DNA from: Acidobacteriota bacterium | GTDB lineage: Bacteria; Acidobacteriota; Blastocatellia; UBA7656 | Reading direction: 5' to 3' | NCBI GenBank assembly: GCA_040754075.1 | Contig: JBFMDH010000003.1 | Coordinates: 264,307-328,306, forward strand | DNA: 64,000 nucleotides | In this document: positions 1 to 64,000 of the stretch, in pieces | Numbering within the stretch: the stretch's first letter is position 1 | Layout of the letters: each line of letters starts with the position of its first letter | Made by a program: the position numbers and the translations under genes | Notes under the pieces: generated by a model | The model's input: only the letters and a program-made list of their open reading frames with translations | What the model was told of the DNA's origin: nothing | The model's database searches: none

Positions 1-2746
1 CATCTTCGCTCAAGCGCACACGCGACCGCGATTTTTTTAGCTGGGTGTGCGCAAGCGTCGCTTCATGGGTTTCAACTGCAACCTGACGACGCAATTTCGC
101 TTGTAACCACTCACGCGCCTGCGCCAGTTGTTCGCGTGTAAGGTTCACGCGGCGAATGCCGACATCAAGAGGTAAAAGCAAAACAGCAAGCAACAATAGA
201 CTTTCAAAAATTTCTCGCGGTTTGGTTTTGTCTGTGCGACGTTCAAATAAATTCGCTTGACTGGTTGTTTCGTTTGTCTGTGTATCAGCAGTTAATTGAA
301 CGCCGCCGGTCGCTTCGCTGATTTCGGCAAGCAAATTGGTATCGGCATTGGTGATATTGAATTCGGGTGAATAAGAGTTCACCGATCCGGTGACCGGCGC
401 AACCGCGCCGCCCGCCTCGGTGACACTAACGAGATATGCGCCGCGCCCGGTTGCCGTGAAATCGCCTTCATAACGCCCCGATGAAGTCTGTTCGAGCGGT
501 ACATCCAAAGTCGTAAAATCGGGCGTGACGATATGCGCGTTCAGGCGCAAATTATTTTTGAATCCGCCCTCCGGCGTAACGGCTTCAACCGTGATGTGAC
601 CTTTGCCTGCGTTAATTTCGACGCGCGGTTGTAAATCGCTTGCGCCTTGCCTTCTTAATGTATCGCGCAACACCTGCGTCCAGAATTGCCCGAACCCTGA
701 CCAGTTCAACCAACTCGCAGCCCAGCGCCCTTTGGCATCCGATGTAAATGCCGCGGCGCGACCCAACCCGTATTGCCAGACCGCATAAACCGGGTCGTCT
801 TTGTCAGACACCAGCGAGGTAATCGCAGGAGAGTTCAACGAATCGCGCTCGGCGGTTCCGACATAACCGCCAAGTGGTGGTGATTGCGTCCAATCGACGC
901 CTTCGGTTGCCTGCGTTGAACGCACCAGTCGCGCTTGAAAAGGTTCTTCGATAATCGTCGAACGCGAGGCGAGGAAAGCTTCGCGGGTGAAAATCTGCGG
1001 CAAAGTTTCGGCGCGGTCGGTGAAATAAAAACGCCCGCCGCCGATTTTGGCGATGGTTTGCATCCCGGCTACATCCGCATCATTACCGACAGCGATGGTC
1101 GATAGCGTCATCCCGGCTTGATTCACGGTTTGCGCGATGTCTGCAAAATCGCCCGGTTCGCTTTGCCCGTCCGACAAAACAATAATGTGTTTGATCTGCG
1201 CGTCACTGGTTTGCAGGGTCTCGAATGCCTGCTTGATTCCGGGGTACATCACTGTGCCGCCGCCCGCTTGAATGGTTTGAATGTCGCCGATGATCTTCTT
1301 TTTGTTTTCGACTTTGGTGAGCGGAACCACCGTTTGCGGTTCGCTATCGAAAGCGATGATCGTCACTCCGTCGCGTTCCGATAAAAAATCAACTGCCGTG
1401 GAAGCGGCTTCCAGAGCCAGTTCCAGCTTGTTGCGCCCACCGCCCTCGACCTGTAACATCGAACCCGATTTATCAATTACCAGCGCCAGCGCCAGCGCCG
1501 GAAAATGTTTTTTCTGCCGGACATCGAGTGAAACCGGCAAGACTTCTTCGACAGGAGTTTTGTAATACCCGCCGGGTCCAAAACTCTGTTCGCCGCCAAT
1601 CATCAGAAAGCCGCCGCCCAAATCTTTGACATAAGCCTGCGTCATGCGCATCTGCTCTTTGGTGAGTTGCGTTGCCGGAAGATTATCGAAAATCACCAGG
1701 TCATAATTTTGAAACCCGGCAAGTGAAGCGGGCGCGGCGCGGCTCAGGTCGGCAACGAAATTGCCTTCGCTCAGCACCCGCATCAATGCCGATGAAGGTT
1801 GCGCGTCGCCCGTCACATAAAGCACTTTCGGACGACCTTCGACAAATGAAAAGGCTTCGCGGGAATTGTTCTGCACGAAGGTATCGACGTTCGGTGATTC
1901 GATTTCGGCGCGATAGGTATAAAAGCCTTTCTGTTCGATGCGCTCAGGCAATACAAAAACATTTTCACCGGCGGCGGTCAGTTGCACTTCGCGTTCGGCA
2001 ATCAAAGTGTCATTGCGAAAGACTCTGAGTTTTGCTGCCGTGTCAACTGTGCTGTCAACCGTGGCTTTCAATTCAAATGCTTCGCCTTCGGCGAGTTGTT
2101 CGGGGGCGGTGAGTTCGCGAACTGCGATTTCACCTTGTTGTGCGGCAGTTTCACTCGTGGTGCTCACCAGGCGCGTGTGAACTTCGATGGATTCGGCTTT
2201 GAGTAGCTTGGCTTCGGCAATCGCGTTTTCAAGGTTTTCATTGCCATCGGAAATCAGCACCAATCGCCCGACCGCTTCATCGGGAACGAGCGCCGCCGCG
2301 AGTTTCAAGGCACCCGCGACGTTGGTGTAATCACGCGCGGGCGCGGAACTGATTTCATTCAGTTTCCATTCGCCCAAAATTTCTTTGCGAGTCGGCGCAA
2401 GTTCCACCGAAGCGTCGCGCCCGAAGACAATCACCCCGATGAAATCACGCGGCGCGGCACGAGCGACCTCGCGGTTAATAAATTCAATGGCGCTTTGGTG
2501 CTGGTTTTGCGCGACACTTGCCGAAACGTCAACCAGAAAAATCAACGCCAGATCACGCGAAGTGGTGCGCACCCGCAAGCCCGCAAGCGCCAGCGTCAGT
2601 AAAACGAGAATCGCAATGCGAACCCCAACGCTCCAGCGCGCCCGCAAACGCGAGAGATTTGCCAGGCTATGTCGCGCCAGATAGATTGCCGCCGGAATCA
2701 GCAGCAATAACAGAAGCGCGCTTGGATTGGTAAATTCGATTCTCAT
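1..2746 (-). CDS. VWA / glutamine-amidotransferase-like membrane protein (3' end beyond window)
   Basis: The minus-strand frame opens at ATG 2746 and stays open to the window edge (about 915 codons), so the C-terminus is missing. The N-terminus has two hydrophobic segments, then a VWA-like domain with FLVDVSAS (a MIDAS-type DxSxS) near residue 75. A middle region looks ThuA/GATase1-like (GGGFLMIGGEQSFGPGG). A second VWA follows with VIDKSGSM and HIIVLSDGQSEPGDF. Proteins of this layout usually sit beside a BatA-like VWA gene, as the gene at 4559-6409 does here. The role is unknown; a membrane-anchored metal-dependent adhesion or assembly factor is inference. Here the pair is separated by a restriction-modification cassette, and translation starts only 8 bases after the nuclease stop codon. 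Confidence 0.8.
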   Translation of the reverse strand, partial: MRIEFTNPSALLLLLLIPAAIYLARHSLANLSRLRARWSVGVRIAILVLLTLALAGLRVRTTSRDLALIFLVDVSASVAQNQHQSAIEFINREVARAAPRDFIGVIVFGRDASVELAPTRKEILGEWKLNEISSAPARDYTNVAGALKLAAALVPDEAVGRLVLISDGNENLENAIAEAKLLKAESIEVHTRLVSTTSETAAQQGEIAVRELTAPEQLAEGEAFELKATVDSTVDTAAKLRVFRNDTLIAEREVQLTAAGENVFVLPERIEQKGFYTYRAEIESPNVDTFVQNNSREAFSFVEGRPKVLYVTGDAQPSSALMRVLSEGNFVADLSRAAPASLAGFQNYDLVIFDNLPATQLTKEQMRMTQAYVKDLGGGFLMIGGEQSFGPGGYYKTPVEEVLPVSLDVRQKKHFPALALALVIDKSGSMLQVEGGGRNKLELALEAASTAVDFLSERDGVTIIAFDSEPQTVVPLTKVENKKKIIGDIQTIQAGGGTVMYPGIKQAFETLQTSDAQIKHIIVLSDGQSEPGDFADIAQTVNQAGMTLSTIAVGNDADVAGMQTIAKIGGGRFYFTDRAETLPQIFTREAFLASRSTIIEEPFQARLVRSTQATEGVDWTQSPPLGGYVGTAERDSLNSPAITSLVSDKDDPVYAVWQYGLGRAAAFTSDAKGRWAASWLNWSGFGQFWTQVLRDTLRRQGASDLQPRVEINAGKGHITVEAVTPEGGFKNNLRLNAHIVTPDFTTLDVPLEQTSSGRYEGDFTATGRGAYLVSVTEAGGAVAPVTGSVNSYSPEFNITNADTNLLAEISEATGGVQLTADTQTNETTSQANLFERRTDKTKPREIFESLLLLAVLLLPLDVGIRRVNLTREQLAQAREWLQAKLRRQVAVETHEATLAHTQLKKSRSRVRLSED

Positions 2747-2754
2747 GAGGGCTT

Positions 2755-3585
2755 TCAGAGATTAATTTGGAAAACCAGAAAAAATCCATTGAAATGATGT
2801 TTGAGTTTAAAGACTTTGAATTGTTCGAGTTGGGTTTTATTGAACGCTCGCTTCATTTTCTTAATGGCGATTTCTTCATCTGCCTGTGAATGACAAGGTA
2901 GCACTAAATTCAATGTGTCCTCTGCGATTTCGGGATATTTGGTTGAGTTTAAAATATTGCCTTCGGCTTTGACCTCTGTCATCACACGGAAACGAAGTTT
3001 AACGGAAGCCTTGTCCACAGTTCTCACTTTGCTGAAACTCTCTTGTTCCGAAAAGGTTGTGATGAGTAATTCCTTTAAATCTTCGTCAACTGCTATTCCG
3101 CTTTGTTTTATACGTTCCTCAAGAACTTGCGAAAAAGATTTGCTTATCAATTCTTCGGTGTTGATAGTTTCAAAAAAGCTGCCGTGAACCAAAGCAACTT
3201 TAACCTTGCCTCTTTTTCTACCGCGCACCAGATAAAACACTTCACGCACAGGCAAACTATTGATGTCATCACCGGCAGTTTCCATTTGTTGACGAATGAT
3301 GCTGTTCTCGCTTTTAATGACTTTTGCAATTTCTTTTTTGCCTGAAGGAATCGTTGAGTTGAATGACGAAACCATATAGCTATCGCTGTCTTTCAGTTCT
3401 ATCAACTCACCACCTGTAAATAGTTTTTCACCTTTGTTGAGTTTGATTGCCATATCAGGAAACTGACCGGCATTTTTGCAAGACAACAAACTCTCATCAA
3501 AAGGAAAAACTTCAAGCTTGCCACTTTCCTTGAAGCGGGATTTTTGATTAAAAAGAGATTTGAATAAGTGGTAAATGGAATTCAT
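2755..3585 (-). CDS. Putative type II restriction endonuclease (PD-(D/E)XK-like)
   Basis: This 276-aa protein is AT-richer than its neighbours. It is translationally coupled to the upstream methyltransferase through an ATGA overlap. I do not recognise its family. Residues about 43-68 read FPDMAIK, then GGELIELKDS, spaced like a PD...ExK nuclease core (Asp of FPD, Glu and Lys of ELK). The rest is mixed alpha/beta with no membrane segment or signal peptide. The pairing with a modification methylase is the main argument that it is the cognate restriction enzyme. A specificity or regulatory subunit is the alternative. The recognition sequence cannot be read from sequence alone. Confidence 0.55.
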   Translation of the reverse strand: MNSIYHLFKSLFNQKSRFKESGKLEVFPFDESLLSCKNAGQFPDMAIKLNKGEKLFTGGELIELKDSDSYMVSSFNSTIPSGKKEIAKVIKSENSIIRQQMETAGDDINSLPVREVFYLVRGRKRGKVKVALVHGSFFETINTEELISKSFSQVLEERIKQSGIAVDEDLKELLITTFSEQESFSKVRTVDKASVKLRFRVMTEVKAEGNILNSTKYPEIAEDTLNLVLPCHSQADEEIAIKKMKRAFNKTQLEQFKVFKLKHHFNGFFLVFQINL

Positions 3586-4466
3586 TGGTTGTCAAATAGA
3601 GTTGCAATTTGTTTTTTCTTTTTGGGTTCAATAGCGTCAATCTTGCCGCCCCAAATTTCTGCCAGGTTGTCTGTATAAAGATATTCTTTGTAAAGCGGGT
3701 GAATGGAATCGGCGTCGCGCAAATTTTCCAGACGCTCTTTAATGCACGCCGCGTTTTTCGGGTCTATCTCGATGCTGATGGATTGACGATGCGTTTGCAA
3801 AGCGGTGACTGCCGTTGTTCCTGTTCCTGAAAACGGATCAAGCACCGTATCGCCCGGTGAAGTTGAGGTTAAGATCATTCTGAGCAGCAAAGCGATTGGC
3901 GATTGCTGCTTGTGAAAGCGTTCACCATTTTCCAGACGCAAGGCTTCCGCTCCTGCAAAATAACCCGATGTCAATTCACGAATATCATCCCAAACGTCGG
4001 TGACAAAAATGCCGCCTTCACGGTCGTATTTGTAATTTGCCGGAAGAGGCGGCGTGATGCGCAGTCGATTAAAAACGCGCGGTTTCGCGCCTTTTGTGGC
4101 ATAAGCGATGATCTGATATTGCTTGCCGTATCTGCCTTGCACGGGAACCGCCGAGGTTTTCTTTTTCCAGATAATCAGGTTTTGAAATACCCAACCGGTC
4201 TCGCGCAAACATCGCAAGACCTGTTCGCTGTTTTTCTCGCGCTGCATGAAATAGATTGCGCCGCCGGTTTGCGTGAGCCGAAAAACCGCATCGCAAACCT
4301 CGCGCATCATTTGCCAGTAAGCTACTTCGGGCATAGCGTCGTTGTGCAGCGCGTAATCTTTCTGCTGATTAAAAGGCGGGTCGAGAAAAGTCAAATCAAC
4401 CCGCCGGTCAATTTTGCCGGACTCAAAAACCGCCAGAGCGTTGTCGTTGAAAATTTCGTAGTTCAT
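3582..4466 (-). CDS. Site-specific DNA methyltransferase, probably N6-adenine, beta-class
   Basis: This 294-aa protein has the catalytic motif IV near the N-terminus (LTFLDPPFNQQKD, about residues 26-38) and the SAM-binding motif I near the C-terminus (DTVLDPFSGTGTT, about 212-224). That order is beta-class. DPPF favours N6-adenine; N4-cytosine enzymes normally carry SPP. The segment between them holds the putative target-recognition region. The stop codon overlaps the start of the nuclease-like gene by four bases, which implies co-expression. The pair interrupts a VWA gene pair on the same strand, a sign of insertion by horizontal transfer. Confidence 0.88.
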   Translation of the reverse strand: MNYEIFNDNALAVFESGKIDRRVDLTFLDPPFNQQKDYALHNDAMPEVAYWQMMREVCDAVFRLTQTGGAIYFMQREKNSEQVLRCLRETGWVFQNLIIWKKKTSAVPVQGRYGKQYQIIAYATKGAKPRVFNRLRITPPLPANYKYDREGGIFVTDVWDDIRELTSGYFAGAEALRLENGERFHKQQSPIALLLRMILTSTSPGDTVLDPFSGTGTTAVTALQTHRQSISIEIDPKNAACIKERLENLRDADSIHPLYKEYLYTDNLAEIWGGKIDAIEPKKKKQIATLFDNQ

Positions 4467-4558
4467 AAGTTTTATCGAAAGTTAAAAATTCTTTGGCTAC
4501 GTTAGCTCTTCGCTTTTTTCTTTTCAAGCTAAGACATTGCTAACATCCCTGCCGGAAA

Positions 4559-6409
4559 TCAGACGGCGATGCGTTTGTGATAAATCCACCATTCCAAACT
4601 TAACAGGGCAAGCACGGCGACGATTATCCACATCCAGATTTCGCGTTCGGCGCTGAAACTTTGCGACGCGCCGCTTACGCTACCGGCGCGCGTTTGAATG
4701 GCTTCGCGCGGCGTCGTGTTGGATTCACTTTCGTTCAATAAACTTACGGCAAAGCCCGGCGCATCTTTCACTTCGTATAAACCAACCTGCAAAGTATCGG
4801 CAAACGCTGCCGTGCCTTCGCGTAAATCAAGGTCTATTGAATCACCTGCGGGCGTAGTGATTTCGGCTTGGGTATTCGCGGCGCGAATGGTTGCCACGCC
4901 TCCGGCGCGAATCGCCCGTTCTTCGTTTAAGCTCTCGCGACCGGCAAGCCACGAAAGCGAATTCGCCAGGAAAATCGGAAATTCGACTTTAAGCGGCAAA
5001 TCGCTTTTGGTTAAATCAAAACCGAGCATCACCACACGCCGTTTATTTTGTTCGCCGGCGAAAATCAATCCGTCACCATTATTTGCGGCAATCGCTTTCA
5101 ACCAGGCAGCGGCTTGGCGTTTGGCTGCGGTTTCGATATGCACATCGGCATAACTTAAATAGCTATTCGCCGGGTGGGCGCGGTCGAGGGTGTTTAGCGC
5201 CGGCGCATCAAGTTGTCCTGTAGTTTGCCAGTATCCTGAAACGTCGAGCGGATTGATGGCAAGCAGCGGTTTATTGGCTGCAAGGATTTCCTGCGAAATC
5301 GCGCCGTCAGTGACCACACAATCGAACCCGTCAAGCGGCGCAGAAGCGGAATTCAATTTGCGCGCTTCAACCGCCGAGTTGACCGCGATGGCTTGCAAGA
5401 GAAATGGATTATCGCTTACCACAGCAACCCGCACGCGGCGCGAATCTGCAAGCATGGCAAAAGCGAGATTATCCGCGGCGAGGTCGTCTTCGTCGCCGGT
5501 GATTCTCAGTTCCGCGAGTCCGCCGGTCGCGGGCAGCGTGTCAAAGACCATAGCGGCTCTTTCATTGGCGGCAATGTTTGCGGTGCGCACATCCGCGAGC
5601 CGGTTTTCAATTTTAAGTTCGAGATTGACGGTCGCTGCCTTATCGCTGAAATTGGCAATCGAAGCGAAGAGTTCCTGTTTGCCGGTTGCCTGATTTTGCC
5701 GCGTATTCATCGCCACAATGCCAAGGTTTTGGGCGCGTTTGCCGACGCTCACCAGACGGGTTGCGGTTGCGCGCTGAATAGCTTGCGCGCTATTGAAATT
5801 GTTGGTTGTGACCACAGATGAACCGCCGCCATCCGAGATAACCACGATACCGGCGTCGCGTTCGGCTTTGGCTAACTGTTCGGCAAGCAGTAAAGCGTCA
5901 GCGAGGTTTCCCGCCGCATCGGTTGGCTGAATCTGATTGATGGCTGAACGCAGCGCAGCATGGTCTGATGTCAATGTCGAACGCACCGTCACTCGCGATG
6001 AACTTTCGATAATCGCTGCGCGGTCATTGCCGCCGAGACTCGCAATCATGTCATTGGCTAATTTTTTCGCGCGTTGAAGACGTGTATCGCCGTCTTCGTC
6101 ACGCGCACTCATACTGGCGGTCGAGTCGATGATGATGATCGAACTGCCTGCGGCAAGCGCCTGAGTTTTAATGAGCGGTCGAGCCAAAGCGAAGACCAGC
6201 GCGGCAAGCGCAAGGAGTTGTAAAACGAGCAGCAGACTGCGGCGTAATTTTCTGAACGGCGCGTTGGCTTCGATCTCTTCCAAAGCGCGTTGCCACAAGA
6301 AGACACTTGAAACCACACGCCGTTTGCGCTTGAGTTTAAGCAGGTAGAAGAAAATGATAATGGCGCTGATGAGCAACCACCACAACGCGCTTACCGATAG
6401 AAATCGCAT
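4559..6409 (-). CDS. BatA-like VWA membrane protein
   Basis: This 616-aa protein begins with the aerotolerance-regulator (BatA) N-terminal arrangement: a hydrophobic segment (LWWLLISAIIIFFYLLKL), a basic loop, then a second hydrophobic stretch (LLLVLQLLALAALVFALARP). The VWA domain follows with IIIDSTASMSARD (MIDAS DxTxS) and VVISDGGGSS. A C-terminal helix (WMWIIVAVLALLSLEWWIY) anchors the other end, so the VWA and beta-rich middle should face the periplasm. The start at 6409 precedes the first transmembrane helix directly. It was probably once adjacent to the gene at 1-2746. Physiological function is not established. Confidence 0.85.
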   Translation of the reverse strand: MRFLSVSALWWLLISAIIIFFYLLKLKRKRRVVSSVFLWQRALEEIEANAPFRKLRRSLLLVLQLLALAALVFALARPLIKTQALAAGSSIIIIDSTASMSARDEDGDTRLQRAKKLANDMIASLGGNDRAAIIESSSRVTVRSTLTSDHAALRSAINQIQPTDAAGNLADALLLAEQLAKAERDAGIVVISDGGGSSVVTTNNFNSAQAIQRATATRLVSVGKRAQNLGIVAMNTRQNQATGKQELFASIANFSDKAATVNLELKIENRLADVRTANIAANERAAMVFDTLPATGGLAELRITGDEDDLAADNLAFAMLADSRRVRVAVVSDNPFLLQAIAVNSAVEARKLNSASAPLDGFDCVVTDGAISQEILAANKPLLAINPLDVSGYWQTTGQLDAPALNTLDRAHPANSYLSYADVHIETAAKRQAAAWLKAIAANNGDGLIFAGEQNKRRVVMLGFDLTKSDLPLKVEFPIFLANSLSWLAGRESLNEERAIRAGGVATIRAANTQAEITTPAGDSIDLDLREGTAAFADTLQVGLYEVKDAPGFAVSLLNESESNTTPREAIQTRAGSVSGASQSFSAEREIWMWIIVAVLALLSLEWWIYHKRIAV

Positions 6410-6482
6410 AACACCTTTACGGACAACTGCCTTTCACGGTTCCTGATTTGAACCGGCTCACAAGTTTTAACTTGAACCGCCA

Positions 6483-6543
6483 GAATGCCAAAGCGCCAGG
6501 AAAATTTTTTCATGGTTTGGCGTATTTTGCGTCCTGGCGATTC
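6483..6543. repeat. Palindromic short-word repeat upstream of the PAP2 gene
   Basis: Inverted copies of CGCCAGGA (about 6494-6501) and TCCTGGCG (6532-6539) flank repeats of a TTTGGCG-like word. This is the same class of element as the other palindromic short-tandem-repeat sites in this window, with a different word. Confidence 0.6.
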
Positions 6544-6721
6544 AAATTTTTTTGACTGAGAATCAGCAAGTATTGCATAGCCGATTGATTGACAGCCAAC
6601 TCAGGCAACCGGCTTTGATGCGGGTTTGCGGCTGGATGCCGAAAAAGTTCCTCTGGGATTTGATTTTTAATTGGGGTATAAAATTTATATCGGGCAAAAT
6701 TTATCAATAGATTTTCTGCAT

Positions 6722-7441
6722 ATGTCTGAAACCCTTATCACCAAAGAGAATTCATCAACACTCACGCCACGGCAACGCAAAGCCTTGTACAAACGAAAAT
6801 CCACCTGGGCTTTTGCGGTCTCGCTCATCATCTATGCGGTGCTTGCGGGGTTTGCGTTTATTCATCCGTATTTCGGCTGGGATTTACGTATCGAAAATTT
6901 TGTGCAGACCATCAGCCTTCCGGGTTTTCGCGAATTGATGCTCTTTTTAACCCTGCTTGGCAATGGCTGGACGCCGTATTTAACGGTGATTATCGCCAGT
7001 ATTTTTTTGCGAATGCTGAAACGCAAACCCGAAGCCTTTATCTGTCTGGTGGGCGTGTCTGCGATTGCCACCGTGAATCAGTTGATGAAAATTGTGATAG
7101 GCAGACCGCGTCCGAGTGGTGAGTTGGTCAATGTCTTCTCAGGCGTTGACCATCATAGTTTCCCGTCGGGGCATACGATTTTTTTTACCGTGTTTTTTGG
7201 TTTTCTGCTGTTTTTAACCTATGTCTTTCGCTTGCGCCCGGTGTATCGCTGGATACTGACCTTGCTTTTCGGCGGGATGATTGCGCTCATCGGGCTATCG
7301 CGTGTTTATCTTGGCGCGCATTGGCCCAGCGATGTCATCGGCGGTTACATTGTCGGCAGCCTCTGGCTTGCGGTGATGATCCGGGTTTATGCCTATATGA
7401 AATTGAAAGAGCAAAAGGGAACAGTTGAAACCATTGATTGA
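6722..7441 (+). CDS. PAP2-family phosphatase
   Basis: All three signatures of the PAP2 acid-phosphatase superfamily are visible: KIVIGRPRP, SFPSGHTIF and SRVYLGAHWPSD (the catalytic histidines lie in the second and third). At least five hydrophobic segments make it an integral membrane enzyme, likely acting on lipid phosphates such as undecaprenyl-PP or phosphatidate at the periplasmic face. An upstream in-frame ATG at 6671 exists, but the 17 extra residues are polar and precede a conventional cytosolic N-tail, so I prefer ATG 6722. Substrate cannot be assigned from sequence. Confidence 0.85.
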   Translation: MSETLITKENSSTLTPRQRKALYKRKSTWAFAVSLIIYAVLAGFAFIHPYFGWDLRIENFVQTISLPGFRELMLFLTLLGNGWTPYLTVIIASIFLRMLKRKPEAFICLVGVSAIATVNQLMKIVIGRPRPSGELVNVFSGVDHHSFPSGHTIFFTVFFGFLLFLTYVFRLRPVYRWILTLLFGGMIALIGLSRVYLGAHWPSDVIGGYIVGSLWLAVMIRVYAYMKLKEQKGTVETID

Positions 7442-7514
7442 CCTCGGGGCGCGGTTACCGGTTCTTTGACCGCGCTTAGCTGGGCAGTTATGATTTTCGC
7501 TGCAAGAAGCTGTT

Positions 7515-8414
7515 ATGGCGACAACCGGAAGAAAACGAAAAATCTTGTGGCGGACCTTCATGTCCTTCCTCGATAACAACCTCACAACATCGGCAGCGGC
7601 AATTTCTTATTCGTTAATTCTCGCACTGTTTCCGAGTCTGCTGTTTTTACTGACCATCGGCAACAGTCTGATTGGACCGGAACGTGTCGAACGTTACGTG
7701 CTCAAACAGGTGCTCGATTTTTTCCCCGTCGCTTACGGGTTTATTCGTAACAACCTCGAATCGCTCTCGTCGCTTTCGACGCGCCTGATTATCACCTGTT
7801 TTATCGGCATGCTGTGGGCAGGGATGGGCATATTTTCGGTGATTGAAACGGCGCTCAATCGCATTTACGGAACTTCGCCGCGCTCGTTTCTGCACGGGCG
7901 CGCAGTCAATTTCGCGATGATCAATCTGGTCTTCGCGCTGCTCGGAGTTTCGGCTTTGTCAACGGCGGTGCTCACCGGTTTACAATCGACAGTCGGTTCA
8001 TTGCCGATTAAATTGGGTGAAAAGGTCGCGGCGTTTTCGGGGTTTGTGTGGCAATCGTTATTTGTTCTGGTGAGTATGGTCATTACCATCACCTTGTTTA
8101 CCGTGATGTACAAATGGTTGCCGAATACAAAAATTTCAACCCGTGAAGCGTTGACCGGCGGCATCATTGCAGGCGTGTTGTGGGAATGCGCAAAATACGG
8201 ATTTTCTTTTCTGCTGCCTTTTTTCAATTACGATTTGTTGCACGGGTCAATCGGCGCAGCCGTGGCATTGCTCACCTGGGTCTATACCTCAAGCGTGATT
8301 ATGTTATTTGGCGTACAGTTCACTGCTATCCTGCATCGCGATCATTTGTTGCATGCGGTGGATGCCAAAGCCGTTCCGGTGGTTAATGAAACGCCCATCG
8401 GCGTCAGCGAATAA
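7515..8414 (+). CDS. YihY/BrkB-family membrane protein
   Basis: This 299-aa polytopic protein has about six hydrophobic segments and the family-typical opening around residues 15-50: a short basic stretch, then DNNLTTSAAAISYSLILALFPSLLFLL. Further on are MLWAGMGIFSVIETALNRIYG and PLLTGGIIAGVLWE-like helices. YihY proteins were once called RNase BN; that assignment is now known to belong to another protein, and the family's role is uncertain, probably envelope-related. The gene follows the PAP2 gene by about 70 bases on the same strand and could share its transcript. Confidence 0.85.
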   Translation: MATTGRKRKILWRTFMSFLDNNLTTSAAAISYSLILALFPSLLFLLTIGNSLIGPERVERYVLKQVLDFFPVAYGFIRNNLESLSSLSTRLIITCFIGMLWAGMGIFSVIETALNRIYGTSPRSFLHGRAVNFAMINLVFALLGVSALSTAVLTGLQSTVGSLPIKLGEKVAAFSGFVWQSLFVLVSMVITITLFTVMYKWLPNTKISTREALTGGIIAGVLWECAKYGFSFLLPFFNYDLLHGSIGAAVALLTWVYTSSVIMLFGVQFTAILHRDHLLHAVDAKAVPVVNETPIGVSE

Positions 8415-8475
8415 AAAAGGCAAAGGTTAAAATTGCCTTCGCCATACTTTTAACTTTTGCCTTTTTACTTGATAG
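8415..8475. repeat. Palindromic A/T-rich repeat, possible terminator
   Basis: Copies of the word AAAAGGCAAAGGTTAAAA are followed by its inverted form (ACTTTTAACTTTTGCC, then TTTTT). It begins right after the YihY stop codon. The run of T after the hairpin could terminate transcription. The same word recurs several times in the tRNA/Y-RNA island. Confidence 0.6.
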
Positions 8476-8507
8476 GTCTTTTCACGGTCGGGCTACTGAT
8501 TCATTGT

Positions 8508-10082
8508 TCAACCCTGCGCCGGTTTGGTTAAAAATTTGGTATCCACATTATTGCGTTTGAGCATGGATTCAAAGGTCGCCTTATCGACAGCCTTCGCGTA
8601 GGCTTCATCAGGTTCGACGAGTTTCTTACTGACCAAATCCATCAAAGCATCATTGAGCATGACATTGCCGTTGCCGCGATTGGTTTGCATCATCGACGGA
8701 ATCTGAAAAGTTTTGGCTTCGCGTATCAAATTACTGATTGCCGGATTGACGATTAAAACTTCTAATGCCGCCACGCGCCCGCCGCCTTTTTTCCTGAGCA
8801 GAGTTTGTGAAATGACGCCGCGCAAGGATTCCGAAAGCATGATGCGAATCTGGGTTTGCCGGTCGGGTGGAAACTGGTCAATGATGCGGTCAACCGTCGA
8901 AGCCGCCGTCGTGGTGTGCAAAGTTCCGAAAACCAAATGTCCGGTTTCGGCGGTTTCAATTGCGATGGCGACGGTTTCGAGGTCGCGCATTTCACCGACC
9001 AGAACAATATCCGGGTCTTCGCGCAGCGCCGCCCGCAAAGCGTCTTTGAATGACGTGGTGTGGTTATGCACTTCGCGTTGATTGATTAAACATTTTTTAT
9101 TTTCGTGAACGAATTCAATCGGGTCTTCGATGGTGATGATGTGGTCTGTACGATTGCGGTTGATGTAATCAATCATCGCGCAAAGCGTCGTGGATTTTCC
9201 CGAACCGGTCGGCCCGGTAACTAGAACCAATCCCTTATTCAAATGGCAAAGTTTCAAAATCGCTTGAGAAAGTCCCAAATCTTCGGCGCTTAGAATTTTA
9301 TTGGGAATCACCCGAAACACCCCGCCCATGCCTTTGCGGTCGCGAAAGATATTGGCGCGAAAGCGCGCGAGGTCGGCGATTTCGTAAGCGAAATCGGTAT
9401 CATTGCGCCGCTCAAACTCCTCACGATTTTTTTGCGGCATAATCGAAGCCAGCAACTGCTTCATCGCTGTGGAATCAAGCGCCGGGTAGGTATCAGTGAG
9501 CGGCACCATCTGTCCGTCTTTGCGAATCAGTGGCGGCATATTGGAACTCAGATGTAAATCCGACGCGCCGGCTGCGACCATTGCGCGAAACAGGTCATCC
9601 ATTTTGGAAGGTGAAGTCGAAGCCAATGCGCCCGAAGGAGGTCGCGTCACCGTCGTCGCCTGACCGTTTGGTCTTGGCGAAGTGAGCGGCGCTGTTGAAT
9701 TGCGCACGAAAGGTTGAGCGGCAGGTGAAGTGGTGGTCATGCGCAATTGCGGTTGACCAGGAACCGCAGGGGACGCCACTGCACCCGGCGCGAAACTAAC
9801 CGATAGCCCGCCGGTCAGTCGCCGAACTTTTACACCGAAATTACCCACTCCCGGACATTCATAATTGAACTCGATTTCCGATTGCGTAGCTAAAAGGTTT
9901 CTGACCGGGTCAGGAATAATCGGAGCAATCGTGCTTCCCACATCACCCTGGGTCAAAGGGGTTTGCGACATATCGAAAGTGCCTGCGCCGGTAATCAGTT
10001 TGATGCGATGCCCGACATCCATTTTGAGTTCTTGCCCTTTCTGGTTGTGCAGAATGCTCAATAAGCTATTGATATTTTCCAT
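8508..10082 (-). CDS. pilT: PilT-type twitching ATPase with an extra N-terminal domain
   Basis: Residues about 170-524 form a complete PilT motor: N-terminal PAS-like part (AAGASDLHLSSNMPPLIRKDG), Walker A GPTGSGKST, Asp box IITIEDPIEF, Walker B DPDIVLVGEMRD and His box TGHLVFGTLHTT. PilT powers type IV pilus retraction. PilT is usually about 350-380 residues; this one is 524. The extra N-terminus (about residues 1-100) reads as a second, diverged copy of the same PAS-like domain (LTQGDVGSTIAPIIPD, IEFNYECPGVGNFGVKV), joined by a Pro/Ala/Thr-rich linker (about 105-160). AAGGGA before the ATG is a good ribosome-binding site. pilMNOPQ lies about 17 kb away. Confidence 0.88.
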   Translation of the reverse strand: MENINSLLSILHNQKGQELKMDVGHRIKLITGAGTFDMSQTPLTQGDVGSTIAPIIPDPVRNLLATQSEIEFNYECPGVGNFGVKVRRLTGGLSVSFAPGAVASPAVPGQPQLRMTTTSPAAQPFVRNSTAPLTSPRPNGQATTVTRPPSGALASTSPSKMDDLFRAMVAAGASDLHLSSNMPPLIRKDGQMVPLTDTYPALDSTAMKQLLASIMPQKNREEFERRNDTDFAYEIADLARFRANIFRDRKGMGGVFRVIPNKILSAEDLGLSQAILKLCHLNKGLVLVTGPTGSGKSTTLCAMIDYINRNRTDHIITIEDPIEFVHENKKCLINQREVHNHTTSFKDALRAALREDPDIVLVGEMRDLETVAIAIETAETGHLVFGTLHTTTAASTVDRIIDQFPPDRQTQIRIMLSESLRGVISQTLLRKKGGGRVAALEVLIVNPAISNLIREAKTFQIPSMMQTNRGNGNVMLNDALMDLVSKKLVEPDEAYAKAVDKATFESMLKRNNVDTKFLTKPAQG

Positions 10083-10244
10083 ATTTTTCCCTTGATCGTT
10101 AGAAAGGTAAAACGTCTATGCAGAAGTGAGGGGGCAGCGGTCATATGAAAATCTTTATCGGGATGCCCATCTTACAACAGCAAAATTGCCAAATCTATAG
10201 TTACTTACTTGGGGCGTTGCGAGTAGAACGGCTACAATAGCAAC

Positions 10245-11369
<1,125 letters not shown>

Positions 11370-11402
11370 TTCACAGATTCAACTGGGTAATTAAAAAGCG
11401 AC

Positions 11403-12617
11403 GTGTTGCACCATGAGCCGGGTGTGAAAAACGAACTGTTACAACTCAATCATCAAGCGCTCTATGCGGCGTTTGACAGGTTTCCTTCGCGTAAAGGCGC
11501 GGCGGTTCATATCAATCAGATGGCTGGAACACTGTTTGACGCGGCAAATGGCGGTCTGCTTTTTGTCCTCGGCGATGACGCGCTTCCGGCTTATCAACGC
11601 GAAGACCAGGTGGAAATCGTACGGTTTTCAAAATCGATTGCCAATTTTCTTGACCGCACATTGGCTTATGGTCGGGCGCTTAGGAAATTATTAAAAGCGC
11701 AACGTGACACCTTAAAACTCTGCCATTTCCGCGATGTCTGGAGCGGCATTGCGGTTCTCGAAAAGAAAAATTATGTGACCGTGTTTGAAGTCAACGCCTT
11801 GCCTTCAATCGAACTGCCATACACTTATCCGAATCTCGCGCCCGCGACGCTTGATAAAATTCGCCTCGCCGAACAGTTTTGTTTTGTCGCGTCCGACGCC
11901 ATCATCACGCCTTCACATTCTTTGCAAGAAAATTTGATTAAGCGAGGGGTTGATGCGGATAAAATCACGGTGATTGCCAACGGCGCAACTATTCAACCGA
12001 AACCACCACGCCCCGCGAATGTGCCTGAACGTTATTTGATTTACTTCGGCGCATTGCAACGCTGGCAAGGTGTCGAGGTGTTGCTGAGAAGTTTTGCGCG
12101 GCTTGCAGACCTCACCGATTTGCATCTGGTGATTTGCGCATCCACGCATCCGCGCACCGCCAGAGCGTATCAAAAGCTCGCAACAAAACTTGAAATTGCC
12201 GAACGCCTGCACTGGTTTTTCGCATTGGAAGAAGACGAACTCGCGCCGCTTCGCGCACACGCGCAGCTTTCCGTTGCGCCGCTTATCGAATGTTCACGCA
12301 ATCTCGAACAAGGCTGCGCGCCGCTTAAAATTCTTGAATCAATGGCAGCGGGGGTGCCGGTCGTGGCTTCCGACATGCCCTCGGTTCGCGAAATCATCAA
12401 TGACAAAATTGATGGGAAGTTGGTTCGCCCAGACCGCCCGTCGGATTTGGCGAGAGCCATTCGCGTAATGCTCGAATACCCTGAAACTTTGCAGGCGATG
12501 GGCGAACGCGCGCGCCGACGGATTGAAGAACATTTCACCTGGGAAAAATCTACAGACGAGTTGCGCGCGCTTTATCATTCGCTTTGTCCTGAACTCACTG
12601 GCAAATCTATTGCGTAA
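11403..12617 (+). CDS. GT4-type glycosyltransferase
   Basis: This 404-aa protein has the GT-B fold layout. The N-terminal half holds GAAVHINQMAG, and the C-terminal half holds the nucleotide-sugar site: LIYFGALQRWQGVEVLLRSF, then CAPLKILESMAAGVPVVASD with the EX7E-type motif, and IDGKLVRPDRPSDLARAI. It probably transfers a sugar in surface polysaccharide or glycolipid synthesis. It starts at GTG 11403, about 30 bases after queA. Acceptor and donor are unknown. Confidence 0.85.
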   Translation: MLHHEPGVKNELLQLNHQALYAAFDRFPSRKGAAVHINQMAGTLFDAANGGLLFVLGDDALPAYQREDQVEIVRFSKSIANFLDRTLAYGRALRKLLKAQRDTLKLCHFRDVWSGIAVLEKKNYVTVFEVNALPSIELPYTYPNLAPATLDKIRLAEQFCFVASDAIITPSHSLQENLIKRGVDADKITVIANGATIQPKPPRPANVPERYLIYFGALQRWQGVEVLLRSFARLADLTDLHLVICASTHPRTARAYQKLATKLEIAERLHWFFALEEDELAPLRAHAQLSVAPLIECSRNLEQGCAPLKILESMAAGVPVVASDMPSVREIINDKIDGKLVRPDRPSDLARAIRVMLEYPETLQAMGERARRRIEEHFTWEKSTDELRALYHSLCPELTGKSIA

Positions 12618-12655
12618 AGCGAATTCTTGTAGCATCCTTCAACGCGAAAGCGAGG

Positions 12656-13543
12656 ATGATTGGGATGAATCTCTGGAAGGCTTTGCAGGCGCAACAGGCG
12701 CTCACCCCCGAACAGAAACTTTTTGTTAAAGAACGAATGGTTGAAGGAACCACAACCCCCGATGACTGGCTGGTGTTGTTTGGCAAAGTCGCCGAGTACG
12801 ATTCGCTACGCGATTCATCATCGAAAACGGTTGGTTGGATGGGATGCGGTGGTTGCGCGGGGCTTGTGCTGCTGTTCATCCTGGGCGTCAGCAATGTCAT
12901 TTTGTTTCCCATCTTTGTCATTGCGCTGATTATCTTCATCGGCGTCAGTGTGATTTTGGGAAAACACCGCAAAGATGTGCCGAATCATTTGCGTTTATTC
13001 GTGGTGCCCTTGCTTTCGGTTTTGCGTGAAGAGATGCGGCGCGGCGAGTCACTGTATTTGCGCCTGGACCTGCGCGGCGGTACGGTAGCCGATAAGCTGC
13101 ACAGCAATCAGTTATCAAAAAAAGGGCAGCAGTTGCAGGCATCCGGCAGCAAAATCAAAGAAGAATTTTTTCAAGACGTGTGGCTCACGGGAAGCGCGCG
13201 GCTTGCCGACGGGACGCAATTGCAAATGCGCGTGGTTGATCGCATACGCAAACGCGAAGAAGGTAAACGGCGTTCGAGCGGTAAATACAAAACCAAGACC
13301 AAACATAAAATCAAATCCCGATTGGAAGCGCGACTGCAATTCAAGCGCGCGAAATACACTTTCGACAAAACCGGTTTGAAGGCTGCCACCAATGAAAAAG
13401 TGAATGTGCAATCCGACACGGGCAAAGATACGGTGCGCCTGCGTCGCACAGTGCTTTCAACGGATTTGAATAGACCCGCGAAGTTATATGATTTTTTAGA
13501 TTTGCTTGCCAAAGCTTACAAGCAGGTCAAACCGGTTTCGTAA
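12656..13543 (+). CDS. Hypothetical membrane protein with basic C-terminal half
   Basis: I do not recognise this 295-aa protein. Residues about 58-102 carry two adjacent membrane segments (CAGLVLLFILGVSNVILFPIF and a second one ending near VILGKH), preceded by a soluble N-terminus rich in charged residues. The C-terminal 180 residues are soluble and strongly basic (KREEGKRRSSGKYKTKTKHK around 200-220). A second in-frame start (ATG 12665) lies three codons in. It is followed closely by a zinc-finger-like small gene that could share its transcript. Confidence 0.7.
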   Translation: MIGMNLWKALQAQQALTPEQKLFVKERMVEGTTTPDDWLVLFGKVAEYDSLRDSSSKTVGWMGCGGCAGLVLLFILGVSNVILFPIFVIALIIFIGVSVILGKHRKDVPNHLRLFVVPLLSVLREEMRRGESLYLRLDLRGGTVADKLHSNQLSKKGQQLQASGSKIKEEFFQDVWLTGSARLADGTQLQMRVVDRIRKREEGKRRSSGKYKTKTKHKIKSRLEARLQFKRAKYTFDKTGLKAATNEKVNVQSDTGKDTVRLRRTVLSTDLNRPAKLYDFLDLLAKAYKQVKPVS

Positions 13544-13554
13544 AGGAGGAAGCA

Positions 13555-13956
13555 ATGCAACCCATGACCGGGTGCGCAATCAAGCGCGGTTTTTTTGTTT
13601 TGAGAGATTGTGGCAACGCCGCATATCAGGTCTGTCAGTATTGTTCGCGCTCAGTGTGCCAGGAACATCTTTCAATGCGCGGGCAAATCCTTGCGTGTCT
13701 GGATTGTCAGGCGCGACAACAGCAAATGACCGAAGAAGACCAAACTAATTTGATTGCCGGTGAAAATGCCTTCGGCAGAAGCGGCATTCACAGCTATCGC
13801 CATAATTATTATGCAAACCAGCACTACGCGCCGTTTTATACAGGACTCTATTACAGTCAGTATTACGACAGCTATGACACACGGGCTTTCGATAAGCGCG
13901 CCGCGCCGGAAGGGTTCGATGATGAATCTCTGAGCATGGGATTTTTAGACAGTTAG
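13555..13956 (+). CDS. Small cysteine-rich protein, zinc-finger-like N-terminus
   Basis: This is a 133-aa protein preceded by a strong ribosome-binding site (AAAGGAGG) 11 bases after the previous stop. Residues 15-60 hold CGNAAYQVCQYCSRSVCQEH and CLDCQ, a B-box-like Cys/His pattern suited to binding zinc. The rest is Tyr/His/Asn-rich and low in complexity (SYRHNYYANQHYAPFYTGLY), probably disordered. I cannot name a family. The tight spacing suggests a functional link with the upstream membrane protein. Confidence 0.65.
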   Translation: MQPMTGCAIKRGFFVLRDCGNAAYQVCQYCSRSVCQEHLSMRGQILACLDCQARQQQMTEEDQTNLIAGENAFGRSGIHSYRHNYYANQHYAPFYTGLYYSQYYDSYDTRAFDKRAAPEGFDDESLSMGFLDS

Positions 13957-13966
13957 AAAAATTCAA

Positions 13967-14036
13967 GCAGGGATAGACAACCTGAACAGGAATTTTATTC
14001 ATTATCCTGTTTATCCTGTCTATCCCTGTTAATTTC
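13967..14036. repeat. Palindromic short-word repeat
   Basis: AGCAGGGATAGACA and ACCTGAACAGGA are answered by TATCCTGTTTATCCTGTC, then TATCCCTGTT, giving a long imperfect hairpin. It fills the gap between the zinc-finger-like gene and the next glycosyltransferase and ends at the ATG. Confidence 0.7.
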
Positions 14037-14040
14037 TGTA

Positions 14041-15237
14041 ATGAACGACCAACGAATTTCACAGCTTCATCTGCTCTGGCTGACGGAAAATTATTTTCCG
14101 AGTCGCGGCGGGATGGCTGAGTCCTGTGATCGCATTGTGCATTCATTAAGGCAAGCGGGCGTGAACATTGATGTCGCGCATTTTTCGCATCGCACAACCA
14201 AACTTAAAATCGAAAATAAATCAAACGGGCGTGATGTGGTGTGCCCGCTTGGCGATGATGCGCCGCACGCCATGAATTTATTGTGGAATTTTCTTGCCGA
14301 ACAGCAAACCGGCTATTCGCATCTGGTTGCTTTCGGTGGCACAACGCCGTTAATTGCCGGTTCGGTTTATACAGCGTGGTCGCGGGTGCCGCTTGTCACC
14401 TTGATTCGCGGCAATGATTTCGATGCGGCAATCTTTTCCGTAAAACGGCAGGATGTGTTGCGCGAAGCTTTGAAAAAATCGGCGCAGGTTTGCGTGGTCA
14501 GCCGCGATAAAGCGCAAAAGATCAGGGCGTTGTTTCCTGAGATTCAACCCATTTGGATTCCCAATGGTATTGATCTGGATGAATGGGAACTGTTGCCATC
14601 GCATAGCGCGCGCGCAGCGCATTGGCGCAGTGAAAATGTTGCGGCGGGTCGTCGCGTACTAGGCATGTTCGGGCACATCAAACAAAAAAAGGGTGGCTTG
14701 TTTTTTTTAGAAACGCTTTTGGATTCGGGACTCGCGGATAAATTTCATCTGCTTTTTGTTGGCGAACTCGACGCGATGGTCATTGAATTTTTACAAACCC
14801 ATGAAAGTGAAATTGCCCACAGTATTTTTCCATTTGTTGACCGTTATGAATTGTTGCCACATTACGCCGTCTGTGACTTGGTAGCTATTGCGTCGTTTTA
14901 TGATGGGTTGCCGAATGTTTTGCTGGAAGCGGCGGCGCTTGCTGTGCCGCTCCTGGCTGCAAAAGTTGGGGGAATGGCTGACGTGTTGACCGACGCCGAA
15001 AACAGCCTGCTTTTTTATCCCGGCGACGCACACCAGTGCCGCGCGGCAATCGAACGCGCCGCAACCGTCAGTGATGAAACCTTAAAGCAAATGGGCGAGA
15101 GTGCCCGCTTGCTGGTGCAAACCCGACTCACCAGTGAAATCGAAAGGGAAAACTATTTGCGGATGTTTCTGGAAACGCCGGGAAATTTGCCCGCTTATGA
15201 TTTTGCTGATGAAGAAAATCTGGTGCGCGAAGGATGA
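14041..15237 (+). CDS. GT4-type glycosyltransferase
   Basis: This 398-aa GT-B protein has an N-terminal acceptor domain (SRGGMAESCDRIVHSLRQAG) and a C-terminal donor domain. The donor domain has VLGMFGHIKQKKGGLFFLE and SFYDGLPNVLLEAAALAVPL, where the Glu of LLEAAA is the conserved EX7E position, followed by AKVGGMADVLTDAENSLLFY. It overlaps the next gene by four bases, so the two are coupled. It is likely a sugar transferase for a surface glycan; substrates are unknown. Confidence 0.85.
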   Translation: MNDQRISQLHLLWLTENYFPSRGGMAESCDRIVHSLRQAGVNIDVAHFSHRTTKLKIENKSNGRDVVCPLGDDAPHAMNLLWNFLAEQQTGYSHLVAFGGTTPLIAGSVYTAWSRVPLVTLIRGNDFDAAIFSVKRQDVLREALKKSAQVCVVSRDKAQKIRALFPEIQPIWIPNGIDLDEWELLPSHSARAAHWRSENVAAGRRVLGMFGHIKQKKGGLFFLETLLDSGLADKFHLLFVGELDAMVIEFLQTHESEIAHSIFPFVDRYELLPHYAVCDLVAIASFYDGLPNVLLEAAALAVPLLAAKVGGMADVLTDAENSLLFYPGDAHQCRAAIERAATVSDETLKQMGESARLLVQTRLTSEIERENYLRMFLETPGNLPAYDFADEENLVREG

Positions 15238-16265
15238 TAATTTATTACGCCGCAGGAGGTGGGCTTGGGCATTTGACGCGGGCGCGCTCGGCGATTCATT
15301 CGCTGAGTATCAATGAACCGGTTGCGCTAGTCACTGCTTCACCGTTTGCTGCGGACAACCGCATCGTTGGTGACGCTCAGGTTATTGGCATTCCGCAAAA
15401 CTTTTCCGGTGATCTTCAAGGTTATCAACAATGGCTTGAAAAAACTTTTATTGAATACGCGCCCACAGAAATTTTTCTCGACGCTTTTCCCTGCGGAATC
15501 CTCAGTGAATTCGGCAATTTCAATTTTCCCGGGAACGCGAAACTTATTCACCTCGCCAGAAATTTGCGCTGGTTTGAGTATGAAAAAGTGATTCAAGGCA
15601 AGCCGCCGTTTTTTCAGCAGGTCTATTTTGTCGAAACTCTCGAAAATGAACAGCAGGCATTTTTACTAACCAACACCGAAGCTATGAGCTTTCTCGAACT
15701 CCAAGACCCGCCGGTTGATTTAAGCGAAGAAGAAAAAATTATTGTTCGCACATTTCAAGAAAGGTTTACTCATGACCCGCGACCCTGCTGGCTCATCGTC
15801 CATTCAGGTTCCGCCGAAGAGATTGCCGAACTTCTCGCTTATGCCGGCGAGATGAGTGAACAAGAGCAAATCAACCCTCGGCTGGTTCTGGTTGCGCCAC
15901 AAAAAATTGATTTGCCCAATTTGAAAAAATTGTCGAGGTTGCAACCCGGAGATTCACAACTCCAGCAATTGGATTCCGACGCGCAAACGTCGGACATCGA
16001 ACACCAGACGCCAGACGCAAAGTTCCAGACGCCAGACGCCAGACGCCAGACCGTTTTAGAGCGAATTGATTTTTATCCTGCCTCAGCACTTTTTCCGTTT
16101 GTTCACCGCATCATCACGGCTGCCGGATTCAATGCCATGCGCCAGACGGAAAATTATCGCGAAAAACATCGCTTTCTGCCGTTTGCGCGGCGATTCGACA
16201 ATCAGTTTTTGCGAGCCGCGAGGCGACACGCAACTGAGTCTGCGAAGCAAAAATTTGAAATTTGA
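15234..16265 (+). CDS. MurG/GT28-like glycosyltransferase
   Basis: This 343-aa protein begins with YYAAGGGLGHLTRARSAIHS, the glycine-rich acceptor-site loop of GT28/MurG-like enzymes. It ends with the donor-site region HRIITAAGFNAMRQTENY and FLPFARRFDNQFLRA. The ATG overlaps the upstream glycosyltransferase stop, so both should act in one pathway. The loop at about residues 245-275 is a run of Asp/Gln/Thr/Pro words encoded by a short-tandem-repeat insertion, which probably lengthens a surface loop before the C-terminal domain. Confidence 0.75.
   Translation: MIIYYAAGGGLGHLTRARSAIHSLSINEPVALVTASPFAADNRIVGDAQVIGIPQNFSGDLQGYQQWLEKTFIEYAPTEIFLDAFPCGILSEFGNFNFPGNAKLIHLARNLRWFEYEKVIQGKPPFFQQVYFVETLENEQQAFLLTNTEAMSFLELQDPPVDLSEEEKIIVRTFQERFTHDPRPCWLIVHSGSAEEIAELLAYAGEMSEQEQINPRLVLVAPQKIDLPNLKKLSRLQPGDSQLQQLDSDAQTSDIEHQTPDAKFQTPDARRQTVLERIDFYPASALFPFVHRIITAAGFNAMRQTENYREKHRFLPFARRFDNQFLRAARRHATESAKQKFEI
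15978..16052. repeat. Short-tandem-repeat insertion inside the MurG-like gene
   Basis: At least five imperfect copies of the word CCAGACG(C), ending in a clean triplet of GCCAGAC at 16031-16052, are read in frame as a QTPDA-type peptide repeat. It is unlike the surrounding coding sequence and matches the class of inserts in queA and prmC. Confidence 0.75.
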
Positions 16266-16316
16266 AACCCATCCCTCTATGATTGGCGCGACGTTTTTGG
16301 AAAAGAGTAAGCCCGG

Positions 16317-16802
16317 ATGGAATTTAAAACCGCAACTCACGAAAAAGTTTATGAAAAAACCCGGCAGTTTCTCTTCGAGATTTTCGGCGAAGTCAATGTG
16401 ACGGTCATTGACGATACCTTTGTTTTGCAGGAAGGTTCGACGTTTGTTTACGTGCGGGTTTCAGCGATTGGCGAACGACAAACCTGCGTTGAAATCTTCT
16501 CTTACGTGGTGATTGATATCGAGGTCAACGAAGCTTTGATGTGCTACCTGCTGGGTTACAATTTGAAACTGGTGTTGGGGGCATTTGGGCTGTCGATTGA
16601 TGACAGCGGCAAAGGCACCATCGTGTTGACGCACGCGATTTTGGGCGACACGATGGATAAAGAAGAGTTGTACGCCAGCGTGTCGGCGATTGCGCGCGTC
16701 GCCGATAATCTTGATGATGAAATTGTTAAAACCTTTGGCGGCAAAACGGCGCTCGATAAATTGAACACGCCGATTGCGCCGGTTGAATACTGGGAAGAAT
16801 AA
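16317..16802 (+). CDS. YbjN/CesT-like small protein
   Basis: This 161-aa acidic soluble protein has alternating beta strands and helices. It resembles the YbjN/type III chaperone fold: EIFGEVNVTVIDDTFVLQEG, then VYVRVSAIGERQTCVEIFSY and LLGYNLKLVLGAFGLSID. Members of this fold bind peptides or act as chaperones. The assignment rests on pattern only. It lies about 50 bases after the glycosyltransferase pair and 50 bases before coaE on the same strand. Confidence 0.55.
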   Translation: MEFKTATHEKVYEKTRQFLFEIFGEVNVTVIDDTFVLQEGSTFVYVRVSAIGERQTCVEIFSYVVIDIEVNEALMCYLLGYNLKLVLGAFGLSIDDSGKGTIVLTHAILGDTMDKEELYASVSAIARVADNLDDEIVKTFGGKTALDKLNTPIAPVEYWEE

Positions 16803-16850
16803 GCGCCTCGCCCGACCGTCAGGGAAGGCAGGTGGAATCAGAGAAACGTT

Positions 16851-17456
16851 ATGTTGAAAGTGGGACTGACAGGCAGCATCGCGGTTGGCAAAAGTTATGT
16901 GGTGTCGGTGTTTGCCGAACTCGGCTGCGTCACCTTTGACGCCGATAAAATCGCCCATTCGGTGATGGAACCGAATGCTTCGGCTTACAGGGATGTGATA
17001 CGCGAATTCGGTGAAGGGGTGCTTGCGGAAAACAAAACCATTGACCGGGTGAAACTTGGCGCGATTGTGTTTGCCGATGCCATACGAAGACAACGGCTCA
17101 ATGAAATCGTTCACCCGCGCGTCATTGAAGAACAGAACCGCTTGCTTAGCGACATCGAAGCCGCCAATCCCGAGGCGATTGTGATTATCGATGCGGCATT
17201 GATGATTGAATCGGGCGGCTACAAACGCTTTGACAAATTGATTGTGGTGTTTTGCGACCGCGAAACTCAGGTCGAACGCTTGATGAAGCGCAATCAAATC
17301 AGCCGCGAAGATGCCGAACGCCGCATCGCCGCGCAAATGTCATCGGATGAAAAACGCCAATACGCCGATTATGAAATCGATACCACCGGAACGATGGAAG
17401 AGACCCGCGAGCGGGTCATAGCGGTTTACGAAAAATTGAAAGCCTTACTCAATTGA
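16851..17456 (+). CDS. coaE: Dephospho-CoA kinase
   Basis: This enzyme catalyses the last step of coenzyme A synthesis, phosphorylating the 3'-hydroxyl of dephospho-CoA. The 201-aa length is normal for the family. The P-loop is GLTGSIAVGKS, followed by the CoaE signature TFDADKIAHSVM, the lid-side IVHPRVIEEQNRLL and the ID-A-LMIESG block. The reading frame ends cleanly, with no extra domain. Nothing local suggests special regulation. Confidence 0.93.
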   Translation: MLKVGLTGSIAVGKSYVVSVFAELGCVTFDADKIAHSVMEPNASAYRDVIREFGEGVLAENKTIDRVKLGAIVFADAIRRQRLNEIVHPRVIEEQNRLLSDIEAANPEAIVIIDAALMIESGGYKRFDKLIVVFCDRETQVERLMKRNQISREDAERRIAAQMSSDEKRQYADYEIDTTGTMEETRERVIAVYEKLKALLN

Positions 17457-17465
17457 AAGGCTGAT

Positions 17466-17645
17466 TCAGAAATCCGGTTTATCTGAATTTTCCAAATCCT
17501 TCTGGTTCTTCCAGCAACGAAAGCATATTAAGTTCACCATATCGCCAATCGGTTTGTCGGGCGCAAATTCTTTGTACCAGGCTTCCAAATCTTTAACTTG
17601 CAAATGAAAAAGTTGTCCGCAGATTGGGCAAGTGGAATATGGCAT
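17466..17645 (-). CDS. 59-aa zinc-ribbon-like protein
   Basis: A short minus-strand ORF starts at ATG 17645, 14 bases after the M20 peptidase stop codon. It encodes CPICGQ at residues 6-11 and CFRCWK at 41-46, two CxxC knuckles spaced for one zinc ion. In between is a helix (LEAWYKEFAPDKP). No family is recognised. The paired knuckles and tight spacing make it likely to be real and cotranscribed with the peptidase. Confidence 0.5.
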   Translation of the reverse strand: MPYSTCPICGQLFHLQVKDLEAWYKEFAPDKPIGDMVNLICFRCWKNQKDLENSDKPDF

Positions 17646-17659
17646 AGCAACCGAATTGC

Positions 17660-18820
17660 TCAGACTGTTTCAATCAGCCGTGTAACCAAGGCGGCGCGAC
17701 GCGGAATGTCGCTCAGGGTAATGTGTTCGTGCGTCGCATGAGCGCCTGCTCCGTCAACCCCTAAGCCGTCCAACACCGGCACCCCCATCGCCGCAATGAA
17801 ATTACCGTCAGAGCCGCCGCCGACCTGCCCTTCCTGTAAATCGTAATCAATTTCGGCTGCTAAATTTTTAGCATGCGCAAAGAGCGTGGCAATCGCATCA
17901 GTGCGTTCAAGCGGCGGACGATTGATGCCGCCTTTGATTTCCAGTTGCGCGCCGTCGATAACCGGGGTGAGCGCGCGCATGGCTTCTTCGACACGATAGC
18001 CCTCTTCGATAACATTGAAACGCATATCAACCGCAGCGCGCGCTTCGGCGGCGACAACGTTTGAAAGCACGCCGCCTTCGACGACGCCGACATTGAGTGT
18101 CGTGCCGCGCGCAAAATCGGCAATTTTATTGATGGCTAAAATCTGATGCGCGAGTTCGGTGACGGCGCTGATGCCTTTATGAATATCATTACCGGCGTGC
18201 GCCGAACGTCCGCGAATCGTGAGTTCAAATTCGCCGACACCTTTGCGTCCGGTCTTCACGATGCCACCCGGAATTGGCGGTTCCAACACCAGGGCGGCGT
18301 GCGCGTTTTGCGCTTCTTCTTCAATAACGGGACGGGAAAAATGGCTGCCGGTTTCTTCATCGCAGGTCATCAAAAAAGTGATCGGGCGTTGAGTTTTACG
18401 CCCTAATTCTTTGAGCGCCAGCATCGCAAACGTGGCAAGCGTCACCCCGGCTTTCATGTCGAAAATACCCGGGCCATAAGCTTGGTCACCTTCGACGCGA
18501 TAAGGCATTTTTGCAAGCGTGCCGATGGGCCAAACGGTATCAAGGTGTCCGACGATAAGCAGTTGTTTGGCGCAAGGGTCAAGGGTGTGAAAGTAACGGG
18601 CGCGAAGCGTCGCGCCGAATTTTTCATCGCGCAGCAAATCGACGGTTGCGCCGTGCGCGCTCAATCGCTCGGCTAAATTTTCAGCGATGCGCGTGGTCGC
18701 ATCAGGCACTCGCGACATGGATTCCTGTTCGACCAGCCAGCGGATGAATTCAAGAATTTCACTTTGTCTTTCGCTAAAGTAAGAAAGCAATGCTTTGCCG
18801 GGTTTTTCACTATTTGACAT
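17660..18820 (-). CDS. M20 family metallopeptidase (glutamate carboxypeptidase-like)
   Basis: The conserved M20 metal ligands are visible: LLIVGHLDTVWP (His, Asp), GPGIFDMKAG (Asp), CDEETGSHFSR (catalytic Glu pair) and the C-terminal HATHEHI histidine. The dimerisation region contains RGRSAHAGND. The arrangement fits CPG2/ArgE-type zinc exopeptidases that remove C-terminal amino acids. I start at ATG 18820 (MSNSEKPGK); the frame extends to 18952, but those 44 residues run through the terminator of the upstream gene. There is no signal peptide with this start, so it is cytoplasmic. Substrate is unknown. Confidence 0.85.
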   Translation of the reverse strand: MSNSEKPGKALLSYFSERQSEILEFIRWLVEQESMSRVPDATTRIAENLAERLSAHGATVDLLRDEKFGATLRARYFHTLDPCAKQLLIVGHLDTVWPIGTLAKMPYRVEGDQAYGPGIFDMKAGVTLATFAMLALKELGRKTQRPITFLMTCDEETGSHFSRPVIEEEAQNAHAALVLEPPIPGGIVKTGRKGVGEFELTIRGRSAHAGNDIHKGISAVTELAHQILAINKIADFARGTTLNVGVVEGGVLSNVVAAEARAAVDMRFNVIEEGYRVEEAMRALTPVIDGAQLEIKGGINRPPLERTDAIATLFAHAKNLAAEIDYDLQEGQVGGGSDGNFIAAMGVPVLDGLGVDGAGAHATHEHITLSDIPRRAALVTRLIETV

Positions 18821-18871
18821 CACAAGAGTTTTACCAGAGCGGCAAACCTGCCTACAACCTTTGCGGCAACA

Positions 18872-18898
18872 AAAAAGCCGACGCTGGATAGTCGGCTT
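18872..18898 (-). terminator. Intrinsic terminator of the thioredoxin-like gene
   Basis: On the minus strand AAGCCGAC is followed by an 8-base loop, GTCGGCTT and a T run. It lies 38 bases beyond the stop codon at 18936. Confidence 0.85.
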
Positions 18899-18935
18899 GT
18901 GAAAAAATTTCTGCAATAAGGAGGAGAGCGTTTGA

Positions 18936-19427
18936 TTAGAGCAATCCGTCAATCAGGTCGCTGATGCTGTTGATGAAAGCGGCGTTCGGATTGAACCCGC
19001 CGCGCGGTTGGCCCGCGACATTCCCCGCCTTGTCTAAAATCACGATGGTTGGCAATTGTTTTCCACCAAATTGTTTGAACGCTGCCCGGCTGGCGTCGCG
19101 CACCACTTTAACGGAACCTGCGGGACCGCAAGGCGCTTTCAACTCGGCGTCGGAAACGCTTGCCGGTGCGTCTATGCTCACCCAGAAAACCGCGACTTTG
19201 CTATTGGCATATTTATCTGCAAGCGTCTGTAAAGCTTTGAATTCTTCGCGGCATTGTGGGTCAGAAACGCCGCCGAAAACCAGCACGACAACTTGTCCAC
19301 GTAGCGTACTCAATGAAATAGTTTCACCCGCAGGCGTTGTAAACACGGCGTTTTGCTGCGCGTTGGTTAAACTGACCAGTGCCGCAATCATTAAACTGGT
19401 GATAATCGTTTTAGAAATTCTGTTCAA
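18936..19427 (-). CDS. Exported thioredoxin/AhpC-TSA-like protein
   Basis: A signal-peptide-like segment (ISKTIITSLMIAALVSLTNA, then QQN) is followed by a TlpA/redoxin fold: GETISLSTLRGQVVVLVFGG, DPQCREEFKALQ and GGKQLPTIVILDKAGNV with the cis-Pro. The canonical CxxC is absent; a single Cys sits in SDPQCRE, so this is not a standard disulfide oxidoreductase. It is more like a one-cysteine peroxiredoxin or a structural relative. I favour TTG 19427, nine bases after AAAGGGG; GTG 19436 would overlap that site, and the frame runs on to 19571. Confidence 0.7.
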   Translation of the reverse strand: MNRISKTIITSLMIAALVSLTNAQQNAVFTTPAGETISLSTLRGQVVVLVFGGVSDPQCREEFKALQTLADKYANSKVAVFWVSIDAPASVSDAELKAPCGPAGSVKVVRDASRAAFKQFGGKQLPTIVILDKAGNVAGQPRGGFNPNAAFINSISDLIDGLL

Positions 19428-19669
19428 GTTGAACACCCCTTTAGCGTTTGCTAACTTCTCAAACTTGAGATGCTTTACCCGGCGCAAAAGTTCGATGTCT
19501 GCTTGCTTGCGCCGGACTGCACAATCGAGATTCGCAACGCTTGACGAATTCAACTCTAACAGTCCGTTCAAAAGATGGGCAAACGACTTGCCAAACCTGA
19601 AGCGGCAATTGAAGCTATAGATGACAACTGCTTAAACGTTAGTATGGGATTTGGTGAGCAAAAAATTTT

Positions 19670-20248
19670 ATGATTTCAGCGATACTGTTAGCCGCAGGCG
19701 AGTCGCGGCGCATGGGCGAGTTCAAACAACTTCTACCGTTTGGCGAAAAAACGTTTGTCGAAAGTTGCGTCGATAATTTACTCGCCTCATCAATTGATGA
19801 ATTGATTGTTGTGACCGGACATCGCGAAGCCGATGTGCGTCGCGCGCTTGCCAAGCGACCAATCAAAAGCGTTTTCAATGCCCAGCACCGGCAAGGCATG
19901 AGTTCATCCATTCAATGCGGTGTTGAAGCCGCAAGCCAAAATGCGACGGCTTACCTGATTGCTTTAGTTGACCAACCGCAAATCAATATCGCCATCATCA
20001 ATCAACTGATCGAGGCTTACCAACAAACCGATGCCTTGATTGCCATTCCGGTTTATCAGGAAAGCAGAGGGCATCCGATTCTATTGTCGGCAAAACTTAA
20101 AAAAGAAATCCTCAGCATTACTCCCGAAATCGGTTTGAAAGCAGTGATCACGGCGCACAGAAATGAAACGCTTTATGTCAAAGTCACTGACCAGGGTGTG
20201 CTTTTAGATTTTGATTACCCGGAAGATTTTGAGCGGATAAAGCGATAA
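19670..20248 (+). CDS. mocA: MocA-like molybdenum cofactor nucleotidyltransferase
   Basis: This 192-aa NTP-transferase has the signature ILLAAGESRRMGEFKQLLPF at the N-terminus (nucleotide binding), HRQGMSSSIQCGV, LVDQPQIN (metal-binding Asp region) and SRGHPILL. These match MocA/MobA-type enzymes that attach CMP or GMP to molybdopterin. No molybdoenzyme gene is nearby, so the exact substrate is inferred from the motifs. Confidence 0.8.
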   Translation: MISAILLAAGESRRMGEFKQLLPFGEKTFVESCVDNLLASSIDELIVVTGHREADVRRALAKRPIKSVFNAQHRQGMSSSIQCGVEAASQNATAYLIALVDQPQINIAIINQLIEAYQQTDALIAIPVYQESRGHPILLSAKLKKEILSITPEIGLKAVITAHRNETLYVKVTDQGVLLDFDYPEDFERIKR

Positions 20249-20406
20249 TCATTGCGCAAATCAAGGAAAATTAGGTGAAGAGTAAGCAAAATTAGTAAGC
20301 TTTTGACTACAGATTATCCAGACAAATGAATACTCACTATCCGAACATTTTATCCACCAGAAAAAAAGGCAAGAGATAGTTGTTCTACGGGGCAAATTCA
20401 CATCTA

Positions 20407-20793
20407 TCAAACGGCAATTTTCTGTTCCTGACTCTCACGGGCAGCGATATGTTCCTGAATCGAAATGACATTGGCATCATTGGTGGGCATGGCGGATTCC
20501 AGAAACTCCAATGCTTTATATAACATCATGGTCGATTCAAAGCTTGATGCCAGCACATAACTGTTGCCGCCACAGCGGGCACATTTGTCGTAAGCATTTA
20601 AGAAGGTTTTAAGCGGTGCCTCGTCTTCGCCGGCACAATCGCCACAGATAATTTGAACACCAACCAGTTTAATCAGATTTCGAGGTCGTGGAAGCGGTTC
20701 GGCGGGTATGCCAACCCTTTTGCGAAGAAGAAAATATGTCAACAGTGCGCCTGTGAAAAGCGAAACCAGTGAACTCAAAATAAAGGTAAACAT
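20407..20793 (-). CDS. Small membrane-anchored protein with zinc-ribbon-like cysteines
   Basis: This 128-aa protein has one N-terminal transmembrane segment (LSSLVSLFTGALLTYFLL) followed by a basic cytosolic tail. A four-Cys module follows: IICGDCAGE near residue 50 and CARCGGNS near 71, spaced like a zinc ribbon. The C-terminus is helical. No family is recognised. It is flanked by a non-coding gap (20249-20406) with no evident structure and by the repeat protein gene at 21057-22310 on the same strand. Confidence 0.6.
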   Translation of the reverse strand: MFTFILSSLVSLFTGALLTYFLLRKRVGIPAEPLPRPRNLIKLVGVQIICGDCAGEDEAPLKTFLNAYDKCARCGGNSYVLASSFESTMMLYKALEFLESAMPTNDANVISIQEHIAARESQEQKIAV

Positions 20794-21056
20794 AAACTAC
20801 CCCCGCTTAAAAAAACATTGCCGGGTCGGGTCTTATTTCTATTCAGCGAAACCTAGTGCAACGAATATGCCAAGCAATTGAAATGTGCAATTGAAATTTA
20901 AACGGATTGAAATAATTCATTCCTGATTTAGGGAATGCGTAGTGAGTTTGGATAAACGCTAGCGATTGGCAAAGCAGGTGTAGTGTTGAGTCTGCGGTGG
21001 TTTTCTCAGGGCAAACTTTTCCGCAAGGTAGTGCTGTACCCTCAAGATAATCTGCC

Positions 21057-22310
21057 CTAAGAGCCGCTACGTTTGAGGTACATGCGACTCGCCATGGTGC
21101 GAACCACATCGGGGATATTTTTATTTGCAGCCAAAGCCCGCATATCACGGGTTTGAATGCGATTGAGGAAGTTCAAACTGAGCGCCACAGGGGTTCTCGG
21201 ATTGCGCACCAGATTGTGAATGACTACATAGGATTTGGTGTAAGCGCGGTTTTGTCCGATTTGTCTCAGCACATCTTCGGGAACCGTGCGAATCGCCGCA
21301 ATGCCTTCGACTTCGTTTTCAGTAATGCGCGGGTTACGCAACACCGCACAGGCGACGATGCGATTGGGATCGCGAATTAAAATCATGCGGGCTTCACGAG
21401 TGCCTTTAATCGCCAGCATCACACGTTCTTTGACGCTCATTATGGCGATTTGCTGAAACATCGCTTTGCGGTCAACCGAGATGTGTGATTGCGAAATTTC
21501 CGCAGCCGCATTCTCATCGTCGAGCACTTGACCGATGATGCTTTCAAGGTCGATCTGGTCATATTCAATGACCGGAGCCGCATCCAAATCACCGACCTCT
21601 TCTTCATACTCTTTAATGATGCCTTCGTAAACTTCTTCTTCGATGCCCTCTTCGACAAGCCCCAGGCGAACCAAATCTTCGAGACCGCCGATAAGAATTG
21701 ATTCGTTGGCTTTGCGGGTTTGTTCTTCGGCATCGGCTTTGACGCGCTTTTCTTCGGCAATCATCTGGATGCCGAAGGCTTTTTCAAAAAACTCTTCGCG
21801 AATTTCTTTGGCGCGGCGTTCGGCTTCAGGAGTGCGTGCCGGATTATTCAAAATTGCTTCGATGATTTCCGGCGTTTGAATCAGGTTCTGTTGCTTGAGC
21901 GAGATGGCTTCGAGAATTTGCGCGTCGCGGGTGGTTCCGGCAAGCCGGGCAAGCGCCAGGTTGGGCGTAGCGCGATTGAAAATGATTTGTTCAAGAATTT
22001 CACTCGGCGTTTTTTTCCAGACGCAGAAAAATCCTAAAACCTCAGGCGCCGCCTCTTGGTCAGCAGCCAGGTGTGCGAACGATTGCGGATCAAATTTATC
22101 AACCGTGGTTGCTGCGGTGAGGCGTATCTCTTCATCCGCATCCGCCATCAGCAGCACCAGCACTTCAAACATTTCATCGTTGCTGAGTGGAAACAGTCCC
22201 TTGGCACCCGCCAGTTTTGCACTGTGTGGCGCTTTGCCGGATTTGATTGCTTCTAAAATTTGACTGGGGATAGCGGTGTCCTCTCTAACGTCGGCTGCGA
22301 TGCGGGGCAC
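21057..22310 (-). CDS. HEAT-like/DUF2336-type repeat protein
   Basis: This 417-aa soluble protein is made mostly of helical hairpins. The N-terminal half has HEAT-like elements (LMADADEEIRLTAATTVDKF). A central acidic coiled stretch is rich in Glu (VEEGIEEEVYEGIIKEYEEE). The C-terminal half repeats a motif around RDPNRIVACAVLRNPRITENEV and LVRNPRTPVALSLNFLNRI. Such proteins are common in Acidobacteriota and deltaproteobacteria and probably act as protein-interaction scaffolds. The function is unknown. Confidence 0.65.
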   Translation of the reverse strand: MPRIAADVREDTAIPSQILEAIKSGKAPHSAKLAGAKGLFPLSNDEMFEVLVLLMADADEEIRLTAATTVDKFDPQSFAHLAADQEAAPEVLGFFCVWKKTPSEILEQIIFNRATPNLALARLAGTTRDAQILEAISLKQQNLIQTPEIIEAILNNPARTPEAERRAKEIREEFFEKAFGIQMIAEEKRVKADAEEQTRKANESILIGGLEDLVRLGLVEEGIEEEVYEGIIKEYEEEVGDLDAAPVIEYDQIDLESIIGQVLDDENAAAEISQSHISVDRKAMFQQIAIMSVKERVMLAIKGTREARMILIRDPNRIVACAVLRNPRITENEVEGIAAIRTVPEDVLRQIGQNRAYTKSYVVIHNLVRNPRTPVALSLNFLNRIQTRDMRALAANKNIPDVVRTMASRMYLKRSGS

Positions 22311-22445
22311 TTCATCAGGGGACTGATGAAGCGAGAGTACAATAGCAAAAATGTGGATTCAATAGTTTGTTTCGGGAAGGTGAACCGCGTTGAATGAAAA
22401 TCCGGAGTACGCCATGAGAATAATTTTCTCAGAGCAAACAGGAAC

Positions 22446-23027
22446 TTATTTATTTGAAGAATTTTTAGCGAACCACTCCGCTCTGTTAATTTGGTACCGA
22501 ACAATTGGCTTTTTCTCGCCGTAATACGCTCCTCTTATCCAGCGAGTTAATAAGCCACTGGAAACTATGGTCATCCCATTTTTTTCCATTACCCGCCTTG
22601 ATGCACGATTATCCGCAAAACATTCGGCAATAACCCGCTCAACATTATGTTTATGAAAGCCGAGCCTTAATAGTTCACCGGCAGATTCCGTTGCATAACC
22701 TTTGCCTGTATATGAACTCTCCACATGCCAGCCAATGCCAGTGTTTTCATAACCGGCGAGTGTGCCACTAATTGAACAGGTTCCAATAATCGTTTCTTGT
22801 TCCTTTAATACTATCGCAAGAAAATAATTTAAACGGGGATTTTGCTCTTTAGACAGAAAGCCGCTTTCAAAAGACCGTTGAATATAGTCATCGTTTAATT
22901 GAAAGGAAAGAAAGTTGTTTTTTACGGAAGAGTCGTTATGGAGTTCAACAAAACGTTGCCAATCGCTTTCTTGAAAATCACGAAGTATTAACCGTTCGGT
23001 CGTAACCAGGAAATTTTGATTTTGCAT
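22446..23027 (-). CDS. GNAT acetyltransferase, RimJ/RimL type
   Basis: This 193-aa GNAT-fold protein has the family opening TTERLILRDFQESDWQRF, a middle strand GTCSISGTLAGYENTGIGWH, and the acetyl-CoA pyrophosphate loop region ESSYTGKGYATESAGELLRL. It then has ECFADNRASRRVMEKNGM. RimJ/RimL relatives acetylate ribosomal proteins or small molecules; the target here is unknown. It lies between the repeat protein gene and secA on the same strand, separated from secA by a terminator. Confidence 0.82.
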   Translation of the reverse strand: MQNQNFLVTTERLILRDFQESDWQRFVELHNDSSVKNNFLSFQLNDDYIQRSFESGFLSKEQNPRLNYFLAIVLKEQETIIGTCSISGTLAGYENTGIGWHVESSYTGKGYATESAGELLRLGFHKHNVERVIAECFADNRASRRVMEKNGMTIVSSGLLTRWIRGAYYGEKKPIVRYQINRAEWFAKNSSNK

Positions 23028-23060
23028 TGCCGTTGGGGAGAAGAGCTAAGAAGTAATTAA

Positions 23061-23103
23061 ACAAAAAGGCAGCAGGCAATCGAAAACTATCAATTGTCTG
23101 CTG
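23061..23103 (-). terminator. Intrinsic terminator of secA
   Basis: On the minus strand GGCAGCAG is followed by an imperfect inner stem, CTGCTGCC and TTTTT. It starts about 20 bases past the secA stop codon. Confidence 0.85.
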
Positions 23104-23121
23104 CCCGTTATTACAGTTCAA

Positions 23122-25986
23122 TTATTCAGCGCCGTGGCATTTTTTGTACTTCTTGCCCGAACCGCATGGGCAAGGTTCGTTGCGCCCGACGCGCGGCTCT
23201 TTATTGCGAAACGGTTTTGCTTCTTCCTCTTCACCCGCTGCAAACGCCGATTCGTTGGCTTTCGTGAAAGCGACGCGTCCGCGACGTTGACGCCGCCGCC
23301 GTTCAAGCAGTTGTTGCTCGACCGATTCTGTCACCTGCACCTGAAAGTTGAACAGATAACGCACCGATTCGTTGTTGATGCGATAGAGCATATCCTGGAA
23401 GAGGGCAAACGAATCGCGTTTGTATTCAACCAGCGGGTCTTTTTGCCCGTAACCGCGAAGCCCTATGCCTTCTTTCAAATGGTCGAGCGCCAGCAAATGA
23501 TCTTTCCACTGCGCATCAACGATGTTGAGCATGATGTAACGTTCAAGACTGCGCAGCGCCTCGGCTCCCAGTTGCACCTCTTTCTCGCCGTACTTCTTCT
23601 CGATTTCAGGCCAGAGTTTTTGCCGCACCTCTTCGATGCCCATGTTTTCGAGATGCCAACCTTCGCTGTCCGCATCATAACCAAAAGTGGCGCGCAGTTG
23701 GTCTTTGAGTCCCGTAAAATCCCATTCATCCGGGCGCATATCTTTCGACAGGTACTCGTCAATCATATCATCGAATAACTCATGAGCGGTTTCCAGAACG
23801 TGCTCACGCTGATTGTCATTGCGCTCTTCGATAGTTTCGCCTTCAAAGCCCATCAACAATTGACGACGCATCGCGTAAATCGCTTCACGCTGTTTATTCA
23901 TCACGTCGTCATATTCAAGCAGATGTTTACGAATCGAGAAGTTGTGTCCTTCGACGCTCTTTTGTGCGGCTTCGATGCGTTTGCTGACCAGCCCCGATTC
24001 AATCGGCACGCCTTCATCCATACCGAGTCGGAGCATAATGCCTTTGATGCGTTCGCCGCCGAAGATGCGCATCAAATCATCTTCAAGTGACAGATAGAAA
24101 CGCGACGAACCGGGGTCGCCCTGACGCCCTGAACGACCGCGAAGCTGATTATCAATGCGGCGCGATTCGTGGCGTTCGGTGCCGAGTATGTGAAGCCCGC
24201 CGAGTTGAATGACCTCCTGATGTTCGGTTTCGGTAATGTCCTTGGCGCGTTCAAGCGCGGCGTTCATCTGTCCTTCGGTGGCTTCTTCGGGATTGATTTC
24301 TTTCTCTTTCAAAAACTGTTTAGCCAGGAATTCGGGATTGCCGCCAAGCAGAATATCCGTACCGCGACCCGCCATGTTGGTGGCAATTGTGACCTGTCCT
24401 TTGCGCCCGGCTTGCGCGACGATGTCGGCTTCGCGCCCCGCGTGTTCGGGTTTGGCGTTTAATACATTATGCGGAACGCGCATTTTTTTGAGCTTATCGG
24501 AAAGCACTTCAGAATTTTCAACGGAGACTGTACCGACGAGCACCGGCTGGCCTTTTTCATGAAGTTGTTTGATCTCTTCGGCAGCGGCATTCCATTTTTC
24601 GCGCTCCGTGCGATAGATGACATCCGAAAAATCCTTGCGTTGATTTTCGCGGTTGGTTGGAATGACCGCGACATCGAGTTTATAGATGTTGGCAAATTCC
24701 GATGCTTCGGTTTCGGCTGTACCGGTCATGCCTGCGAGTTTCGCGTACATACGGAAATAATTCTGCAAGGTGATGGTTGCAAGTGTCTGGTTTTCGGCTT
24801 CAATCTTGACGTTCTCTTTGGCTTCAACGCCTTGATGGAGTCCATCGCTCCAACGACGACCGGGCATCACACGCCCGGTGAATTCGTCAACGATAATCAC
24901 TTCGCCGTCTTTAACGATGTATTGTTTGTCAAGATGATAAAGGCTGTGAGCTTTGAGCGATTGTTCAACACAATGCAGGAGTTCCATATTCGCAGGGTCA
25001 TAGAGATTGCCGACCTGACAGAATTTTTCCGCCATATCCACCCCTGATTCCGTAAGCGTCGCCTGATGCTGCTTCTCATCGACGTGATAAAGCAGGCGCG
25101 GGTCTTGTTTCAAATCGACATCGCCTTCCTTACTTTTAATTTCAGCAACCAGTTTGCTCTGTTCAGCTTTCATGCGCACGATGCAATCATTGGCGATGTA
25201 ATATTTTTCGGTTGAATCTTCCGAAGAGCCTGCAATGATGAGCGGGGTGCGCGCTTCGTCAATCAGGATGGAGTCGACTTCGTCAACGATGGCGAAATTG
25301 AAATTGCGATGCACCATCATGGTCGGGTCAAATTTCATGTTGTCGCGCAGGTAATCGAAACCCAGTTCGTTGTTGGTGCCATAGGTGATGTCGGCTCCGT
25401 ATGCGGCTTTGCGTTCTTCATCGGTCATATCGTGTTGAATGCAACCGACAGTGAGACCGAGAAAGCGATAAATTTTGCCCATCCATTCGGTATCGCGTTT
25501 GGCAAGGTAATCGTTTACGGTGACGATGTGAACGCCGCGCCCGGCAAGCGCGTTGAGGTATGCCGGAAGCGTCGCGACCAGGGTTTTACCTTCACCGGTT
25601 TTCATTTCAGCAATCATGCCGCGATGCAAAACCATACCGCCGATTAACTGCACATCGAAATGGCGCATGCCGGTGGCGCGGCGCGACGCTTCGCGGACGA
25701 TAGCGAAAGCTTCGGGCAAAATTTCATCCAACGCTTCGTCAATCGCCCGGCGCAAAGATTGTTGTCGCTCATCGGGAGAGGTGCCGCTGATTTCGGCTTC
25801 GGCAAGTTGACGCTCGACCTGTTCGCGAAACTCTGCGGTGCGGGCGCGCAACTCATCATCGGTCATTTTTTGCACTTGTGGTTCAAGGGCATTGATTTCA
25901 TCAACAATGGGATAGAGGCGTTTGAGCAATCGCTCGTTGGCGCTGCCGAATATTTTGGTTGCCACTTTATTGAAAATCGCTGTCAT
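23122..25986 (-). CDS. secA: Protein translocase ATPase SecA
   Basis: SecA drives preproteins through SecYEG. This 954-aa protein has Walker [21 protein letters not shown], the Walker B/DEAD-type [13 protein letters not shown], the second helicase-domain motifs [20 protein letters not shown] and [20 protein letters not shown], and a long C-terminal helical scaffold. The last 20 residues carry the SEC-C zinc site, [14 protein letters not shown], used for SecB/ribosome contact. Length is in the usual range (840-1000). It ends at the terminator at 23061-23103. Confidence 0.97.
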
Positions 25987-26723
25987 ATTATCTCTCTTTT
26001 CTTATCGCAAATTTTAAAATTCAGATAGTTGATTTTTGCATTCATTAAAGACCATTTAGCCTGTTGACTAAATCTTCTACGCCGCAGAAGCGATAAAAGA
26101 TTCGGCAAACAGGCCAGGGGGTAAACGTTACGATGCTCTAAAAATCCGCTCACGAAAAATTTCTCACAATTCACTGCGCTAAAAATTCTATTGATATAAA
26201 TTGAGCGCGTCAAACCGCCGCCCGTTCGTAGATTTTTTGCGACGGGACTCCTTTGATTGAAACCCGAGCGTTGGCGCGCGCAAGCGCCTTTGCGTCAGTC
26301 GGGCAAAGGTTTTGTTAGATTGATAATACCGCTACTGGAGAAGGGTAGCTTGCTGAACAGAATTGGAAAAAAGCCTAAAAAAGCCGGTATTTTGAGGACA
26401 AAAATTAACCCCTGATGGTTGCGGAAAATTAGTGTTGACACCTATGGTGACGGGTGTTAGAAATGACTGCGTTGGAAGAAGTGTCAATTTGATGTTTGAT
26501 TCGCCTTAAAGTAAATGTCAGGACATCACGCGCCAGCAGGTCATTTCCGGCAAATGACATTTCTTTAATTCGACACCAAACATCGCCCCTAAGCACCGCC
26601 CCTTTTAATCTGACGACAATTCAAAATTTCAGAATCACATAGCCCCTAAAGTTCAAGTTGAAAATGGCGTTGGTTTCCGAGTCTGCAAGAAACCGGAAGC
26701 GCAAACAGCCACAGGGGAACGCT
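25987..26723. other. Long intergenic region between secA and pilM
   Basis: About 740 bases separate the divergent secA and pilM genes. I see no convincing ORF. It holds a candidate promoter (26435-26463) and an inverted pair, AAATGTCA at about 26513-26520 and TGACATTT at about 26557-26564. The remainder is plain AT-moderate sequence. The secA promoter should lie in its left part but no clear hexamers stand out. Confidence 0.5.
26435..26463 (+). promoter_or_regulatory. Candidate promoter for the pil operon
   Basis: TTGACA (26435-26440), 17 bases, then TAGAAA (26458-26463). The -35 is perfect and the -10 is weak. It lies about 260 bases upstream of pilM. Confidence 0.35.
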
Positions 26724-27800
26724 ATGTTAGAAGGTTTGTTCGGAAATAAACAAAAAGGCGTAGTCGGATTAGATATCGGTTCCACCGCGCTCAAAGCCAT
26801 TGAACTCAGACCTGCACGCGGCGGTTATGAACTCATGCATATCTCACATCAGAATCTGCAATCGGATACCATCGTTGACGGACACATCATTGACCTCAAT
26901 CACGTAAGCGACACCATCAACCGCGTATGGATGGAACAAGGCATTAAAACCAATCAGGTCGCCACCGCTCTTTCAGGACACGCAGTCATCGTTAAAAAAA
27001 TTACTATGCCGGCAATGCCCGATGAAGAACTCTATGAACAGATTCATTGGGAAGCCGAGCAATATATTCCATTCGATATTAATGACGTCAATCTCTACCA
27101 CGAAGTGATGGGGCGCGACAGCACCGGGCAAAGCATGGATGTGTTACTGGTTGCCTGCAAACGCGACAAGATTGCCCAATTTACGCAGGTCATTTCGCAG
27201 GCGGGCAAACAACCGGTCATCGTTGATGTTGACGCCTTCGCATTGCAGAACGCTTATGAAGTCAACTACAACCCGCCGCCCAATCTCACGGTCGCGCTTC
27301 TGGACATCGGCGCATCGGTGATGACTATCAATGTGGTGCGTGGCACGACCTCGATTTTCACCCGCGACATCTCGGCGGGCGGCAATCAATATACCGACCT
27401 GTTGCAAAAAGAGTTCAACATGACCTTTGAACAAGCCGAGGCGCTCAAACGCGGCATGGCTTTTGGAATGGAACACTCGGTTGAAGACGCCATGCCGGCG
27501 ATTGATTCGGTGACCGAAATGCTCGCTTTGGAAATTTCCCGCACCCTGGATTTCTTCCGCGCCACCGCAGTCGATTCGCCCAACATTGACCGGATGCTGA
27601 TTGCCGGCGGTTCATCGAAAGTGATGAATCTGGTGAACTACCTTTCGGAAAAATTCCAGATGCCCGTCGAACGCTTTGATGCGTTTCGTTCCATCCGGTT
27701 CGACCACAAGAGATTTGATGAAGAGTATATGCGCGAACTTTCACCGAATATGGCAGTCGCTGTCGGTTTGGCAGTTCGTGTTGCGGAGGTGGCAAGATGA
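26724..27800 (+). CDS. pilM: Type IV pilus inner-membrane assembly protein PilM
   Basis: PilM is an actin/FtsA-like cytoplasmic ATPase that recruits PilN to the pilus alignment complex. The ATPase fold is visible: GVVGLDIGSTALKAIEL at the N-terminus, TVALLDIGASVMTINVVRG in the middle and RMLIAGGSSKVMNL toward the C-terminus. I start at ATG 26724 (MLEGLFGNK) after AGGGGAA; an in-frame ATG at 26658 adds 22 polar basic residues with no homologous look. It overlaps pilN by four bases. Confidence 0.9.
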   Translation: MLEGLFGNKQKGVVGLDIGSTALKAIELRPARGGYELMHISHQNLQSDTIVDGHIIDLNHVSDTINRVWMEQGIKTNQVATALSGHAVIVKKITMPAMPDEELYEQIHWEAEQYIPFDINDVNLYHEVMGRDSTGQSMDVLLVACKRDKIAQFTQVISQAGKQPVIVDVDAFALQNAYEVNYNPPPNLTVALLDIGASVMTINVVRGTTSIFTRDISAGGNQYTDLLQKEFNMTFEQAEALKRGMAFGMEHSVEDAMPAIDSVTEMLALEISRTLDFFRATAVDSPNIDRMLIAGGSSKVMNLVNYLSEKFQMPVERFDAFRSIRFDHKRFDEEYMRELSPNMAVAVGLAVRVAEVAR

Positions 27801-28447
27801 TTAGAGTAAACCTGCTCGAAGGCACAGCCGAACAACGTGTAACCATTCAAAAGACCAGAGTCGCAGCCAAACACGGTCAGCAGATTTTCATGCTCATCAG
27901 CGCCCTGGTCATCGCTTTGCTTGCCATCGGCATTGACCACCTGTGGACAACCCGCGCGCACGCCGATGTCAAAGCCGAATTTGACCGCGAACAAGAGCAA
28001 GCCAAACAACTCGAAGCCGACATCAATCGCAAGAATGAGCTTGAGAATGAATTGAAGCAGTTGGAAGAGCGCATCAAGTTGATTAAACAACTGCGCGCCG
28101 AACAAAAAGGTCCGGTCGCCATGCTTTCGGCAATCAACGAACGAATGCCGGGCGGCAATGCCGATTTCAAACTGACGACGATTACCCAAAAAGGCAATCG
28201 ATTGCAAATCATCGGCACTTCGATGAATGAACAGGTGGTCGCCGATTTTGCGCGACAGTTGGAATTCTCGAACGGACTGTTTACCAACGTTATTCCGGTG
28301 ATTGAAGGGACGGAAGTCAAGATTGAAGAGGCTGACAAGAAAGAGGGCGATGATAAAGATACTGCCCGGGTGTTCAAATTCACCATCAACTGTGACTACA
28401 ACAAACCTCGCGCCGAAGGCGAAGAGAAGAAGGCAGAGACTAAATAG
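27797..28447 (+). CDS. pilN: Type IV pilus assembly protein PilN
   Basis: This 216-aa bitopic protein begins with MIRVNLLEG, the conserved PilN motif bound by PilM. One membrane helix follows (FMLISALVIALLAIGIDHLW), then a coiled coil rich in Glu/Lys (about 50-95), and a ferredoxin-like periplasmic domain (LQIIGTSMNEQVVADFARQL). The ATG overlaps the pilM stop, so translation is coupled. The Lys/Glu-rich C-terminal tail (AEGEEKKAETK) is probably disordered. Confidence 0.88.
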   Translation: MIRVNLLEGTAEQRVTIQKTRVAAKHGQQIFMLISALVIALLAIGIDHLWTTRAHADVKAEFDREQEQAKQLEADINRKNELENELKQLEERIKLIKQLRAEQKGPVAMLSAINERMPGGNADFKLTTITQKGNRLQIIGTSMNEQVVADFARQLEFSNGLFTNVIPVIEGTEVKIEEADKKEGDDKDTARVFKFTINCDYNKPRAEGEEKKAETK

Positions 28448-28453
28448 GGGGAA

Positions 28454-29164
28454 ATGATTATGGCAGCAGCAGTAGCAACCATTACAAAATCGGAAGAGGG
28501 TGGCAACTTTTTTACACGCCTGGCGTGGTATTACCAGATGTTGATTTTGCTCGCCCTGGTCGCGCTTTTGGTCTATGCCGCAGACACCATGCTCTACAGC
28601 GATACCCGCGCAGAGACCCTAAAGATTGAACAACAGGTGCAAACTTTGAAGGCGAAAAATGCCCAAGCCAGCATCATCCGGCAAAACCTGGCAGCCGCCG
28701 AAGAGACCCTGCGTCAGAAACAGGCGGAAATGGACAGCCTGCGCGATTTGCTGCCTGACCAGGTGGAAATCACCAAGGTTTTCGACAGCATCAAGGATTT
28801 AATGAAATCGCGTAAACTCGAACTCCGAAGATTCGCGCCGTTGTCGGTGACGCCATCGGAAATTTATACCGCGCAACCCATCCAAGTTGAAGTCACCGGA
28901 TCATACGATAACGTTGGCTTGTTCCTTTCCGACCTGGGATTTTATAAACGCATTGTCAGCGTTGCCGATGTCGATATCAAACAGGCAGAAGACACCGCGC
29001 AAGTTGCGGGTCGTTCCATCAATACGTCATTTGTTGTGGTGGCATATTACATATCGCCTGAAAATCTCAACAAGTTGACCAGCAAAGGCGGCACGCCGCC
29101 AGCGGGCGCTGCGGCTCCGCAACCCGGACAGCCGACGCCTCCGCCAGCCAATCAACCGAAATAA
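28454..29164 (+). CDS. pilO: Type IV pilus assembly protein PilO
   Basis: This 236-aa protein has one N-terminal membrane helix (YQMLILLALVALLVYAADTM) and a coiled coil (about residues 50-95). A periplasmic ferredoxin-like domain follows: RRFAPLSVTPSEIYTAQPIQ, then VTGSYDNVGLFLSDLGFYK. PilO pairs with PilN to link the cytoplasmic ring to PilP and PilQ. The tail is Pro/Ala-rich (PQPGQPTPPPANQPK). It begins six bases after pilN. Confidence 0.88.
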   Translation: MIMAAAVATITKSEEGGNFFTRLAWYYQMLILLALVALLVYAADTMLYSDTRAETLKIEQQVQTLKAKNAQASIIRQNLAAAEETLRQKQAEMDSLRDLLPDQVEITKVFDSIKDLMKSRKLELRRFAPLSVTPSEIYTAQPIQVEVTGSYDNVGLFLSDLGFYKRIVSVADVDIKQAEDTAQVAGRSINTSFVVVAYYISPENLNKLTSKGGTPPAGAAAPQPGQPTPPPANQPK

Positions 29165-29192
29165 CCATGAGCCTCAAATATGGAGTAGTGTG

Positions 29193-29873
29193 ATGAATAA
29201 AAGAATGGCAAATGTACAATCGCAGGTCATTGCCCGAAAAACCGCAAACGACAGAATAATAAAATGGACGGTTTTACTGGCAATCACCGGTTTACTGGTC
29301 TTTTCGCTGGTTTTGCAAGCCATCGCTCAACAACAACCGCAACCGGCTGTACAGGCGACGAAAAAAGAGTACCTCGGCCCGGCAAGCGATACCATTAAAC
29401 CTTATGTTCCGGCTAACAAAGACCCGTTCAAAAAAGTGATTAAACCGAAACCCAAAGAAGGTCCGGGCGGCAAACCCAAAGAACCCAAGCCGGTCGGTTT
29501 CCCATCGCTTGAAGAACGCCGCGCAAAATTCAAAATGCTGGTTGATGAATATGTCGACAAGGGGATGGCGGAACCCAATCCGGTCATGCAATACCTGGTT
29601 TCAGAACTTGAAATCATCGGCGTATTTCGCGATGACCTCGGATTTGGCGCATTTGCCAGAGCCACACCAACCGGCTCGACTTTCTTTATACGAAGAGGTT
29701 CGCGTTGTTATAACGGCGAGATTTTAAGAATCGAAAGTGATACCAGCGATTCAGGGGCAAGGGTCACTTTCAAACAGGAAACTTATCAGATAAACCCTGA
29801 TGGCAAACAAATCAAACTTGAAAATATTGTTGCCAAACAGCCTAGCGCGACGTCTGGGCCAAAAGTCAACTAA
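29193..29873 (+). CDS. pilP: PilP-like pilus lipoprotein/linker protein
   Basis: This protein of about 226 aa has an N-terminal membrane anchor (WTVLLAITGLLVFSLVLQAI) and a Lys/Pro-rich linker (KPKPKEGPGGKPKEPKPV). A small beta domain follows (SELEIIGVFRDDLGFGAFAR, IRRGSRCYNGEILRI). Domain size and position before pilQ match PilP, which connects PilNO to the secretin, though no lipobox cysteine is seen. I prefer ATG 29193, seven bases after GGAG, over GTG 29190. Confidence 0.78.
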   Translation: MNKRMANVQSQVIARKTANDRIIKWTVLLAITGLLVFSLVLQAIAQQQPQPAVQATKKEYLGPASDTIKPYVPANKDPFKKVIKPKPKEGPGGKPKEPKPVGFPSLEERRAKFKMLVDEYVDKGMAEPNPVMQYLVSELEIIGVFRDDLGFGAFARATPTGSTFFIRRGSRCYNGEILRIESDTSDSGARVTFKQETYQINPDGKQIKLENIVAKQPSATSGPKVN

Positions 29874-29969
29874 GCGATACTGACAAACTCAACGAAGCGG
29901 ATGATCGTGGTGGTTGCTCCCTCAATCCCGCGTCTTCTTCATTCAAAACCGAGAGGGGAGATAAAGTGT

Positions 29970-32900
29970 ATGATAGCTAGGAGGTTCGTAACTTCTATAT
30001 TGCTGCTCACCGTGGTTGCCAATACCTGGGCATTTGCACGACCGAGCCATAATCAGAGAGTTCCGCAAGAGGGAGCGACTTTCAATTTAGTTGCGCTCAA
30101 ACACGAGACCGTTGGAGCAGTAACCCGAATTGCCATCGAGTCCAACTCGCCACCTCTCTATACGGTTATCAAACCGACAGACAATTTGATTGTCGTCGAT
30201 TTTCCGGGCGGGGACGGCTCGCAACTGACGCCCTGGTACGCCGTAAAGAGCGCGGGCGTCGAATCGATAACGGTTCGTAAATCGCAAGCTACATCGAAGG
30301 CGACCAAATTCATCGGCACCAATCTTGAGATTAAAGTTCAAGGACAGGTGAGCGATAGATCGATACTGCAAGGCAATACTTTGATTATCGAAATCGCGAC
30401 TGAAAAACCGCTCGCTCAAGATGCCAGGAAAACCAACACCAAACCCGGCGTTTATGTCGAACCGGCACCGATTGCCGGAAGCGCGGTCGTTGAACCGACG
30501 CCGGTAAAAGCCAGTCAACCCGTAACCACGAAACCGGCGGCAACACCGGCTGCGCATACGGAAAAAGCCGACGCGGTAAACGCGAAAACCGATTCGCTAA
30601 ACGCCGCGAAACCTGCAACCTTGATTCGCAACGTGCGCAGTGAAGCCGGCGAAGGCTTTGCGCGCATCATCGTTGAAGCCGACGGCAACGCCCAATTCAA
30701 AGATTTTGTTTTAACCAATCCTTATCGCATCGTGCTCGACATCACAGGGGTTCGCAATCAAGCGGGCAGCAAACCGATTACGGTCGGCGCGGCAGCGGTT
30801 GATAAAGTCCGCGTCGGACAACCCTCTGCCAATGTGGTGCGCATCGTGGTTGATGCGAAATCGCAGGTGGCGTATCAAATTGAACGCGAAGGCGCATCAC
30901 TCGTCATTACCATCGGTGACCAACTTGCGGCGCGCAATGAACAAGCCAAAGCGAAAGCCGAAGAAGTAAAGGCACAAGGGGAAGCCGAAAAAGCGACGCT
31001 TGAAACCCGCACAGATAATGCCGAAGTTAAAGTTGCCGGTCAGCGCATTGAAAACGAAGCAGCCAAATCGGCAACCAAGCCTGCGACCACGGCGACCAAA
31101 CCAGCTTCGACAACCAACACAACGCCACAACCGCCTGCACCGAATAAAACGACGGCGCAAACCACTCAACCGAGCGTCACGGTGAACTCACAGGTGGCTC
31201 AGGCGCAGAAGACCAACCCGGATTCGCAAGCCGCAAAACAGAGCCTGAACAATGCGCCCGCCGCCAAACCGGCAGTTGCGGATAAGAGCACACAAACTGC
31301 CAAACCGAGCGTTGTCGATACCAATACTCAGGTTGGAAAACCGAGCGTTCCCGAATCCTTGTCGGCGCAAGCCAGAAGAAATACGCCGGATTCGCGACCG
31401 CGGGTTACGGCTCAGCCCGTAAAGACATCTGCCAAGCCTGTAACGGTTAATCAACCGGGCGTTTCACCGACAACCGTGGCGGATACGCGACCCGCGCCGT
31501 TGCCCAGTGTAGCGATGCAAACGCAGGCCAGACCGCAAGCGCCGCAAGCTTTGTGCGACAGTGATTATCGAGGCGGTTTGATTAGCTTTGACCTTCGCGC
31601 AGGCGTCGATTTGCGCGATATGTTGCGCTTTGTTTCTCAACAATATGGCATCAATTTCGTTGTCGATAATTCCGTCAAGCAGGTTCCCGTAGATATTCGC
31701 GTAAGCGACCTGCCGTGGAATTATGTGTTGAATTCCGTGATGCGCGCCAATCGTCTGGGTTGGGTTTGCGATCAAGGAAACATCGTTCGCATTGCAACTT
31801 TGGATGCGATTGCTCAAGAAATAAATGCGGAAGTCGAGCGGAAAAAAGCAGAATCCTTAAAGGTTCCGCTGGTCACCAAGATTCTTCACCTCAAATACGC
31901 CCGCGCTGCCGGAACCCTGGGTGCAGGCGTTGGTTCATCCACACGCGGTGGCGGTGGTGGCGGATTAAGCAGCGGTGGCGGATTGACCGGTGCCGGCGGT
32001 TCGCAGGGTGGGTTACTTGCCATCGTGCAAAAGCGACTCAGCCCACGCGGCACCATTGAAATGGATGCGCGCAGTAATAGCCTCATTGTTTCGGATTTAC
32101 CGGAATACCTTGTAGCCATCGAAGACATCGTTGCCAAACTCGATAAACCCGAAGCGCAGGTGGAAATCGAAGCTCGCATCGTCATCGCCAGCCGCAATTT
32201 CCTGCGTGATATTGGTGTTGAACTGGCGGCGGCGGCTTCAGGCTCAGGTGGCAAAGCGGGGCTGTTTGCCACCAGTCCTGTGCAGTTCATACCCGGCTCT
32301 GGTGTCAACCGACAAACAACGACCAGCGGCTCAGGTAGCGGCTCAGGCAGCGGCAGCGGCAGCGGCTCCACCTCTACTCCGACCAACTTGATTGGGCCAA
32401 CGGCGACCGGCGCGTTCTCTGCAACCGCAGGGACGGTGCTCAGTCTGACAACCGGTATCTTCGGAACCAGCATCATCTCCGCAGCTTTGAGCTTACAGGA
32501 AACCAAAGGTCAGATTCGCACGATTGCCAGTCCGCGCATCACTGTGACCGACAATCAACCTGCGGAAATCGTCAACGGGGTGCAGATTCCTGTGCAAACC
32601 GTATCGAACAACACCATTACCACAACCTTTGTGACGGCAGCGTTGCGCTTGCAAATCACCCCGCAAATCGTCGAAGAAAATGGCGAAGTGCAGATTCGCG
32701 TGATTGCCGAAAACAATACTGTGAACTTCAATTTAGCCAGCCAATTCAACAATGGAACGCCGGGCATCAACACGCAATCGGCTGAATCAACCGTGCGCGT
32801 GCCCGATGGCGGAACGACGGTGATGGGCGGCATCAACATTGATAACGAAGGTCATACGATTGTTCGCACTCCTGGTGTGTCGCGCATTCCGGTGATTGGT

Positions 32901-33086
32901 GAATTATTCAAACGACGAACCACGCGACGTGACTTTGATGAAATTTTGTTCTTCATCACGCCGCGCATCATTCGCAATGACAATCTCGTCAGACCGAAAT
33001 CGATGGAGTCGAATGCCTTGGCACCGCTCGACGGCAGAGTCAAACCGGATACGCCGCCGACCAAAACCAATCCGCCGAAGCAATAA
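29970..33086 (+). CDS. pilQ: Type IV pilus secretin PilQ (large, AMIN-containing)
   Basis: PilQ forms the outer-membrane gate of the pilus. I start at ATG 29970, preceded by GAGGGGAGA and followed by a signal peptide (RRFVTSILLLTVVANTWAFA). Two AMIN-type domains (about residues 25-140 and 210-310) bind peptidoglycan. A Thr/Ala/Pro/Lys-rich linker of about 200 residues leads to an N0/STN domain (SFDLRAGVDLRDMLRFVSQQ), an N1 domain with a glycine-rich loop (TRGGGGGGLSSGGG), and the secretin core. The core holds a Gly-Ser repeat loop and the classic VPDGGTTVMGGI and RIPVIGELFKRR. At about 1040 aa it is unusually long, mainly through the linker. Confidence 0.9.
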   Translation: MIARRFVTSILLLTVVANTWAFARPSHNQRVPQEGATFNLVALKHETVGAVTRIAIESNSPPLYTVIKPTDNLIVVDFPGGDGSQLTPWYAVKSAGVESITVRKSQATSKATKFIGTNLEIKVQGQVSDRSILQGNTLIIEIATEKPLAQDARKTNTKPGVYVEPAPIAGSAVVEPTPVKASQPVTTKPAATPAAHTEKADAVNAKTDSLNAAKPATLIRNVRSEAGEGFARIIVEADGNAQFKDFVLTNPYRIVLDITGVRNQAGSKPITVGAAAVDKVRVGQPSANVVRIVVDAKSQVAYQIEREGASLVITIGDQLAARNEQAKAKAEEVKAQGEAEKATLETRTDNAEVKVAGQRIENEAAKSATKPATTATKPASTTNTTPQPPAPNKTTAQTTQPSVTVNSQVAQAQKTNPDSQAAKQSLNNAPAAKPAVADKSTQTAKPSVVDTNTQVGKPSVPESLSAQARRNTPDSRPRVTAQPVKTSAKPVTVNQPGVSPTTVADTRPAPLPSVAMQTQARPQAPQALCDSDYRGGLISFDLRAGVDLRDMLRFVSQQYGINFVVDNSVKQVPVDIRVSDLPWNYVLNSVMRANRLGWVCDQGNIVRIATLDAIAQEINAEVERKKAESLKVPLVTKILHLKYARAAGTLGAGVGSSTRGGGGGGLSSGGGLTGAGGSQGGLLAIVQKRLSPRGTIEMDARSNSLIVSDLPEYLVAIEDIVAKLDKPEAQVEIEARIVIASRNFLRDIGVELAAAASGSGGKAGLFATSPVQFIPGSGVNRQTTTSGSGSGSGSGSGSGSTSTPTNLIGPTATGAFSATAGTVLSLTTGIFGTSIISAALSLQETKGQIRTIASPRITVTDNQPAEIVNGVQIPVQTVSNNTITTTFVTAALRLQITPQIVEENGEVQIRVIAENNTVNFNLASQFNNGTPGINTQSAESTVRVPDGGTTVMGGINIDNEGHTIVRTPGVSRIPVIGELFKRRTTRRDFDEILFFITPRIIRNDNLVRPKSMESNALAPLDGRVKPDTPPTKTNPPKQ

Positions 33087-33102
33087 CTTTGTCGGATAAA
33101 TC

Positions 33103-33171
33103 TTTGTGGTTAGCCGCCAAGTTGGATTAGCTTCAGGCAAGTGCTAATCTAAGTTTTCGGCTAACCACAAA
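33103..33171. repeat. Long palindrome downstream of pilQ
   Basis: Perfect 14-base arms (TTTGTGGTTAGCCG and CGGCTAACCACAAA) enclose a second imperfect stem around GGATTAGC/GCTAATCT. No T run follows on the plus strand, so it may be an RNA stability or partial termination element between pilQ and the roadblock gene. Confidence 0.65.
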
Positions 33172-33199
33172 CCATTTTGAAAATTCTTGCGAGGGTAAA

Positions 33200-33568
33200 T
33201 TGAGTTTCCACAAAACCTTAGAAACCATTGTCAATCAGGTCGAAGGCGGCGCGGTCGCCGTGGTGCTCGGTGTTGACGGCATCGTTATCGAACGGGTTGT
33301 GAAAGATATTGACCCGGCGCTTGACATCGATTTGATTGCCACGGAAATGACCACGCTACTCAGGCGCAGCATGCACACCGCAACCGATACAGGGCTTGGC
33401 GAACTGCGCGAGATGATGTTTGTCACCGATTTAATGACCTTTTTGCTGCGTTCGATTACCTCGGAATATTTTCTGATTTTTGCGGTCAATCCGGGGGGCA
33501 ATATTGGACGCGCGCGCTTTGAACTGCGCAAAGCGCAACTCGCGCTCGAAACCGAATTTGTCATGTAA
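33200..33568 (+). CDS. Roadblock/LC7-domain protein (MglB-like)
   Basis: This 122-aa protein is made of a single roadblock fold: ETIVNQVEGGAVAVVLGVDG, then MTTLLRRSMHTATDTGLGEL and YFLIFAVNPGGNIGRARFEL. Such proteins act as GTPase regulators; MglB activates MglA to set cell polarity for type IV pili. Its position just after pilQ fits that role, though no MglA gene is in the window. Start is TTG 33200 preceded by GAGGG. Confidence 0.8.
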   Translation: MSFHKTLETIVNQVEGGAVAVVLGVDGIVIERVVKDIDPALDIDLIATEMTTLLRRSMHTATDTGLGELREMMFVTDLMTFLLRSITSEYFLIFAVNPGGNIGRARFELRKAQLALETEFVM

Positions 33569-33611
33569 TCGCTATCGAATCTTTATTTCCTCAAACTTTA
33601 ATCAAATTTAA

Positions 33612-33638
33612 CGGGCGCAAACGTTGCGCCCTTTTTTA
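33612..33638 (+). terminator. Intrinsic terminator of the pil operon
   Basis: GGGCGCAA, 3-base loop, TTGCGCCC, then TTTTTT. It ends the roadblock gene transcript and probably the whole pilM-roadblock unit. Confidence 0.92.
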
Positions 33639-33715
33639 TTTCTCGCTTGCCTTGTTTGCCGATGAATTGTGAGCTAGCCTACTTGCACCCAAAACCTAAA
33701 AGTCGAGATGAACCG

Positions 33716-34465
33716 ATGAACAAATTGTTCTTTACGATTTTGCTGTTTTTAATCATTGGCATGATGAATGACACCGCGGCGCAAAATTTTAAATCCCAGC
33801 AACAAAAATTTCCGCGCGTCCAAACCGCATTTGCCGAAAAAGAATCGACGGTTAGAAAAATGTTTGCGGCTAAGCAACTCACCTACCCGGCAAGAGCAAT
33901 TTTTCTCCGCGCCTTCAAACGCGAAAGCGTGATTGAACTCTGGGTGCAGGAAACCGGTCAATTTCATTTACTGAAAACCTATAACGTCTGTGCCGCATCC
34001 GGCGGTATCGGACCCAAACGTGAGCAGGGTGATAACCAGGTGCCTGAAGGTTTTTACACGATTGACCGCTTCAATCCGGTAAGCAGTTTCTATCTTTCTC
34101 TGGGACTCAACTATCCGAATGCTTCGGATAGAATTTTAGGTGCGCGCGGCAATCTCGGCGGCGATATTTTCATTCATGGCAACTGCGTATCCATCGGTTG
34201 TATGGCGATTACCGACGAGCAGATTAAAGAGCTTTATTTGATTGCCGTCGAAGCGCGCGCGAGTGGACAAACGCAAATCCCTGTGCAGGTGTTTCCACTC
34301 AGGATGAACGAAGCCGGAATGAGGAAGCTCGAACAGAAAGCGGCGGGTAATGCGACGCTTCTTCGGTTCTGGCGCAATTTAAAAACCGGCTATGATGTTT
34401 TTGAAACTCAACATCGCTTACCTGTCGTTACAGTGGATACACAGGGGCAATACGTTTTCAGATAA
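33716..34465 (+). CDS. Exported L,D-transpeptidase (YkuD-like)
   Basis: This protein crosslinks or trims peptidoglycan through a catalytic cysteine. After a signal peptide (LFFTILLFLIIGMMNDTAA) the YkuD region shows IFLRAFKRESVIELWVQ, a His/Gly-rich loop and the catalytic motif HGNCVSIGCMAITD. It resembles the YafK/ErfK group acting at the cell wall. ATG 33716 is favoured because it precedes the signal peptide; 33647 adds 23 residues of unrelated sequence. Confidence 0.85.
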   Translation: MNKLFFTILLFLIIGMMNDTAAQNFKSQQQKFPRVQTAFAEKESTVRKMFAAKQLTYPARAIFLRAFKRESVIELWVQETGQFHLLKTYNVCAASGGIGPKREQGDNQVPEGFYTIDRFNPVSSFYLSLGLNYPNASDRILGARGNLGGDIFIHGNCVSIGCMAITDEQIKELYLIAVEARASGQTQIPVQVFPLRMNEAGMRKLEQKAAGNATLLRFWRNLKTGYDVFETQHRLPVVTVDTQGQYVFR

Positions 34466-34519
34466 GAAGCGAAATTCATTCGCTCAACAAAAGCGGCTGT
34501 GTTGTTTGCAAAATCAGCG

Positions 34520-34568
34520 AACCGCCAAGGGGCAAAATACGCCGAACTCGTTTGGCGATTTGGCGGTT
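34520..34568. repeat. Palindromic short-word repeat
   Basis: AACCGCCAA (34520-34528) and TTGGCGGTT (34560-34568) flank copies of the word GCCAAGGGGCAAAATACGCC and a TTTGGCG run. It is related to the element at 6483-6543 by its word. Confidence 0.65.
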
Positions 34569-34603
34569 GAATCATTATTCCGAAAAACCAAGGAGAGAAT
34601 CTC

Positions 34604-35272
34604 ATGTCAATTAACAACACCAGCATCATTAAACTCATTACGATTCCAACAGCCATTACGCTTGCCATCACGCTTTTGCGTTTGATTGGCGAATTGAATA
34701 ACTGGACGCCTTTTCTGTTCAGCAAACAGGCGGGCGGCGGCGGCGCTTTGCTTGGCATTTCGTGGCTGCCGCCGATCTTCGGCATCTGGTTCGCGTACAA
34801 ATTAATCAAAGCGAATGAGACGCCTGAGACGAGCAGCGGGCGGGTCATCTTGCACGCCATTGGCGGCATCGTGTTGTTTGCGGGCGGCGGCGCGTTAATG
34901 GCTGGACAAAGCCCCGAAAATTTCTCGCCCGTCAAAGCGTTTATCGGGGTTTTGCTATTCGTTGCCGCGACGGCGATTCAATTTCCGGCGTGGCGCAAAT
35001 TCTTCAAAACCATTCTGGCGTATGGGTTCGCGGCGCGCGTTCCGGTTGCCATCGTGATGTTCATTGCGATTTATGGCAATTGGGGCACGCATTATGATGT
35101 CGCGCCGCCGAATTTTCCTGAAATGAGTTGGTTTAACAAGTACCTGTTAATCGGACTGATGCCGCAAATACTGTTGTGGATTCCATTCACTGTGCTGACC
35201 GGTTCACTCACCGCCGGCATCACTGCACTCGTGATGCAAAGAGGCAAAGCGACTGAAGCGGCGGAAGCGTAA
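34604..35272 (+). CDS. Hypothetical polytopic membrane protein
   Basis: This 222-aa protein has about six hydrophobic segments (for example SIIKLITIPTAITLAITLLR, LLGISWLPPIFGIWFAYKL, VILHAIGGIVLFAGGGALMA, IPFTVLTGSLTAGITALVM). The last is followed by a short polar tail. There is no signal peptide cleavage site. I recognise no family. AAGGAGAG before the ATG is a good ribosome-binding site, and a strong terminator follows, so it appears to be a one-gene transcript. Confidence 0.65.
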   Translation: MSINNTSIIKLITIPTAITLAITLLRLIGELNNWTPFLFSKQAGGGGALLGISWLPPIFGIWFAYKLIKANETPETSSGRVILHAIGGIVLFAGGGALMAGQSPENFSPVKAFIGVLLFVAATAIQFPAWRKFFKTILAYGFAARVPVAIVMFIAIYGNWGTHYDVAPPNFPEMSWFNKYLLIGLMPQILLWIPFTVLTGSLTAGITALVMQRGKATEAAEA

Positions 35273-35276
35273 TAAG

Positions 35277-35320
35277 AAGCCCAAGCGTTTGCATTGCGCC
35301 TTGCTGACGCTTGGGCTTTT
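35277..35320 (+). terminator. Intrinsic terminator
   Basis: AAGCCCAAGCG, 20-base loop, CGCTTGGGCTT, then TT. It starts five bases after the membrane protein stop codon. Confidence 0.85.
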
Positions 35321-35371
35321 CAAATTAAAGAATCCTGATTGCCGTCACTGGCGAATTAGGAGGATGTTCAA

Positions 35372-36073
35372 ATGAGTATAGGTAAAGAAAAATTAGCGCA
35401 GTCGGTCGGTAAATGTAATCTGTGTGGCGACCGATTCAATAAAAGAGTGATGAGCCGACACCTGCAATCGTGTCTGAAGAATGTGGTTACGGCGAATAAA
35501 AAAGCTTCGCCGACCAAAACCTTTCATATTGCGGTTGAAGGAAAGTATTTGCCCGAGTATTGGCTGCATCTGGAAATCCGCGCTGATGCGACGCTTGACG
35601 ATTTGGATGAATTCCTCAGAGACCTCTGGTTGGAATGCTGCGGGCATCTGAGCGCCTTCACGATTGACGGCATACGCTACGATAAAATCGAAGATGATTT
35701 TGACCTGGGCTTCGGCTTTGAAAAATCGGCATCCATGAATATCGAAATCGGCAAGGTCTTTGCCAAAGGCGCGAAGATTGATTACGAATATGATTTCGGA
35801 ACCACGACCGATTTAACCTTAAAGGTCATTCAGGAACGCGAGGGCAATTTGTCGAAACGTGAAGCAATTCGCATTTTGGCGCGCAATGATGAACCGATGA
35901 TACCCTGTTATTTTTGTGGCGCACCCGCAAAAGCCGTCTGCTCATATTGTGTCTATGACCGCGAAGGCTGGCTTTGCAAAAAGTGCAAACGCAAGCATGA
36001 ACATTATGATGATGACGTGTTTCTGCCGGTGTTGAATTCGCCGCGAACCGGACAATGTGGTTACGAAGGGTAA
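35372..36073 (+). CDS. pRiA4b ORF-3-like protein with zinc-finger ends
   Basis: This 233-aa protein has a central plasmid pRiA4b ORF-3-like domain (HLEIRADATLDDLDEFLRDL, ECCGHLSAF, DYEYDFGTTTDLTLKVI). The family is often encoded on mobile elements, and its function is unclear. It is flanked by two metal-binding regions: an N-terminal CNLCGDRFNKRVMSRHLQSC (C2HC-like) and a C-terminal CYFCGAPAKAVCSYC plus CKKCKRKHEH. GGAGG precedes the ATG. No transposase is nearby. Confidence 0.75.
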   Translation: MSIGKEKLAQSVGKCNLCGDRFNKRVMSRHLQSCLKNVVTANKKASPTKTFHIAVEGKYLPEYWLHLEIRADATLDDLDEFLRDLWLECCGHLSAFTIDGIRYDKIEDDFDLGFGFEKSASMNIEIGKVFAKGAKIDYEYDFGTTTDLTLKVIQEREGNLSKREAIRILARNDEPMIPCYFCGAPAKAVCSYCVYDREGWLCKKCKRKHEHYDDDVFLPVLNSPRTGQCGYEG

Positions 36074-36228
36074 GTTTTTTCGGACTTTCTTTTGCAATCC
36101 ATCGCCAAATAGTCGCTCATCGTATTGAGAGGTTGACCTGAGCTAACCAAAAATCTTCAACAGGTCGAGTTGACGTTTAAAATCGGCCAGAATAAAACTG
36201 CGCCGCCTATTCTCAAACGCAAAAATTA

Positions 36229-36264
36229 AAAAAGCCGTCGAGCGAATAACTCGACGGCTTTTCG
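36229..36264. terminator. Bidirectional terminator
   Basis: AAAAGCCGTCGAG, 7-base loop, CTCGACGGCTTTT. It can serve both the pRiA4b-like gene (plus) and the inositol-phosphate synthase (minus), whose stop codon lies about 30 bases away. Confidence 0.85.
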
Positions 36265-36295
36265 TTTGGTTTGTCTACAACCTGTTACCTGTCAC

Positions 36296-37618
36296 CTAAT
36301 CGTAGTATTCAAGCCCAAGGTGGGTGATTAAATCTTCGCCTTTCAGATGACGCAAGGTGTTTTTCAATTTCATCAATTGAATGAACAGGTCGTGTTCGGG
36401 GTAAAGACCGGGCGCAGTCATCGGACTCTTGAAATAAAACGACAGCCATTCCTGAATGCCTTTCATTTTGGTGCGTTGCGCGAGGTCTAAAAACAACGCC
36501 AAGTCCAGAACAATCGGTGCCGCTAAAATTGAATCGCGGCACAGGAAATCGACCTTAATCTGCATCGGATAGCCGAGCCAGCCGAAAATATCGATGTTGT
36601 CCCAGCCTTCTTTGTTGTCGCCGCGCGGCGGGTAGTAATTGATGCGCACGATGTGGCTGAAATCTTTATAAAGCGTCGGGTAAACATCGGGCTGCAAGAT
36701 GTATTCAAGCACCGAGAGTTTCGATTCCTCTTTGGTCTTGAACGATTCGGGGTCGTCCAACACTTCGCCGTCGCGGTTGCCTAAAATATTGGTCGAAAAC
36801 CAGCCGTGCAGACCAAGCATTCGCGCTTTGAGTCCCGGCGCGATTAAGGTTTTCATCAAGGTCTGTCCGGTCTTGAAATCCTTGCCGCAAATCGCCACGC
36901 CGTTGTCGTTGGCGAGTTTCAAAATCGCCGGAATATCAACCGTCAGATTCGGAGCGCCGTTTGCAAACGGCACGCCGCTTTTGATTGCCGCATAAGCGTA
37001 AATCATCGACGGCGCAATCGCATCGCTATTTTCGCGCAAGGCTTTCTCGAACGATTCGAGGGTTTCGTGTTCGGCAGAGGGCTTCATAAAAACTTCTGTA
37101 GAAGCGCACCACACCAGCACCAGGCGGTCGCATTCGTTTTGGCGTTTGAATTCGGCAATGTCCGCCATTAACTGTTCGGCGAGTTCCATTTTGTTGGCGC
37201 CCTGTTTGATGTGCGTACCGTTCAGGCGTTTGACGTAGCGTTGGTCAAATACCGCTTTCATCGGTTTGACAGATTGCAGTTCAGGTTTGATTTGATTGAT
37301 AAGGTCGCGTTCCAAAACGCCTGCATGCATTGCCGCTTCATAAGCATTTTCTTCAAAAATATCCCACGCGCCAAAGACCAAATCATTCAGCGCGGCAAGC
37401 GCCACGAAATCTTTAATCAAAGGCACGCGATTGTCTGTGCGTTTGCCGAGTCGAATGGTGCCCATTTGCGTGAGCGAACCAATGGGTTCGGCGAGTCCTT
37501 TTTTTATGGCTTCAACGCCTGCGATGAACGTAGTGCTCACCGCACCGAGTCCGACGAGCAACACACCAAGTTTGCCTTTCGGCTCTTGAACCTCTACGGT
37601 TGATTTATTGTTAGACAT
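36296..37618 (-). CDS. ino1: Myo-inositol-1-phosphate synthase
   Basis: This enzyme converts glucose-6-phosphate to inositol-1-phosphate with NAD. The Rossmann NAD site is LGVLLVGLGAVSTTFIAGVE. Conserved downstream blocks include CDRLVLVWCASTEVF, GVAICGKDFKTGQTLMKTLI (tetramer core with catalytic Lys) and LGLHGWFSTNILGNRDGEVL. I start at ATG 37618 (MSNNKSTVE), preceded by AAAGGAA; the frame continues to 37672. It implies synthesis of inositol lipids or inositol-based solutes. Confidence 0.93.
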   Translation of the reverse strand: MSNNKSTVEVQEPKGKLGVLLVGLGAVSTTFIAGVEAIKKGLAEPIGSLTQMGTIRLGKRTDNRVPLIKDFVALAALNDLVFGAWDIFEENAYEAAMHAGVLERDLINQIKPELQSVKPMKAVFDQRYVKRLNGTHIKQGANKMELAEQLMADIAEFKRQNECDRLVLVWCASTEVFMKPSAEHETLESFEKALRENSDAIAPSMIYAYAAIKSGVPFANGAPNLTVDIPAILKLANDNGVAICGKDFKTGQTLMKTLIAPGLKARMLGLHGWFSTNILGNRDGEVLDDPESFKTKEESKLSVLEYILQPDVYPTLYKDFSHIVRINYYPPRGDNKEGWDNIDIFGWLGYPMQIKVDFLCRDSILAAPIVLDLALFLDLAQRTKMKGIQEWLSFYFKSPMTAPGLYPEHDLFIQLMKLKNTLRHLKGEDLITHLGLEYYD

Positions 37619-37734
37619 GAAAATTCCTTTCTTGAGATGCGTTCGGTCAACGCCTGAAATGTAGAACATCATTAGAGCAGATTTCCCTGCAAGAGTTTGC
37701 CGCGATGTTGCTCAGTTTTAGCGATGAGTTGCTA

Positions 37735-37851
37735 TTTGGTGCTTCGTACTTGATGCTTTGTGCTTCGTGGTTGAGATTTTTTAACTTCTAAAAAAAATGC
37801 AGTGCATAGATTGATGCACTTGAAAACCAAGCCCCAAGTACAAAGTACAGT
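37735..37851. repeat. Palindromic short-word repeat
   Basis: The words GGTGCTTCGTACTT, GATGCTTTGTGCTTCGTGG are answered by AAGCCCCAAGTACAAAGTAC about 70 bases on. It occupies most of the gap between ino1 and the AraC-type gene. Confidence 0.55.
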
Positions 37852-37853
37852 GT

Positions 37854-38681
37854 TTAATGACTCTCCCGATAAGAGCGTGGTGTTAATCCCGTAACCGATT
37901 TAAAAATTTTGGTGAAGTGGCTCTGGCTTTGATAGCCGACCATCGCAGCGATTTCGATGATGGGAATGGATGTTTCAGCGAGCAATTTGCGGGCGCGTTC
38001 GATGCGCAAGTTAGCAAGGTAGGCGTGCGGGGTCGCGCCGATGAGTTGTTTGAACAACCGGGCAAAATGAAATTCCGAAAGATAAGCGGCGGCGGCGATC
38101 TCTTCGAGCGCCAGTTCCCGCCCGAAATTGTCGTGCATAAATTCAATAGCGCGGCGTAAACGGCGATCAACCAACCCTGCGCGCGATAATTCAATCTGCG
38201 CCGATTTGCGAACCGTTAAATGTGAACGCAAGAGATGAATCACCAGTTGTCGCACTAAAGTTTCGAGCATCTCTTGATGCCCGATTTTTTCTTGAGCGAT
38301 CTCGCCGGCGATTGAGCGCACGGTTGTTGTGATGGAGTCGTCTGTAACCAGGCTCGAATGAAAAACGATTTCTGCGGCATTGCGCGTGAGTCCAAGCTCT
38401 GTGACCAGTTCGTTAATTAATGTCGGGCTGATGCCGATGGAGACAAACTCAAATTCAGCGCCGCTTGCCGCGTGCGTTTGATGGGCATTGGTGAAGGTTG
38501 TTTGACCTCTGCCAAATGCAAAATGATTTTCGCCGATGGTGATTTGCATTCGCCCGGAAAGCAAGACCGTGACGGTGTAATAGGAATGCGAGTGCGCTTC
38601 AAATGTTGTTGGCTCAATGGCGGATGTATGGCGCACCGTAAAATGCGTTGCCGAAAATATTTTTTGAAACGCTTCAGTCAT
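37854..38681 (-). CDS. AraC-family transcriptional regulator
   Basis: This 275-aa protein has an N-terminal cupin-like sensor (HSHSYYTVTVLLSGRMQITI) and a C-terminal pair of helix-turn-helix motifs (LALEEIAAAAYLSEFHFARL and IPIIEIAAMVGYQSQSHFTK) ending in the AraC signature FKSVTGLTPRSYRES. The ligand and target genes are not evident. It is divergently placed relative to nothing obvious; the next gene on its strand is the GDPD gene at 38788. Confidence 0.88.
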   Translation of the reverse strand: MTEAFQKIFSATHFTVRHTSAIEPTTFEAHSHSYYTVTVLLSGRMQITIGENHFAFGRGQTTFTNAHQTHAASGAEFEFVSIGISPTLINELVTELGLTRNAAEIVFHSSLVTDDSITTTVRSIAGEIAQEKIGHQEMLETLVRQLVIHLLRSHLTVRKSAQIELSRAGLVDRRLRRAIEFMHDNFGRELALEEIAAAAYLSEFHFARLFKQLIGATPHAYLANLRIERARKLLAETSIPIIEIAAMVGYQSQSHFTKIFKSVTGLTPRSYRESH

Positions 38682-38787
38682 TACTCCAGGTAATTCATTT
38701 GTTGAAATGTTCAGTAATTTGCAGTCAAAGACTGCGGCTCAACACCATCTAATTTATGGTGATTGATGACATCTCCACAGATGCTTT

Positions 38788-39621
38788 CTACAATAACTCA
38801 ATCAAACGATTCGGGTAATTGGTCATAATGGCATCAACTCCTGAAGCCATCATTTTTCGCAAAACCATTTTGCGATTGGCTGTCCACACCGAAACCGCAA
38901 TGTGTTGTTCGTGCAAACTTTTGACCAATCGCCGTGTCGCCAGACTGTATTGCAAAGCTGCTTCGTCGGCTTTGATATGCCGAATCGTTTTAATAATCGA
39001 ACGCCGCGTGGGAAGTCTATGGACAAGTGTTGCAAAGGTTGCAGCGGTGCGAATCTCCGGCGCAAGCCGTTTGGCTTCAGCGATGATTTGATGGTCGAAT
39101 GAAAGCAAGGTGATAACCTTTTCCAATTTGTATGAGCGCACATCAGCGATGGTCGTTTCGAGTAAACGCTTTTTCGTTGCCGGTTCACCTTTGATTTCAA
39201 CATAGATTCTTGGCAATCGCGCGGGCGCTAAAAGGCTGAGGGCATCTGCAAGTTTAACAACTCCTTCATCGGAAAAATCTATTTGAAAATTTAAATCGTT
39301 TAAAGTCGTTTCAACGATTTTACGTTTGCGCGGACGCAAAGCGAGTTGCCGCGTGAACCCATAACCGGCATTTAATTCGCAAAGTTCGGCGGCGGTGAAA
39401 TTTGCAACCCGCCCGCGCCTGTTGGTCGTGCGGTTGATGGTGCGGTCATGCATGACCACCGGGATGCCATCGGCTGAAAGTTGTACATCGAGTTCAATGC
39501 CCTGAACGTCCATTGCGATTGCCAGGCGGAAAGCCGCAAGCGTGTTTTCGGGCGCAAACGCGGAAGCGCCACGGTGAGCGATGACCAGCGGTTGATGATT
39601 TTCGGAAACGATTTTGCGCAT
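38788..39621 (-). CDS. Glycerophosphodiester phosphodiesterase
   Basis: This enzyme hydrolyses deacylated phospholipids to glycerol-3-phosphate. The GDPD signature is near the start: LVIAHRGASAFAPENTLAAF (catalytic His-Arg and Glu), then GIELDVQLSADGIPVVMHD (metal-binding Glu/Asp and second His). The TIM-barrel C-terminal strands include YVEIKGEPATK and ISVWTANRK-like VSVWTANRK. At 277 aa with no signal peptide, it is cytoplasmic. Confidence 0.9.
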   Translation of the reverse strand: MRKIVSENHQPLVIAHRGASAFAPENTLAAFRLAIAMDVQGIELDVQLSADGIPVVMHDRTINRTTNRRGRVANFTAAELCELNAGYGFTRQLALRPRKRKIVETTLNDLNFQIDFSDEGVVKLADALSLLAPARLPRIYVEIKGEPATKKRLLETTIADVRSYKLEKVITLLSFDHQIIAEAKRLAPEIRTAATFATLVHRLPTRRSIIKTIRHIKADEAALQYSLATRRLVKSLHEQHIAVSVWTANRKMVLRKMMASGVDAIMTNYPNRLIELL

Positions 39622-39748
39622 GTTGAAAAGTTTTTTGCACTCCTGAATTCAAGCGAAATCATAAGGCGGTCGAAGTCAACCAGCAAAACGAAAAGCTTGG
39701 ATTACTGAGATAGAGAAAACTTTGCGGGAGTCATTGAAAAAAATCGTA

Positions 39749-40222
39749 TCAGGCGCTTGCTTGATGCAGGGCTTTTTCCGTCGGTTTTTCGGCTTTTTGA
39801 CAATCGGCGCAGATGCCGAAAATGCGATGGCTGTGACGCAACGGTTTGAATTTATAACGACGCACGATTGCATCCTGCAAGGCTTCAATTTGTTCATCAT
39901 AAAATTCAATCAGTTTGCCACATTGTGTACAGATGAGGTGGTCGTGGTGTTTATGCTTGTATTCGTGTTCATAAAGCATGCGCCCGTCGTGGAATTCCAA
40001 TTCACGCGCCAGTCCGCATTCGACAAAAAGTTTCAAGGTGCGATACACCGTAGTGAAGCCAACCGAGGGGTCTTGAATTTTGACGATATTATAGAGGTCT
40101 TCACTGGAAACATGCTTTTCGGTATCGAGAAAGACTTCCAGAATTAAATCGCGCTGCGCCGTGTGTTTTAATTTGGCGCGTTTCAGGTAATCGTGAAATA
40201 TCCTGGTTTCTTCCCTGTCCAT
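39749..40222 (-). CDS. fur: Fur-family metal-responsive repressor
   Basis: This protein of about 157 aa has the winged-helix DNA-binding part ([40 protein letters not shown]) and the metal-sensing dimer domain [20 protein letters not shown]. The two CxxC pairs (ICTQC, ICADC) are the structural zinc site of Fur/PerR. I use ATG 40222 (MDREETRIF); the frame runs on to 40303 with unrelated residues. A Fur-box palindrome upstream of the TonB receptor gene (43853-43873) is its likely local target. Confidence 0.9.
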
Positions 40223-40355
40223 GTGCCTGTGGTTGATTATACACGCTAAATCCCGGCAAGCAAATTTTCGTTTGAGAGGCTTTGATATTTGCTTTTTCGG
40301 CAAGTCTTCAGGCTATAATTTCACTTTTCGTTCGCAAATTTTTTTAGAGGTGAAT

Positions 40356-40817
40356 ATGAAAAATAAAATTTTTAGTTGGTTAGCAATCGTTGCAATTGTC
40401 GTCGTTCCGGTTTTTGCTTTCAAAGCATCGGAAAAGCATTTCGGTGCGGCATTCAATAAAGATGCTAAAGTGGTCAAGCTCGCAGAGGTGACGGCAAACC
40501 CCGACAAATACAATGGCAAGACCGTCAAACTCAAAGGCAAAATCGCCGATGTCTGCCAGCGCGAAGGCTGCTGGCTGGTATTAACTGATGGTGAACGCAC
40601 GGTGCGTGTGAATATGAAAGACCATGCGTTCGTGGTGCCCAAAGACAGTGGCAATAAAGAAGCGACTGTCGAAGGAATCATCGAAAAGAAAGAAATCAGC
40701 GAAGAGATGGCGCGTCATTACGCAGAAGAATCCGCTGGCAAAGTTGACCCTTCGACCATCAAAGGACCACAAGTGGTTATCTCGGTGGTGGCAACCGGGG
40801 TTCGCATCAGTCAGTAA
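40356..40817 (+). CDS. Exported DUF4920-like protein
   Basis: After a signal peptide (IFSWLAIVAIVVVPVFAFKA) the protein of about 153 aa forms a small beta-barrel-like domain: KYNGKTVKLKGKIADVCQRE, GCWLVLTDGERTVRVNMKDH and TVEGIIEKKEI. This matches the DUF4920 type, which may bind metal through the CQREGCW cysteines; function is unproven. ATG 40356 is preceded by AGAGGTG. It is divergent from fur with a short shared promoter region, so iron control is possible. Confidence 0.72.
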   Translation: MKNKIFSWLAIVAIVVVPVFAFKASEKHFGAAFNKDAKVVKLAEVTANPDKYNGKTVKLKGKIADVCQREGCWLVLTDGERTVRVNMKDHAFVVPKDSGNKEATVEGIIEKKEISEEMARHYAEESAGKVDPSTIKGPQVVISVVATGVRISQ

Positions 40818-40879
40818 TTTTCAATTGCAAAACGGCGCGGTGAGCTATCATCGAATATCTGCCGCGCCGCTATACGAAG

Positions 40880-41128
40880 TTAGCTCTCTTCTAAAACCGT
40901 CTCGCCGGAAACCGCAGAATTTTTCGCAAAACCTTCCAGACATTGACGACATAAACAATCGTTAAATTGTTGGCGCATCTTTGCGCGCGTCGGCGTATCA
41001 AGTTTGACCTCCATACACCAACAGCCTGTAAGCCCTGCACCGCAAATAAAATTTTCGCCGCAGGACTGACAAGTCATCGGCTTGCGCAAACTTGGAATGA
41101 AGAAACTGGCTAATCGTCGCAATACCAT
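40880..41128 (-). CDS. Cysteine-rich CWC-family protein
   Basis: This 82-aa protein has CQSCGENFICGAGLTGCWCM followed by CLCRQCLEG, the pattern of the small cysteine-rich CWC family, which likely binds zinc. ATG 41077 (MTCQSC) is an alternative start that would trim 17 residues. Function is unknown. It sits in an iron-related neighbourhood between the DUF4920-like gene and the TonB receptor. Confidence 0.6.
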   Translation of the reverse strand: MVLRRLASFFIPSLRKPMTCQSCGENFICGAGLTGCWCMEVKLDTPTRAKMRQQFNDCLCRQCLEGFAKNSAVSGETVLEES

Positions 41129-41220
41129 TTGCTCTCTCTAAAAATCAACATTAATCAACCTGATTTTTATCAAGCCGGGATGGGAAGTGTCGAACCGTTT
41201 AGCATTTTTATCCGCATTTT

Positions 41221-41292
41221 TCATTTGTAAAAGGGGCAACCTTTGCACGCCTTACCTTTTTTAAATTTCTTACAACATTTCCTTTTTTTCAT
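41221..41292 (-). CDS. 23-aa Cys/Lys-rich micro-ORF
   Basis: An ATG at 41292 opens a 24-codon minus-strand frame encoding KRKCCKKFKKGKACKGCPFY plus flanking residues. It has four cysteines arranged CC...CxxC with many lysines. It lies in the 280-base gap between the CWC gene and the TonB receptor. GAGG precedes the start by about 13 bases. It could be a real tiny metal-binding peptide; composition is the only support. Confidence 0.35.
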   Translation of the reverse strand: MKKRKCCKKFKKGKACKGCPFYK

Positions 41293-41317
41293 ACTTCGTC
41301 TTTCAACCTCAAAATGA

Positions 41318-41360
41318 CAAAGGCGCGACGACAGAGGCGAGAAAGCCGCCGCGCCTTTGT
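41318..41360 (-). terminator. Hairpin downstream of the TonB receptor gene
   Basis: CAAAGGCGCG and CGCGCCTTTG arms close a 20-base loop. Only a short T-rich stretch follows on the minus strand, so termination may be incomplete. Confidence 0.6.
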
Positions 41361-41410
41361 TGTTAAATCAACCACACAAGGTTGAGGAGAAAATTTGCTG
41401 TCTCATCATC

Positions 41411-43816
41411 TTAAAAGCGAAACTTCAAACCGGCCTGAATTAGTCGCGGGCTGCTCGGCAAAATACCTCGCGAGCGATCAACGATGTAGAGTTTGTCGGC
41501 AAGATTTTTTGCCGTAACAAAAAAGGTTGTGCGCCACGATTCAACATTATAATTCGCCGTCGCATTTAAAACCGTGTAACCCGGAAGCAATCCGCGTTGC
41601 CCATCAGCCGTCGGATTAATGGTATTCAAATCATCACCGAATTGCCGGTTTACACGAACTGCTTCGATGAAGGTATTCAAGCCAACAGGCGATGAATAAC
41701 CAACAGTGAAATTCAACAGGTGTTCCGGCGCATACGGCAGACGGTTGTCGGTAATGAGAACATTGGTAAAGCCGGAAACATTACTGAAACGTCTGCCGGT
41801 AAATTTGGCTGTCGGCAGAAAGGTATAGGCTGAACTGAGAAAAATGTTGTGGCGGGATTTCAATATCGTCCCGGTGTCAAGGCGTGTCGAAAATTCAAAC
41901 CCTTGGTGCAAGGTTTCTCCGGCGTTTGTAAGCGCCGCACCAACCCCACCTGCCAGGCTTGCCGGAATGATTTGATTTTCATAATCCATTCTGAAAAACG
42001 TCGCTTCAAGGCGCACACCTTGATGGAGTAAACCGCGAACTCCAACTTCATAATTCCAACTGAGTTCAGGGTCGAGGTCTATGCTGCCGCCTGTGGTGTT
42101 ATTGATAATGTCTTCGGTGCGGGGCGGCGCAAATCCGCGATGCACACCCGCAAATAAGGTGACACTGGATTTCGGATTGTATGAGACGCCGATGCCCGGA
42201 ACCAATTGCGTCAAATCGGTTCTACCACTGATGCCTGCTCCACTGTTGGCAAGGCGATTCAGGCGTTGGTAATTGATGTGTTCAACGCGCACACCCGGCG
42301 TGATGGTGACATTGCCGAGGAAAAAACGATTTTGGATGAACCCTGAATACGCCTGATTTTTGCGCTGGTTGTTTTCGACCAACACGCCTGAACGAGCCGT
42401 CGGGGTATCGCCGTTTTGCTGTTGACGTTCCTGACGCTCAACGTGCAGCCGGAATCCAAAATCCGCGTCGTTGTTGATTCCAAACAGGCGGAAATTGGCG
42501 CGGAATTTCGGCTCCAATCCCCAGACATAATAATCGCGCAGTCGTCCTTCGTTGCCGCAGGTGGTGTTGAGGTTTTGCATGCCGCCGCATTTCGGGTCGG
42601 CTGCGTCATTGGGGCGTTGACCGGAATTGCTTGATTGTCGCCACCAGTCTCGATGGAAAACGGAAGTGTACAAATTGGTGGTCAGCGCCAATGCGTTATT
42701 GAAGATCAAGGAGTGGGTTGCCGAAGCGCCGAAGCGGTCACCGTAGAAGAAATCATTTTTAAAGGGATTTTGTCGCGGGCTTGCGAGATATTCGCTGAGA
42801 CGTAAACCTGAGTAAGTGACGTTGGAATCTTCGCCATAATAGTTGGCTTTGAGTGTCAGGGCTTGTCGAGAACCAATGCCAATGAGTGACTTGAAATTAA
42901 AATCATTCAAATCGGAATGGGTGTTTTCACGCGCTCCGTCTCCCTGTTTGCGTGTGTAATCAAACAGCAATCCAATCCCTTTCCAAGTTCCACCATATCC
43001 GAAATGTCCATTGAAATAATCGCGATTGCCACCAATCAGGGTGATTTGACCGGATGGTTTGGTGGGTGGGTTGGGCGTGACGTAGTTAATCACCCCGCCG
43101 ACCGTAACCGGTCCGTAGGCAATTTGTCCTGAACCTTTCAAAATTTCGATACTCTCGAAGCGGTCAATTGGCGGGTGATAGTAGGACGCATTATCGCCAT
43201 ACGGCGCATAAGTGAGTGGGATACCGTCTTCCAGGAGTAAAACTTTGGATGAACGGGTCGGATTCAAGCCGCGAATACCGATGTTTGGACGAAGCCCGAA
43301 GCCTTCTTCATCGCGCACTGTAATCCCTGAGACTTTGCGCAAGGCTTCGGAAAAAGTGAAAACGCGACTTTCTTCTAAAAGTTTTTGATCAAGGAGTTCA
43401 ATTGAACCCGGAGTGCGTTCGACAATTTCAGGAGTTTCAGCCAGGCGACCACTCTTAATCGCGATTTCTTCAGCAATCGCCGCAGGTTGAAGTTCAATCT
43501 TGAGATTATCCGGTTGTCCCGAAACCAAATGTACCGGACGGGTTAAGGCAGAAAATCCTTGCAAATTAACGCTCAAATCATAATCGCCTTCGATTAATTG
43601 GTCGAAAGCAAAGCTGCCGGTTTCATCGGTTTTCGTAATGCGCTCAAACCCGGTTGCCGGCTGACGCAAGCGTACCAGGCTACCTGAAACGACGGCACCG
43701 CTTTGATCTTGAACCTGACCTTTTAACGTAAGCCAACTATTTTGGGCAAAGCCGGAAAGAGACAAACTGGTAATTAACAAGAGAGTGATGGGAATGGAAA
43801 AAAGAGCTTTTTTCAT
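41411..43816 (-). CDS. TonB-dependent outer-membrane receptor, probably for iron chelates
   Basis: This 801-aa protein has a signal peptide (LFSIPITLLLITSLSLSGFA) and a carboxypeptidase-regulatory-like beta domain (LKGQVQDQSGAVVSGSLVRL). A plug domain follows (ERTPGSIELLDQKLLEESRV, GIRGLNPTRSSKVLLLEDGI), then a 22-strand barrel ending in an aromatic C-terminus (RLIQAGLKFRF). It resembles the FecA-type ferric-chelate receptors. The Fur-box palindrome 36 bases upstream and the nearby fur gene support iron-regulated uptake. The ligand is not predictable. Confidence 0.88.
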   Translation of the reverse strand: MKKALFSIPITLLLITSLSLSGFAQNSWLTLKGQVQDQSGAVVSGSLVRLRQPATGFERITKTDETGSFAFDQLIEGDYDLSVNLQGFSALTRPVHLVSGQPDNLKIELQPAAIAEEIAIKSGRLAETPEIVERTPGSIELLDQKLLEESRVFTFSEALRKVSGITVRDEEGFGLRPNIGIRGLNPTRSSKVLLLEDGIPLTYAPYGDNASYYHPPIDRFESIEILKGSGQIAYGPVTVGGVINYVTPNPPTKPSGQITLIGGNRDYFNGHFGYGGTWKGIGLLFDYTRKQGDGARENTHSDLNDFNFKSLIGIGSRQALTLKANYYGEDSNVTYSGLRLSEYLASPRQNPFKNDFFYGDRFGASATHSLIFNNALALTTNLYTSVFHRDWWRQSSNSGQRPNDAADPKCGGMQNLNTTCGNEGRLRDYYVWGLEPKFRANFRLFGINNDADFGFRLHVERQERQQQNGDTPTARSGVLVENNQRKNQAYSGFIQNRFFLGNVTITPGVRVEHINYQRLNRLANSGAGISGRTDLTQLVPGIGVSYNPKSSVTLFAGVHRGFAPPRTEDIINNTTGGSIDLDPELSWNYEVGVRGLLHQGVRLEATFFRMDYENQIIPASLAGGVGAALTNAGETLHQGFEFSTRLDTGTILKSRHNIFLSSAYTFLPTAKFTGRRFSNVSGFTNVLITDNRLPYAPEHLLNFTVGYSSPVGLNTFIEAVRVNRQFGDDLNTINPTADGQRGLLPGYTVLNATANYNVESWRTTFFVTAKNLADKLYIVDRSRGILPSSPRLIQAGLKFRF

Positions 43817-43852
43817 AGATACTCCGCTAAATTAATGTAAATTCTTGTATGA

Positions 43853-43873
43853 AATTGAAAACGATTTTCAATT
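43853..43873. promoter_or_regulatory. Candidate Fur box
   Basis: A perfect 9-3-9 palindrome: AATTGAAAA, CGA, TTTTCAATT. It lies about 40 bases upstream of the TonB receptor start, overlapping where its promoter should be, and resembles Fur-box half-sites (TGAAAATNATTTTCA type). Confidence 0.65.
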
Positions 43874-44047
43874 GCGAATTGCAGTATATGGCGACGGAGA
43901 ACGGGTGTCAATGATTTTATGCGCTCAGTGGAATTTATTTGAAGGAGGGGTCGTCCGGGAGATTTGAAACCAATATGAGAATCGATTCATCGGGGTCTTG
44001 GCAGAATTGCCCAGACTCAGCATAATTGCGCCGGACATCGATAAACT

Positions 44048-45055
44048 ATGCGAATGACGATTCTCGAATTTGCCCCGTGTGTGGACTGGATTTGTCACTT
44101 TCAACGTGATGCGGAAGAAGGTTACGCCGTTGGCGACGGAGAAAAATTCACCATTCACTCAGGCGCAAAGCTCAGACCTCGGGTTGCAAGTATTTACGCG
44201 GGCGGCAAAGCGACGAATGTTGCGCGGGTGATAGATCGTTTATTGAGCGATAAGGATGCAGTTGACATCGAATTGATGGTTTTTCGTCCTGATTCCCCCG
44301 AAGGTAACTATCTCCACGAACTACAGAGCCAGGCTCTCAAACGTGTTCGCTTGCGACCCGTTATCATTGCAGCTCAGGCGCGTTTGTGCATGGATTTATT
44401 TGATCCCACAACGCCGCCTGATAACCGTGTGGCATTTAATATCAGCCCGCGTGCCTGGTGGGGCGGTGCTTCGCTTGAACGTGCTTTGGATTTCGCTTCG
44501 CAAATTTCAACCGATTTATTGTTGCTTGCCGGTAATCCGCCGGTGCTTGAAACGACAGGGGAACTGGCAACGGACTTATACGCAAAGATAATTGAAAGCG
44601 TCCGACCACAGGTGAAAACGATTTCGCTTGATACTGAAAAACAATCGTTACTGACTTGTCTACAGGGGGCTGCAAAACCTGATGTCATAAAAATCAATGC
44701 GAAAGAGTATAGCTGGATTGATGAAAAGATGTGGGATGATTTTGACAAGACCTTGATGGTCACGCAGGAAACCGGCTGCTGGGTGCGGGAAAATAATCAA
44801 CCTGCGTTGCCGCTTGCGGGGGCAAAGGTTGACTGCCTGTATTCAACCGTTGGTGCAGGCGATGCAGTTCACGCAGGTTTTACGCTTGCGCGATGGGTGC
44901 GCGGGTTTGATACTTTGCGGGCGGCGCGTTTCGGACAAGCAGTTGCCGCTGCCGTAGTCAACTCTGTAAGTGGCACACGCGATATTGATATTCACCTCGT
45001 AGAAAAATTTTTTATCGAGTTGGAAAACCCAGTGAAAAGGAGTGACCTTGAATGA
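44048..45055 (+). CDS. PfkB-family sugar kinase (1-phosphofructokinase-like)
   Basis: This 335-aa ribokinase-fold protein has the N-terminal PfkB signature YAGGKATNVARVIDRL and the C-terminal STVGAGDAVHAGFTLARW with the catalytic Asp and anion hole. DVIKINAKEYSWI is the phosphate-binding strand. The closest pattern is the tagatose-6-phosphate/1-phosphofructokinase group. The stop overlaps the ppk2 start by four bases, which suggests coordinated phosphoryl metabolism. The true substrate is uncertain. Confidence 0.82.
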   Translation: MRMTILEFAPCVDWICHFQRDAEEGYAVGDGEKFTIHSGAKLRPRVASIYAGGKATNVARVIDRLLSDKDAVDIELMVFRPDSPEGNYLHELQSQALKRVRLRPVIIAAQARLCMDLFDPTTPPDNRVAFNISPRAWWGGASLERALDFASQISTDLLLLAGNPPVLETTGELATDLYAKIIESVRPQVKTISLDTEKQSLLTCLQGAAKPDVIKINAKEYSWIDEKMWDDFDKTLMVTQETGCWVRENNQPALPLAGAKVDCLYSTVGAGDAVHAGFTLARWVRGFDTLRAARFGQAVAAAVVNSVSGTRDIDIHLVEKFFIELENPVKRSDLE

Positions 45056-45906
45056 AATTATCAATAAAAGTAAAGCCGGGAAGTAAAGTGAAACTAAATA
45101 AAATTAACCCGGATGATACTTTTGGAATTACGGAAGCACGGGCTATTGAACGATTGGATAAAATAACCGATGAACTCGGAGAACTTCAGGAATTGCTTTA
45201 CGCAGCGGGGCAAAATGCTGTGTTGATTATTCTTCAAGGTATGGACAGCAGCGGCAAAGACGGCACCTTGAAAAAGGTGATGGATGATGTAAACCCGCTA
45301 GGTTGTCGCGTCGAATCATTCAAGGTGCCGACGAGCGAAGAACTCGCCCATGATTTTCTCTGGCGGGTTCATAAAGTCACACCGCCCAAAGGCATGATTA
45401 CGATTTTCAACCGCTCGCATTATGAGGATGTGCTGGTGGTTCGTGTTCATAAACTGGTTTCCAAGCGCAACTGGCGAGCGCGTTACCGTTACATTAATGA
45501 ATTTGAACGCTTGCTCGCCGATAACAATACCATTGTTTTGAAGTTCTTTCTGCACATCAGCAATGAAGAACAACAAAAACGTTTGGAAGCGCGTGAACTG
45601 GAAACCAAAAAAGCCTGGAAACTTTCAGCCGGTGATTGGCGCGAACGCCAGTTGTGGGATGATTATCAAAAAGCCTACGAAGACGCTTTGACCAAATGTT
45701 CAACCGAAAAAACTCCCTGGTACATCATTCCGGCAAATAAAAAATGGTTTCGCAACCTTGCGGTGGGCGAAGCCATTGTTCGCGCGCTCAGACCTTATCG
45801 CAAAAAATGGGAAAAATCGTTAAGCAAACTCGCGGAAACCAAACTTGCAGAACTCCAAACAATGCGAGCCAAAGACAAAGCGGCAACGAAGATACCTGAA
45901 GCATAA
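45052..45906 (+). CDS. ppk2: Polyphosphate kinase 2 family protein
   Basis: PPK2 enzymes phosphorylate nucleotides with polyphosphate. The Walker A is ILQGMDSSGKDGTLKKVMDD, the lid region is VPTSEELAHDFLWRVHKVTP, and the Walker B-like block is GMITIFNRSHYEDVLVVRVH. The 284-aa length fits class I or III single-domain PPK2. It is coupled to the PfkB gene by an ATGA overlap, so a polyphosphate-linked sugar kinase pathway is plausible. Confidence 0.9.
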   Translation: MKLSIKVKPGSKVKLNKINPDDTFGITEARAIERLDKITDELGELQELLYAAGQNAVLIILQGMDSSGKDGTLKKVMDDVNPLGCRVESFKVPTSEELAHDFLWRVHKVTPPKGMITIFNRSHYEDVLVVRVHKLVSKRNWRARYRYINEFERLLADNNTIVLKFFLHISNEEQQKRLEARELETKKAWKLSAGDWRERQLWDDYQKAYEDALTKCSTEKTPWYIIPANKKWFRNLAVGEAIVRALRPYRKKWEKSLSKLAETKLAELQTMRAKDKAATKIPEA

Positions 45907-45985
45907 ATTTTGCGATGAGACGCACCAGGCAAATCTTTAAATCTTTGTATGACCTGACAGGTACTCAATTGGGATGCAATGAAGT

Positions 45986-46906
45986 TTAATTTTGATTTAT
46001 CCGACGAAAGTTGTAGCGAATCAGGGCGCGAACATTTATTGCCTGATGGTTGCGGGTTGCCGGTTTGAATTTCAGTTGACGGATGGCACGAATTGCCGAT
46101 TCTTCCAAGCCAAACCCTGCCCAGCGAATTATTTGAATTTCACCGATTTCACCGCTGGCGCGAAAGACTACGCGCGCTTCAACCGTGGCATTGAGGTCTG
46201 CGCGGTCAGCCTCCTGGGTGAATTCAGGTTTCACCCGGTTCAAAAACTCCGGAGGCTTGAAATCGGCTTCTGTAGCCGGTTCGGTGGCAGGCAAATCTTC
46301 GGCAATCTCACTTTCCGATACCGCTGAGGTTTCCTGAACACGGCGAAAGGCAATCAACTTTTCAAGATAAATCCCAACCTGCTGGCTGAGTGTTTGCAGG
46401 GCGGCATTTTGCGCGTCGATTTTTTTTGCCGCCTTTTCCAAAATGAAATCGAATAATGTCAGCCCGCCGCTTCGCGCATCAATCACCATTATGCCAATAA
46501 AGGTTTCTTCATGGGTTTCACCGGCGCGTTCGCTGCGCGTCGCCGAATCGGTTTTACCGACGATAAAAAAATCGCAACCGATAGCCGCGCCCAAGTGTTT
46601 CGCAGTTTCAATATCAAGATTGATCGAGCCATCATAGCCGAAGGCTTTGAGCGCCGGTTTGCTTTGCGTTTCATCCAACAACTTGACCCGCTCATCGTGC
46701 TTGAGCGCATCACTCAAAGTGCTTTCAACCGCTTGCGTTGAAGCGCCAATGAAACCAACAACGGCGACACGAAACGGGTGACTGGATTGGGTTTCAGGGT
46801 TGAGGGGGGAAATTGAAGTCGCGGTCGCAAAATAATTCTGAAAGATTAGAAATGCTACGAGACAAAGCGAAAGAATAAAGATTTTCTTCATTGAATTAAT
46901 CATCAT
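45986..46906 (-). CDS. Exported protein with C-terminal TonB domain
   Basis: This 306-aa protein has a signal or anchor segment (FILSLCLVAFLIFQNYFATA), a middle domain similar to FlgO/CsgG-type stress lipoproteins (FRVAVVGFIGASTQAVESTL, CDFFIVGKTDSATRSER), and a TonB C-terminal fold (VEARVVFRASGEIGEIQIIR, ESAIRAIRQLKFKPAT). It may transduce energy or merely bind a receptor box. Three Met codons (46906, 46903, 46891) could each start it. Confidence 0.72.
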   Translation of the reverse strand: MMINSMKKIFILSLCLVAFLIFQNYFATATSISPLNPETQSSHPFRVAVVGFIGASTQAVESTLSDALKHDERVKLLDETQSKPALKAFGYDGSINLDIETAKHLGAAIGCDFFIVGKTDSATRSERAGETHEETFIGIMVIDARSGGLTLFDFILEKAAKKIDAQNAALQTLSQQVGIYLEKLIAFRRVQETSAVSESEIAEDLPATEPATEADFKPPEFLNRVKPEFTQEADRADLNATVEARVVFRASGEIGEIQIIRWAGFGLEESAIRAIRQLKFKPATRNHQAINVRALIRYNFRRINQN

Positions 46907-46930
46907 CCTTCAATAAGTTCACAAAGCATT

Positions 46931-47890
46931 CTAAACCATTTTGCGAATCGTTAAAGTGCGCGGGATGCCTTGCAGGTCGTTAATAACATTTACAAGTTGC
47001 CAATTTGAAAAATTTTTCAATAGCTGATTGATGGGTTCATATTGTGCGCAGCCGATTTCGCAAACCAGAAAGCCACCCGGTTTCAAGTAGCGGGGACTTT
47101 CTTCAAGCAAGCGCCGGTAAAACCTCAGTCCATTTTCATCGGCAAATAAGGCAGTGTGTGGCTCATAGTCGCGCACTTCGCGCTGGAGAGTCGGTAAATC
47201 TTTTAGCGGCACGTAAGGCGGATTTGAAGCAATCAAATCAAGAGAATTTTCCAGATTGCGACCGGCAAGCGGCGCAAATAAATCGCCTTCAAGAAATTCA
47301 ATGCGCGAGGCGACTTGATGATGCGCGGCATTTTCCCTTGCAATCTGAAGCGCGGCTTCGGAAATATCAATGGCAAACACCCGCGCATTTTTTAAGCAAT
47401 AGGCAAGCGTCACCGCAATGCAACCGGAGCCAGTACCGATGTCGGCAAATAACCATTCCTGGTTTAGAAGCGATGCGTGATGCGTGATGCGTGATGAACT
47501 TTCGTCTGATGGATGAGCTTTGGCGAGTTTGATAATTTGCTCAACTAAAAATTCGGTCTCCGGTCGCGGAATCAAAACATCGGGCGTGACTTTGAAATCC
47601 AAGCCATAAAATTCCTGATGCCCGGTGATGTATTGCAGTGGTTCGCCCGTAGCGCGGCGCTCGATTAATTTAAGGAATGCCTGATAATCACTTTCTTCTA
47701 ACGCTTCATTGGATTTGATAAGCAATTGCGTGCGGTCAATATTGAGAAGATGACAAAGCAATAAATTGGCGGTGAGACGTTCATCACCAACACCTGCATC
47801 GTGCAGAATTTGAGTGGCTTGTGAAACAGCTTGAGAAATTTTTCGATGATAGGCTGTGGATTGCGGATTTTTGCTCGCAGCATCTCGCAT
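46931..47890 (-). CDS. prmC: Peptide chain release factor glutamine methyltransferase
   Basis: PrmC methylates the GGQ glutamine of RF1/RF2. It shows the SAM motif WLFADIGTGSGCIAVTLAYC, the catalytic NPPYVPLKDLP, and the N-terminal helical domain ISQAVSQATQILHDAGVGDE. At 319 aa it is longer than usual because of two repeat-derived stretches. One is SSRITHHASL near residue 133, encoded by tandem GCGTGAT words. The other is an unusual N-terminus (RDAASKNPQSTAYHRK) within another repeat. prfA lies just upstream on the same strand. Confidence 0.9.
   Translation of the reverse strand: MRDAASKNPQSTAYHRKISQAVSQATQILHDAGVGDERLTANLLLCHLLNIDRTQLLIKSNEALEESDYQAFLKLIERRATGEPLQYITGHQEFYGLDFKVTPDVLIPRPETEFLVEQIIKLAKAHPSDESSSRITHHASLLNQEWLFADIGTGSGCIAVTLAYCLKNARVFAIDISEAALQIARENAAHHQVASRIEFLEGDLFAPLAGRNLENSLDLIASNPPYVPLKDLPTLQREVRDYEPHTALFADENGLRFYRRLLEESPRYLKPGGFLVCEIGCAQYEPINQLLKNFSNWQLVNVINDLQGIPRTLTIRKMV
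47466..47503. repeat. Short-tandem-repeat insertion inside prmC
   Basis: Three to four copies of the word GATGCGT (GATGCGTGATGCGTGATGCG) in frame with prmC, encoding the ITHHAS peptide. It falls between the N-terminal helical domain and the SAM-binding domain. Confidence 0.75.
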
Positions 47891-47999
47891 CGTTTTTCAG
47901 TCTGAGAAATTGGATTGCAGATTTAACGAAGTAAAGAATCATCCTCATTGATTAAATCATTTTTTCAATCCGCAATCCGCATTCTACAATCCGCAATTC
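47855..47999. repeat. Palindromic repeat spanning the prmC start and the prfA-prmC gap
   Basis: GTGGATTGCGGATTT (47858 region) and TTGGATTGCAGATTT pair with the inverted run TCAATCCGCAATCCGCATTC and CAATCCGCAATTCG ending at 47999. The prmC start codon lies inside it, so the N-terminal residues of PrmC may be repeat-derived. Confidence 0.65.
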
Positions 48000-48000
48000 G

Positions 48001-49083
48001 TTAAGCGGCGGCTTCTTCGGTTTGGGCTTTGAGTTTTTCGGCTTGAAAGTGCGCCACCAGGGCATCGATCAAATCGCCAATTGCGCCTTCCATAAACAAA
48101 TCCAACTGATGCACGGTGTAGCCGATGCGATGGTCTGAAACACGATTGTCTTTGAAATTATAGGTGCGAATTTTTTCCGAGCGGTCGCCGGAACCGACCA
48201 TCGACCGTCGTTCGCTGGCAATCGCTTCGTGCTGTTTCGCCTGTTCCATCTCAAGCAAGCGCGAACGCAGCACGCGCATCGCTTTTTCACGATTTTTGAT
48301 TTGCGATTTTTCGTCCTGCATCGAAACCACCGTGTTAGTCGGCAGATGGGTTAAACGCACCGCCGAATAAGTGGTATTCACCGACTGCCCGCCGGGACCC
48401 GACGAACAAAAGGTATCAATGCGCAAATCCTTAGGATCAATTTTAATATCAACCTCTTCGGCTTCCGGGAGTACCGCAACCGTAACGGCTGAGGTGTGAA
48501 TGCGCCCAGAGGCTTCGGTTTGCGGCACCCGCTGCACGCGATGGACGCCCGATTCGTGTTTGAGTTTCGAGAAAACCTTATCGCCTTCGATAAGGAGAAT
48601 CGCTTCTTTGTAACCGCCGATGCCAGATTCTGAAGCTTCGAGCAGTTGCACGCGCCAGTTCTGACGTTCGGCATAGCGCGTGTACATGCGGGCAATTTCT
48701 GCGGCAAACAGTGTCGCTTCGTCGCCGCCCGTGCCCGCGCGAATTTCCAAAATGACGTTCTTTTCATCGTTCGGGTCTTTGGGCAATAACAACACTTTGA
48801 GTTCGGCTTCAACCTGTGGTAACCGCGCTTCAAGTTCAGCGAGTTCAGCCTGCGCCAGTTCACGCATCTCTTCATCGGCTTCGAGTTCAACTAATTCTCT
48901 CGTATCGTTGATGCCTTTTTCGATAGCTTTGAACTCACGGAATTTGGCGACGATTTCTTCGAGGTCGCGGTGTTGTTTAGCAACTTTGGCGTACTTCGAC
49001 TGATCCGCCAATAATTCCGGGTCGCTCAGTTGCATGGTTAATTCTTCGTATTTGGTTTCAATAGCTGCAAGTTTGTCTAACAT
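48001..49083 (-). CDS. prfA: Peptide chain release factor 1
   Basis: RF1 terminates translation at UAA/UAG. The 360-aa length is normal. The catalytic loop is [12 protein letters not shown], flanked by the family blocks [20 protein letters not shown] and [20 protein letters not shown], with an N-terminal coiled coil and the C-terminal [20 protein letters not shown]. It lies in a DUF1385-prfA-prmC order on the minus strand, as in many bacteria, with its modifying enzyme directly downstream. Confidence 0.95.
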
Positions 49084-49089
49084 AAATCC

Positions 49090-49163
49090 TCAGTCGTCAG
49101 AAGCCGGTAGTCGGTAGTCGGTTTGATTATCCTCCGACTACTGACTACCGGCTTCTGACTACC
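49090..49163. repeat. Palindromic short-word repeat between prfA and the DUF1385 gene
   Basis: CAGAAGCCGGTAGTCGGTAG is mirrored by CTACTGACTACCGGCTTCTG. The arms of about 30 bases match at about nine positions in ten. The repeat words are GGTAGTC and GACTACC. Confidence 0.75.
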
Positions 49164-50225
49164 TCAAATAGTAGGTTCCAGTTTCAATGCCTCTTTGAGC
49201 GAATAAATTGCAACTTCGAGTTGTTTATCATCGGGTTCTTTGGTCGTAATGTTTTGCAACCAGATGCCCGGTCGGGTGATGACCGAAAAGAACCATTGCA
49301 TTTTGCTCTTTGCCGAAGCGCGAATGATTTCGTAAGAGATGCCTGCAATTACCGGCATCAGGGCGATGCGCACGAGAAAGTTCAAAAACAATGAATCGAA
49401 TTTGACGACCGAAAAAGCGACGATGGAAACCATCATCACGACCATCAGAAAACTGGTGCCACAACGCGGATGTTGACGCGGTTGACGACGCGCATTGGCA
49501 ACCGTCAATTCTTCGCCCGATTCCCAGTTGAAAACCACTTTGTGTTCCGCGCCGTGATATTCAAAAACTCTACGAATATCGCGCAACAATGAGAAACTGG
49601 TAATCATAACCAGAAAGAACGTCATGCGAATCAAGCCGTCAACCAGATTGAAAGCGACGGATGGGGTGACCGGATGCATCGCTGCGCGTATCCACGCCCA
49701 GGCATTGGCGTACCAGGCGCCGCTTTCTGATGCGGCGTTAATCGTGCCGCCGCCGAAATAAACGAACAGCGCGTTGGTCAGCAACAAAGGCAATACGATG
49801 AACAAGAAGATGTTGAAAATAATCGCAAAAATCATTGAACCAATGGCTGAACCCGTAGAGGTCTTTTTCACTTCTTTAACGGCTGTTGTCGTGGCGACAG
49901 CAATGCCGGTGGTTGATTGAATAGCCGGCGTTGCAAGAGTTGCCTCTTTGGCTTCGGTTTCGCCGCTGGCTTCGTGAAAGGCGATGTTGGCTGAATAATT
50001 CAAGGTCTTGATACCCAAAATCATGGATTGAATCAACACCGCTGCGCCGCGCAACACAGGAAGTTTCAATAGCGGATATTTATCTGAAAGCACCGGCAGG
50101 CGTTCGGCTTTTGAAACGATTTGTCCATCGGGACGACGCACGGCAACCGCATAGGCATGCGGCGCGCGCATCATGACGCCTTCAATAACCGCCTGACCGC
50201 CAACAATAATCTCTTCGTCTTTCAT
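49164..50225 (-). CDS. DUF1385-family membrane protein
   Basis: This protein of about 353 aa opens with [20 protein letters not shown], the hallmark of DUF1385, and shows four to five hydrophobic segments (for example [20 protein letters not shown] and [20 protein letters not shown]). It also carries the conserved [18 protein letters not shown]. The function is unknown; the gene often neighbours rpmE and prfA, as here. I start at ATG 50225, preceded by GGAGG; the frame reaches 50261. A Ala/Thr-rich loop at about 95-125 is atypical. Confidence 0.82.
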
Positions 50226-50378
50226 AAAATAGGAACCTCCTTGCTGTAAAGTGTAACGCAATTGTCCAAAGGTGTGGACAAAAAAATATCGGTAGCCGCT
50301 AAATCACCGCCGATTATCAATACATGTATTGAAGGCTGACGACGAATTGCCGACTACCGATATTAAATTGTTAATTGG

Positions 50379-50594
50379 TTAAGCTTCGGCTTGTTGTTTA
50401 CGGCCGTACTTGCGGTTAAAACGTTCAACGCGACCTGCGGTGTCAACGAGTTTTTGCTTGCCGGTGAAGAACGGATGGCAATTGGAGCAAATTTCCAGAC
50501 GAATCTCAGGTTTGACTGAGCGCGTCTTCCAATTCGCGCCACACGCGCAATGCACGTCGCATTCGACATATTTCGGATGAATTTCTGGTTTCAT
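50379..50594 (-). CDS. rpmE: 50S ribosomal protein L31
   Basis: This 71-aa protein has the zinc-type L31 pattern: [20 protein letters not shown] and [32 protein letters not shown]. Zinc-binding cysteines are retained, so it is the C+ form. It is the first gene of the rpmE-DUF1385-prfA-prmC series on the minus strand. Confidence 0.95.
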
Positions 50595-50725
50595 TAGTTT
50601 TTATATGCTCCCGTTGTTAATTTAGCCTTATTATATAGTTCCTGTCAAAATTTGCCTTTTACAGAAAGAATTGATAATACGGATTAGAGAAGCTTCGTGT
50701 CAAGCTTTCGTTTTTGCGCCTAAAC

Positions 50726-50755
50726 TTGACACTCTTTTGCGCCGTGTGCTAGTTT
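50726..50755 (+). promoter_or_regulatory. Candidate promoter for the atp operon
   Basis: TTGACA (50726-50731), 18 bases, TAGTTT (50750-50755), about 50 bases before the first atp gene. GTGTCAAG and CTTGACAC just upstream form an inverted pair overlapping the -35, possibly an operator. Confidence 0.4.
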
Positions 50756-50805
50756 TCGGGGCTTGAACTGGCGGTCAAATCATTAGATTATAGGAGTTCA
50801 CGGAC

Positions 50806-51285
50806 TTGCTCGTTTTACCGGCGTTTGCTCTCTTAGAGGAAAACATCATACAACCCAACGGCACGCTTCTGATCGTGCTCGGACTCTTTATTATCTTTGC
50901 TTTCATCTTGAACCAGATTTTGTTCAAACCGATTGGCAAAGTTCTCGATGAGCGTGAATCCTTGACCGATGGTGCCGCAGCCGAAGCCCGCGCCGCTTCA
51001 CGTCAATATCAATCGCGTCTTGCCGGTTACGAAGACACCATCCGTCAGGCGCGAGCCGAAAACTACCGCAAAATTGAAGAGCAACGCAAAGCCGCGCTGG
51101 ATGAGCGCCAGCAATTGATTGATGCAGCAAGAGCGCAGGCTGAAGCGGAAATCGCCAAAGCCAAAGCACAAATCGCACAAGAAGCTACGGCGGCTCGCGT
51201 GCAACTTGAAAGCGAAGCCCGCCAGATTGCCGAGCAAATCTCGCGTACCGTTCTGGGTCGCGCTGTAGGAGGTGGCAACGCTTGA
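50806..51285 (+). CDS. atpF': F1Fo ATP synthase subunit b'
   Basis: This 159-aa protein has one N-terminal membrane helix (LLIVLGLFIIFAFILNQILF) followed by a long charged coiled coil rich in Ala, Glu, Arg and Gln, ending near RAVGGG. It is the first of two consecutive b-type stator genes, so it is named b'. It starts at TTG 50806 with AGGAG nine bases upstream. The second b gene overlaps its stop. Confidence 0.85.
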   Translation: MLVLPAFALLEENIIQPNGTLLIVLGLFIIFAFILNQILFKPIGKVLDERESLTDGAAAEARAASRQYQSRLAGYEDTIRQARAENYRKIEEQRKAALDERQQLIDAARAQAEAEIAKAKAQIAQEATAARVQLESEARQIAEQISRTVLGRAVGGGNA

Positions 51286-51815
51286 TTGCGCTAATGAATC
51301 TCGCCCTTTTCTCAGAAGGCGACAGTTTTCTCACTAATAAACCGCTCTGGCAAATCATTAATTTTATTGTTTTCGTTGCCATATTCATCTACCTGCTGCG
51401 CAATAAAATCGGCATCGGCAAAGTCTTCGATGACCGCGCCGCTTCCATCCGCAAAGAATTAGACAAAGCCAAAACCGAAAAAGCCGAAGCCGAGCGCAAG
51501 CTTGCCGAAGTCGAAGCGCGCCTCAGTCGCCTGGATGATGAAGTTGCACAGATGAAAGCCGAAGCCGAACGCGAAGCTGAACGCGAAGCGGCACGCATAC
51601 GCGAAGCCGCAGCCGTTGACGCAGAGAAAATCAAACTCACGGCAGCGCGGGAAATCGCAGGCGCGATGAAAGATGCGCGCGCCGAACTCAAAGCTTTCGT
51701 TGCCGAAAATTCGGTAGCGACCGCCGAAGCCATAATCAGAAAAGAATTGACCGCCGCAGACAACAGTAAAATGCTTAACCAATATATTCAGGAACTCGGC
51801 GAGGTGGCGAAATGA
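51282..51815 (+). CDS. atpF: F1Fo ATP synthase subunit b
   Basis: This 177-aa protein has a single N-terminal membrane helix (WQIINFIVFVAIFIYLLRNK) and a long Glu/Ala/Arg coiled coil forming the peripheral stalk. It overlaps the b' stop and the delta start, so the three are translated together. TTG 51282 or ATG 51294 may be used; the latter removes four residues. Confidence 0.9.
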   Translation: MIALMNLALFSEGDSFLTNKPLWQIINFIVFVAIFIYLLRNKIGIGKVFDDRAASIRKELDKAKTEKAEAERKLAEVEARLSRLDDEVAQMKAEAEREAEREAARIREAAAVDAEKIKLTAAREIAGAMKDARAELKAFVAENSVATAEAIIRKELTAADNSKMLNQYIQELGEVAK

Positions 51816-52360
51816 GCATAACCACAGTTGCCCGCAGATATGCCGAAGCAGTTGCCGATGTTGCCATTGAACGCAATCAGGTTGAACAGGTCGATGCGGA
51901 GTTGAACGCTTTCGCGCAGATGGTCAAATCAAGCAAAGAATTATTTGAAGTTTTCGCCAGCCCTGTGCTTTCAAACGACCAGAAAAGCAAAGTTTTAAAT
52001 GCCCTGGTTGAGCGCGCGAAACCAAGCGCCATAACCGCCAACCTGTTAAGCACAATGCTGAAAAACTATCGCTTACACTTTGTCGAAACGGTTTATGAGC
52101 AGTTCAAAAATGAAATCAACCAGCGTCGCGGTGTGGTTAAAGCCGAAGTCACCACGGCTGCGACTTTGAGCGCCGAGGATAAAAATTTACTCAGTCGCAA
52201 ATTACAGGAAGTCACCGGCAAAAAGGTTGAAGTCGAATTCAAAGTTGAACCGGAAATTATCGGCGGGGTGGTCACGCGCATCGGTTCCATCGCTTATGAC
52301 GGTTCGATTCGCACACAGCTTGATGCCGTGAAGCGAAAATTAAAATCGGGCGATAGATAG
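51812..52360 (+). CDS. atpH: F1Fo ATP synthase subunit delta
   Basis: This 182-aa protein has the delta/OSCP N-terminal helical bundle (TVARRYAEAVADVAIERNQV) and the C-terminal beta part (KKVEVEFKVEPEIIGGVVTR, then IGSIAYDGSIRTQLDAVKRK). It joins the stator stalk to the alpha3-beta3 head. It overlaps subunit b by four bases and precedes alpha by 80 bases. Confidence 0.92.
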   Translation: MSITTVARRYAEAVADVAIERNQVEQVDAELNAFAQMVKSSKELFEVFASPVLSNDQKSKVLNALVERAKPSAITANLLSTMLKNYRLHFVETVYEQFKNEINQRRGVVKAEVTTAATLSAEDKNLLSRKLQEVTGKKVEVEFKVEPEIIGGVVTRIGSIAYDGSIRTQLDAVKRKLKSGDR

Positions 52361-52441
52361 TTTTTAATATTCAGGGCGGTTTCTGATCGTCGAGATGAAA
52401 GAAATCATACGCGGTCTTAGATTAAAAACTCGGAGATATTT

Positions 52442-53977
<1,536 letters not shown>

Positions 53978-53981
53978 ACGG

Positions 53982-54058
53982 ATGTCGGTAGCCAGTAGCC
54001 GGTAGCCAGTGATTTATCTAGAAACCGGCTACCGGCTACCGATTACCGACGACTAACC
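53982..54058. repeat. Palindromic short-word repeat between atpA and atpG
   Basis: GTCGGTAGCCAGTAGCCGGTA is mirrored by ACCGGCTACCGGCTACCGAT. It forms a long hairpin in the middle of the atp operon and could make transcription of gamma lower than that of alpha or stabilise mRNA. It is related by word to the element at 49090. Confidence 0.75.
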
Positions 54059-54062
54059 TATT

Positions 54063-54947
54063 ATGCCAAGTCTTCAAGATATACGCCGACGCATCCGGTC
54101 GGTTAAGAACTTGCAAAAGATCACCAAGGCGATGAAGATGGTCGCCGCCGCCAAGTTGCGCCGCGCGCAAGACCGCGTCGTATCGGCGCGCCCCTATGCC
54201 AACACCATGATGCGCATGCTCGGACGATTGGCGACGCGCGCTGGTGATTACAAACATCCGCTTCTCGAAGTGCGCGAATCGGATAACCATTATGTGCTGG
54301 CGCTGGTGACTTCCGATAAAGGATTGTGCGGTTCATTCAACACCAATCTCAACAAAGCCGCGCAACAATTCATTCGCAACCATCCCGGAAAACAGATTGA
54401 TGTGATTGCCATTGGTCGCCGTGGACGCGATTTCTTTCGTCGTCGCGCCAATGTCGTCGGTGAATTCATCGAGGTTGAAAAACTTGCCGCCACTCATGCA
54501 GGCGCAACTCAAATTGCCCGGGAGTTGATGGAACGTTATACCGCTGAAGATTCAACCGTCGATAAAGTTTTCATTATTTATAACGAATTCAAATCGGTGC
54601 TCTCGCAACAGGTAGTCGTCAAGCAACTGTTGCCCATTGGCGCGGAAGCTTTCGCAGGTGAAGCCGACGCGAAAGAATCCGACACTCAGATAGATTACGT
54701 TTATGAACAACCGGCGGCGGATATTTTAGGGACGCTGTTGCCGCGTTATATTGAAACACAAATCTTCTATGCGATGCTCGAATCGATTGCCAGCAACCAC
54801 GCAGCCCAGATGACGGCAATGGATTCGGCAACTAAAAACGCCGGTGATGTGATTGACACCTTGACGCTCAACATGAACCGCGTGCGCCAGGCTTCAATTA
54901 CCCGCGAAATTATCGAAGTGGTTTCCGGCGCGCAGGCACTCGGATAA
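54063..54947 (+). CDS. atpG: F1Fo ATP synthase subunit gamma
   Basis: This 294-aa central rotor subunit has the N-terminal helix (PSLQDIRRRIRSVKNLQKIT), the conserved VTSDKGLCGSFNTNLNKAAQ and the C-terminal helix ending MNRVRQASITREIIEVVSGA. It is the last atp gene in this cluster; no beta or epsilon gene follows in the 9 kb downstream. A VanZ-like gene begins about 100 bases later. Confidence 0.95.
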   Translation: MPSLQDIRRRIRSVKNLQKITKAMKMVAAAKLRRAQDRVVSARPYANTMMRMLGRLATRAGDYKHPLLEVRESDNHYVLALVTSDKGLCGSFNTNLNKAAQQFIRNHPGKQIDVIAIGRRGRDFFRRRANVVGEFIEVEKLAATHAGATQIARELMERYTAEDSTVDKVFIIYNEFKSVLSQQVVVKQLLPIGAEAFAGEADAKESDTQIDYVYEQPAADILGTLLPRYIETQIFYAMLESIASNHAAQMTAMDSATKNAGDVIDTLTLNMNRVRQASITREIIEVVSGAQALG

Positions 54948-55055
54948 CCCGCCAAGCCGTTTAAGTTTTCAAAAGGCAGAATCGGTTCAATGAAATCGGT
55001 TTTGCCTTTTTTAATTTGCATTCAAAGCCGGAAACTTTCTTGTTATGATGAGCAA

Positions 55056-55544
55056 ATGTCAGAGCATCTCATCACCCCACAACTGACAACCGCTGAACGC
55101 CTCATTCGGTATTGGATTCCCGTAGGGCTAATGCTTTGTTTGATGTATTTGTTTTCGACAGACATTTTTTCCGGGGAAAACACCCAACGCATCATTGACT
55201 GGATTTTGGAGCTTTTAGGTAAGAATGAACAGGGACCGGAAACCGGGACTAATTTTCTGGTTCGCAAATTCGCGCATTTTTTCGAGTATGCAGTGTTAGC
55301 GATTTTATTGTTTCGCGCCTTTCGCGCCGACAGTCGCGCGCGTTGGCGCTGGGCATGGTGTGTGTATGCCTTTTCGGTTGTGGTGGTCTGGGCATTGATT
55401 GATGAACTGCATCAATCGTTCACCCGAACTCGTGGGAGTTCCATCTATGATTCGTTGCTCGATTCCGCAGGCGGTCTTTTCGCACTCGCGATGATTACGA
55501 TTTATCACTTTTTCAAACGACGAAAAACTCAGACGAATGTTTGA
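55056..55544 (+). CDS. VanZ-like membrane protein
   Basis: This protein of about 162 aa has four hydrophobic segments and the VanZ-family core: FLVRKFAHFFEYAVLAILLF, then VVVVWALIDELHQSFTRTRG and SIYDSLLDSAGGLFALAMIT. VanZ-type proteins affect envelope glycopeptides, but most are unassigned. ATG 55056 (MSEHLITPQ) is favoured; the frame also opens at 54990 with 22 residues that include a Cys-rich non-membrane stretch. Confidence 0.78.
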   Translation: MSEHLITPQLTTAERLIRYWIPVGLMLCLMYLFSTDIFSGENTQRIIDWILELLGKNEQGPETGTNFLVRKFAHFFEYAVLAILLFRAFRADSRARWRWAWCVYAFSVVVVWALIDELHQSFTRTRGSSIYDSLLDSAGGLFALAMITIYHFFKRRKTQTNV

Positions 55545-55638
55545 CAACTGGCGTTTAGCATTAGCTGAATGGCATCAGTAAAATCAAAATATTTTTTCCT
55601 GCAAAAAAATCTGCAATAAAAATTTTTTCGCTCATTCA

Positions 55639-55659
55639 AAAAACTTGAAACAAGTTTTT
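55639..55659. terminator. A/T-rich hairpin after the VanZ-like gene
   Basis: AAAAACTTG, AAA loop, CAAGTTTTT, about 95 bases past the stop. Stem is weak in GC but ends in a T run on either strand. The surrounding 55545-55740 is AT-rich with one more small hairpin (CCCTC...GAGGG) and no ORF. Confidence 0.5.
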
Positions 55660-55742
55660 CCGCCCTCGCGTAAGTGAGGGTTGAAAATAGCCCGAATTTA
55701 CAGGCTTTTTTGAAGATTTTTTAATTTAATCAAAAAAAGTTG

Positions 55743-55771
55743 TTGACATTGAAAAGCAAAAGGTTGATACT
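55743..55771 (+). promoter_or_regulatory. Strong sigma70-type promoter at the head of the RNA island
   Basis: TTGACA (55743-55748), 17 bases, GATACT (55766-55771), within AT-rich DNA, about 40 bases ahead of the leader ORF at 55812. It is the best-matched promoter in the window. Confidence 0.65.
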
Positions 55772-55811
55772 GTCGCTTCTTTTTTAACTTTCTTTGGAGA
55801 ATTAAACGCAA

Positions 55812-56021
55812 ATGTTGCTCAATGGACAAAGACAATTAGGCGAAGGTCGCGTGACCCGGATGTGGCGCGGACGGCAACTGGTTGTCGGTACATCCGTCGG
55901 GCTGAACCTCCACACGTGTTCACAACCCACGCCATCGAATATTTTATTCGTCAATTTTAATCGCATAACTAATCAGGAAACCGCGAAACCGAGTTTCACT
56001 GATTATAGCCAGATGAATTGA
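55812..56021 (+). CDS. 69-aa leader ORF upstream of the tRNA array
   Basis: This small frame follows the strong promoter and a TTTGGAGA ribosome-binding site. The product (starting MLLNGQRQLGEGRVTRMWRG) has no recognised domain. A GC hairpin (56028-56048; GGGAGCGG, CTCTC, CCGCTCCC) lies seven bases after its stop and a terminator-like hairpin at 56086. It may be a leader peptide, a small effector or simply the first gene of the island. Coding status rests on promoter and start context only. Confidence 0.4.
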   Translation: MLLNGQRQLGEGRVTRMWRGRQLVVGTSVGLNLHTCSQPTPSNILFVNFNRITNQETAKPSFTDYSQMN

Positions 56022-56085
56022 TTCAGCGGGAGCGGCTCTCCCGCTCCCAAAATCTCGCAAAACCAGTAAGCAAACAGCGACTTTT

Positions 56086-56136
56086 AGGAGCGGGCAGCTT
56101 CCGAAATCTGATTCGGTAAGTTGTTTCGCTCCTTTT
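56086..56136 (+). terminator. Terminator-like hairpin before the tRNA array
   Basis: AGGAGCG and CGCTCCT arms enclose an inner stem (CTTCCGAA/TTCGGTAAG) and are followed by TTTT. It separates the leader ORF from the array. Confidence 0.55.
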
Positions 56137-56142
56137 CGTTGT

Positions 56143-56170
56143 TTGACAATTTGATTCGCCTTTTTAATTC
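56143..56170 (+). promoter_or_regulatory. Candidate promoter of the tRNA array
   Basis: TTGACA (56143-56148) followed after 16 bases by TAATTC (56165-56170), just ahead of the tRNA-Tyr gene. The -35 is perfect, the -10 weak. Confidence 0.4.
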
Positions 56171-56184
56171 GTAAACTCGAAAGC

Positions 56185-56269
56185 GCCGGGTTGGCAGAAT
56201 GGAATTGCGCTGGTCTGTAAAACCATTGGTCAAACGCGACCACAGAGGTTCGATTCCTCTACCCGGCAT
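56185..56269 (+). tRNA. tRNA-Tyr(GTA)
   Basis: Class II cloverleaf with acceptor GCCGGGT/ACCCGGC, anticodon loop CTGTAAA on a TGGT/ACCA stem, long variable arm (TTGGTC...GACCAC) and T loop TTCGATT. CCA is not encoded. First gene of the array. Confidence 0.93.
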
Positions 56270-56274
56270 CGTTA

Positions 56275-56346
56275 GGAGCGTGAGGTAACTGGCAACCTGA
56301 AGGTCTCCAAAACCTTTCATCCGAGTTCAACTCTCGGCGCTCCTGT
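56275..56346 (+). tRNA. tRNA-Trp(CCA)
   Basis: Acceptor AGGAGCG/CGCTCCT, anticodon loop CTCCAAA on AAGGT/ACCTT, T arm CCGAG-TTCAACT-CTCGG. It begins five bases after tRNA-Tyr. Confidence 0.93.
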
Positions 56347-56350
56347 ATTG

Positions 56351-56434
56351 GGGGGTTCGCATAATTGGTAGTGCAGCGGTCTTGAAAACCGCCGGGTCTT
56401 TAAGCCTGTAAGAGTTCGAGTCTCTTACCCTCCG
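56351..56434 (+). tRNA. tRNA-Ser(TGA)
   Basis: Class II. Acceptor GGGGGGT/ACCCTCC with one G-T pair, anticodon loop CTTGAAA on GCGGT/ACCGC, long variable arm, T loop TTCGAGT. Confidence 0.92.
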
Positions 56435-56436
56435 TT

Positions 56437-56521
56437 GGAGGCGTGGGTGAATGGTAAAACCACCGGTTTGCTAAACCGGCGTCTTTGCAAGGATGTACAG
56501 GTTCGAGTCCTGTCGCCTCCG
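56437..56521 (+). tRNA. tRNA-Ser(GCT)
   Basis: Class II. Acceptor GGAGGCG/CGCCTCC, anticodon loop TTGCTAA on CCGGT/ACCGG, long variable arm, T arm ACAGG-TTCGAGT-CCTGT. Two bases after the previous gene. Confidence 0.93.
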
Positions 56522-56526
56522 TTTCG

Positions 56527-56603
56527 GGACCCGTAGCTCAGTTGGATTGAAGAGCAGCTGAATACGAATCAGCAGGTCGTGGGTTCAAGTCCTACCGGGT
56601 TCA
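56527..56603 (+). tRNA. tRNA-Arg(ACG)
   Basis: Acceptor GGACCCG/CGGGTTC with one wobble, anticodon loop ATACGAA on GCTGA/TCAGC, T loop TTCAAGT. Confidence 0.92.
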
Positions 56604-56712
56604 TCAGTTTAAATGAAGTAGTTTCATTTCGATTTGCGGAAGATTTATTTTCAACTAAATGCCTATACCGGTATTTAGGAAATTAACGATATAGGCAACG
56701 ATGGAGATTCAT

Positions 56713-56954
56713 ATGTACAAGAAAAGCAAATTTGAAGACGGCTTTTTATTTCGAGCGAAGCAGTAAGAGGCGCAAGGGCTTTAATTCGGAGACTCAAGTC
56801 AAACGTGGCATGCAATTCGTTCATAGCGAAAAAGAATTAGTTGAAAAGCTTGGTCGTAACGACCTTTGTCCTTGTGGTTCAAAACGCCGGTTTCAAGAAA
56901 TGCTGTATGAAATCGGGCAGCTATGATGGTTCGCTTCGCAATTATTACTTTTAG
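56713..56954 (+). pseudogene. Frameshifted SEC-C motif protein
   Basis: An ATG at 56713 after a GGAG site begins [11 protein letters not shown], but the frame stops after 17 codons. Shifting one base at a run of five T continues with [20 protein letters not shown] and [14 protein letters not shown] second shift at a run of four A restores [13 protein letters not shown] and the stop TAG at 56954. The corrected product of about 79 aa would be a small protein ending in a SEC-C zinc motif, like the SecA tail. Both breaks are at homopolymers, so sequencing error is as likely as decay. It lies between two tRNA genes. Confidence 0.6.
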
Positions 56955-56972
56955 AGAGTGACTTTAAGGGCT

Positions 56973-57046
56973 GCGGGTGTGGCGGAACTGGCATACGCGC
57001 AACGTTGAGAGCGTTGTTTTTGGAGGTTCAAATCCTCTCATCCGCA
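56973..57046 (+). tRNA. tRNA-Leu(GAG), short variable region
   Basis: Acceptor GCGGGTG/CATCCGC, Leu-type D arm (TGGCGGAACTGGCATACGC), anticodon loop TTGAGAG on CAACG/CGTTG, T arm GGAGG-TTCAAAT-CCTCT. The variable region is only about 4-5 bases (TTTTT), whereas Leu tRNAs normally have a long variable arm, so it may be defective or specialised. Confidence 0.8.
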
Positions 57047-57062
57047 CTGCGAGTTTATCAAT

Positions 57063-57145
57063 GCGGAAGTGGCGAAACCGGCAAACGCAGCAGCCTTAAA
57101 AGCTGTCGCCTTCCAGGTCTGTGAGTTCGACTCTCACCTTCCGCA
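57063..57145 (+). tRNA. tRNA-Leu(TAA)
   Basis: Class II. Acceptor GCGGAAG/CTTCCGC, anticodon loop CTTAAAA on GCAGC/GCTGT, variable arm CGCCTTCCAGGTCT, T arm GTGAG-TTCGACT-CTCAC. Confidence 0.9.
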
Positions 57146-57162
57146 TTCAACGAATGTTTCGT

Positions 57163-57204
57163 TTAACACGGTTTTTAGACAGGGCGAGAACTCGACCGTG
57201 TTAA
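57163..57204. repeat. Spacer hairpin in the tRNA array
   Basis: TTAACACGGT (57163-57172) and ACCGTGTTAA (57195-57204), perfect 10-base arms, between tRNA-Leu(TAA) and tRNA-Leu(CAA). Confidence 0.75.
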
Positions 57205-57215
57205 GCGGAACGGTT

Positions 57216-57291
57216 GCGGGAGTGGCGGAAGCAGGCATACGCGACAGACTCAAAACCTGTTCTTTTGTGGGTTCAACTCCCACCTCCCGCA
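57216..57291 (+). tRNA. tRNA-Leu(CAA)
   Basis: Acceptor GCGGGAG/CTCCCGC, anticodon loop CTCAAAA on ACAGA/CCTGT with a closing mismatch, short variable region (TCTT), T arm GTGGG-TTCAACT-CCCAC. CCA follows the discriminator A in the genomic sequence. Confidence 0.85.
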
Positions 57292-57304
57292 CCAACCGAA
57301 TGAC

Positions 57305-57391
57305 GCGGAAGTGGCGAAACCCGGTAAACGCACCGGTCTTAGAAACCGGCGTCCGCCTGTGACATTGCGGGTTCGACTCCCGCCTTCCGCA
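57305..57391 (+). tRNA. tRNA-Leu(TAG)
   Basis: Class II. Acceptor GCGGAAG/CTTCCGC, anticodon loop CTTAGAA on CCGGT/ACCGG, variable arm CGTCCGCCTGTGACAT, T arm GCGGG-TTCGACT-CCCGC. Confidence 0.92.
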
Positions 57392-57446
57392 TTCGTAAGT
57401 GGCACGAAACCGGCTTCCACAGCCGCTTTCAAGGCAAAGGCATTGA

Positions 57447-57521
57447 GTGGATGTAGCTCAGACAGGCAAGAGCACAGGTATGCCACACCTGAGGTCGCGA
57501 GTTCAAATCTCGTCATCCACT
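57447..57521 (+). tRNA. tRNA-Gly(GCC)
   Basis: Acceptor GTGGATG/CATCCAC, anticodon loop ATGCCAC on CAGGT/ACCTG, T arm GCGAG-TTCAAAT-CTCGT. Acceptor starts with G1-C72 but the G-rich acceptor typical of Gly is relaxed. Confidence 0.9.
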
Positions 57522-57536
57522 CCACAACAAATTCAC

Positions 57537-57611
57537 GCGCGTGTAGCCAAGATGGTTTAAGGCGTGGCTCTGCAAAAGCCATCATCGTGAGTTCAACTCT
57601 CACCACGCGCT
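57537..57611 (+). tRNA. tRNA-Cys(GCA)
   Basis: Acceptor GCGCGTG/CACGCGC, anticodon loop CTGCAAA on TGGCT/AGCCA, T arm GTGAG-TTCAACT-CTCAC, discriminator T as expected for Cys. Confidence 0.92.
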
Positions 57612-57742
57612 CTGAAATTCAGGAAAGGAATAAAAGCCCATGGCAGTTTTGCAAATTGTAATTTCCACGTTCGCTGAAGTCCTTCGTGTTCGCGCACTGT
57701 CATTTGCTTTTACCCGGATTCCGGAAAGGAGGAATAAACAGC

Positions 57743-57847
57743 ATGGTTTTCGATACGACGATTGTTTTGTTCATTGTGAAAGTATTGGCGAAGCTGGTGA
57801 TGTGGTTGATCAGTTGTTTGTTTCTCCTGATTCAATACCTGTTCTAA
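57743..57847 (+). CDS. 34-aa hydrophobic peptide within the tRNA array
   Basis: An AAAGGAGGA site precedes ATG 57743. The peptide is almost entirely a membrane helix (TTIVLFIVKVLAKLVMWLIS, CLFLLIQYLF). It fits a small membrane protein or a type I toxin-like peptide. An overlapping frame from ATG 57640 (75 aa, after GAAAGGAA) covers the same region in another phase and is less convincing. It lies between tRNA-Cys and tRNA-Glu. Confidence 0.45.
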   Translation: MVFDTTIVLFIVKVLAKLVMWLISCLFLLIQYLF

Positions 57848-57892
57848 GTCACACACACCTGGCATAAAACTTTTGCAGGGTGACGTAGTCGT

Positions 57893-57965
57893 GGGGCGTT
57901 ATGCAAGCGGTCAAGCGACGTGGCTTTCAATCACGTTTTCGCGGGTTCGAGTCCCGCACGCCCTG
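57893..57965 (+). tRNA. tRNA-Glu(TTC)
   Basis: Acceptor GGGGCGT/ACGCCCT, anticodon loop CTTTCAA on CGTGG/TCACG, T arm GCGGG-TTCGAGT-CCCGC. Confidence 0.88.
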
Positions 57966-57979
57966 CCAAATATTTTAAT

Positions 57980-58055
57980 GGTGAATGTAGCTCAGAAGAC
58001 TTAGAGCACACGTCTGTGGAACGTGCGGTCGCGGGTTCGAGTCCCGTCATTCACC
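57980..58055 (+). tRNA. tRNA-His(GTG)
   Basis: Acceptor GTGAATG/CATTCAC, with an extra G at position -1 opposite C73 as required for HisRS. Anticodon loop CTGTGGA on CACGT/ACGTG, T arm GCGGG-TTCGAGT-CCCGT. Confidence 0.92.
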
Positions 58056-58064
58056 CCAGCTTGC

Positions 58065-58138
58065 GGAGGCGTAGCTTAGTCCGGCAAAGCAGCGGATTGT
58101 CGATCCGAAGAGCGTGGGTTCAAATCCCATCGTCTCCG
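58065..58138 (+). tRNA. tRNA-Asp(GTC)
   Basis: Acceptor GGAGGCG/CGTCTCC, anticodon loop TTGTCGA on CGGA/TCCG, T arm GTGGG-TTCAAAT-CCCAT, discriminator G. Confidence 0.9.
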
Positions 58139-58154
58139 CCAAATTTTGTGATTT

Positions 58155-58187
58155 CCTTGAAACCGGCTCTCGTAGCTGGTTTCAAGG
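58155..58187. repeat. Spacer hairpin in the tRNA array
   Basis: CCTTGAAACCGGCT and AGCTGGTTTCAAGG (14-base arms, one G-T) with a five-base loop, between tRNA-Asp and tRNA-Lys(CTT). Confidence 0.8.
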
Positions 58188-58213
58188 TAGCCAAAGTTTT
58201 GAAATTGTAACGC

Positions 58214-58287
58214 GGATCGGTAACTCAACTGGCGAGAGTAGCTGACTCTTAATCAGATGGCTGTGAGTTCAAGTCTCACCCGATCCA
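58214..58287 (+). tRNA. tRNA-Lys(CTT)
   Basis: Acceptor GGATCGG/CCGATCC, anticodon loop CTCTTAA on CTGA/TCAG, T arm GTGAG-TTCAAGT-CTCAC. Confidence 0.9.
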
Positions 58288-58292
58288 CTCGC

Positions 58293-58382
58293 GCCCCTGT
58301 AGTTTAACTGGCAAAACAGCAGTCTTATAAGCTGCAAGCACCGGATCAGTGCGCGATTCGAGTTCAAATCTCGACAGGGGCA
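58293..58382 (+). tRNA. tRNA with TAT (Ile) anticodon and a long variable arm
   Basis: Acceptor GCCCCTG/CAGGGGC, anticodon loop CTTATAA on GCAGT/GCTGC, T arm TCGAG-TTCAAAT-CTCGA. The variable region of about 22 bases includes a hairpin (GCAC...GTGC). A class II variable arm is normal for Leu, Ser and Tyr but not Ile, so either the amino-acid identity or the decoding function is unusual. Confidence 0.75.
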
Positions 58383-58383
58383 T

Positions 58384-58437
58384 TACTGAAAGTGATGAGT
58401 AATGAGTGATGAGTAATGAGTGATGAGTAATGAGTCT
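58384..58437. repeat. Tandem-word spacer in the tRNA array
   Basis: About six copies of the word TGATGAG/TAATGAG in direct array between two tRNA genes. No inverted arm is present. Confidence 0.8.
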
Positions 58438-58471
58438 TAATGACGTAGTTCGTTGAACCGATTTGCAATCC

Positions 58472-58545
58472 GGGTTGGTAGCTCAGTCGGCTAGAGCAAG
58501 CGCCTTTTAAGCGCGAGGTCGTGAGTTCAAGTCTCACCCGACCCA
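58472..58545 (+). tRNA. tRNA-Lys(TTT)
   Basis: Acceptor GGGTTGG/CCGACCC, anticodon loop CTTTTAA on GCGC/GCGC, T arm GTGAG-TTCAAGT-CTCAC. Confidence 0.93.
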
Positions 58546-58628
58546 TTTTAAAGAAAGGGAGATGGAGAGAGCAGGAGAAAGGAAATTCATTGAATTCCCT
58601 AAAGCCTGAATCCTCAATGCTAATTTTC

Positions 58629-58700
58629 GGCGGAGTAGTTCAGCAGCAGAACAGGGGTCTCATAAGCCTCATGTCGCAGGTGCAAATCCTGCCTCCGCAA
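58629..58700 (+). tRNA. tRNA-Met(CAT)-like, atypical
   Basis: Acceptor GGCGGAG/CTCCGCA leaves an unpaired G1-A72, reminiscent of initiators. Anticodon loop CTCATAA on GGGGT/GCCTC. The T loop reads TGCAAAT, lacking the near-universal TTC. Initiator, elongator and Ile(CAU) cannot be told apart from sequence. Confidence 0.75.
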
Positions 58701-58716
58701 TTGGTTTGAAATCTGT

Positions 58717-58792
58717 TCCGGTGTAACTCAGTCGGCAGAGTATCCGCTTGTTAAGCGGGAAGTCGCTGGTTCGAGTCCAGCCGCCGGAGCCA
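58717..58792 (+). tRNA. tRNA-Asn(GTT)
   Basis: Acceptor TCCGGTG/CGCCGGA, anticodon loop TTGTTAA on TCCGC/GCGGG, T arm GCTGG-TTCGAGT-CCAGC, discriminator G, and an encoded CCA (58790-58792). Confidence 0.92.
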
Positions 58793-58796
58793 GTTT

Positions 58797-58871
58797 CGGG
58801 GAGTAGCTCAGTCGCGCAAGAGCACACGGCTTGGGACAGTGAGGTCGCTGGTTCGAGTCCAGTTTCCCCGA
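58797..58871 (+). tRNA. tRNA-Pro(TGG)
   Basis: Acceptor CGGGGAG/TTCCCCG, anticodon loop CTTGGGA with one mismatch in the anticodon stem (CACGG/CAGTG), T arm GCTGG-TTCGAGT-CCAGT. Confidence 0.87.
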
Positions 58872-58878
58872 CTTTCCT

Positions 58879-58952
58879 GGGGTAGTAGCTCAATTTGGCA
58901 GAGCGCTGCGCTTGCAACGCAGAGGCTGTCGGTTCAAATCCGACCTATTCCA
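58879..58952 (+). tRNA. tRNA-Ala(TGC)
   Basis: Acceptor GGGGTAG/CTATTCC with two G-T pairs, one at position 3-70 (the alanine identity element). Anticodon loop CTTGCAA on CTGCG/CGCAG, T loop TTCAAAT. Confidence 0.9.
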
Positions 58953-58960
58953 CTGACGAA

Positions 58961-59097
58961 GTAAAAAGTGAAAAGGCAAAAGCGCAAAGAAAAAATTACC
59001 AAGCCAAAAGCGCAGGCAAAGGTTTCGGGTACTTCGGCAAACGCAATGGCAAAAGCTCAAGAATACTTTTTACTTTTACCTTTTGACTTTTTACTTA
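58961..59097. repeat. Palindromic AAAAGGCAAAAG-word repeat in the tRNA array
   Basis: GTAAAAAGTGAAAAGGCAAA and its inverted form CTTTTACCTTTTGACTTTTT, separated by about 75 bases. It belongs to the same word family as 8415, 59480, 59884, 61069 and 62123. Confidence 0.75.
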
Positions 59098-59100
59098 TCT

Positions 59101-59173
59101 TGGAGCGTAGCTCAGTGGTAGTAGCACCCGGCTGATAACCGGGAGGTCAAGAGTTCAACTCTCTTCGCTCCAA
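59101..59173 (+). tRNA. tRNA-Ile(GAT)
   Basis: Acceptor TGGAGCG/CGCTCCA, anticodon loop CTGATAA on CCCGG/CCGGG, T loop TTCAACT, short variable region AGGTC. Confidence 0.93.
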
Positions 59174-59193
59174 TTCGGTTGCCTCGCTGACCT

Positions 59194-59250
59194 GAGCATC
59201 AAGCGATGCTCGCGCACGGTACGGGCATTCCTCCTCCGTACCGTGCGAGC
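59194..59250. repeat. Two overlapping spacer hairpins in the tRNA array
   Basis: GAGCATC/GATGCTC (59194-59211) shares bases with a longer stem, GCTCGCGCACGGTACGG/CCGTACCGTGCGAGC (59208-59250), so the two are mutually exclusive in RNA. Confidence 0.7.
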
Positions 59251-59316
59251 TTGGGGCTTTGATTGGTTAATTGATTAACGGTTTACCGATTAACTAATTT
59301 CGATAATTGAAATCTT

Positions 59317-59391
59317 CGGGGCGTAGTTCAGCGGAATGAGAATGCCTGTCTTCTAAACAGGAGGTTGAAGGTTCAAATCCTTCCGCCCTGA
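59317..59391 (+). tRNA. tRNA-Arg(TCT)
   Basis: Acceptor CGGGGCG/CGCCCTG, anticodon loop CTTCTAA on CCTGT/ACAGG, T arm GAAGG-TTCAAAT-CCTTC. Confidence 0.92.
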
Positions 59392-59396
59392 TTTAC

Positions 59397-59469
59397 GGTT
59401 GGATAGCTCAGTTGGAAGAGCATCGGTCTGAAAAGCCGAGTGTCGGCGGTTCGATTCCGCCTCCAACCA
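59397..59469 (+). tRNA. tRNA-Phe(GAA)
   Basis: Acceptor GGTTGGA/TCCAACC, anticodon loop CTGAAAA on TCGGT/GCCGA, T arm GGCGG-TTCGATT-CCGCC. Confidence 0.93.
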
Positions 59470-59479
59470 CTGAATAAAC

Positions 59480-59551
59480 GCAAAAGGCAAAAGTTAAAAT
59501 GCAAAAGGCAAAAATAGTTTACGGGCTTATACTTTTACCTTGTTACTTTTG
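59480..59551. repeat. Palindromic AAAAGGCAAAAG-word repeat in the tRNA array
   Basis: CAAAAGGCAAAAGTTAAAAT followed by CAAAAGGCAAAA, answered by CTTTTACCTTGTTACTTTTG. Ends nine bases before tRNA-Gln. Confidence 0.75.
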
Positions 59552-59559
59552 CTTGCTGG

Positions 59560-59632
59560 TGCGGAGTAGCGTAATTGGCAACGCGCTCGGCTTTGAACCG
59601 AGAGAGTACAGGTTCGATCCCTGTCTCCGCAG
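59560..59632 (+). tRNA. tRNA-Gln(TTG)
   Basis: Acceptor TGCGGAG/CTCCGCA, anticodon loop CTTTGAA on CTCGG/CCGAG, T loop TTCGATC, discriminator G as usual for Gln. Confidence 0.92.
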
Positions 59633-59637
59633 TCAAC

Positions 59638-59707
59638 GCTTTCGGTTTGGCGAAACTGAGAAACGTTTTGAAGACGCCCATTCACTGAGGCGTCCGCCAC
59701 CGAAAGC
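59638..59707. repeat. Nested spacer hairpin in the tRNA array
   Basis: Outer arms GCTTTCGGT (59638-59646) and ACCGAAAGC (59699-59707); inner stem GACGCC/GGCGTC. Fills the tRNA-Gln to tRNA-Thr gap. Confidence 0.75.
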
Positions 59708-59717
59708 CTATAAAATT

Positions 59718-59791
59718 GCCGATGTAGCTCAGCAGGTTAGAGCAACGGTTTCGTAAATCGTAGGTCGTGAGTTCGACTCTCACCATCGGCT
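59718..59791 (+). tRNA. tRNA-Thr(CGT)
   Basis: Acceptor GCCGATG/CATCGGC, anticodon loop TTCGTAA on ACGGT/ATCGT, T arm GTGAG-TTCGACT-CTCAC. Confidence 0.92.
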
Positions 59792-59802
59792 TTTTGAAAA
59801 TC

Positions 59803-59879
59803 GCAGGTGTAGCTCAGCCTGGTTTAAGAGCGCGAGTCTTCCAAACTCGAAGCCGTGAGTTCAAATCTCACCACCTGCT
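59803..59879 (+). tRNA. tRNA-Gly(TCC)
   Basis: Acceptor GCAGGTG/CACCTGC, anticodon loop CTTCCAA on CGAGT/ACTCG, T arm GTGAG-TTCAAAT-CTCAC. Confidence 0.92.
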
Positions 59880-59883
59880 TTGC

Positions 59884-60006
59884 AAGAAAGCAAAAGGCAA
59901 ATTGCAAAAGGCAAAAGGCAAAAGTTAAGCTGCAAAATTGTCTTTGACCATAAATGTATAAACAGGATTTTTGCCTTTTGATTTTTAACTTTTGCCTTTT
60001 GCCTTC
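59884..60006. repeat. Palindromic AAAAGGCAAAAG-word repeat in the tRNA array
   Basis: Three copies of the word GCAAAAGGCAAA(A) face an inverted set (TTTTGCCTTTTG, CTTTTGCCTTTTGCC) about 60 bases on. Lies between tRNA-Gly(TCC) and tRNA-Val. Confidence 0.75.
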
Positions 60007-60011
60007 ACTCG

Positions 60012-60084
60012 GGTCGGATAGCTCAATCGGTGGAGCGCCGGTCTTACAAACCGGAGGTCGAAGGTTCGATTCCTTCTCCGATCA
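60012..60084 (+). tRNA. tRNA-Val(TAC)
   Basis: Acceptor GGTCGGA/TCCGATC, anticodon loop CTTACAA on CCGGT/ACCGG, T arm GAAGG-TTCGATT-CCTTC. Last gene of the array. Confidence 0.93.
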
Positions 60085-60086
60085 TT

Positions 60087-60114
60087 AAAAAAGCTAGTAA
60101 ATTCGGGCTTTTTT
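60087..60114 (+). terminator. Terminator of the tRNA array
   Basis: AAAAAAGC, 12-base loop, GCTTTTTT, two bases after tRNA-Val. Weak in GC but with a perfect T run. Confidence 0.65.
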
Positions 60115-60159
60115 ATAGCAAGATGGCGAATCAAAGGTCGTTCTTACGAGGTAAATGAA

Positions 60160-60738
60160 ATGAGTTGGAGTATGAAAAGAGAAAAACAGATGATGCCAAT
60201 GACCAGAAAAGTTTTGCTTTTGAATGCCTCATACGAGCCGCTCGGCATCATCAGCGCGCCGCGCGCACTCCGCCTCGTGTGGAAAGAAGCGGCACAGGTC
60301 ATTGAACTCGACGGCGACCGCGTGTTGCGTTCACCGCGCTTTGTTTTTCCTTTGCCTTCGGTGGTGCGTCTGGTTGAGTACATCAACCTGCACAAAAAGC
60401 GCCAGGGACGGGTCGCGAATATGCGCGCCAGCATCATCGCGCGTGACCGGCATCGTTGCCAGTATTGCGGCACAAAAGGCACAGCGTTTGAACTGACGCT
60501 TGACCACATTATGCCGCGTTCACGTGGCGGCGCGTCGGTTCCTGAAAACCTCTGCGCAGCTTGCAAGATTTGCAATCAACGCAAAGGCGACCGCACGCCG
60601 GAAGAAGCCAGAATGCCGCTACTTGCAAACCCCAGCGCCTTGCGTTATGGCTTGGACAAAGCAGCGATTTACGCGGCAGCCGAAAAGCGTCCCGAATGGC
60701 GCAAATATTTGTTCCTCGAAGACGCCATGACAGCTTAG
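60160..60738 (+). CDS. HNH endonuclease
   Basis: This 192-aa protein has the HNH/zinc core of the McrA-like group: RHRCQYCGTKGTAFELTLDH (CxxC and DH), IMPRSRGG, then NLCAACKICNQRKGDRTPEE (second CxxC and the terminal His/Asn region). The N-terminal 80 residues (RKVLLLNASYEPLGIISAPR, RLVEYINLHKKRQG) match a widespread bacterial HNH family of unknown role. GAGGT precedes ATG 60160. Position between a tRNA array and Y-RNA-like units makes an RNA-linked or defence role possible, but this is inference. Confidence 0.88.
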   Translation: MSWSMKREKQMMPMTRKVLLLNASYEPLGIISAPRALRLVWKEAAQVIELDGDRVLRSPRFVFPLPSVVRLVEYINLHKKRQGRVANMRASIIARDRHRCQYCGTKGTAFELTLDHIMPRSRGGASVPENLCAACKICNQRKGDRTPEEARMPLLANPSALRYGLDKAAIYAAAEKRPEWRKYLFLEDAMTA

Positions 60739-60807
60739 GAATGAGTCTGCGGTCTTTCAACTGCTGTGCAATAAACCGAGGCGTTTATCACGCATCGCGG
60801 ATACAAC

Positions 60808-60840
60808 GACTCAGGACTCCAGACTCTCGACTCCAGACTT
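60808..60840. repeat. Short-word repeat (GACTC-type)
   Basis: Four imperfect copies of GACTCCAGACT/GACTCAGGACTC between the HNH gene and the next ORF. It is the inverse of the word inserted in queA. Confidence 0.65.
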
Positions 60841-60855
60841 CTGCAAAGGAGGTAA

Positions 60856-61062
<207 letters not shown>

Positions 61063-61068
61063 ACAAGT

Positions 61069-61186
61069 TAAAAGTAAAAAGTAAAAAGGCAAAGTGGGTG
61101 ACATTTAATGAACGCCCACTTTTGCCGACCGAATTCGCTGACCAGACTTTTTACTTTTACCTTTGCACTTTTGCCTTTTTATTTTT
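61069..61186. repeat. Palindromic AAAAGGCAAAG-word repeat
   Basis: TTAAAAGTAAAAAGTAAAAA and GGCAAAG face CTTTTTACTTTTACCTTTG and TTTTGCCTTTTT. It ends exactly where the first Y-RNA-like unit begins. Confidence 0.7.
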
Positions 61187-61333
61187 CCGCGCCCCGACCT
61201 TTGAAGCTTACATACTTGCAAGGTTCTCTGAGGTGTTGGTTCGACTCCTTCGTCCCCGATTCACTTGACGGGGAGTAGCTTAATTGGCAGAGCACAGGGG
61301 GAAAAATATGACTGGCTTTTCTAACTTGCGCGG
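61187..61333 (+). ncRNA. Y-RNA-like unit 1 with permuted tRNA module
   Basis: Terminal helix CCGCGC (61187-61192) with GCGCGG (61328-61333). The 5' strand continues CCCGACCTTTGAAGCTTACA; the 3' strand ends CTAACTT. Inside, a tRNA 3' half (T loop TTCGACT 61240, acceptor GTCCCCG 61252-61258) precedes a 5' half (acceptor CGGGGAG 61269-61275, D arm GCTT...GAGC). An anticodon-stem pairing CAGGG (61295-61299) with CTCTG (61226-61230) places the permutation point in the anticodon loop. T stem is weak. Confidence 0.6.
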
Positions 61334-61426
61334 AGATGCACTGATTTTAATTTTTGATTTTTAGTGGTTTTATTGATTGCAGTTTTTATCGAATTTTATT
61401 GGTTCTTTGAATGAATTGAATTTCAC
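61334..61426. other. AT-rich linker between Y-RNA-like units 1 and 2
   Basis: Plain AT-rich sequence (repeated TTTTGATTTTTAG-like words) with no ORF and no stem comparable to the units. Confidence 0.5.
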
Positions 61427-61558
61427 GCTCGCGCCCCGACCGGCGAGGCTTACATACATGGATAAACCAATCTGAAAAATTGGCTGACAGGTTCGATTCC
61501 TGCCATCTCCACCACAATCAGGGGATGATTAAAAACAGCCTTTCAAACTTGCGCGAGC
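61427..61558 (+). ncRNA. Y-RNA-like unit 2 with Phe-like permuted module
   Basis: Terminal helix GCTCGCGC (61427-61434) with GCGCGAGC (61551-61558), differing from unit 1 by paired changes. Inside are a complete anticodon arm (CCAAT-CTGAAAA-ATTGG, GAA), a T arm (loop TTCGATT), acceptor 3' CATCTCC followed by A and an encoded CCA, a six-base spacer, then acceptor 5' GGGGATG. The 5' D arm is replaced by ATTAAAAACAGCC. Confidence 0.6.
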
Positions 61559-61566
61559 ATGATTTT

Positions 61567-61640
61567 GTGAAGAGGTGACAAGGTGAAGAGGTGTAGAGGT
61601 GATGAAGAAAGACGACATCACCCCTTCTCCCCTTCATCTT
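61567..61640. repeat. Palindromic GAAGAGGTG-word linker
   Basis: Tandem GGTGAAGAGGTG words facing ATCACCCCTTCTCCCCTTCAT. The inverse of the CTCTTCACC word found in queA. Fills the linker between units 2 and 3. Confidence 0.75.
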
Positions 61641-61647
61641 AAAATTT

Positions 61648-61792
61648 CCGCGCCCCAACCGGCGAAGCTTACACACATCCCGCTTATAACGGGGAGGTCG
61701 CGGGTTCGATTCCCGTCGGGTGCTTTTGATTTATGCACCCGTAGCTCAGTGGATAGAGCGCCAGTGAACAACAGCTTTTCTAACTTGCGCGG
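61648..61792 (+). ncRNA. Y-RNA-like unit 3 with a complete circularly permuted tRNA module
   Basis: Terminal helix CCGCGC (61648-61653) with GCGCGG (61787-61792); the 5' strand contains GGCGAAGC. The module reads anticodon arm TCCCG-CTTATAA-CGGGG (TAT), variable AGGTC, T arm GCGGG-TTCGATT-CCCGT, acceptor CGGGTGC, an 11-base loop, acceptor GCACCCG (perfect seven-base match), TA, D arm GCTC...GAGC. Every tRNA helix is present but the order is rotated at the D-stem/anticodon-stem junction. Confidence 0.72.
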
Positions 61793-61867
61793 ATTTGCAC
61801 TTATATTTTTTTTGTTTTGCAATTTTGTTCTTTGAAAAATTTTTGAATGATTGAGTTAAAGATTTTC

Positions 61868-61931
61868 CCGCGCCCTGACCGGGCGAGCTTACATACCGTC
61901 CAAGTTTGCCAGGCTCTTCCAACTTGCGCGG
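61868..61931 (+). ncRNA. Y-RNA-like unit 4, minimal form
   Basis: Only 64 bases: CCGCGC (61868-61873), CCTGACCGGGCGAGCTTACA, a short internal stretch, then CAACTTGCGCGG. It has both ends and the 5' consensus but no tRNA module, which defines the constant part of the family. Confidence 0.55.
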
Positions 61932-61956
61932 AGACTCAAAAACTCAAAGGGTTTAT

Positions 61957-62107
61957 CCCGCGCCCTGACACGCAAGGCTTACACACTTAACTGGTACACG
62001 CATCGAGCAGAAACCTCGACGGTCGCAAGACCTTGTGAGTTCAAATCTCACCAAAAGCCCAGGCTTTTGTGGCGAAAATAAGCAAATGCCTTTCAAACTT
62101 GCGCGGG
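61957..62107 (+). ncRNA. Y-RNA-like unit 5 with class II permuted tRNA module
   Basis: Terminal helix CCCGCGC with GCGCGGG (62101-62107). The module begins with a D-loop 3' part (AACTGGTACACGC), then anticodon arm TCGAG-CAGAAAC-CTCGA, a variable arm GGTC-GCAA-GACC, T arm GTGAG-TTCAAAT-CTCAC, acceptor CAAAAGC/GCTTTTG (loop of four), then a D-loop 5' part (TGGCGAAAATAAGC). It resembles a Leu-type tRNA cut in the D loop. T33 is replaced by A, so the anticodon is not standard. Confidence 0.6.
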
Positions 62108-62122
62108 AATTTCGATATCTGG

Positions 62123-62195
62123 AAAGTAAAAAGTCAAAAGGCAAAAGTAAAAACCTATTGCGGTAACTTTTTATTTTTACCTTTTAACTTTTTCT
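62123..62195. repeat. Palindromic AAAAGGCAAAAG-word linker
   Basis: AAAGTAAAAAGTCAAAAGGC and AAAAGTAAAAA face TTTTTATTTTTACCTTTTA. Lies between units 5 and 6. Confidence 0.7.
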
Positions 62196-62200
62196 TTCGC

Positions 62201-62348
62201 ATCGCGTCTGCGCCCTGACCCGCAAGGCTTACATACTGGTAAAAACCAATCTCCAAAATTGGTCATGTAGGTTCGATTCCTATCCTGCCCCGCCAAATTT
62301 ATGGGGCAGCTTAAAAAGCACAGCCTTTCAAACTTGCGCGGACGCGAT
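62201..62348 (+). ncRNA. Y-RNA-like unit 6 with Trp-like permuted module
   Basis: A 13-base terminal helix, ATCGCGTCTGCGC with GCGCGGACGCGAT (one G-T). Inside: TGGTAAAAA (D-loop remnant), anticodon arm CCAAT-CTCCAAA-ATTGG (CCA), T arm GTAGG-TTCGATT-CCTAT, acceptor CTGCCCC, G and encoded CCA (62293-62295), seven-base spacer, acceptor GGGGCAG. The 5' D arm is missing, as in unit 2, with the same CAGCCTTTCAAACTT ending. Confidence 0.62.
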
Positions 62349-62353
62349 TCGGC

Positions 62354-62446
62354 TTTGAAGAGGTGAAAAGGTGTAGAGGTGAAGAGGTGAAGTCATGGGG
62401 TCGTGATTCACCCGTTCACCCCCTCACCCTTTCACCTTTTCGTCAT
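62354..62446. repeat. Palindromic GAAGAGGTG-word linker
   Basis: Four GAAGAGGTG/GAAAAGGTG words face TTCACCCGTTCACCCCCTCA and CCTTTCACCTTTT. Lies between units 6 and 7; same word family as 61567. Confidence 0.75.
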
Positions 62447-62451
62447 TTTTG

Positions 62452-62576
62452 CCGCGCCCCAACCGGTAGGGCATACATACCCCACCAAAACAACCAACGA
62501 GGTGCGTGTAAAGGGAAACATGCTGCAAGCCTGAGACCTGATAGCAGGCAACAAACTGCCCTTTCAACTTGCGCGG
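62452..62576 (+). ncRNA. Y-RNA-like unit 7, divergent cargo
   Basis: Terminal helix CCGCGC (62452-62457) with GCGCGG (62571-62576) and the family ends (CCCCAACCGGTAGGGCATAC; CCCTTTCAACTT). The interior lacks T and D loops but holds a hairpin (GCCTG...CAGGC) and CCTG-ATAG-CAGG. It may be a degenerate or functionally different member. Confidence 0.5.
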
Positions 62577-62582
62577 TAAGTA

Positions 62583-62728
62583 TTAAGGACTGAGTGCTGA
62601 GGACTGAGGCGCTGAAGTCGGAACGATGAACGATGAGCAGAAGAGTTGAATCTTTATTTTATCGTTTATCATTTCGCCTTCAGATTTCATACTTTCTTTG
62701 GCTCAGTCCTCAGCACTCAGCACTCATA
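62583..62728. repeat. Palindromic GGACTGAG-word repeat
   Basis: AGGACTGAGTGCTGAGGACT is mirrored by CTCAGTCCTCAGCACTCAGC about 100 bases on, ending at the ribosome-binding site of the next gene. In between sit GAACGATGAACGATGAGC and its inverse ATCGTTTATCATTTCG. Confidence 0.7.
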
Positions 62729-62740
62729 AAGGAGAAACCC

Positions 62741-63223
62741 ATGCTGGATACTATTGCAGTCACAATCGAACCGGTGGATACGATTAACACCACAGAGCCT
62801 TATCATGACACCAGCGAACTCGAACGCCTCATTGCGGCATTTGAAGCCTGTTCCTTGCCAAAACCCAAATGGACACATCAGGCGCATTTGATGGTCGCGC
62901 TCTGGTACAACCTCCACTACGACCCGGAACCGGCACTCAATAAAGTGCGTGAAGCGATTTTAGCGTACAACGCAGCCACCGGCACACTACAAACACCGAC
63001 CGGCGGTTATCACGAAACGATGACGATCTTCTGGATGTGGGCAGTTCGCGCGTATCTTGCAGGCGCAAACGAAAAGACTTCGATAGTTGAATTGGCAAAC
63101 GGACTATTAAGGAGTAAATACGCCGAGAGAAAATTTCCATTTGTATATTACAGCGCCGAACGCTTGTTTTCGTGGGACGCGCGAACCGCGTGGATGGAAC
63201 CGGATATAGGACCATTGAAATGA
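62741..63223 (+). CDS. Conserved-looking 160-aa protein of unknown function
   Basis: Starts at ATG 62741 after AAAGGAG; the frame opens at 62633 but that part is repeat DNA. The protein is soluble, mostly helical, with KPKWTHQAHLMVALWYNLHY, then AILAYNAATGTLQTPTGGYH, and FWMWAVRAYL. A WTHxAHL-type motif with a later GGYHET gives two conserved-looking histidines, which could bind metal. I cannot name a family. It is placed between the Y-RNA-like units and the Ro-like gene. Confidence 0.65.
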   Translation: MLDTIAVTIEPVDTINTTEPYHDTSELERLIAAFEACSLPKPKWTHQAHLMVALWYNLHYDPEPALNKVREAILAYNAATGTLQTPTGGYHETMTIFWMWAVRAYLAGANEKTSIVELANGLLRSKYAERKFPFVYYSAERLFSWDARTAWMEPDIGPLK

Positions 63224-63225
63224 GT

Positions 63226-64000
<775 letters not shown>

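Follow-up and report, generated by a model that had tools for sequence, protein, structure and literature searches.

A 28-gene tRNA array beside a Ro/Y-RNA-like module in an Acidobacteriota genome, a possible translation-protection island

Within the window, a 64,000-nucleotide stretch of an Acidobacteriota contig, an array of 28 tRNA genes is followed on the same strand by an HNH endonuclease gene, a short open reading frame, seven tandem Y-RNA-like units, and a Ro60/Rsr-like gene. tRNA arrays with HNH genes are already known; what is new is the Ro/Y-RNA-like neighbor of the array. We tentatively propose, at somewhat less than an even chance, that the locus is a translation-protection island in which spare tRNAs would be combined with Ro-bound decoys of the targets of ribotoxic enzymes.

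A second tRNA set

ARAGORN places the 28 tRNA genes on the forward strand, with the first base at position 56,185 and the last at 60,084, and the Rfam tRNA model recovers the same genes at 49–74 bits (E ≤ 1.5e-7; gathering score of 29 bits). Their anticodons serve 20 of 20 amino acids (Table 1), and both the single-strand array of 28 genes for 20 amino acids and the anticodon list given in an earlier note, made by reading the sequence, agree with these calls. A genome-wide listing of 70 tRNA matches, from which the array tRNA-Trp is missing, comprises 27 array members and 43 tRNAs elsewhere; a further housekeeping tRNA-Asn is interrupted by approximately 235 nt within its anticodon loop. Because 43 tRNA genes, in addition to this split tRNA-Asn, lie outside the array, the possibility that the array holds the only tRNA genes of the genome, named in the earlier note as what would make them housekeeping genes, is excluded, and the array is a second set separate from the housekeeping set. 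Ile-GAT, which was also sought by pattern, and Ala-TGC are not among the 43 non-array tRNAs of this 68-contig draft; tRNAs with these anticodons are often located in rRNA spacers. A tRNA array unit is defined by at least 20 tRNA genes at a density of at least 2 per kb, and the locus, with 28 in 3.9 kb, has this density, is redundant with the housekeeping set save for Ile-GAT and Ala-TGC, and is accompanied by an HNH gene, an HNH or other endonuclease gene being a frequent but not universal associate of such units.

The array tRNAs diverge faster than the housekeeping ones while keeping most of the features of a tRNA. Same-anticodon identity to the relative G001 averages 79.6% for array tRNAs (n = 24) versus 92.4% for housekeeping tRNAs (n = 24), and is lower for the array in 10 of 10 paired anticodons, which bears out the suggestion of a set evolving apart from the housekeeping genes. 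The irregular stems reported at the same time are borne out in part. Rfam scores average 61.7 bits, as against 65.3 bits among the 43 tRNAs outside the array (Mann–Whitney p 0.03), the D-loop GG is kept in 25 of 28 array tRNAs versus 43 of 43 others, two of the four Leu tRNAs are short, at 75–76 nt excluding CCA, and the variable arm of Ile-UAU is long; on the other hand, U33 is intact in all 28, the T-loop TTCRA is present in 27, and the anticodon stems form a mean of 4.8 of five pairs. Of the 24 array tRNAs that could be compared, 15 have the anticodon loop of a host tRNA, so the array does not look plainly designed to withstand nucleases that read this loop. The best promoter-like site of the region, a consensus match, is possibly the promoter of both array and module; there are two promoter-like sites in the region versus a shuffle mean of 6.8, and three terminator-like sites on the forward strand, with a total below that in shuffles.

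Table 1. Features of the island, in window coordinates.
Feature	Positions	Strand	Remarks
Promoter-like site TTGACA-17-GATACT	55743..55771	+	best of region; consensus match only
tRNA-Tyr(GTA)	56185..56268	+	ARAGORN, Rfam
tRNA-Trp(CCA)	56273..56346	+	ARAGORN, Rfam
tRNA-Ser(TGA)	56349..56435	+	ARAGORN, Rfam
tRNA-Ser(GCT)	56436..56522	+	ARAGORN, Rfam
tRNA-Arg(ACG)	56527..56603	+	ARAGORN, Rfam
tRNA-Leu(GAG)	56973..57047	+	ARAGORN, Rfam; short variable arm
tRNA-Leu(TAA)	57062..57146	+	ARAGORN, Rfam
tRNA-Leu(CAA)	57216..57294	+	ARAGORN, Rfam; short variable arm
tRNA-Leu(TAG)	57305..57391	+	ARAGORN, Rfam
tRNA-Gly(GCC)	57447..57524	+	ARAGORN, Rfam
tRNA-Cys(GCA)	57537..57612	+	ARAGORN, Rfam
tRNA-Glu(TTC)	57893..57968	+	ARAGORN, Rfam
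tRNA-His(GTG)	57981..58058	+	ARAGORN, Rfam
tRNA-Asp(GTC)	58065..58141	+	ARAGORN, Rfam
tRNA-Lys(CTT)	58214..58288	+	ARAGORN, Rfam
tRNA-Ile(TAT)	58293..58382	+	ARAGORN, Rfam; long variable arm; retained in relatives' arrays
tRNA-Lys(TTT)	58472..58545	+	ARAGORN, Rfam
tRNA-Met(CAT)	58629..58700	+	ARAGORN, Rfam; elongator type by reading
tRNA-Asn(GTT)	58717..58792	+	ARAGORN, Rfam
tRNA-Pro(TGG)	58797..58872	+	ARAGORN, Rfam
tRNA-Ala(TGC)	58879..58953	+	ARAGORN, Rfam
tRNA-Ile(GAT)	59100..59174	+	ARAGORN, Rfam
tRNA-Arg(TCT)	59316..59392	+	ARAGORN, Rfam
tRNA-Phe(GAA)	59397..59470	+	ARAGORN, Rfam
tRNA-Gln(TTG)	59560..59632	+	ARAGORN, Rfam
tRNA-Thr(CGT)	59718..59791	+	ARAGORN, Rfam
tRNA-Gly(TCC)	59803..59879	+	ARAGORN, Rfam
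tRNA-Val(TAC)	60012..60084	+	ARAGORN, Rfam
HNH endonuclease gene	60160..60738	+	HNH_5, E 4e-15; recurrent array partner
sm66 (66-aa ORF)	60862..61062	+	conserved upstream of Y-like units; predicted beta-grasp-like
U1	61184..61336	+	weak permuted tRNA, 5/7 acceptor pairs by reading; below permuted-tRNA rule
U2	61427..61558	+	permuted tRNA, anticodon GAA (Phe); CCA kept in loop
U3	61645..61795	+	permuted tRNA, anticodon TAT (Ile)
U4	61865..61934	+	stem only, without tRNA
U5	61956..62108	+	permuted Leu-like tRNA (Leu by reading), without readable anticodon loop
U6	62205..62344	+	permuted tRNA, anticodon CCA (Trp); CCA kept in loop
U7	62449..62579	+	conserved insert without recognized resemblance; shared with two cyanobacteria
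orf160 (160-aa ORF)	62741..63223	+	near Ro also in G001 (fragment) and several cyanobacteria
Ro60/Rsr-like gene (start)	63345..64000	+	continues past window (L002:7652-10588)

Y-RNA-like units and the Ro-like gene

Between the array and the Ro-like gene lie sm66 and the seven tandem units (61,184–62,579). A conserved stem encloses a circularly permuted tRNA in four or five of the seven, and three retain an anticodon loop (Phe, Ile, and Trp). The order inside the stem (T-arm, acceptor 3' strand, loop, acceptor 5' strand, D-arm) is that of YrlA (Rfam RF02553), and the Rfam YrlA model matches U3 with the same permuted layout at 36.2 bits, below its gathering score of 69. Covariation strongly supports the permuted-tRNA fold: 97.8% of cells are paired, two-sided changes occur in 60 cells versus 17.3 in shuffles (none of 500 shuffles reaches 60), and in the acceptor helix such changes fall at six of seven pairs. 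Like Y RNAs of the YrlA type, the units lie near a Ro gene and have a closing stem round a tRNA-like domain; the closing stem and an internal loop are conserved, the stem being among the best-conserved parts. Unlike YrlA, other units, here or in relatives, bear canonical tRNA cores or pieces of 23S rRNA; among the window's seven units we found no SRL or H69–71 mimic.

The Ro-like gene is interrupted at the vWA metal-site motif by an intein. An AlphaFold2 model of its G001 orthologue (mean pLDDT 75.5, pTM 0.58) has Ro60 as its best match (1yvp, E 8e-12); Deinococcus Rsr (2nvo) and a Thermus-phage Ro60 (9l5y) are also listed. The predicted fold joins a helical-repeat part to a vWA domain as in these proteins; on this model, the orthologue is a predicted Ro60/Rsr protein. 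Unlike 1yvp, 2nvo, and 9l5y, the protein has no Pfam TROVE match (PF05731) and, in the array-bearing genome, carries the intein; vWA_Ro60 falls below its cut-off, and a PDB profile search reached a TROVE protein at E 0.0015. The G001 protein shares 63–65% identity with its counterparts in three further genomes of this class and 51–72% with those at 14 cyanobacterial loci. The Ro-like module that the earlier note had placed beside the array is thus real; the Y-RNA-like units with permuted tRNAs were not described there.

Related loci

The array followed by the HNH gene is found again in other genera in nearly unchanged order, and the G001 array occupies the same chromosomal place, beside atp genes (atpG 80%, VanZ 57%; two genera compared). 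Among 396 genomes of the phylum, Ro is present in four of eight with array and HNH versus two of 388 others, a comparison in which the Fisher test ignores kinship. The linkage of array and Ro recurs in four Acidobacteriota and in Kovacikia, where the Ro module of plasmid pA likewise lies behind a tRNA array. Arrays without Ro nearby occur in G002, G006, G272, G288, and G069. The G002 array, of the same family, lies in a stretch where neither Ro nor a Y-like unit was found on reading, and Ro is missing from the whole G002 genome; the G006 array, also of this family, has neither within the approximately 46 kb read. G044 has Ro and units but, over the 20 kb read, lacks an array. That array, Ro, and Y-like units can occur apart (G002, G006, and G044) counts against reading them as one island. 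An RtcB RNA ligase gene lies approximately 0.5 kb upstream of the G002 array; RtcB is present in all five genomes queried (G000, G001, G002, G343, and G057), and in the array-bearing genome itself its gene lies on a different contig, C11.

Loci related to this one, both in cyanobacteria and elsewhere in the Acidobacteriota, contain further units with canonical tRNA cores or mimics of 23S rRNA sites, namely a sarcin–ricin loop fused to the GTPase centre and helices 69–71. The LSU rRNA model matches relatives' units in L055 (55 bits) and L064 (42 bits, E 9e-12), with no match at the curated score in L064, L066, L068, L069, L071, and L075; BLAST aligns relatives' units to E. coli 23S positions 1055–1113 and 1909–1941, and the sarcin–ricin 12-mer is present. 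The sarcin–ricin loop and GTPase centre form the factor-binding site of the ribosome. Some loci with the 66-aa ORF also contain a ThiF-like gene.

Proposed function and alternatives

The array resembles mycobacterial and phage array units and the Anabaena trn operon in its at least 20 packed, one-strand, host-redundant tRNA genes with HNH often adjacent; known units reside on chromosomes, plasmids, and phages, and the present array differs from them in being joined to a Ro/Y-RNA-like module and in its fixed chromosomal place in two genera. The module resembles Salmonella rsr-yrlBA-rtcBA, an operon under the control of damaged tRNAs (excerpts of PMC7790460), in its Ro60 orthologue, Y RNAs with a tRNA-like domain, and RNA repair context, and differs in its seven tandem units, the anticodon arm in several of them, the adjacent tRNA array, and the location of RtcB on C11. 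In the translation-protection reading, the array is an accessory, separately evolving elongator tRNA set, possibly co-transcribed with the HNH gene, the 66-aa ORF, the seven units, and the Ro60/Rsr-like gene. The conserved stem of the units would bind the Ro protein, their tRNA domains (in relatives also rRNA domains) would engage or draw away the enzymes that cleave or modify tRNA and rRNA, and, when housekeeping tRNAs are cut or trapped, the tRNA pool would be refilled from the array. The host-like anticodon loops of many array tRNAs, the permuted units that lack a readable anticodon loop (14 of 28), the absence of rRNA mimics from the seven units of the window, and the three terminator-like sites weigh against this reading. 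A stand-by supply upon host tRNA damage is plausible because RtcB lies near the G002 array and the 26-gene Anabaena tRNA operon is switched on by translation-targeting antibiotics (excerpts of PMC10272220); an inhibition of anticodon nuclease by YrlA has been suggested (PMC7790460, same excerpts). A bolder version, which we consider rather unlikely, is a modular RNA-decoy system in which one Ro protein would serve many Y-like RNAs, each with a handle stem and a vulnerable translation site on display, and which, with the spare tRNAs and possibly a ubiquitin-like tag (the 66-aa ORF and ThiF-like gene), would form an anti-ribotoxin immunity island common to Acidobacteriota and cyanobacteria, with parts in a huge phage. 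The sites so displayed would be whole permuted tRNAs that include an anticodon loop, the cores of canonical tRNAs, helices 69–71, and the sarcin–ricin/GTPase-associated-centre chimera.

We give a similarly low standing to the proposal that the Y-like RNAs act in RNA quality control by recruiting nucleases such as PNPase, modification enzymes, or translation factors to the Ro ring, with their tRNA-like and rRNA-like shapes as handles rather than decoys. The stem common to the units beside a variable other domain, and the mimicry of the factor-binding site, are consistent with it, as is the Deinococcus Y RNA that links Rsr to PNPase (excerpts of PMC7790460), but tethering alone explains neither why a full tRNA set adjoins the module nor why several permuted units have intact anticodon loops. 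Somewhat less probable still, extra elongator tRNAs would lift translation capacity in slow or stressed growth, with the Ro module an independent neighbor: the coverage of all amino acids, the activation of the Anabaena trn operon by translational stress (PMC10272220), and the five Ro-less arrays fit this explanation, whereas the repeated Ro linkage in Acidobacteriota and Kovacikia and the poor conservation of the array tRNAs argue against it. We regard as improbable that the array is anti-defence or mobile cargo of little or no benefit to the host, carried about by its HNH endonuclease and by plasmids and phages; such a spread has been proposed for mycobacterial arrays, which also contain HNH (excerpts of PMC5966550 and PMC12803027). 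HNH adjoins an array at eight of 30 HNH loci checked, the Ro module lies on two cyanobacterial plasmids, and a 595-kb phage record has a Ro gene among 17 tRNAs in 25 kb; the shared location next to atp genes on the chromosomes of two genera, the gene order largely retained across genera, and the absence of an integrase among the subset of ORFs scanned in the window and L002 speak against such cargo. It is very improbable that some units give rise to functional permuted tRNAs, with the stem excised and the ends joined by RtcB, since, for all the cloverleaf parts, anticodon loop, and CCA of U2 and U6 and the RtcB genes of the queried genomes, the orthologous U3 and V4 differ in anticodon (TAT and ACA), no anticodon loop can be read in 14 of the 28 permuted units that satisfy the rule, and the stem to be discarded is among the best-conserved parts.

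To our knowledge, the purpose of long tRNA arrays is not settled and the reason for the tRNA likeness of bacterial Y RNAs is still open. Here the array and Y-like RNAs share one conserved island, and at related loci the Y-like RNAs mimic both tRNAs and ribosomal sites attacked by ribotoxins, so that both questions can be put directly: whether translation stress induces the island, whether Ro binds the RNAs, and whether they protect against enzymes that cleave RNA.

The tRNA array and the housekeeping tRNA genes

As the earlier note had read from the sequence, the array consists of 28 tRNA genes on one strand that cover 20 amino acids, a result on which ARAGORN and Rfam agree. All 28 carry U33 and 27 carry the T-loop motif, and on these features the encoded tRNAs look functional. 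A housekeeping role, the reading to be expected if these were the sole tRNA genes of the genome, is rejected, given that at least 43 further tRNA genes lie outside the array in the draft assembly (7.58 Mb, 68 contigs). The 70 tRNA matches listed for this genome, for which 150 of 413 candidates were scored, comprise 27 array members, the array Trp being absent, and 43 genes elsewhere. In score, the measure by which the earlier note had proposed to compare the array with the host's other tRNAs, the array is only slightly lower (mean of 61.7 versus 65.3 bits for the 43 others, p 0.03). Among the matches listed, neither Ile-GAT (also sought by pattern search) nor Ala-TGC turned up outside the array, which may reflect an assembly gap. 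An absence of tRNA-Asn outside the array is rejected: a housekeeping gene is present on another contig, split within the anticodon loop by ~235 nt (stretches L109 and L110), perhaps a group I intron.

The suggestion that the set evolves apart is borne out by the family relative G001, with which same-anticodon identity is 79.6% for array tRNAs (n = 24) versus 92.4% for housekeeping tRNAs (n = 24, the host genes among the 43 for which the 26 G001 tRNAs sampled include a counterpart; one of these genes, a Glu-CTC, is only 66% identical). The array is less conserved in 10 of the 10 anticodons common to both comparisons (sign test p 0.002; the Met value is a mixture of several genes). Closer similarity to another array than to the host's own genes holds for 20 of 24 array tRNAs with G001, the closest relative, and does not hold beyond it: the counts are 6 of 20 for G002, 12 of 21 for G006, 13 of 24 for G343, 11 of 25 for G057, 5 of 23 for the cyanobacterium Kovacikia, and 1 of 14 for a phage.

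Arrays often carry Leu tRNAs whose variable arm is short (2 of 4 in the window, 5 of 5 of 74–78 nt in G343, and 5 of 5 of 73–75 nt in Kovacikia); the five host Leu tRNAs of the window's genome have ARAGORN lengths of 82–88 nt. This genome, G001, and G002 retain an Ile-UAU tRNA whose variable arm is long, and G006 has a longer, odd form of it; by reading, the arm stem of this tRNA is paired with different bases in each genome. A review counts UAU as one of the most common 8/4 allo-tRNA anticodons (PMC7609411). Between the array tRNAs lies a small SEC-C-like ORF that also occurs near the Kovacikia Ro gene; in both copies the conserved end is in frame +1, at the sequence UUU CAA. Because a further frame break can be read in the copy of the window, decay and programmed frameshifting are equally likely.

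Coordinates of the array, the Y-RNA-like units, and associated features
Feature	Stretch	Position	Remark
tRNA array, 28 genes	window	56185-60084	+ strand
SEC-C-like ORF	window	56714-56972	
SEC-C-like ORF	L055 (Kovacikia)	11670-11780	
UAU long-arm array tRNA	window	58293-58382	
UAU long-arm array tRNA	L043	6089-6180	
UAU long-arm array tRNA	L044	10865-10954	
UAU long-arm array tRNA	L045	7601-7696	
AT-rich inverted repeats (AAAAGGCAAAAGTAAAAA type)	window	58955-59099, 59475-59545, 59880-60005	between tRNA genes; by reading
AT-rich inverted repeats (AAAAGGCAAAAGTAAAAA type)	window	61060-61190, 62105-62207	between Y-like units included; by reading
Y-RNA-like units U1-U7	window	61184-62579	+ strand
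Ro-like gene	window	from 63345	+ strand; ends beyond window
Intein with LAGLIDADG domain	L002	8711-10066	beyond window end
Split tRNA-Asn gene	G000:C28	50911-51223	housekeeping
RtcB gene	L044	13107-14615	same strand as array
Palindromic inserts in T-loop of permuted units	L071	8123-8291	by reading
Palindromic inserts in T-loop of permuted units	L064 (Westiellopsis)	9147-9321	by reading
vWA and AAA ATPase genes	L064 (Westiellopsis)	12412-19157	downstream of Ro

Permuted tRNAs and rRNA mimics in the Y-RNA-like units

Downstream of the array follow an HNH gene, a 66-aa ORF, seven tandem RNA units (U1–U7), a 160-aa ORF, and a Ro-like gene. In every unit, a 5' strand (CCGCGCCCYRAC...RGCTTACAYAC) pairs with a 3' strand (GCTTTTCAACTTGCGCGG). 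Enclosed in U2, U3, U5, and U6, and weakly in U1, is a circularly permuted tRNA that runs in the order anticodon arm, T-arm, acceptor 3' strand, loop, acceptor 5' strand, and D-arm. The anticodons GAA, TAT, and CCA are readable in U2, U3, and U6, and U5 lacks a readable anticodon loop; in U2 and U6 the loop retains CCA and, by reading, little of the D-arm is left. The Rfam model of YrlA, a bacterial Y RNA with a tRNA-like domain, matches U3 in the permuted order, scoring 36.2 bits where the cut-off is 69. U7 matches neither E. coli rRNA by BLAST nor Rfam.

That these units are ordinary tRNA genes with introns is rejected based on the pairing of the acceptor stem inside its own unit (6.8 of 7 pairs versus 3.6 when units are swapped, in the 31 units of a first rule, canonical ones included) and on covariation. 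In an alignment of 16 permuted units of acidobacterial and cyanobacterial origin, selected by eye from the 28 found by a second rule because they align along their full length (U2, U5, U6, and nine others being left out), 97.8% of cells pair, versus 32–48% in slid versions. Two-sided changes occur at 16 of 31 pairs and in 60 cells, versus 17.3 in shuffles, none of 500 of which reaches 60. By reading, short palindromic inserts occur within the T-loop of some permuted units.

A motif scan found 99 units in 22 of 27 sources. The second rule, which accepts a single full shuffle out of 4950 and 601 tail shuffles out of 12400, assigns 28 to the permuted type; two of these (L066 9346 and L068 9449) are canonical by reading, so that permuted units number about 26. 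The same rule yields 35 canonical tRNA cores, among which three short units with inserts of 38–48 nt (L043 2222, L055 10605, and L070 2859) are placed by their first letters, 3 units of the U7 type, 11 short, and 10 other. The remaining units resemble 23S rRNA: 6 contain the sarcin-ricin loop sequence and GTPase-associated centre, and 6 contain helices 69–71.

Judged from sequence, the rRNA likeness of these units is strong. BLAST against E. coli 23S rRNA matches all 6 helix 69–71 units to positions 1909–1941 (92–96%) and 4 of the 6 sarcin-ricin units to positions 1055–1113 (78–84%). The sarcin-ricin 12-mer AGTACGAGAGGA, of which the E. coli rrn stretch has a single copy (23S at 2654), is exact in 4 of the 6 and has one change in L065 and L071. 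The LSU rRNA model scores 55 bits in the Kovacikia stretch and 42 bits (E 9e-12) in that of Westiellopsis; no LSU rRNA reaches the curated score in L064, L066, L068, L069, L071, or L075. Weak matches of three canonical units to 23S 1376–1402 are taken as chance because 12 of 1980 shuffles match at E <= 0.01.

The Ro-like gene and its linkage to the array

The earlier note's Ro-like module finds support in an AlphaFold2 model of the G001 orthologue (mean pLDDT 75.5, pTM 0.58), the best matches of which are Ro60 and Rsr (E 8e-12 to 1e-11, TM 0.54–0.62). A profile search gives a weak pointer to TROVE proteins (E 0.0015), and the Pfam TROVE model matches none of 12 scanned family members. The gene that starts in the window carries, beyond the window end, an intein in its vWA metal-site motif; the G001 orthologue is free of it. 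The 66-aa protein is predicted to adopt a beta-grasp-like fold (mean pLDDT 88) with a weak match to ubiquitin-like ISG15 (E 0.25). G343 has a ThiF-like gene downstream, as does the pAfl69 annotation. In Westiellopsis, a sarcin-ricin/GTPase-centre unit is immediately 5' of the AAA genes.

The array recurs in nearly the same gene order in G001, G002, and G006 (4 of six family relatives searched), where it is followed by the HNH gene (67–83% identical); that of G001 keeps its place beside atp genes. The relative G004 shows no array among the matches listed, which comprise at least 46 tRNAs versus 64–67. An RtcB RNA ligase gene lies ~0.5 kb upstream of the G002 array; in the four further genomes queried (the window's genome G000, G001, G343, and G057), RtcB is on a contig other than the array's. 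The HNH protein occurs in 36 of 396 phylum genomes (E <= 1e-50), and at 8 of the 30 loci examined at least seven tRNAs lie within 1.5 kb.

The Ro protein was found in 6 of the 396 genomes (E <= 1e-10; in G372 as two pieces). Counting only arrays with HNH at these 30 of 36 loci, Ro is present in 4 of 8 such genomes versus 2 of 388 others (Fisher p 1e-6, in a test that ignores kinship), and adjoins the array in all four (G000, G001, G343, and G057). A strict stem motif has sites in five of the 396 genomes (7 in G000, 5 in G001, 2 in G044, 5 in G057, and 1 in G395) and misses G343, where a looser scan finds a unit; the G395 site may be chance, as controls gave 6 single matches.

In the genome collection searched, the Ro protein is encoded at 14 cyanobacterial loci (51–72%), 13 with the 66-aa ORF, and no array is present in their flanks (0–4 ARAGORN tRNA matches). 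On plasmid pA of Kovacikia minuta, 32 tRNA genes immediately precede the 66-aa ORF, the units, and the Ro gene; by reading, one short unit lies within a tRNA gene of this plasmid. The 595-kb phage record LR756511 encodes Ro (48%), a distant 66-aa ORF, and 17 tRNAs in 25 kb; its stretch L057 has no Y-like unit by motif scan, and only tRNAs at 7500–12000 (Rfam, E 0.01). Among the viral contigs searched, no relative of the Ro protein was confirmed.

A possible role in translation RNA damage

The best promoter-like site of the region, which has fewer such sites than shuffles, precedes the array by 0.4 kb, and a single transcript of array and module is therefore possible; three terminator-like sites lie on the same strand. 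It was already known that tRNA arrays occur with HNH genes (PMC5966550, PMC12803027, and PMC6409571), that Y RNAs can have a tRNA-like domain (PMC7790460), and that a few jumbo phages encode a TROVE protein (PMC7824862). The titles and abstract openings listed from open-licence papers describe no rRNA-mimicking Y RNAs. As far as this literature goes, three features are new: tandem Y-like RNAs that contain whole permuted tRNAs including their anticodon arms, units that mimic rRNA, and the linkage of such units with a tRNA array.

The main rival to the role that we propose is that the Y-like RNAs serve as a tether. We instead hypothesize that Ro would carry the Y-like RNAs through the stem they share, that the tRNA and rRNA shapes of the units may divert enzymes that damage translation RNAs, a decoy idea already published as a suggestion for YrlA (PMC7790460), and that the array would refill the tRNA pool.
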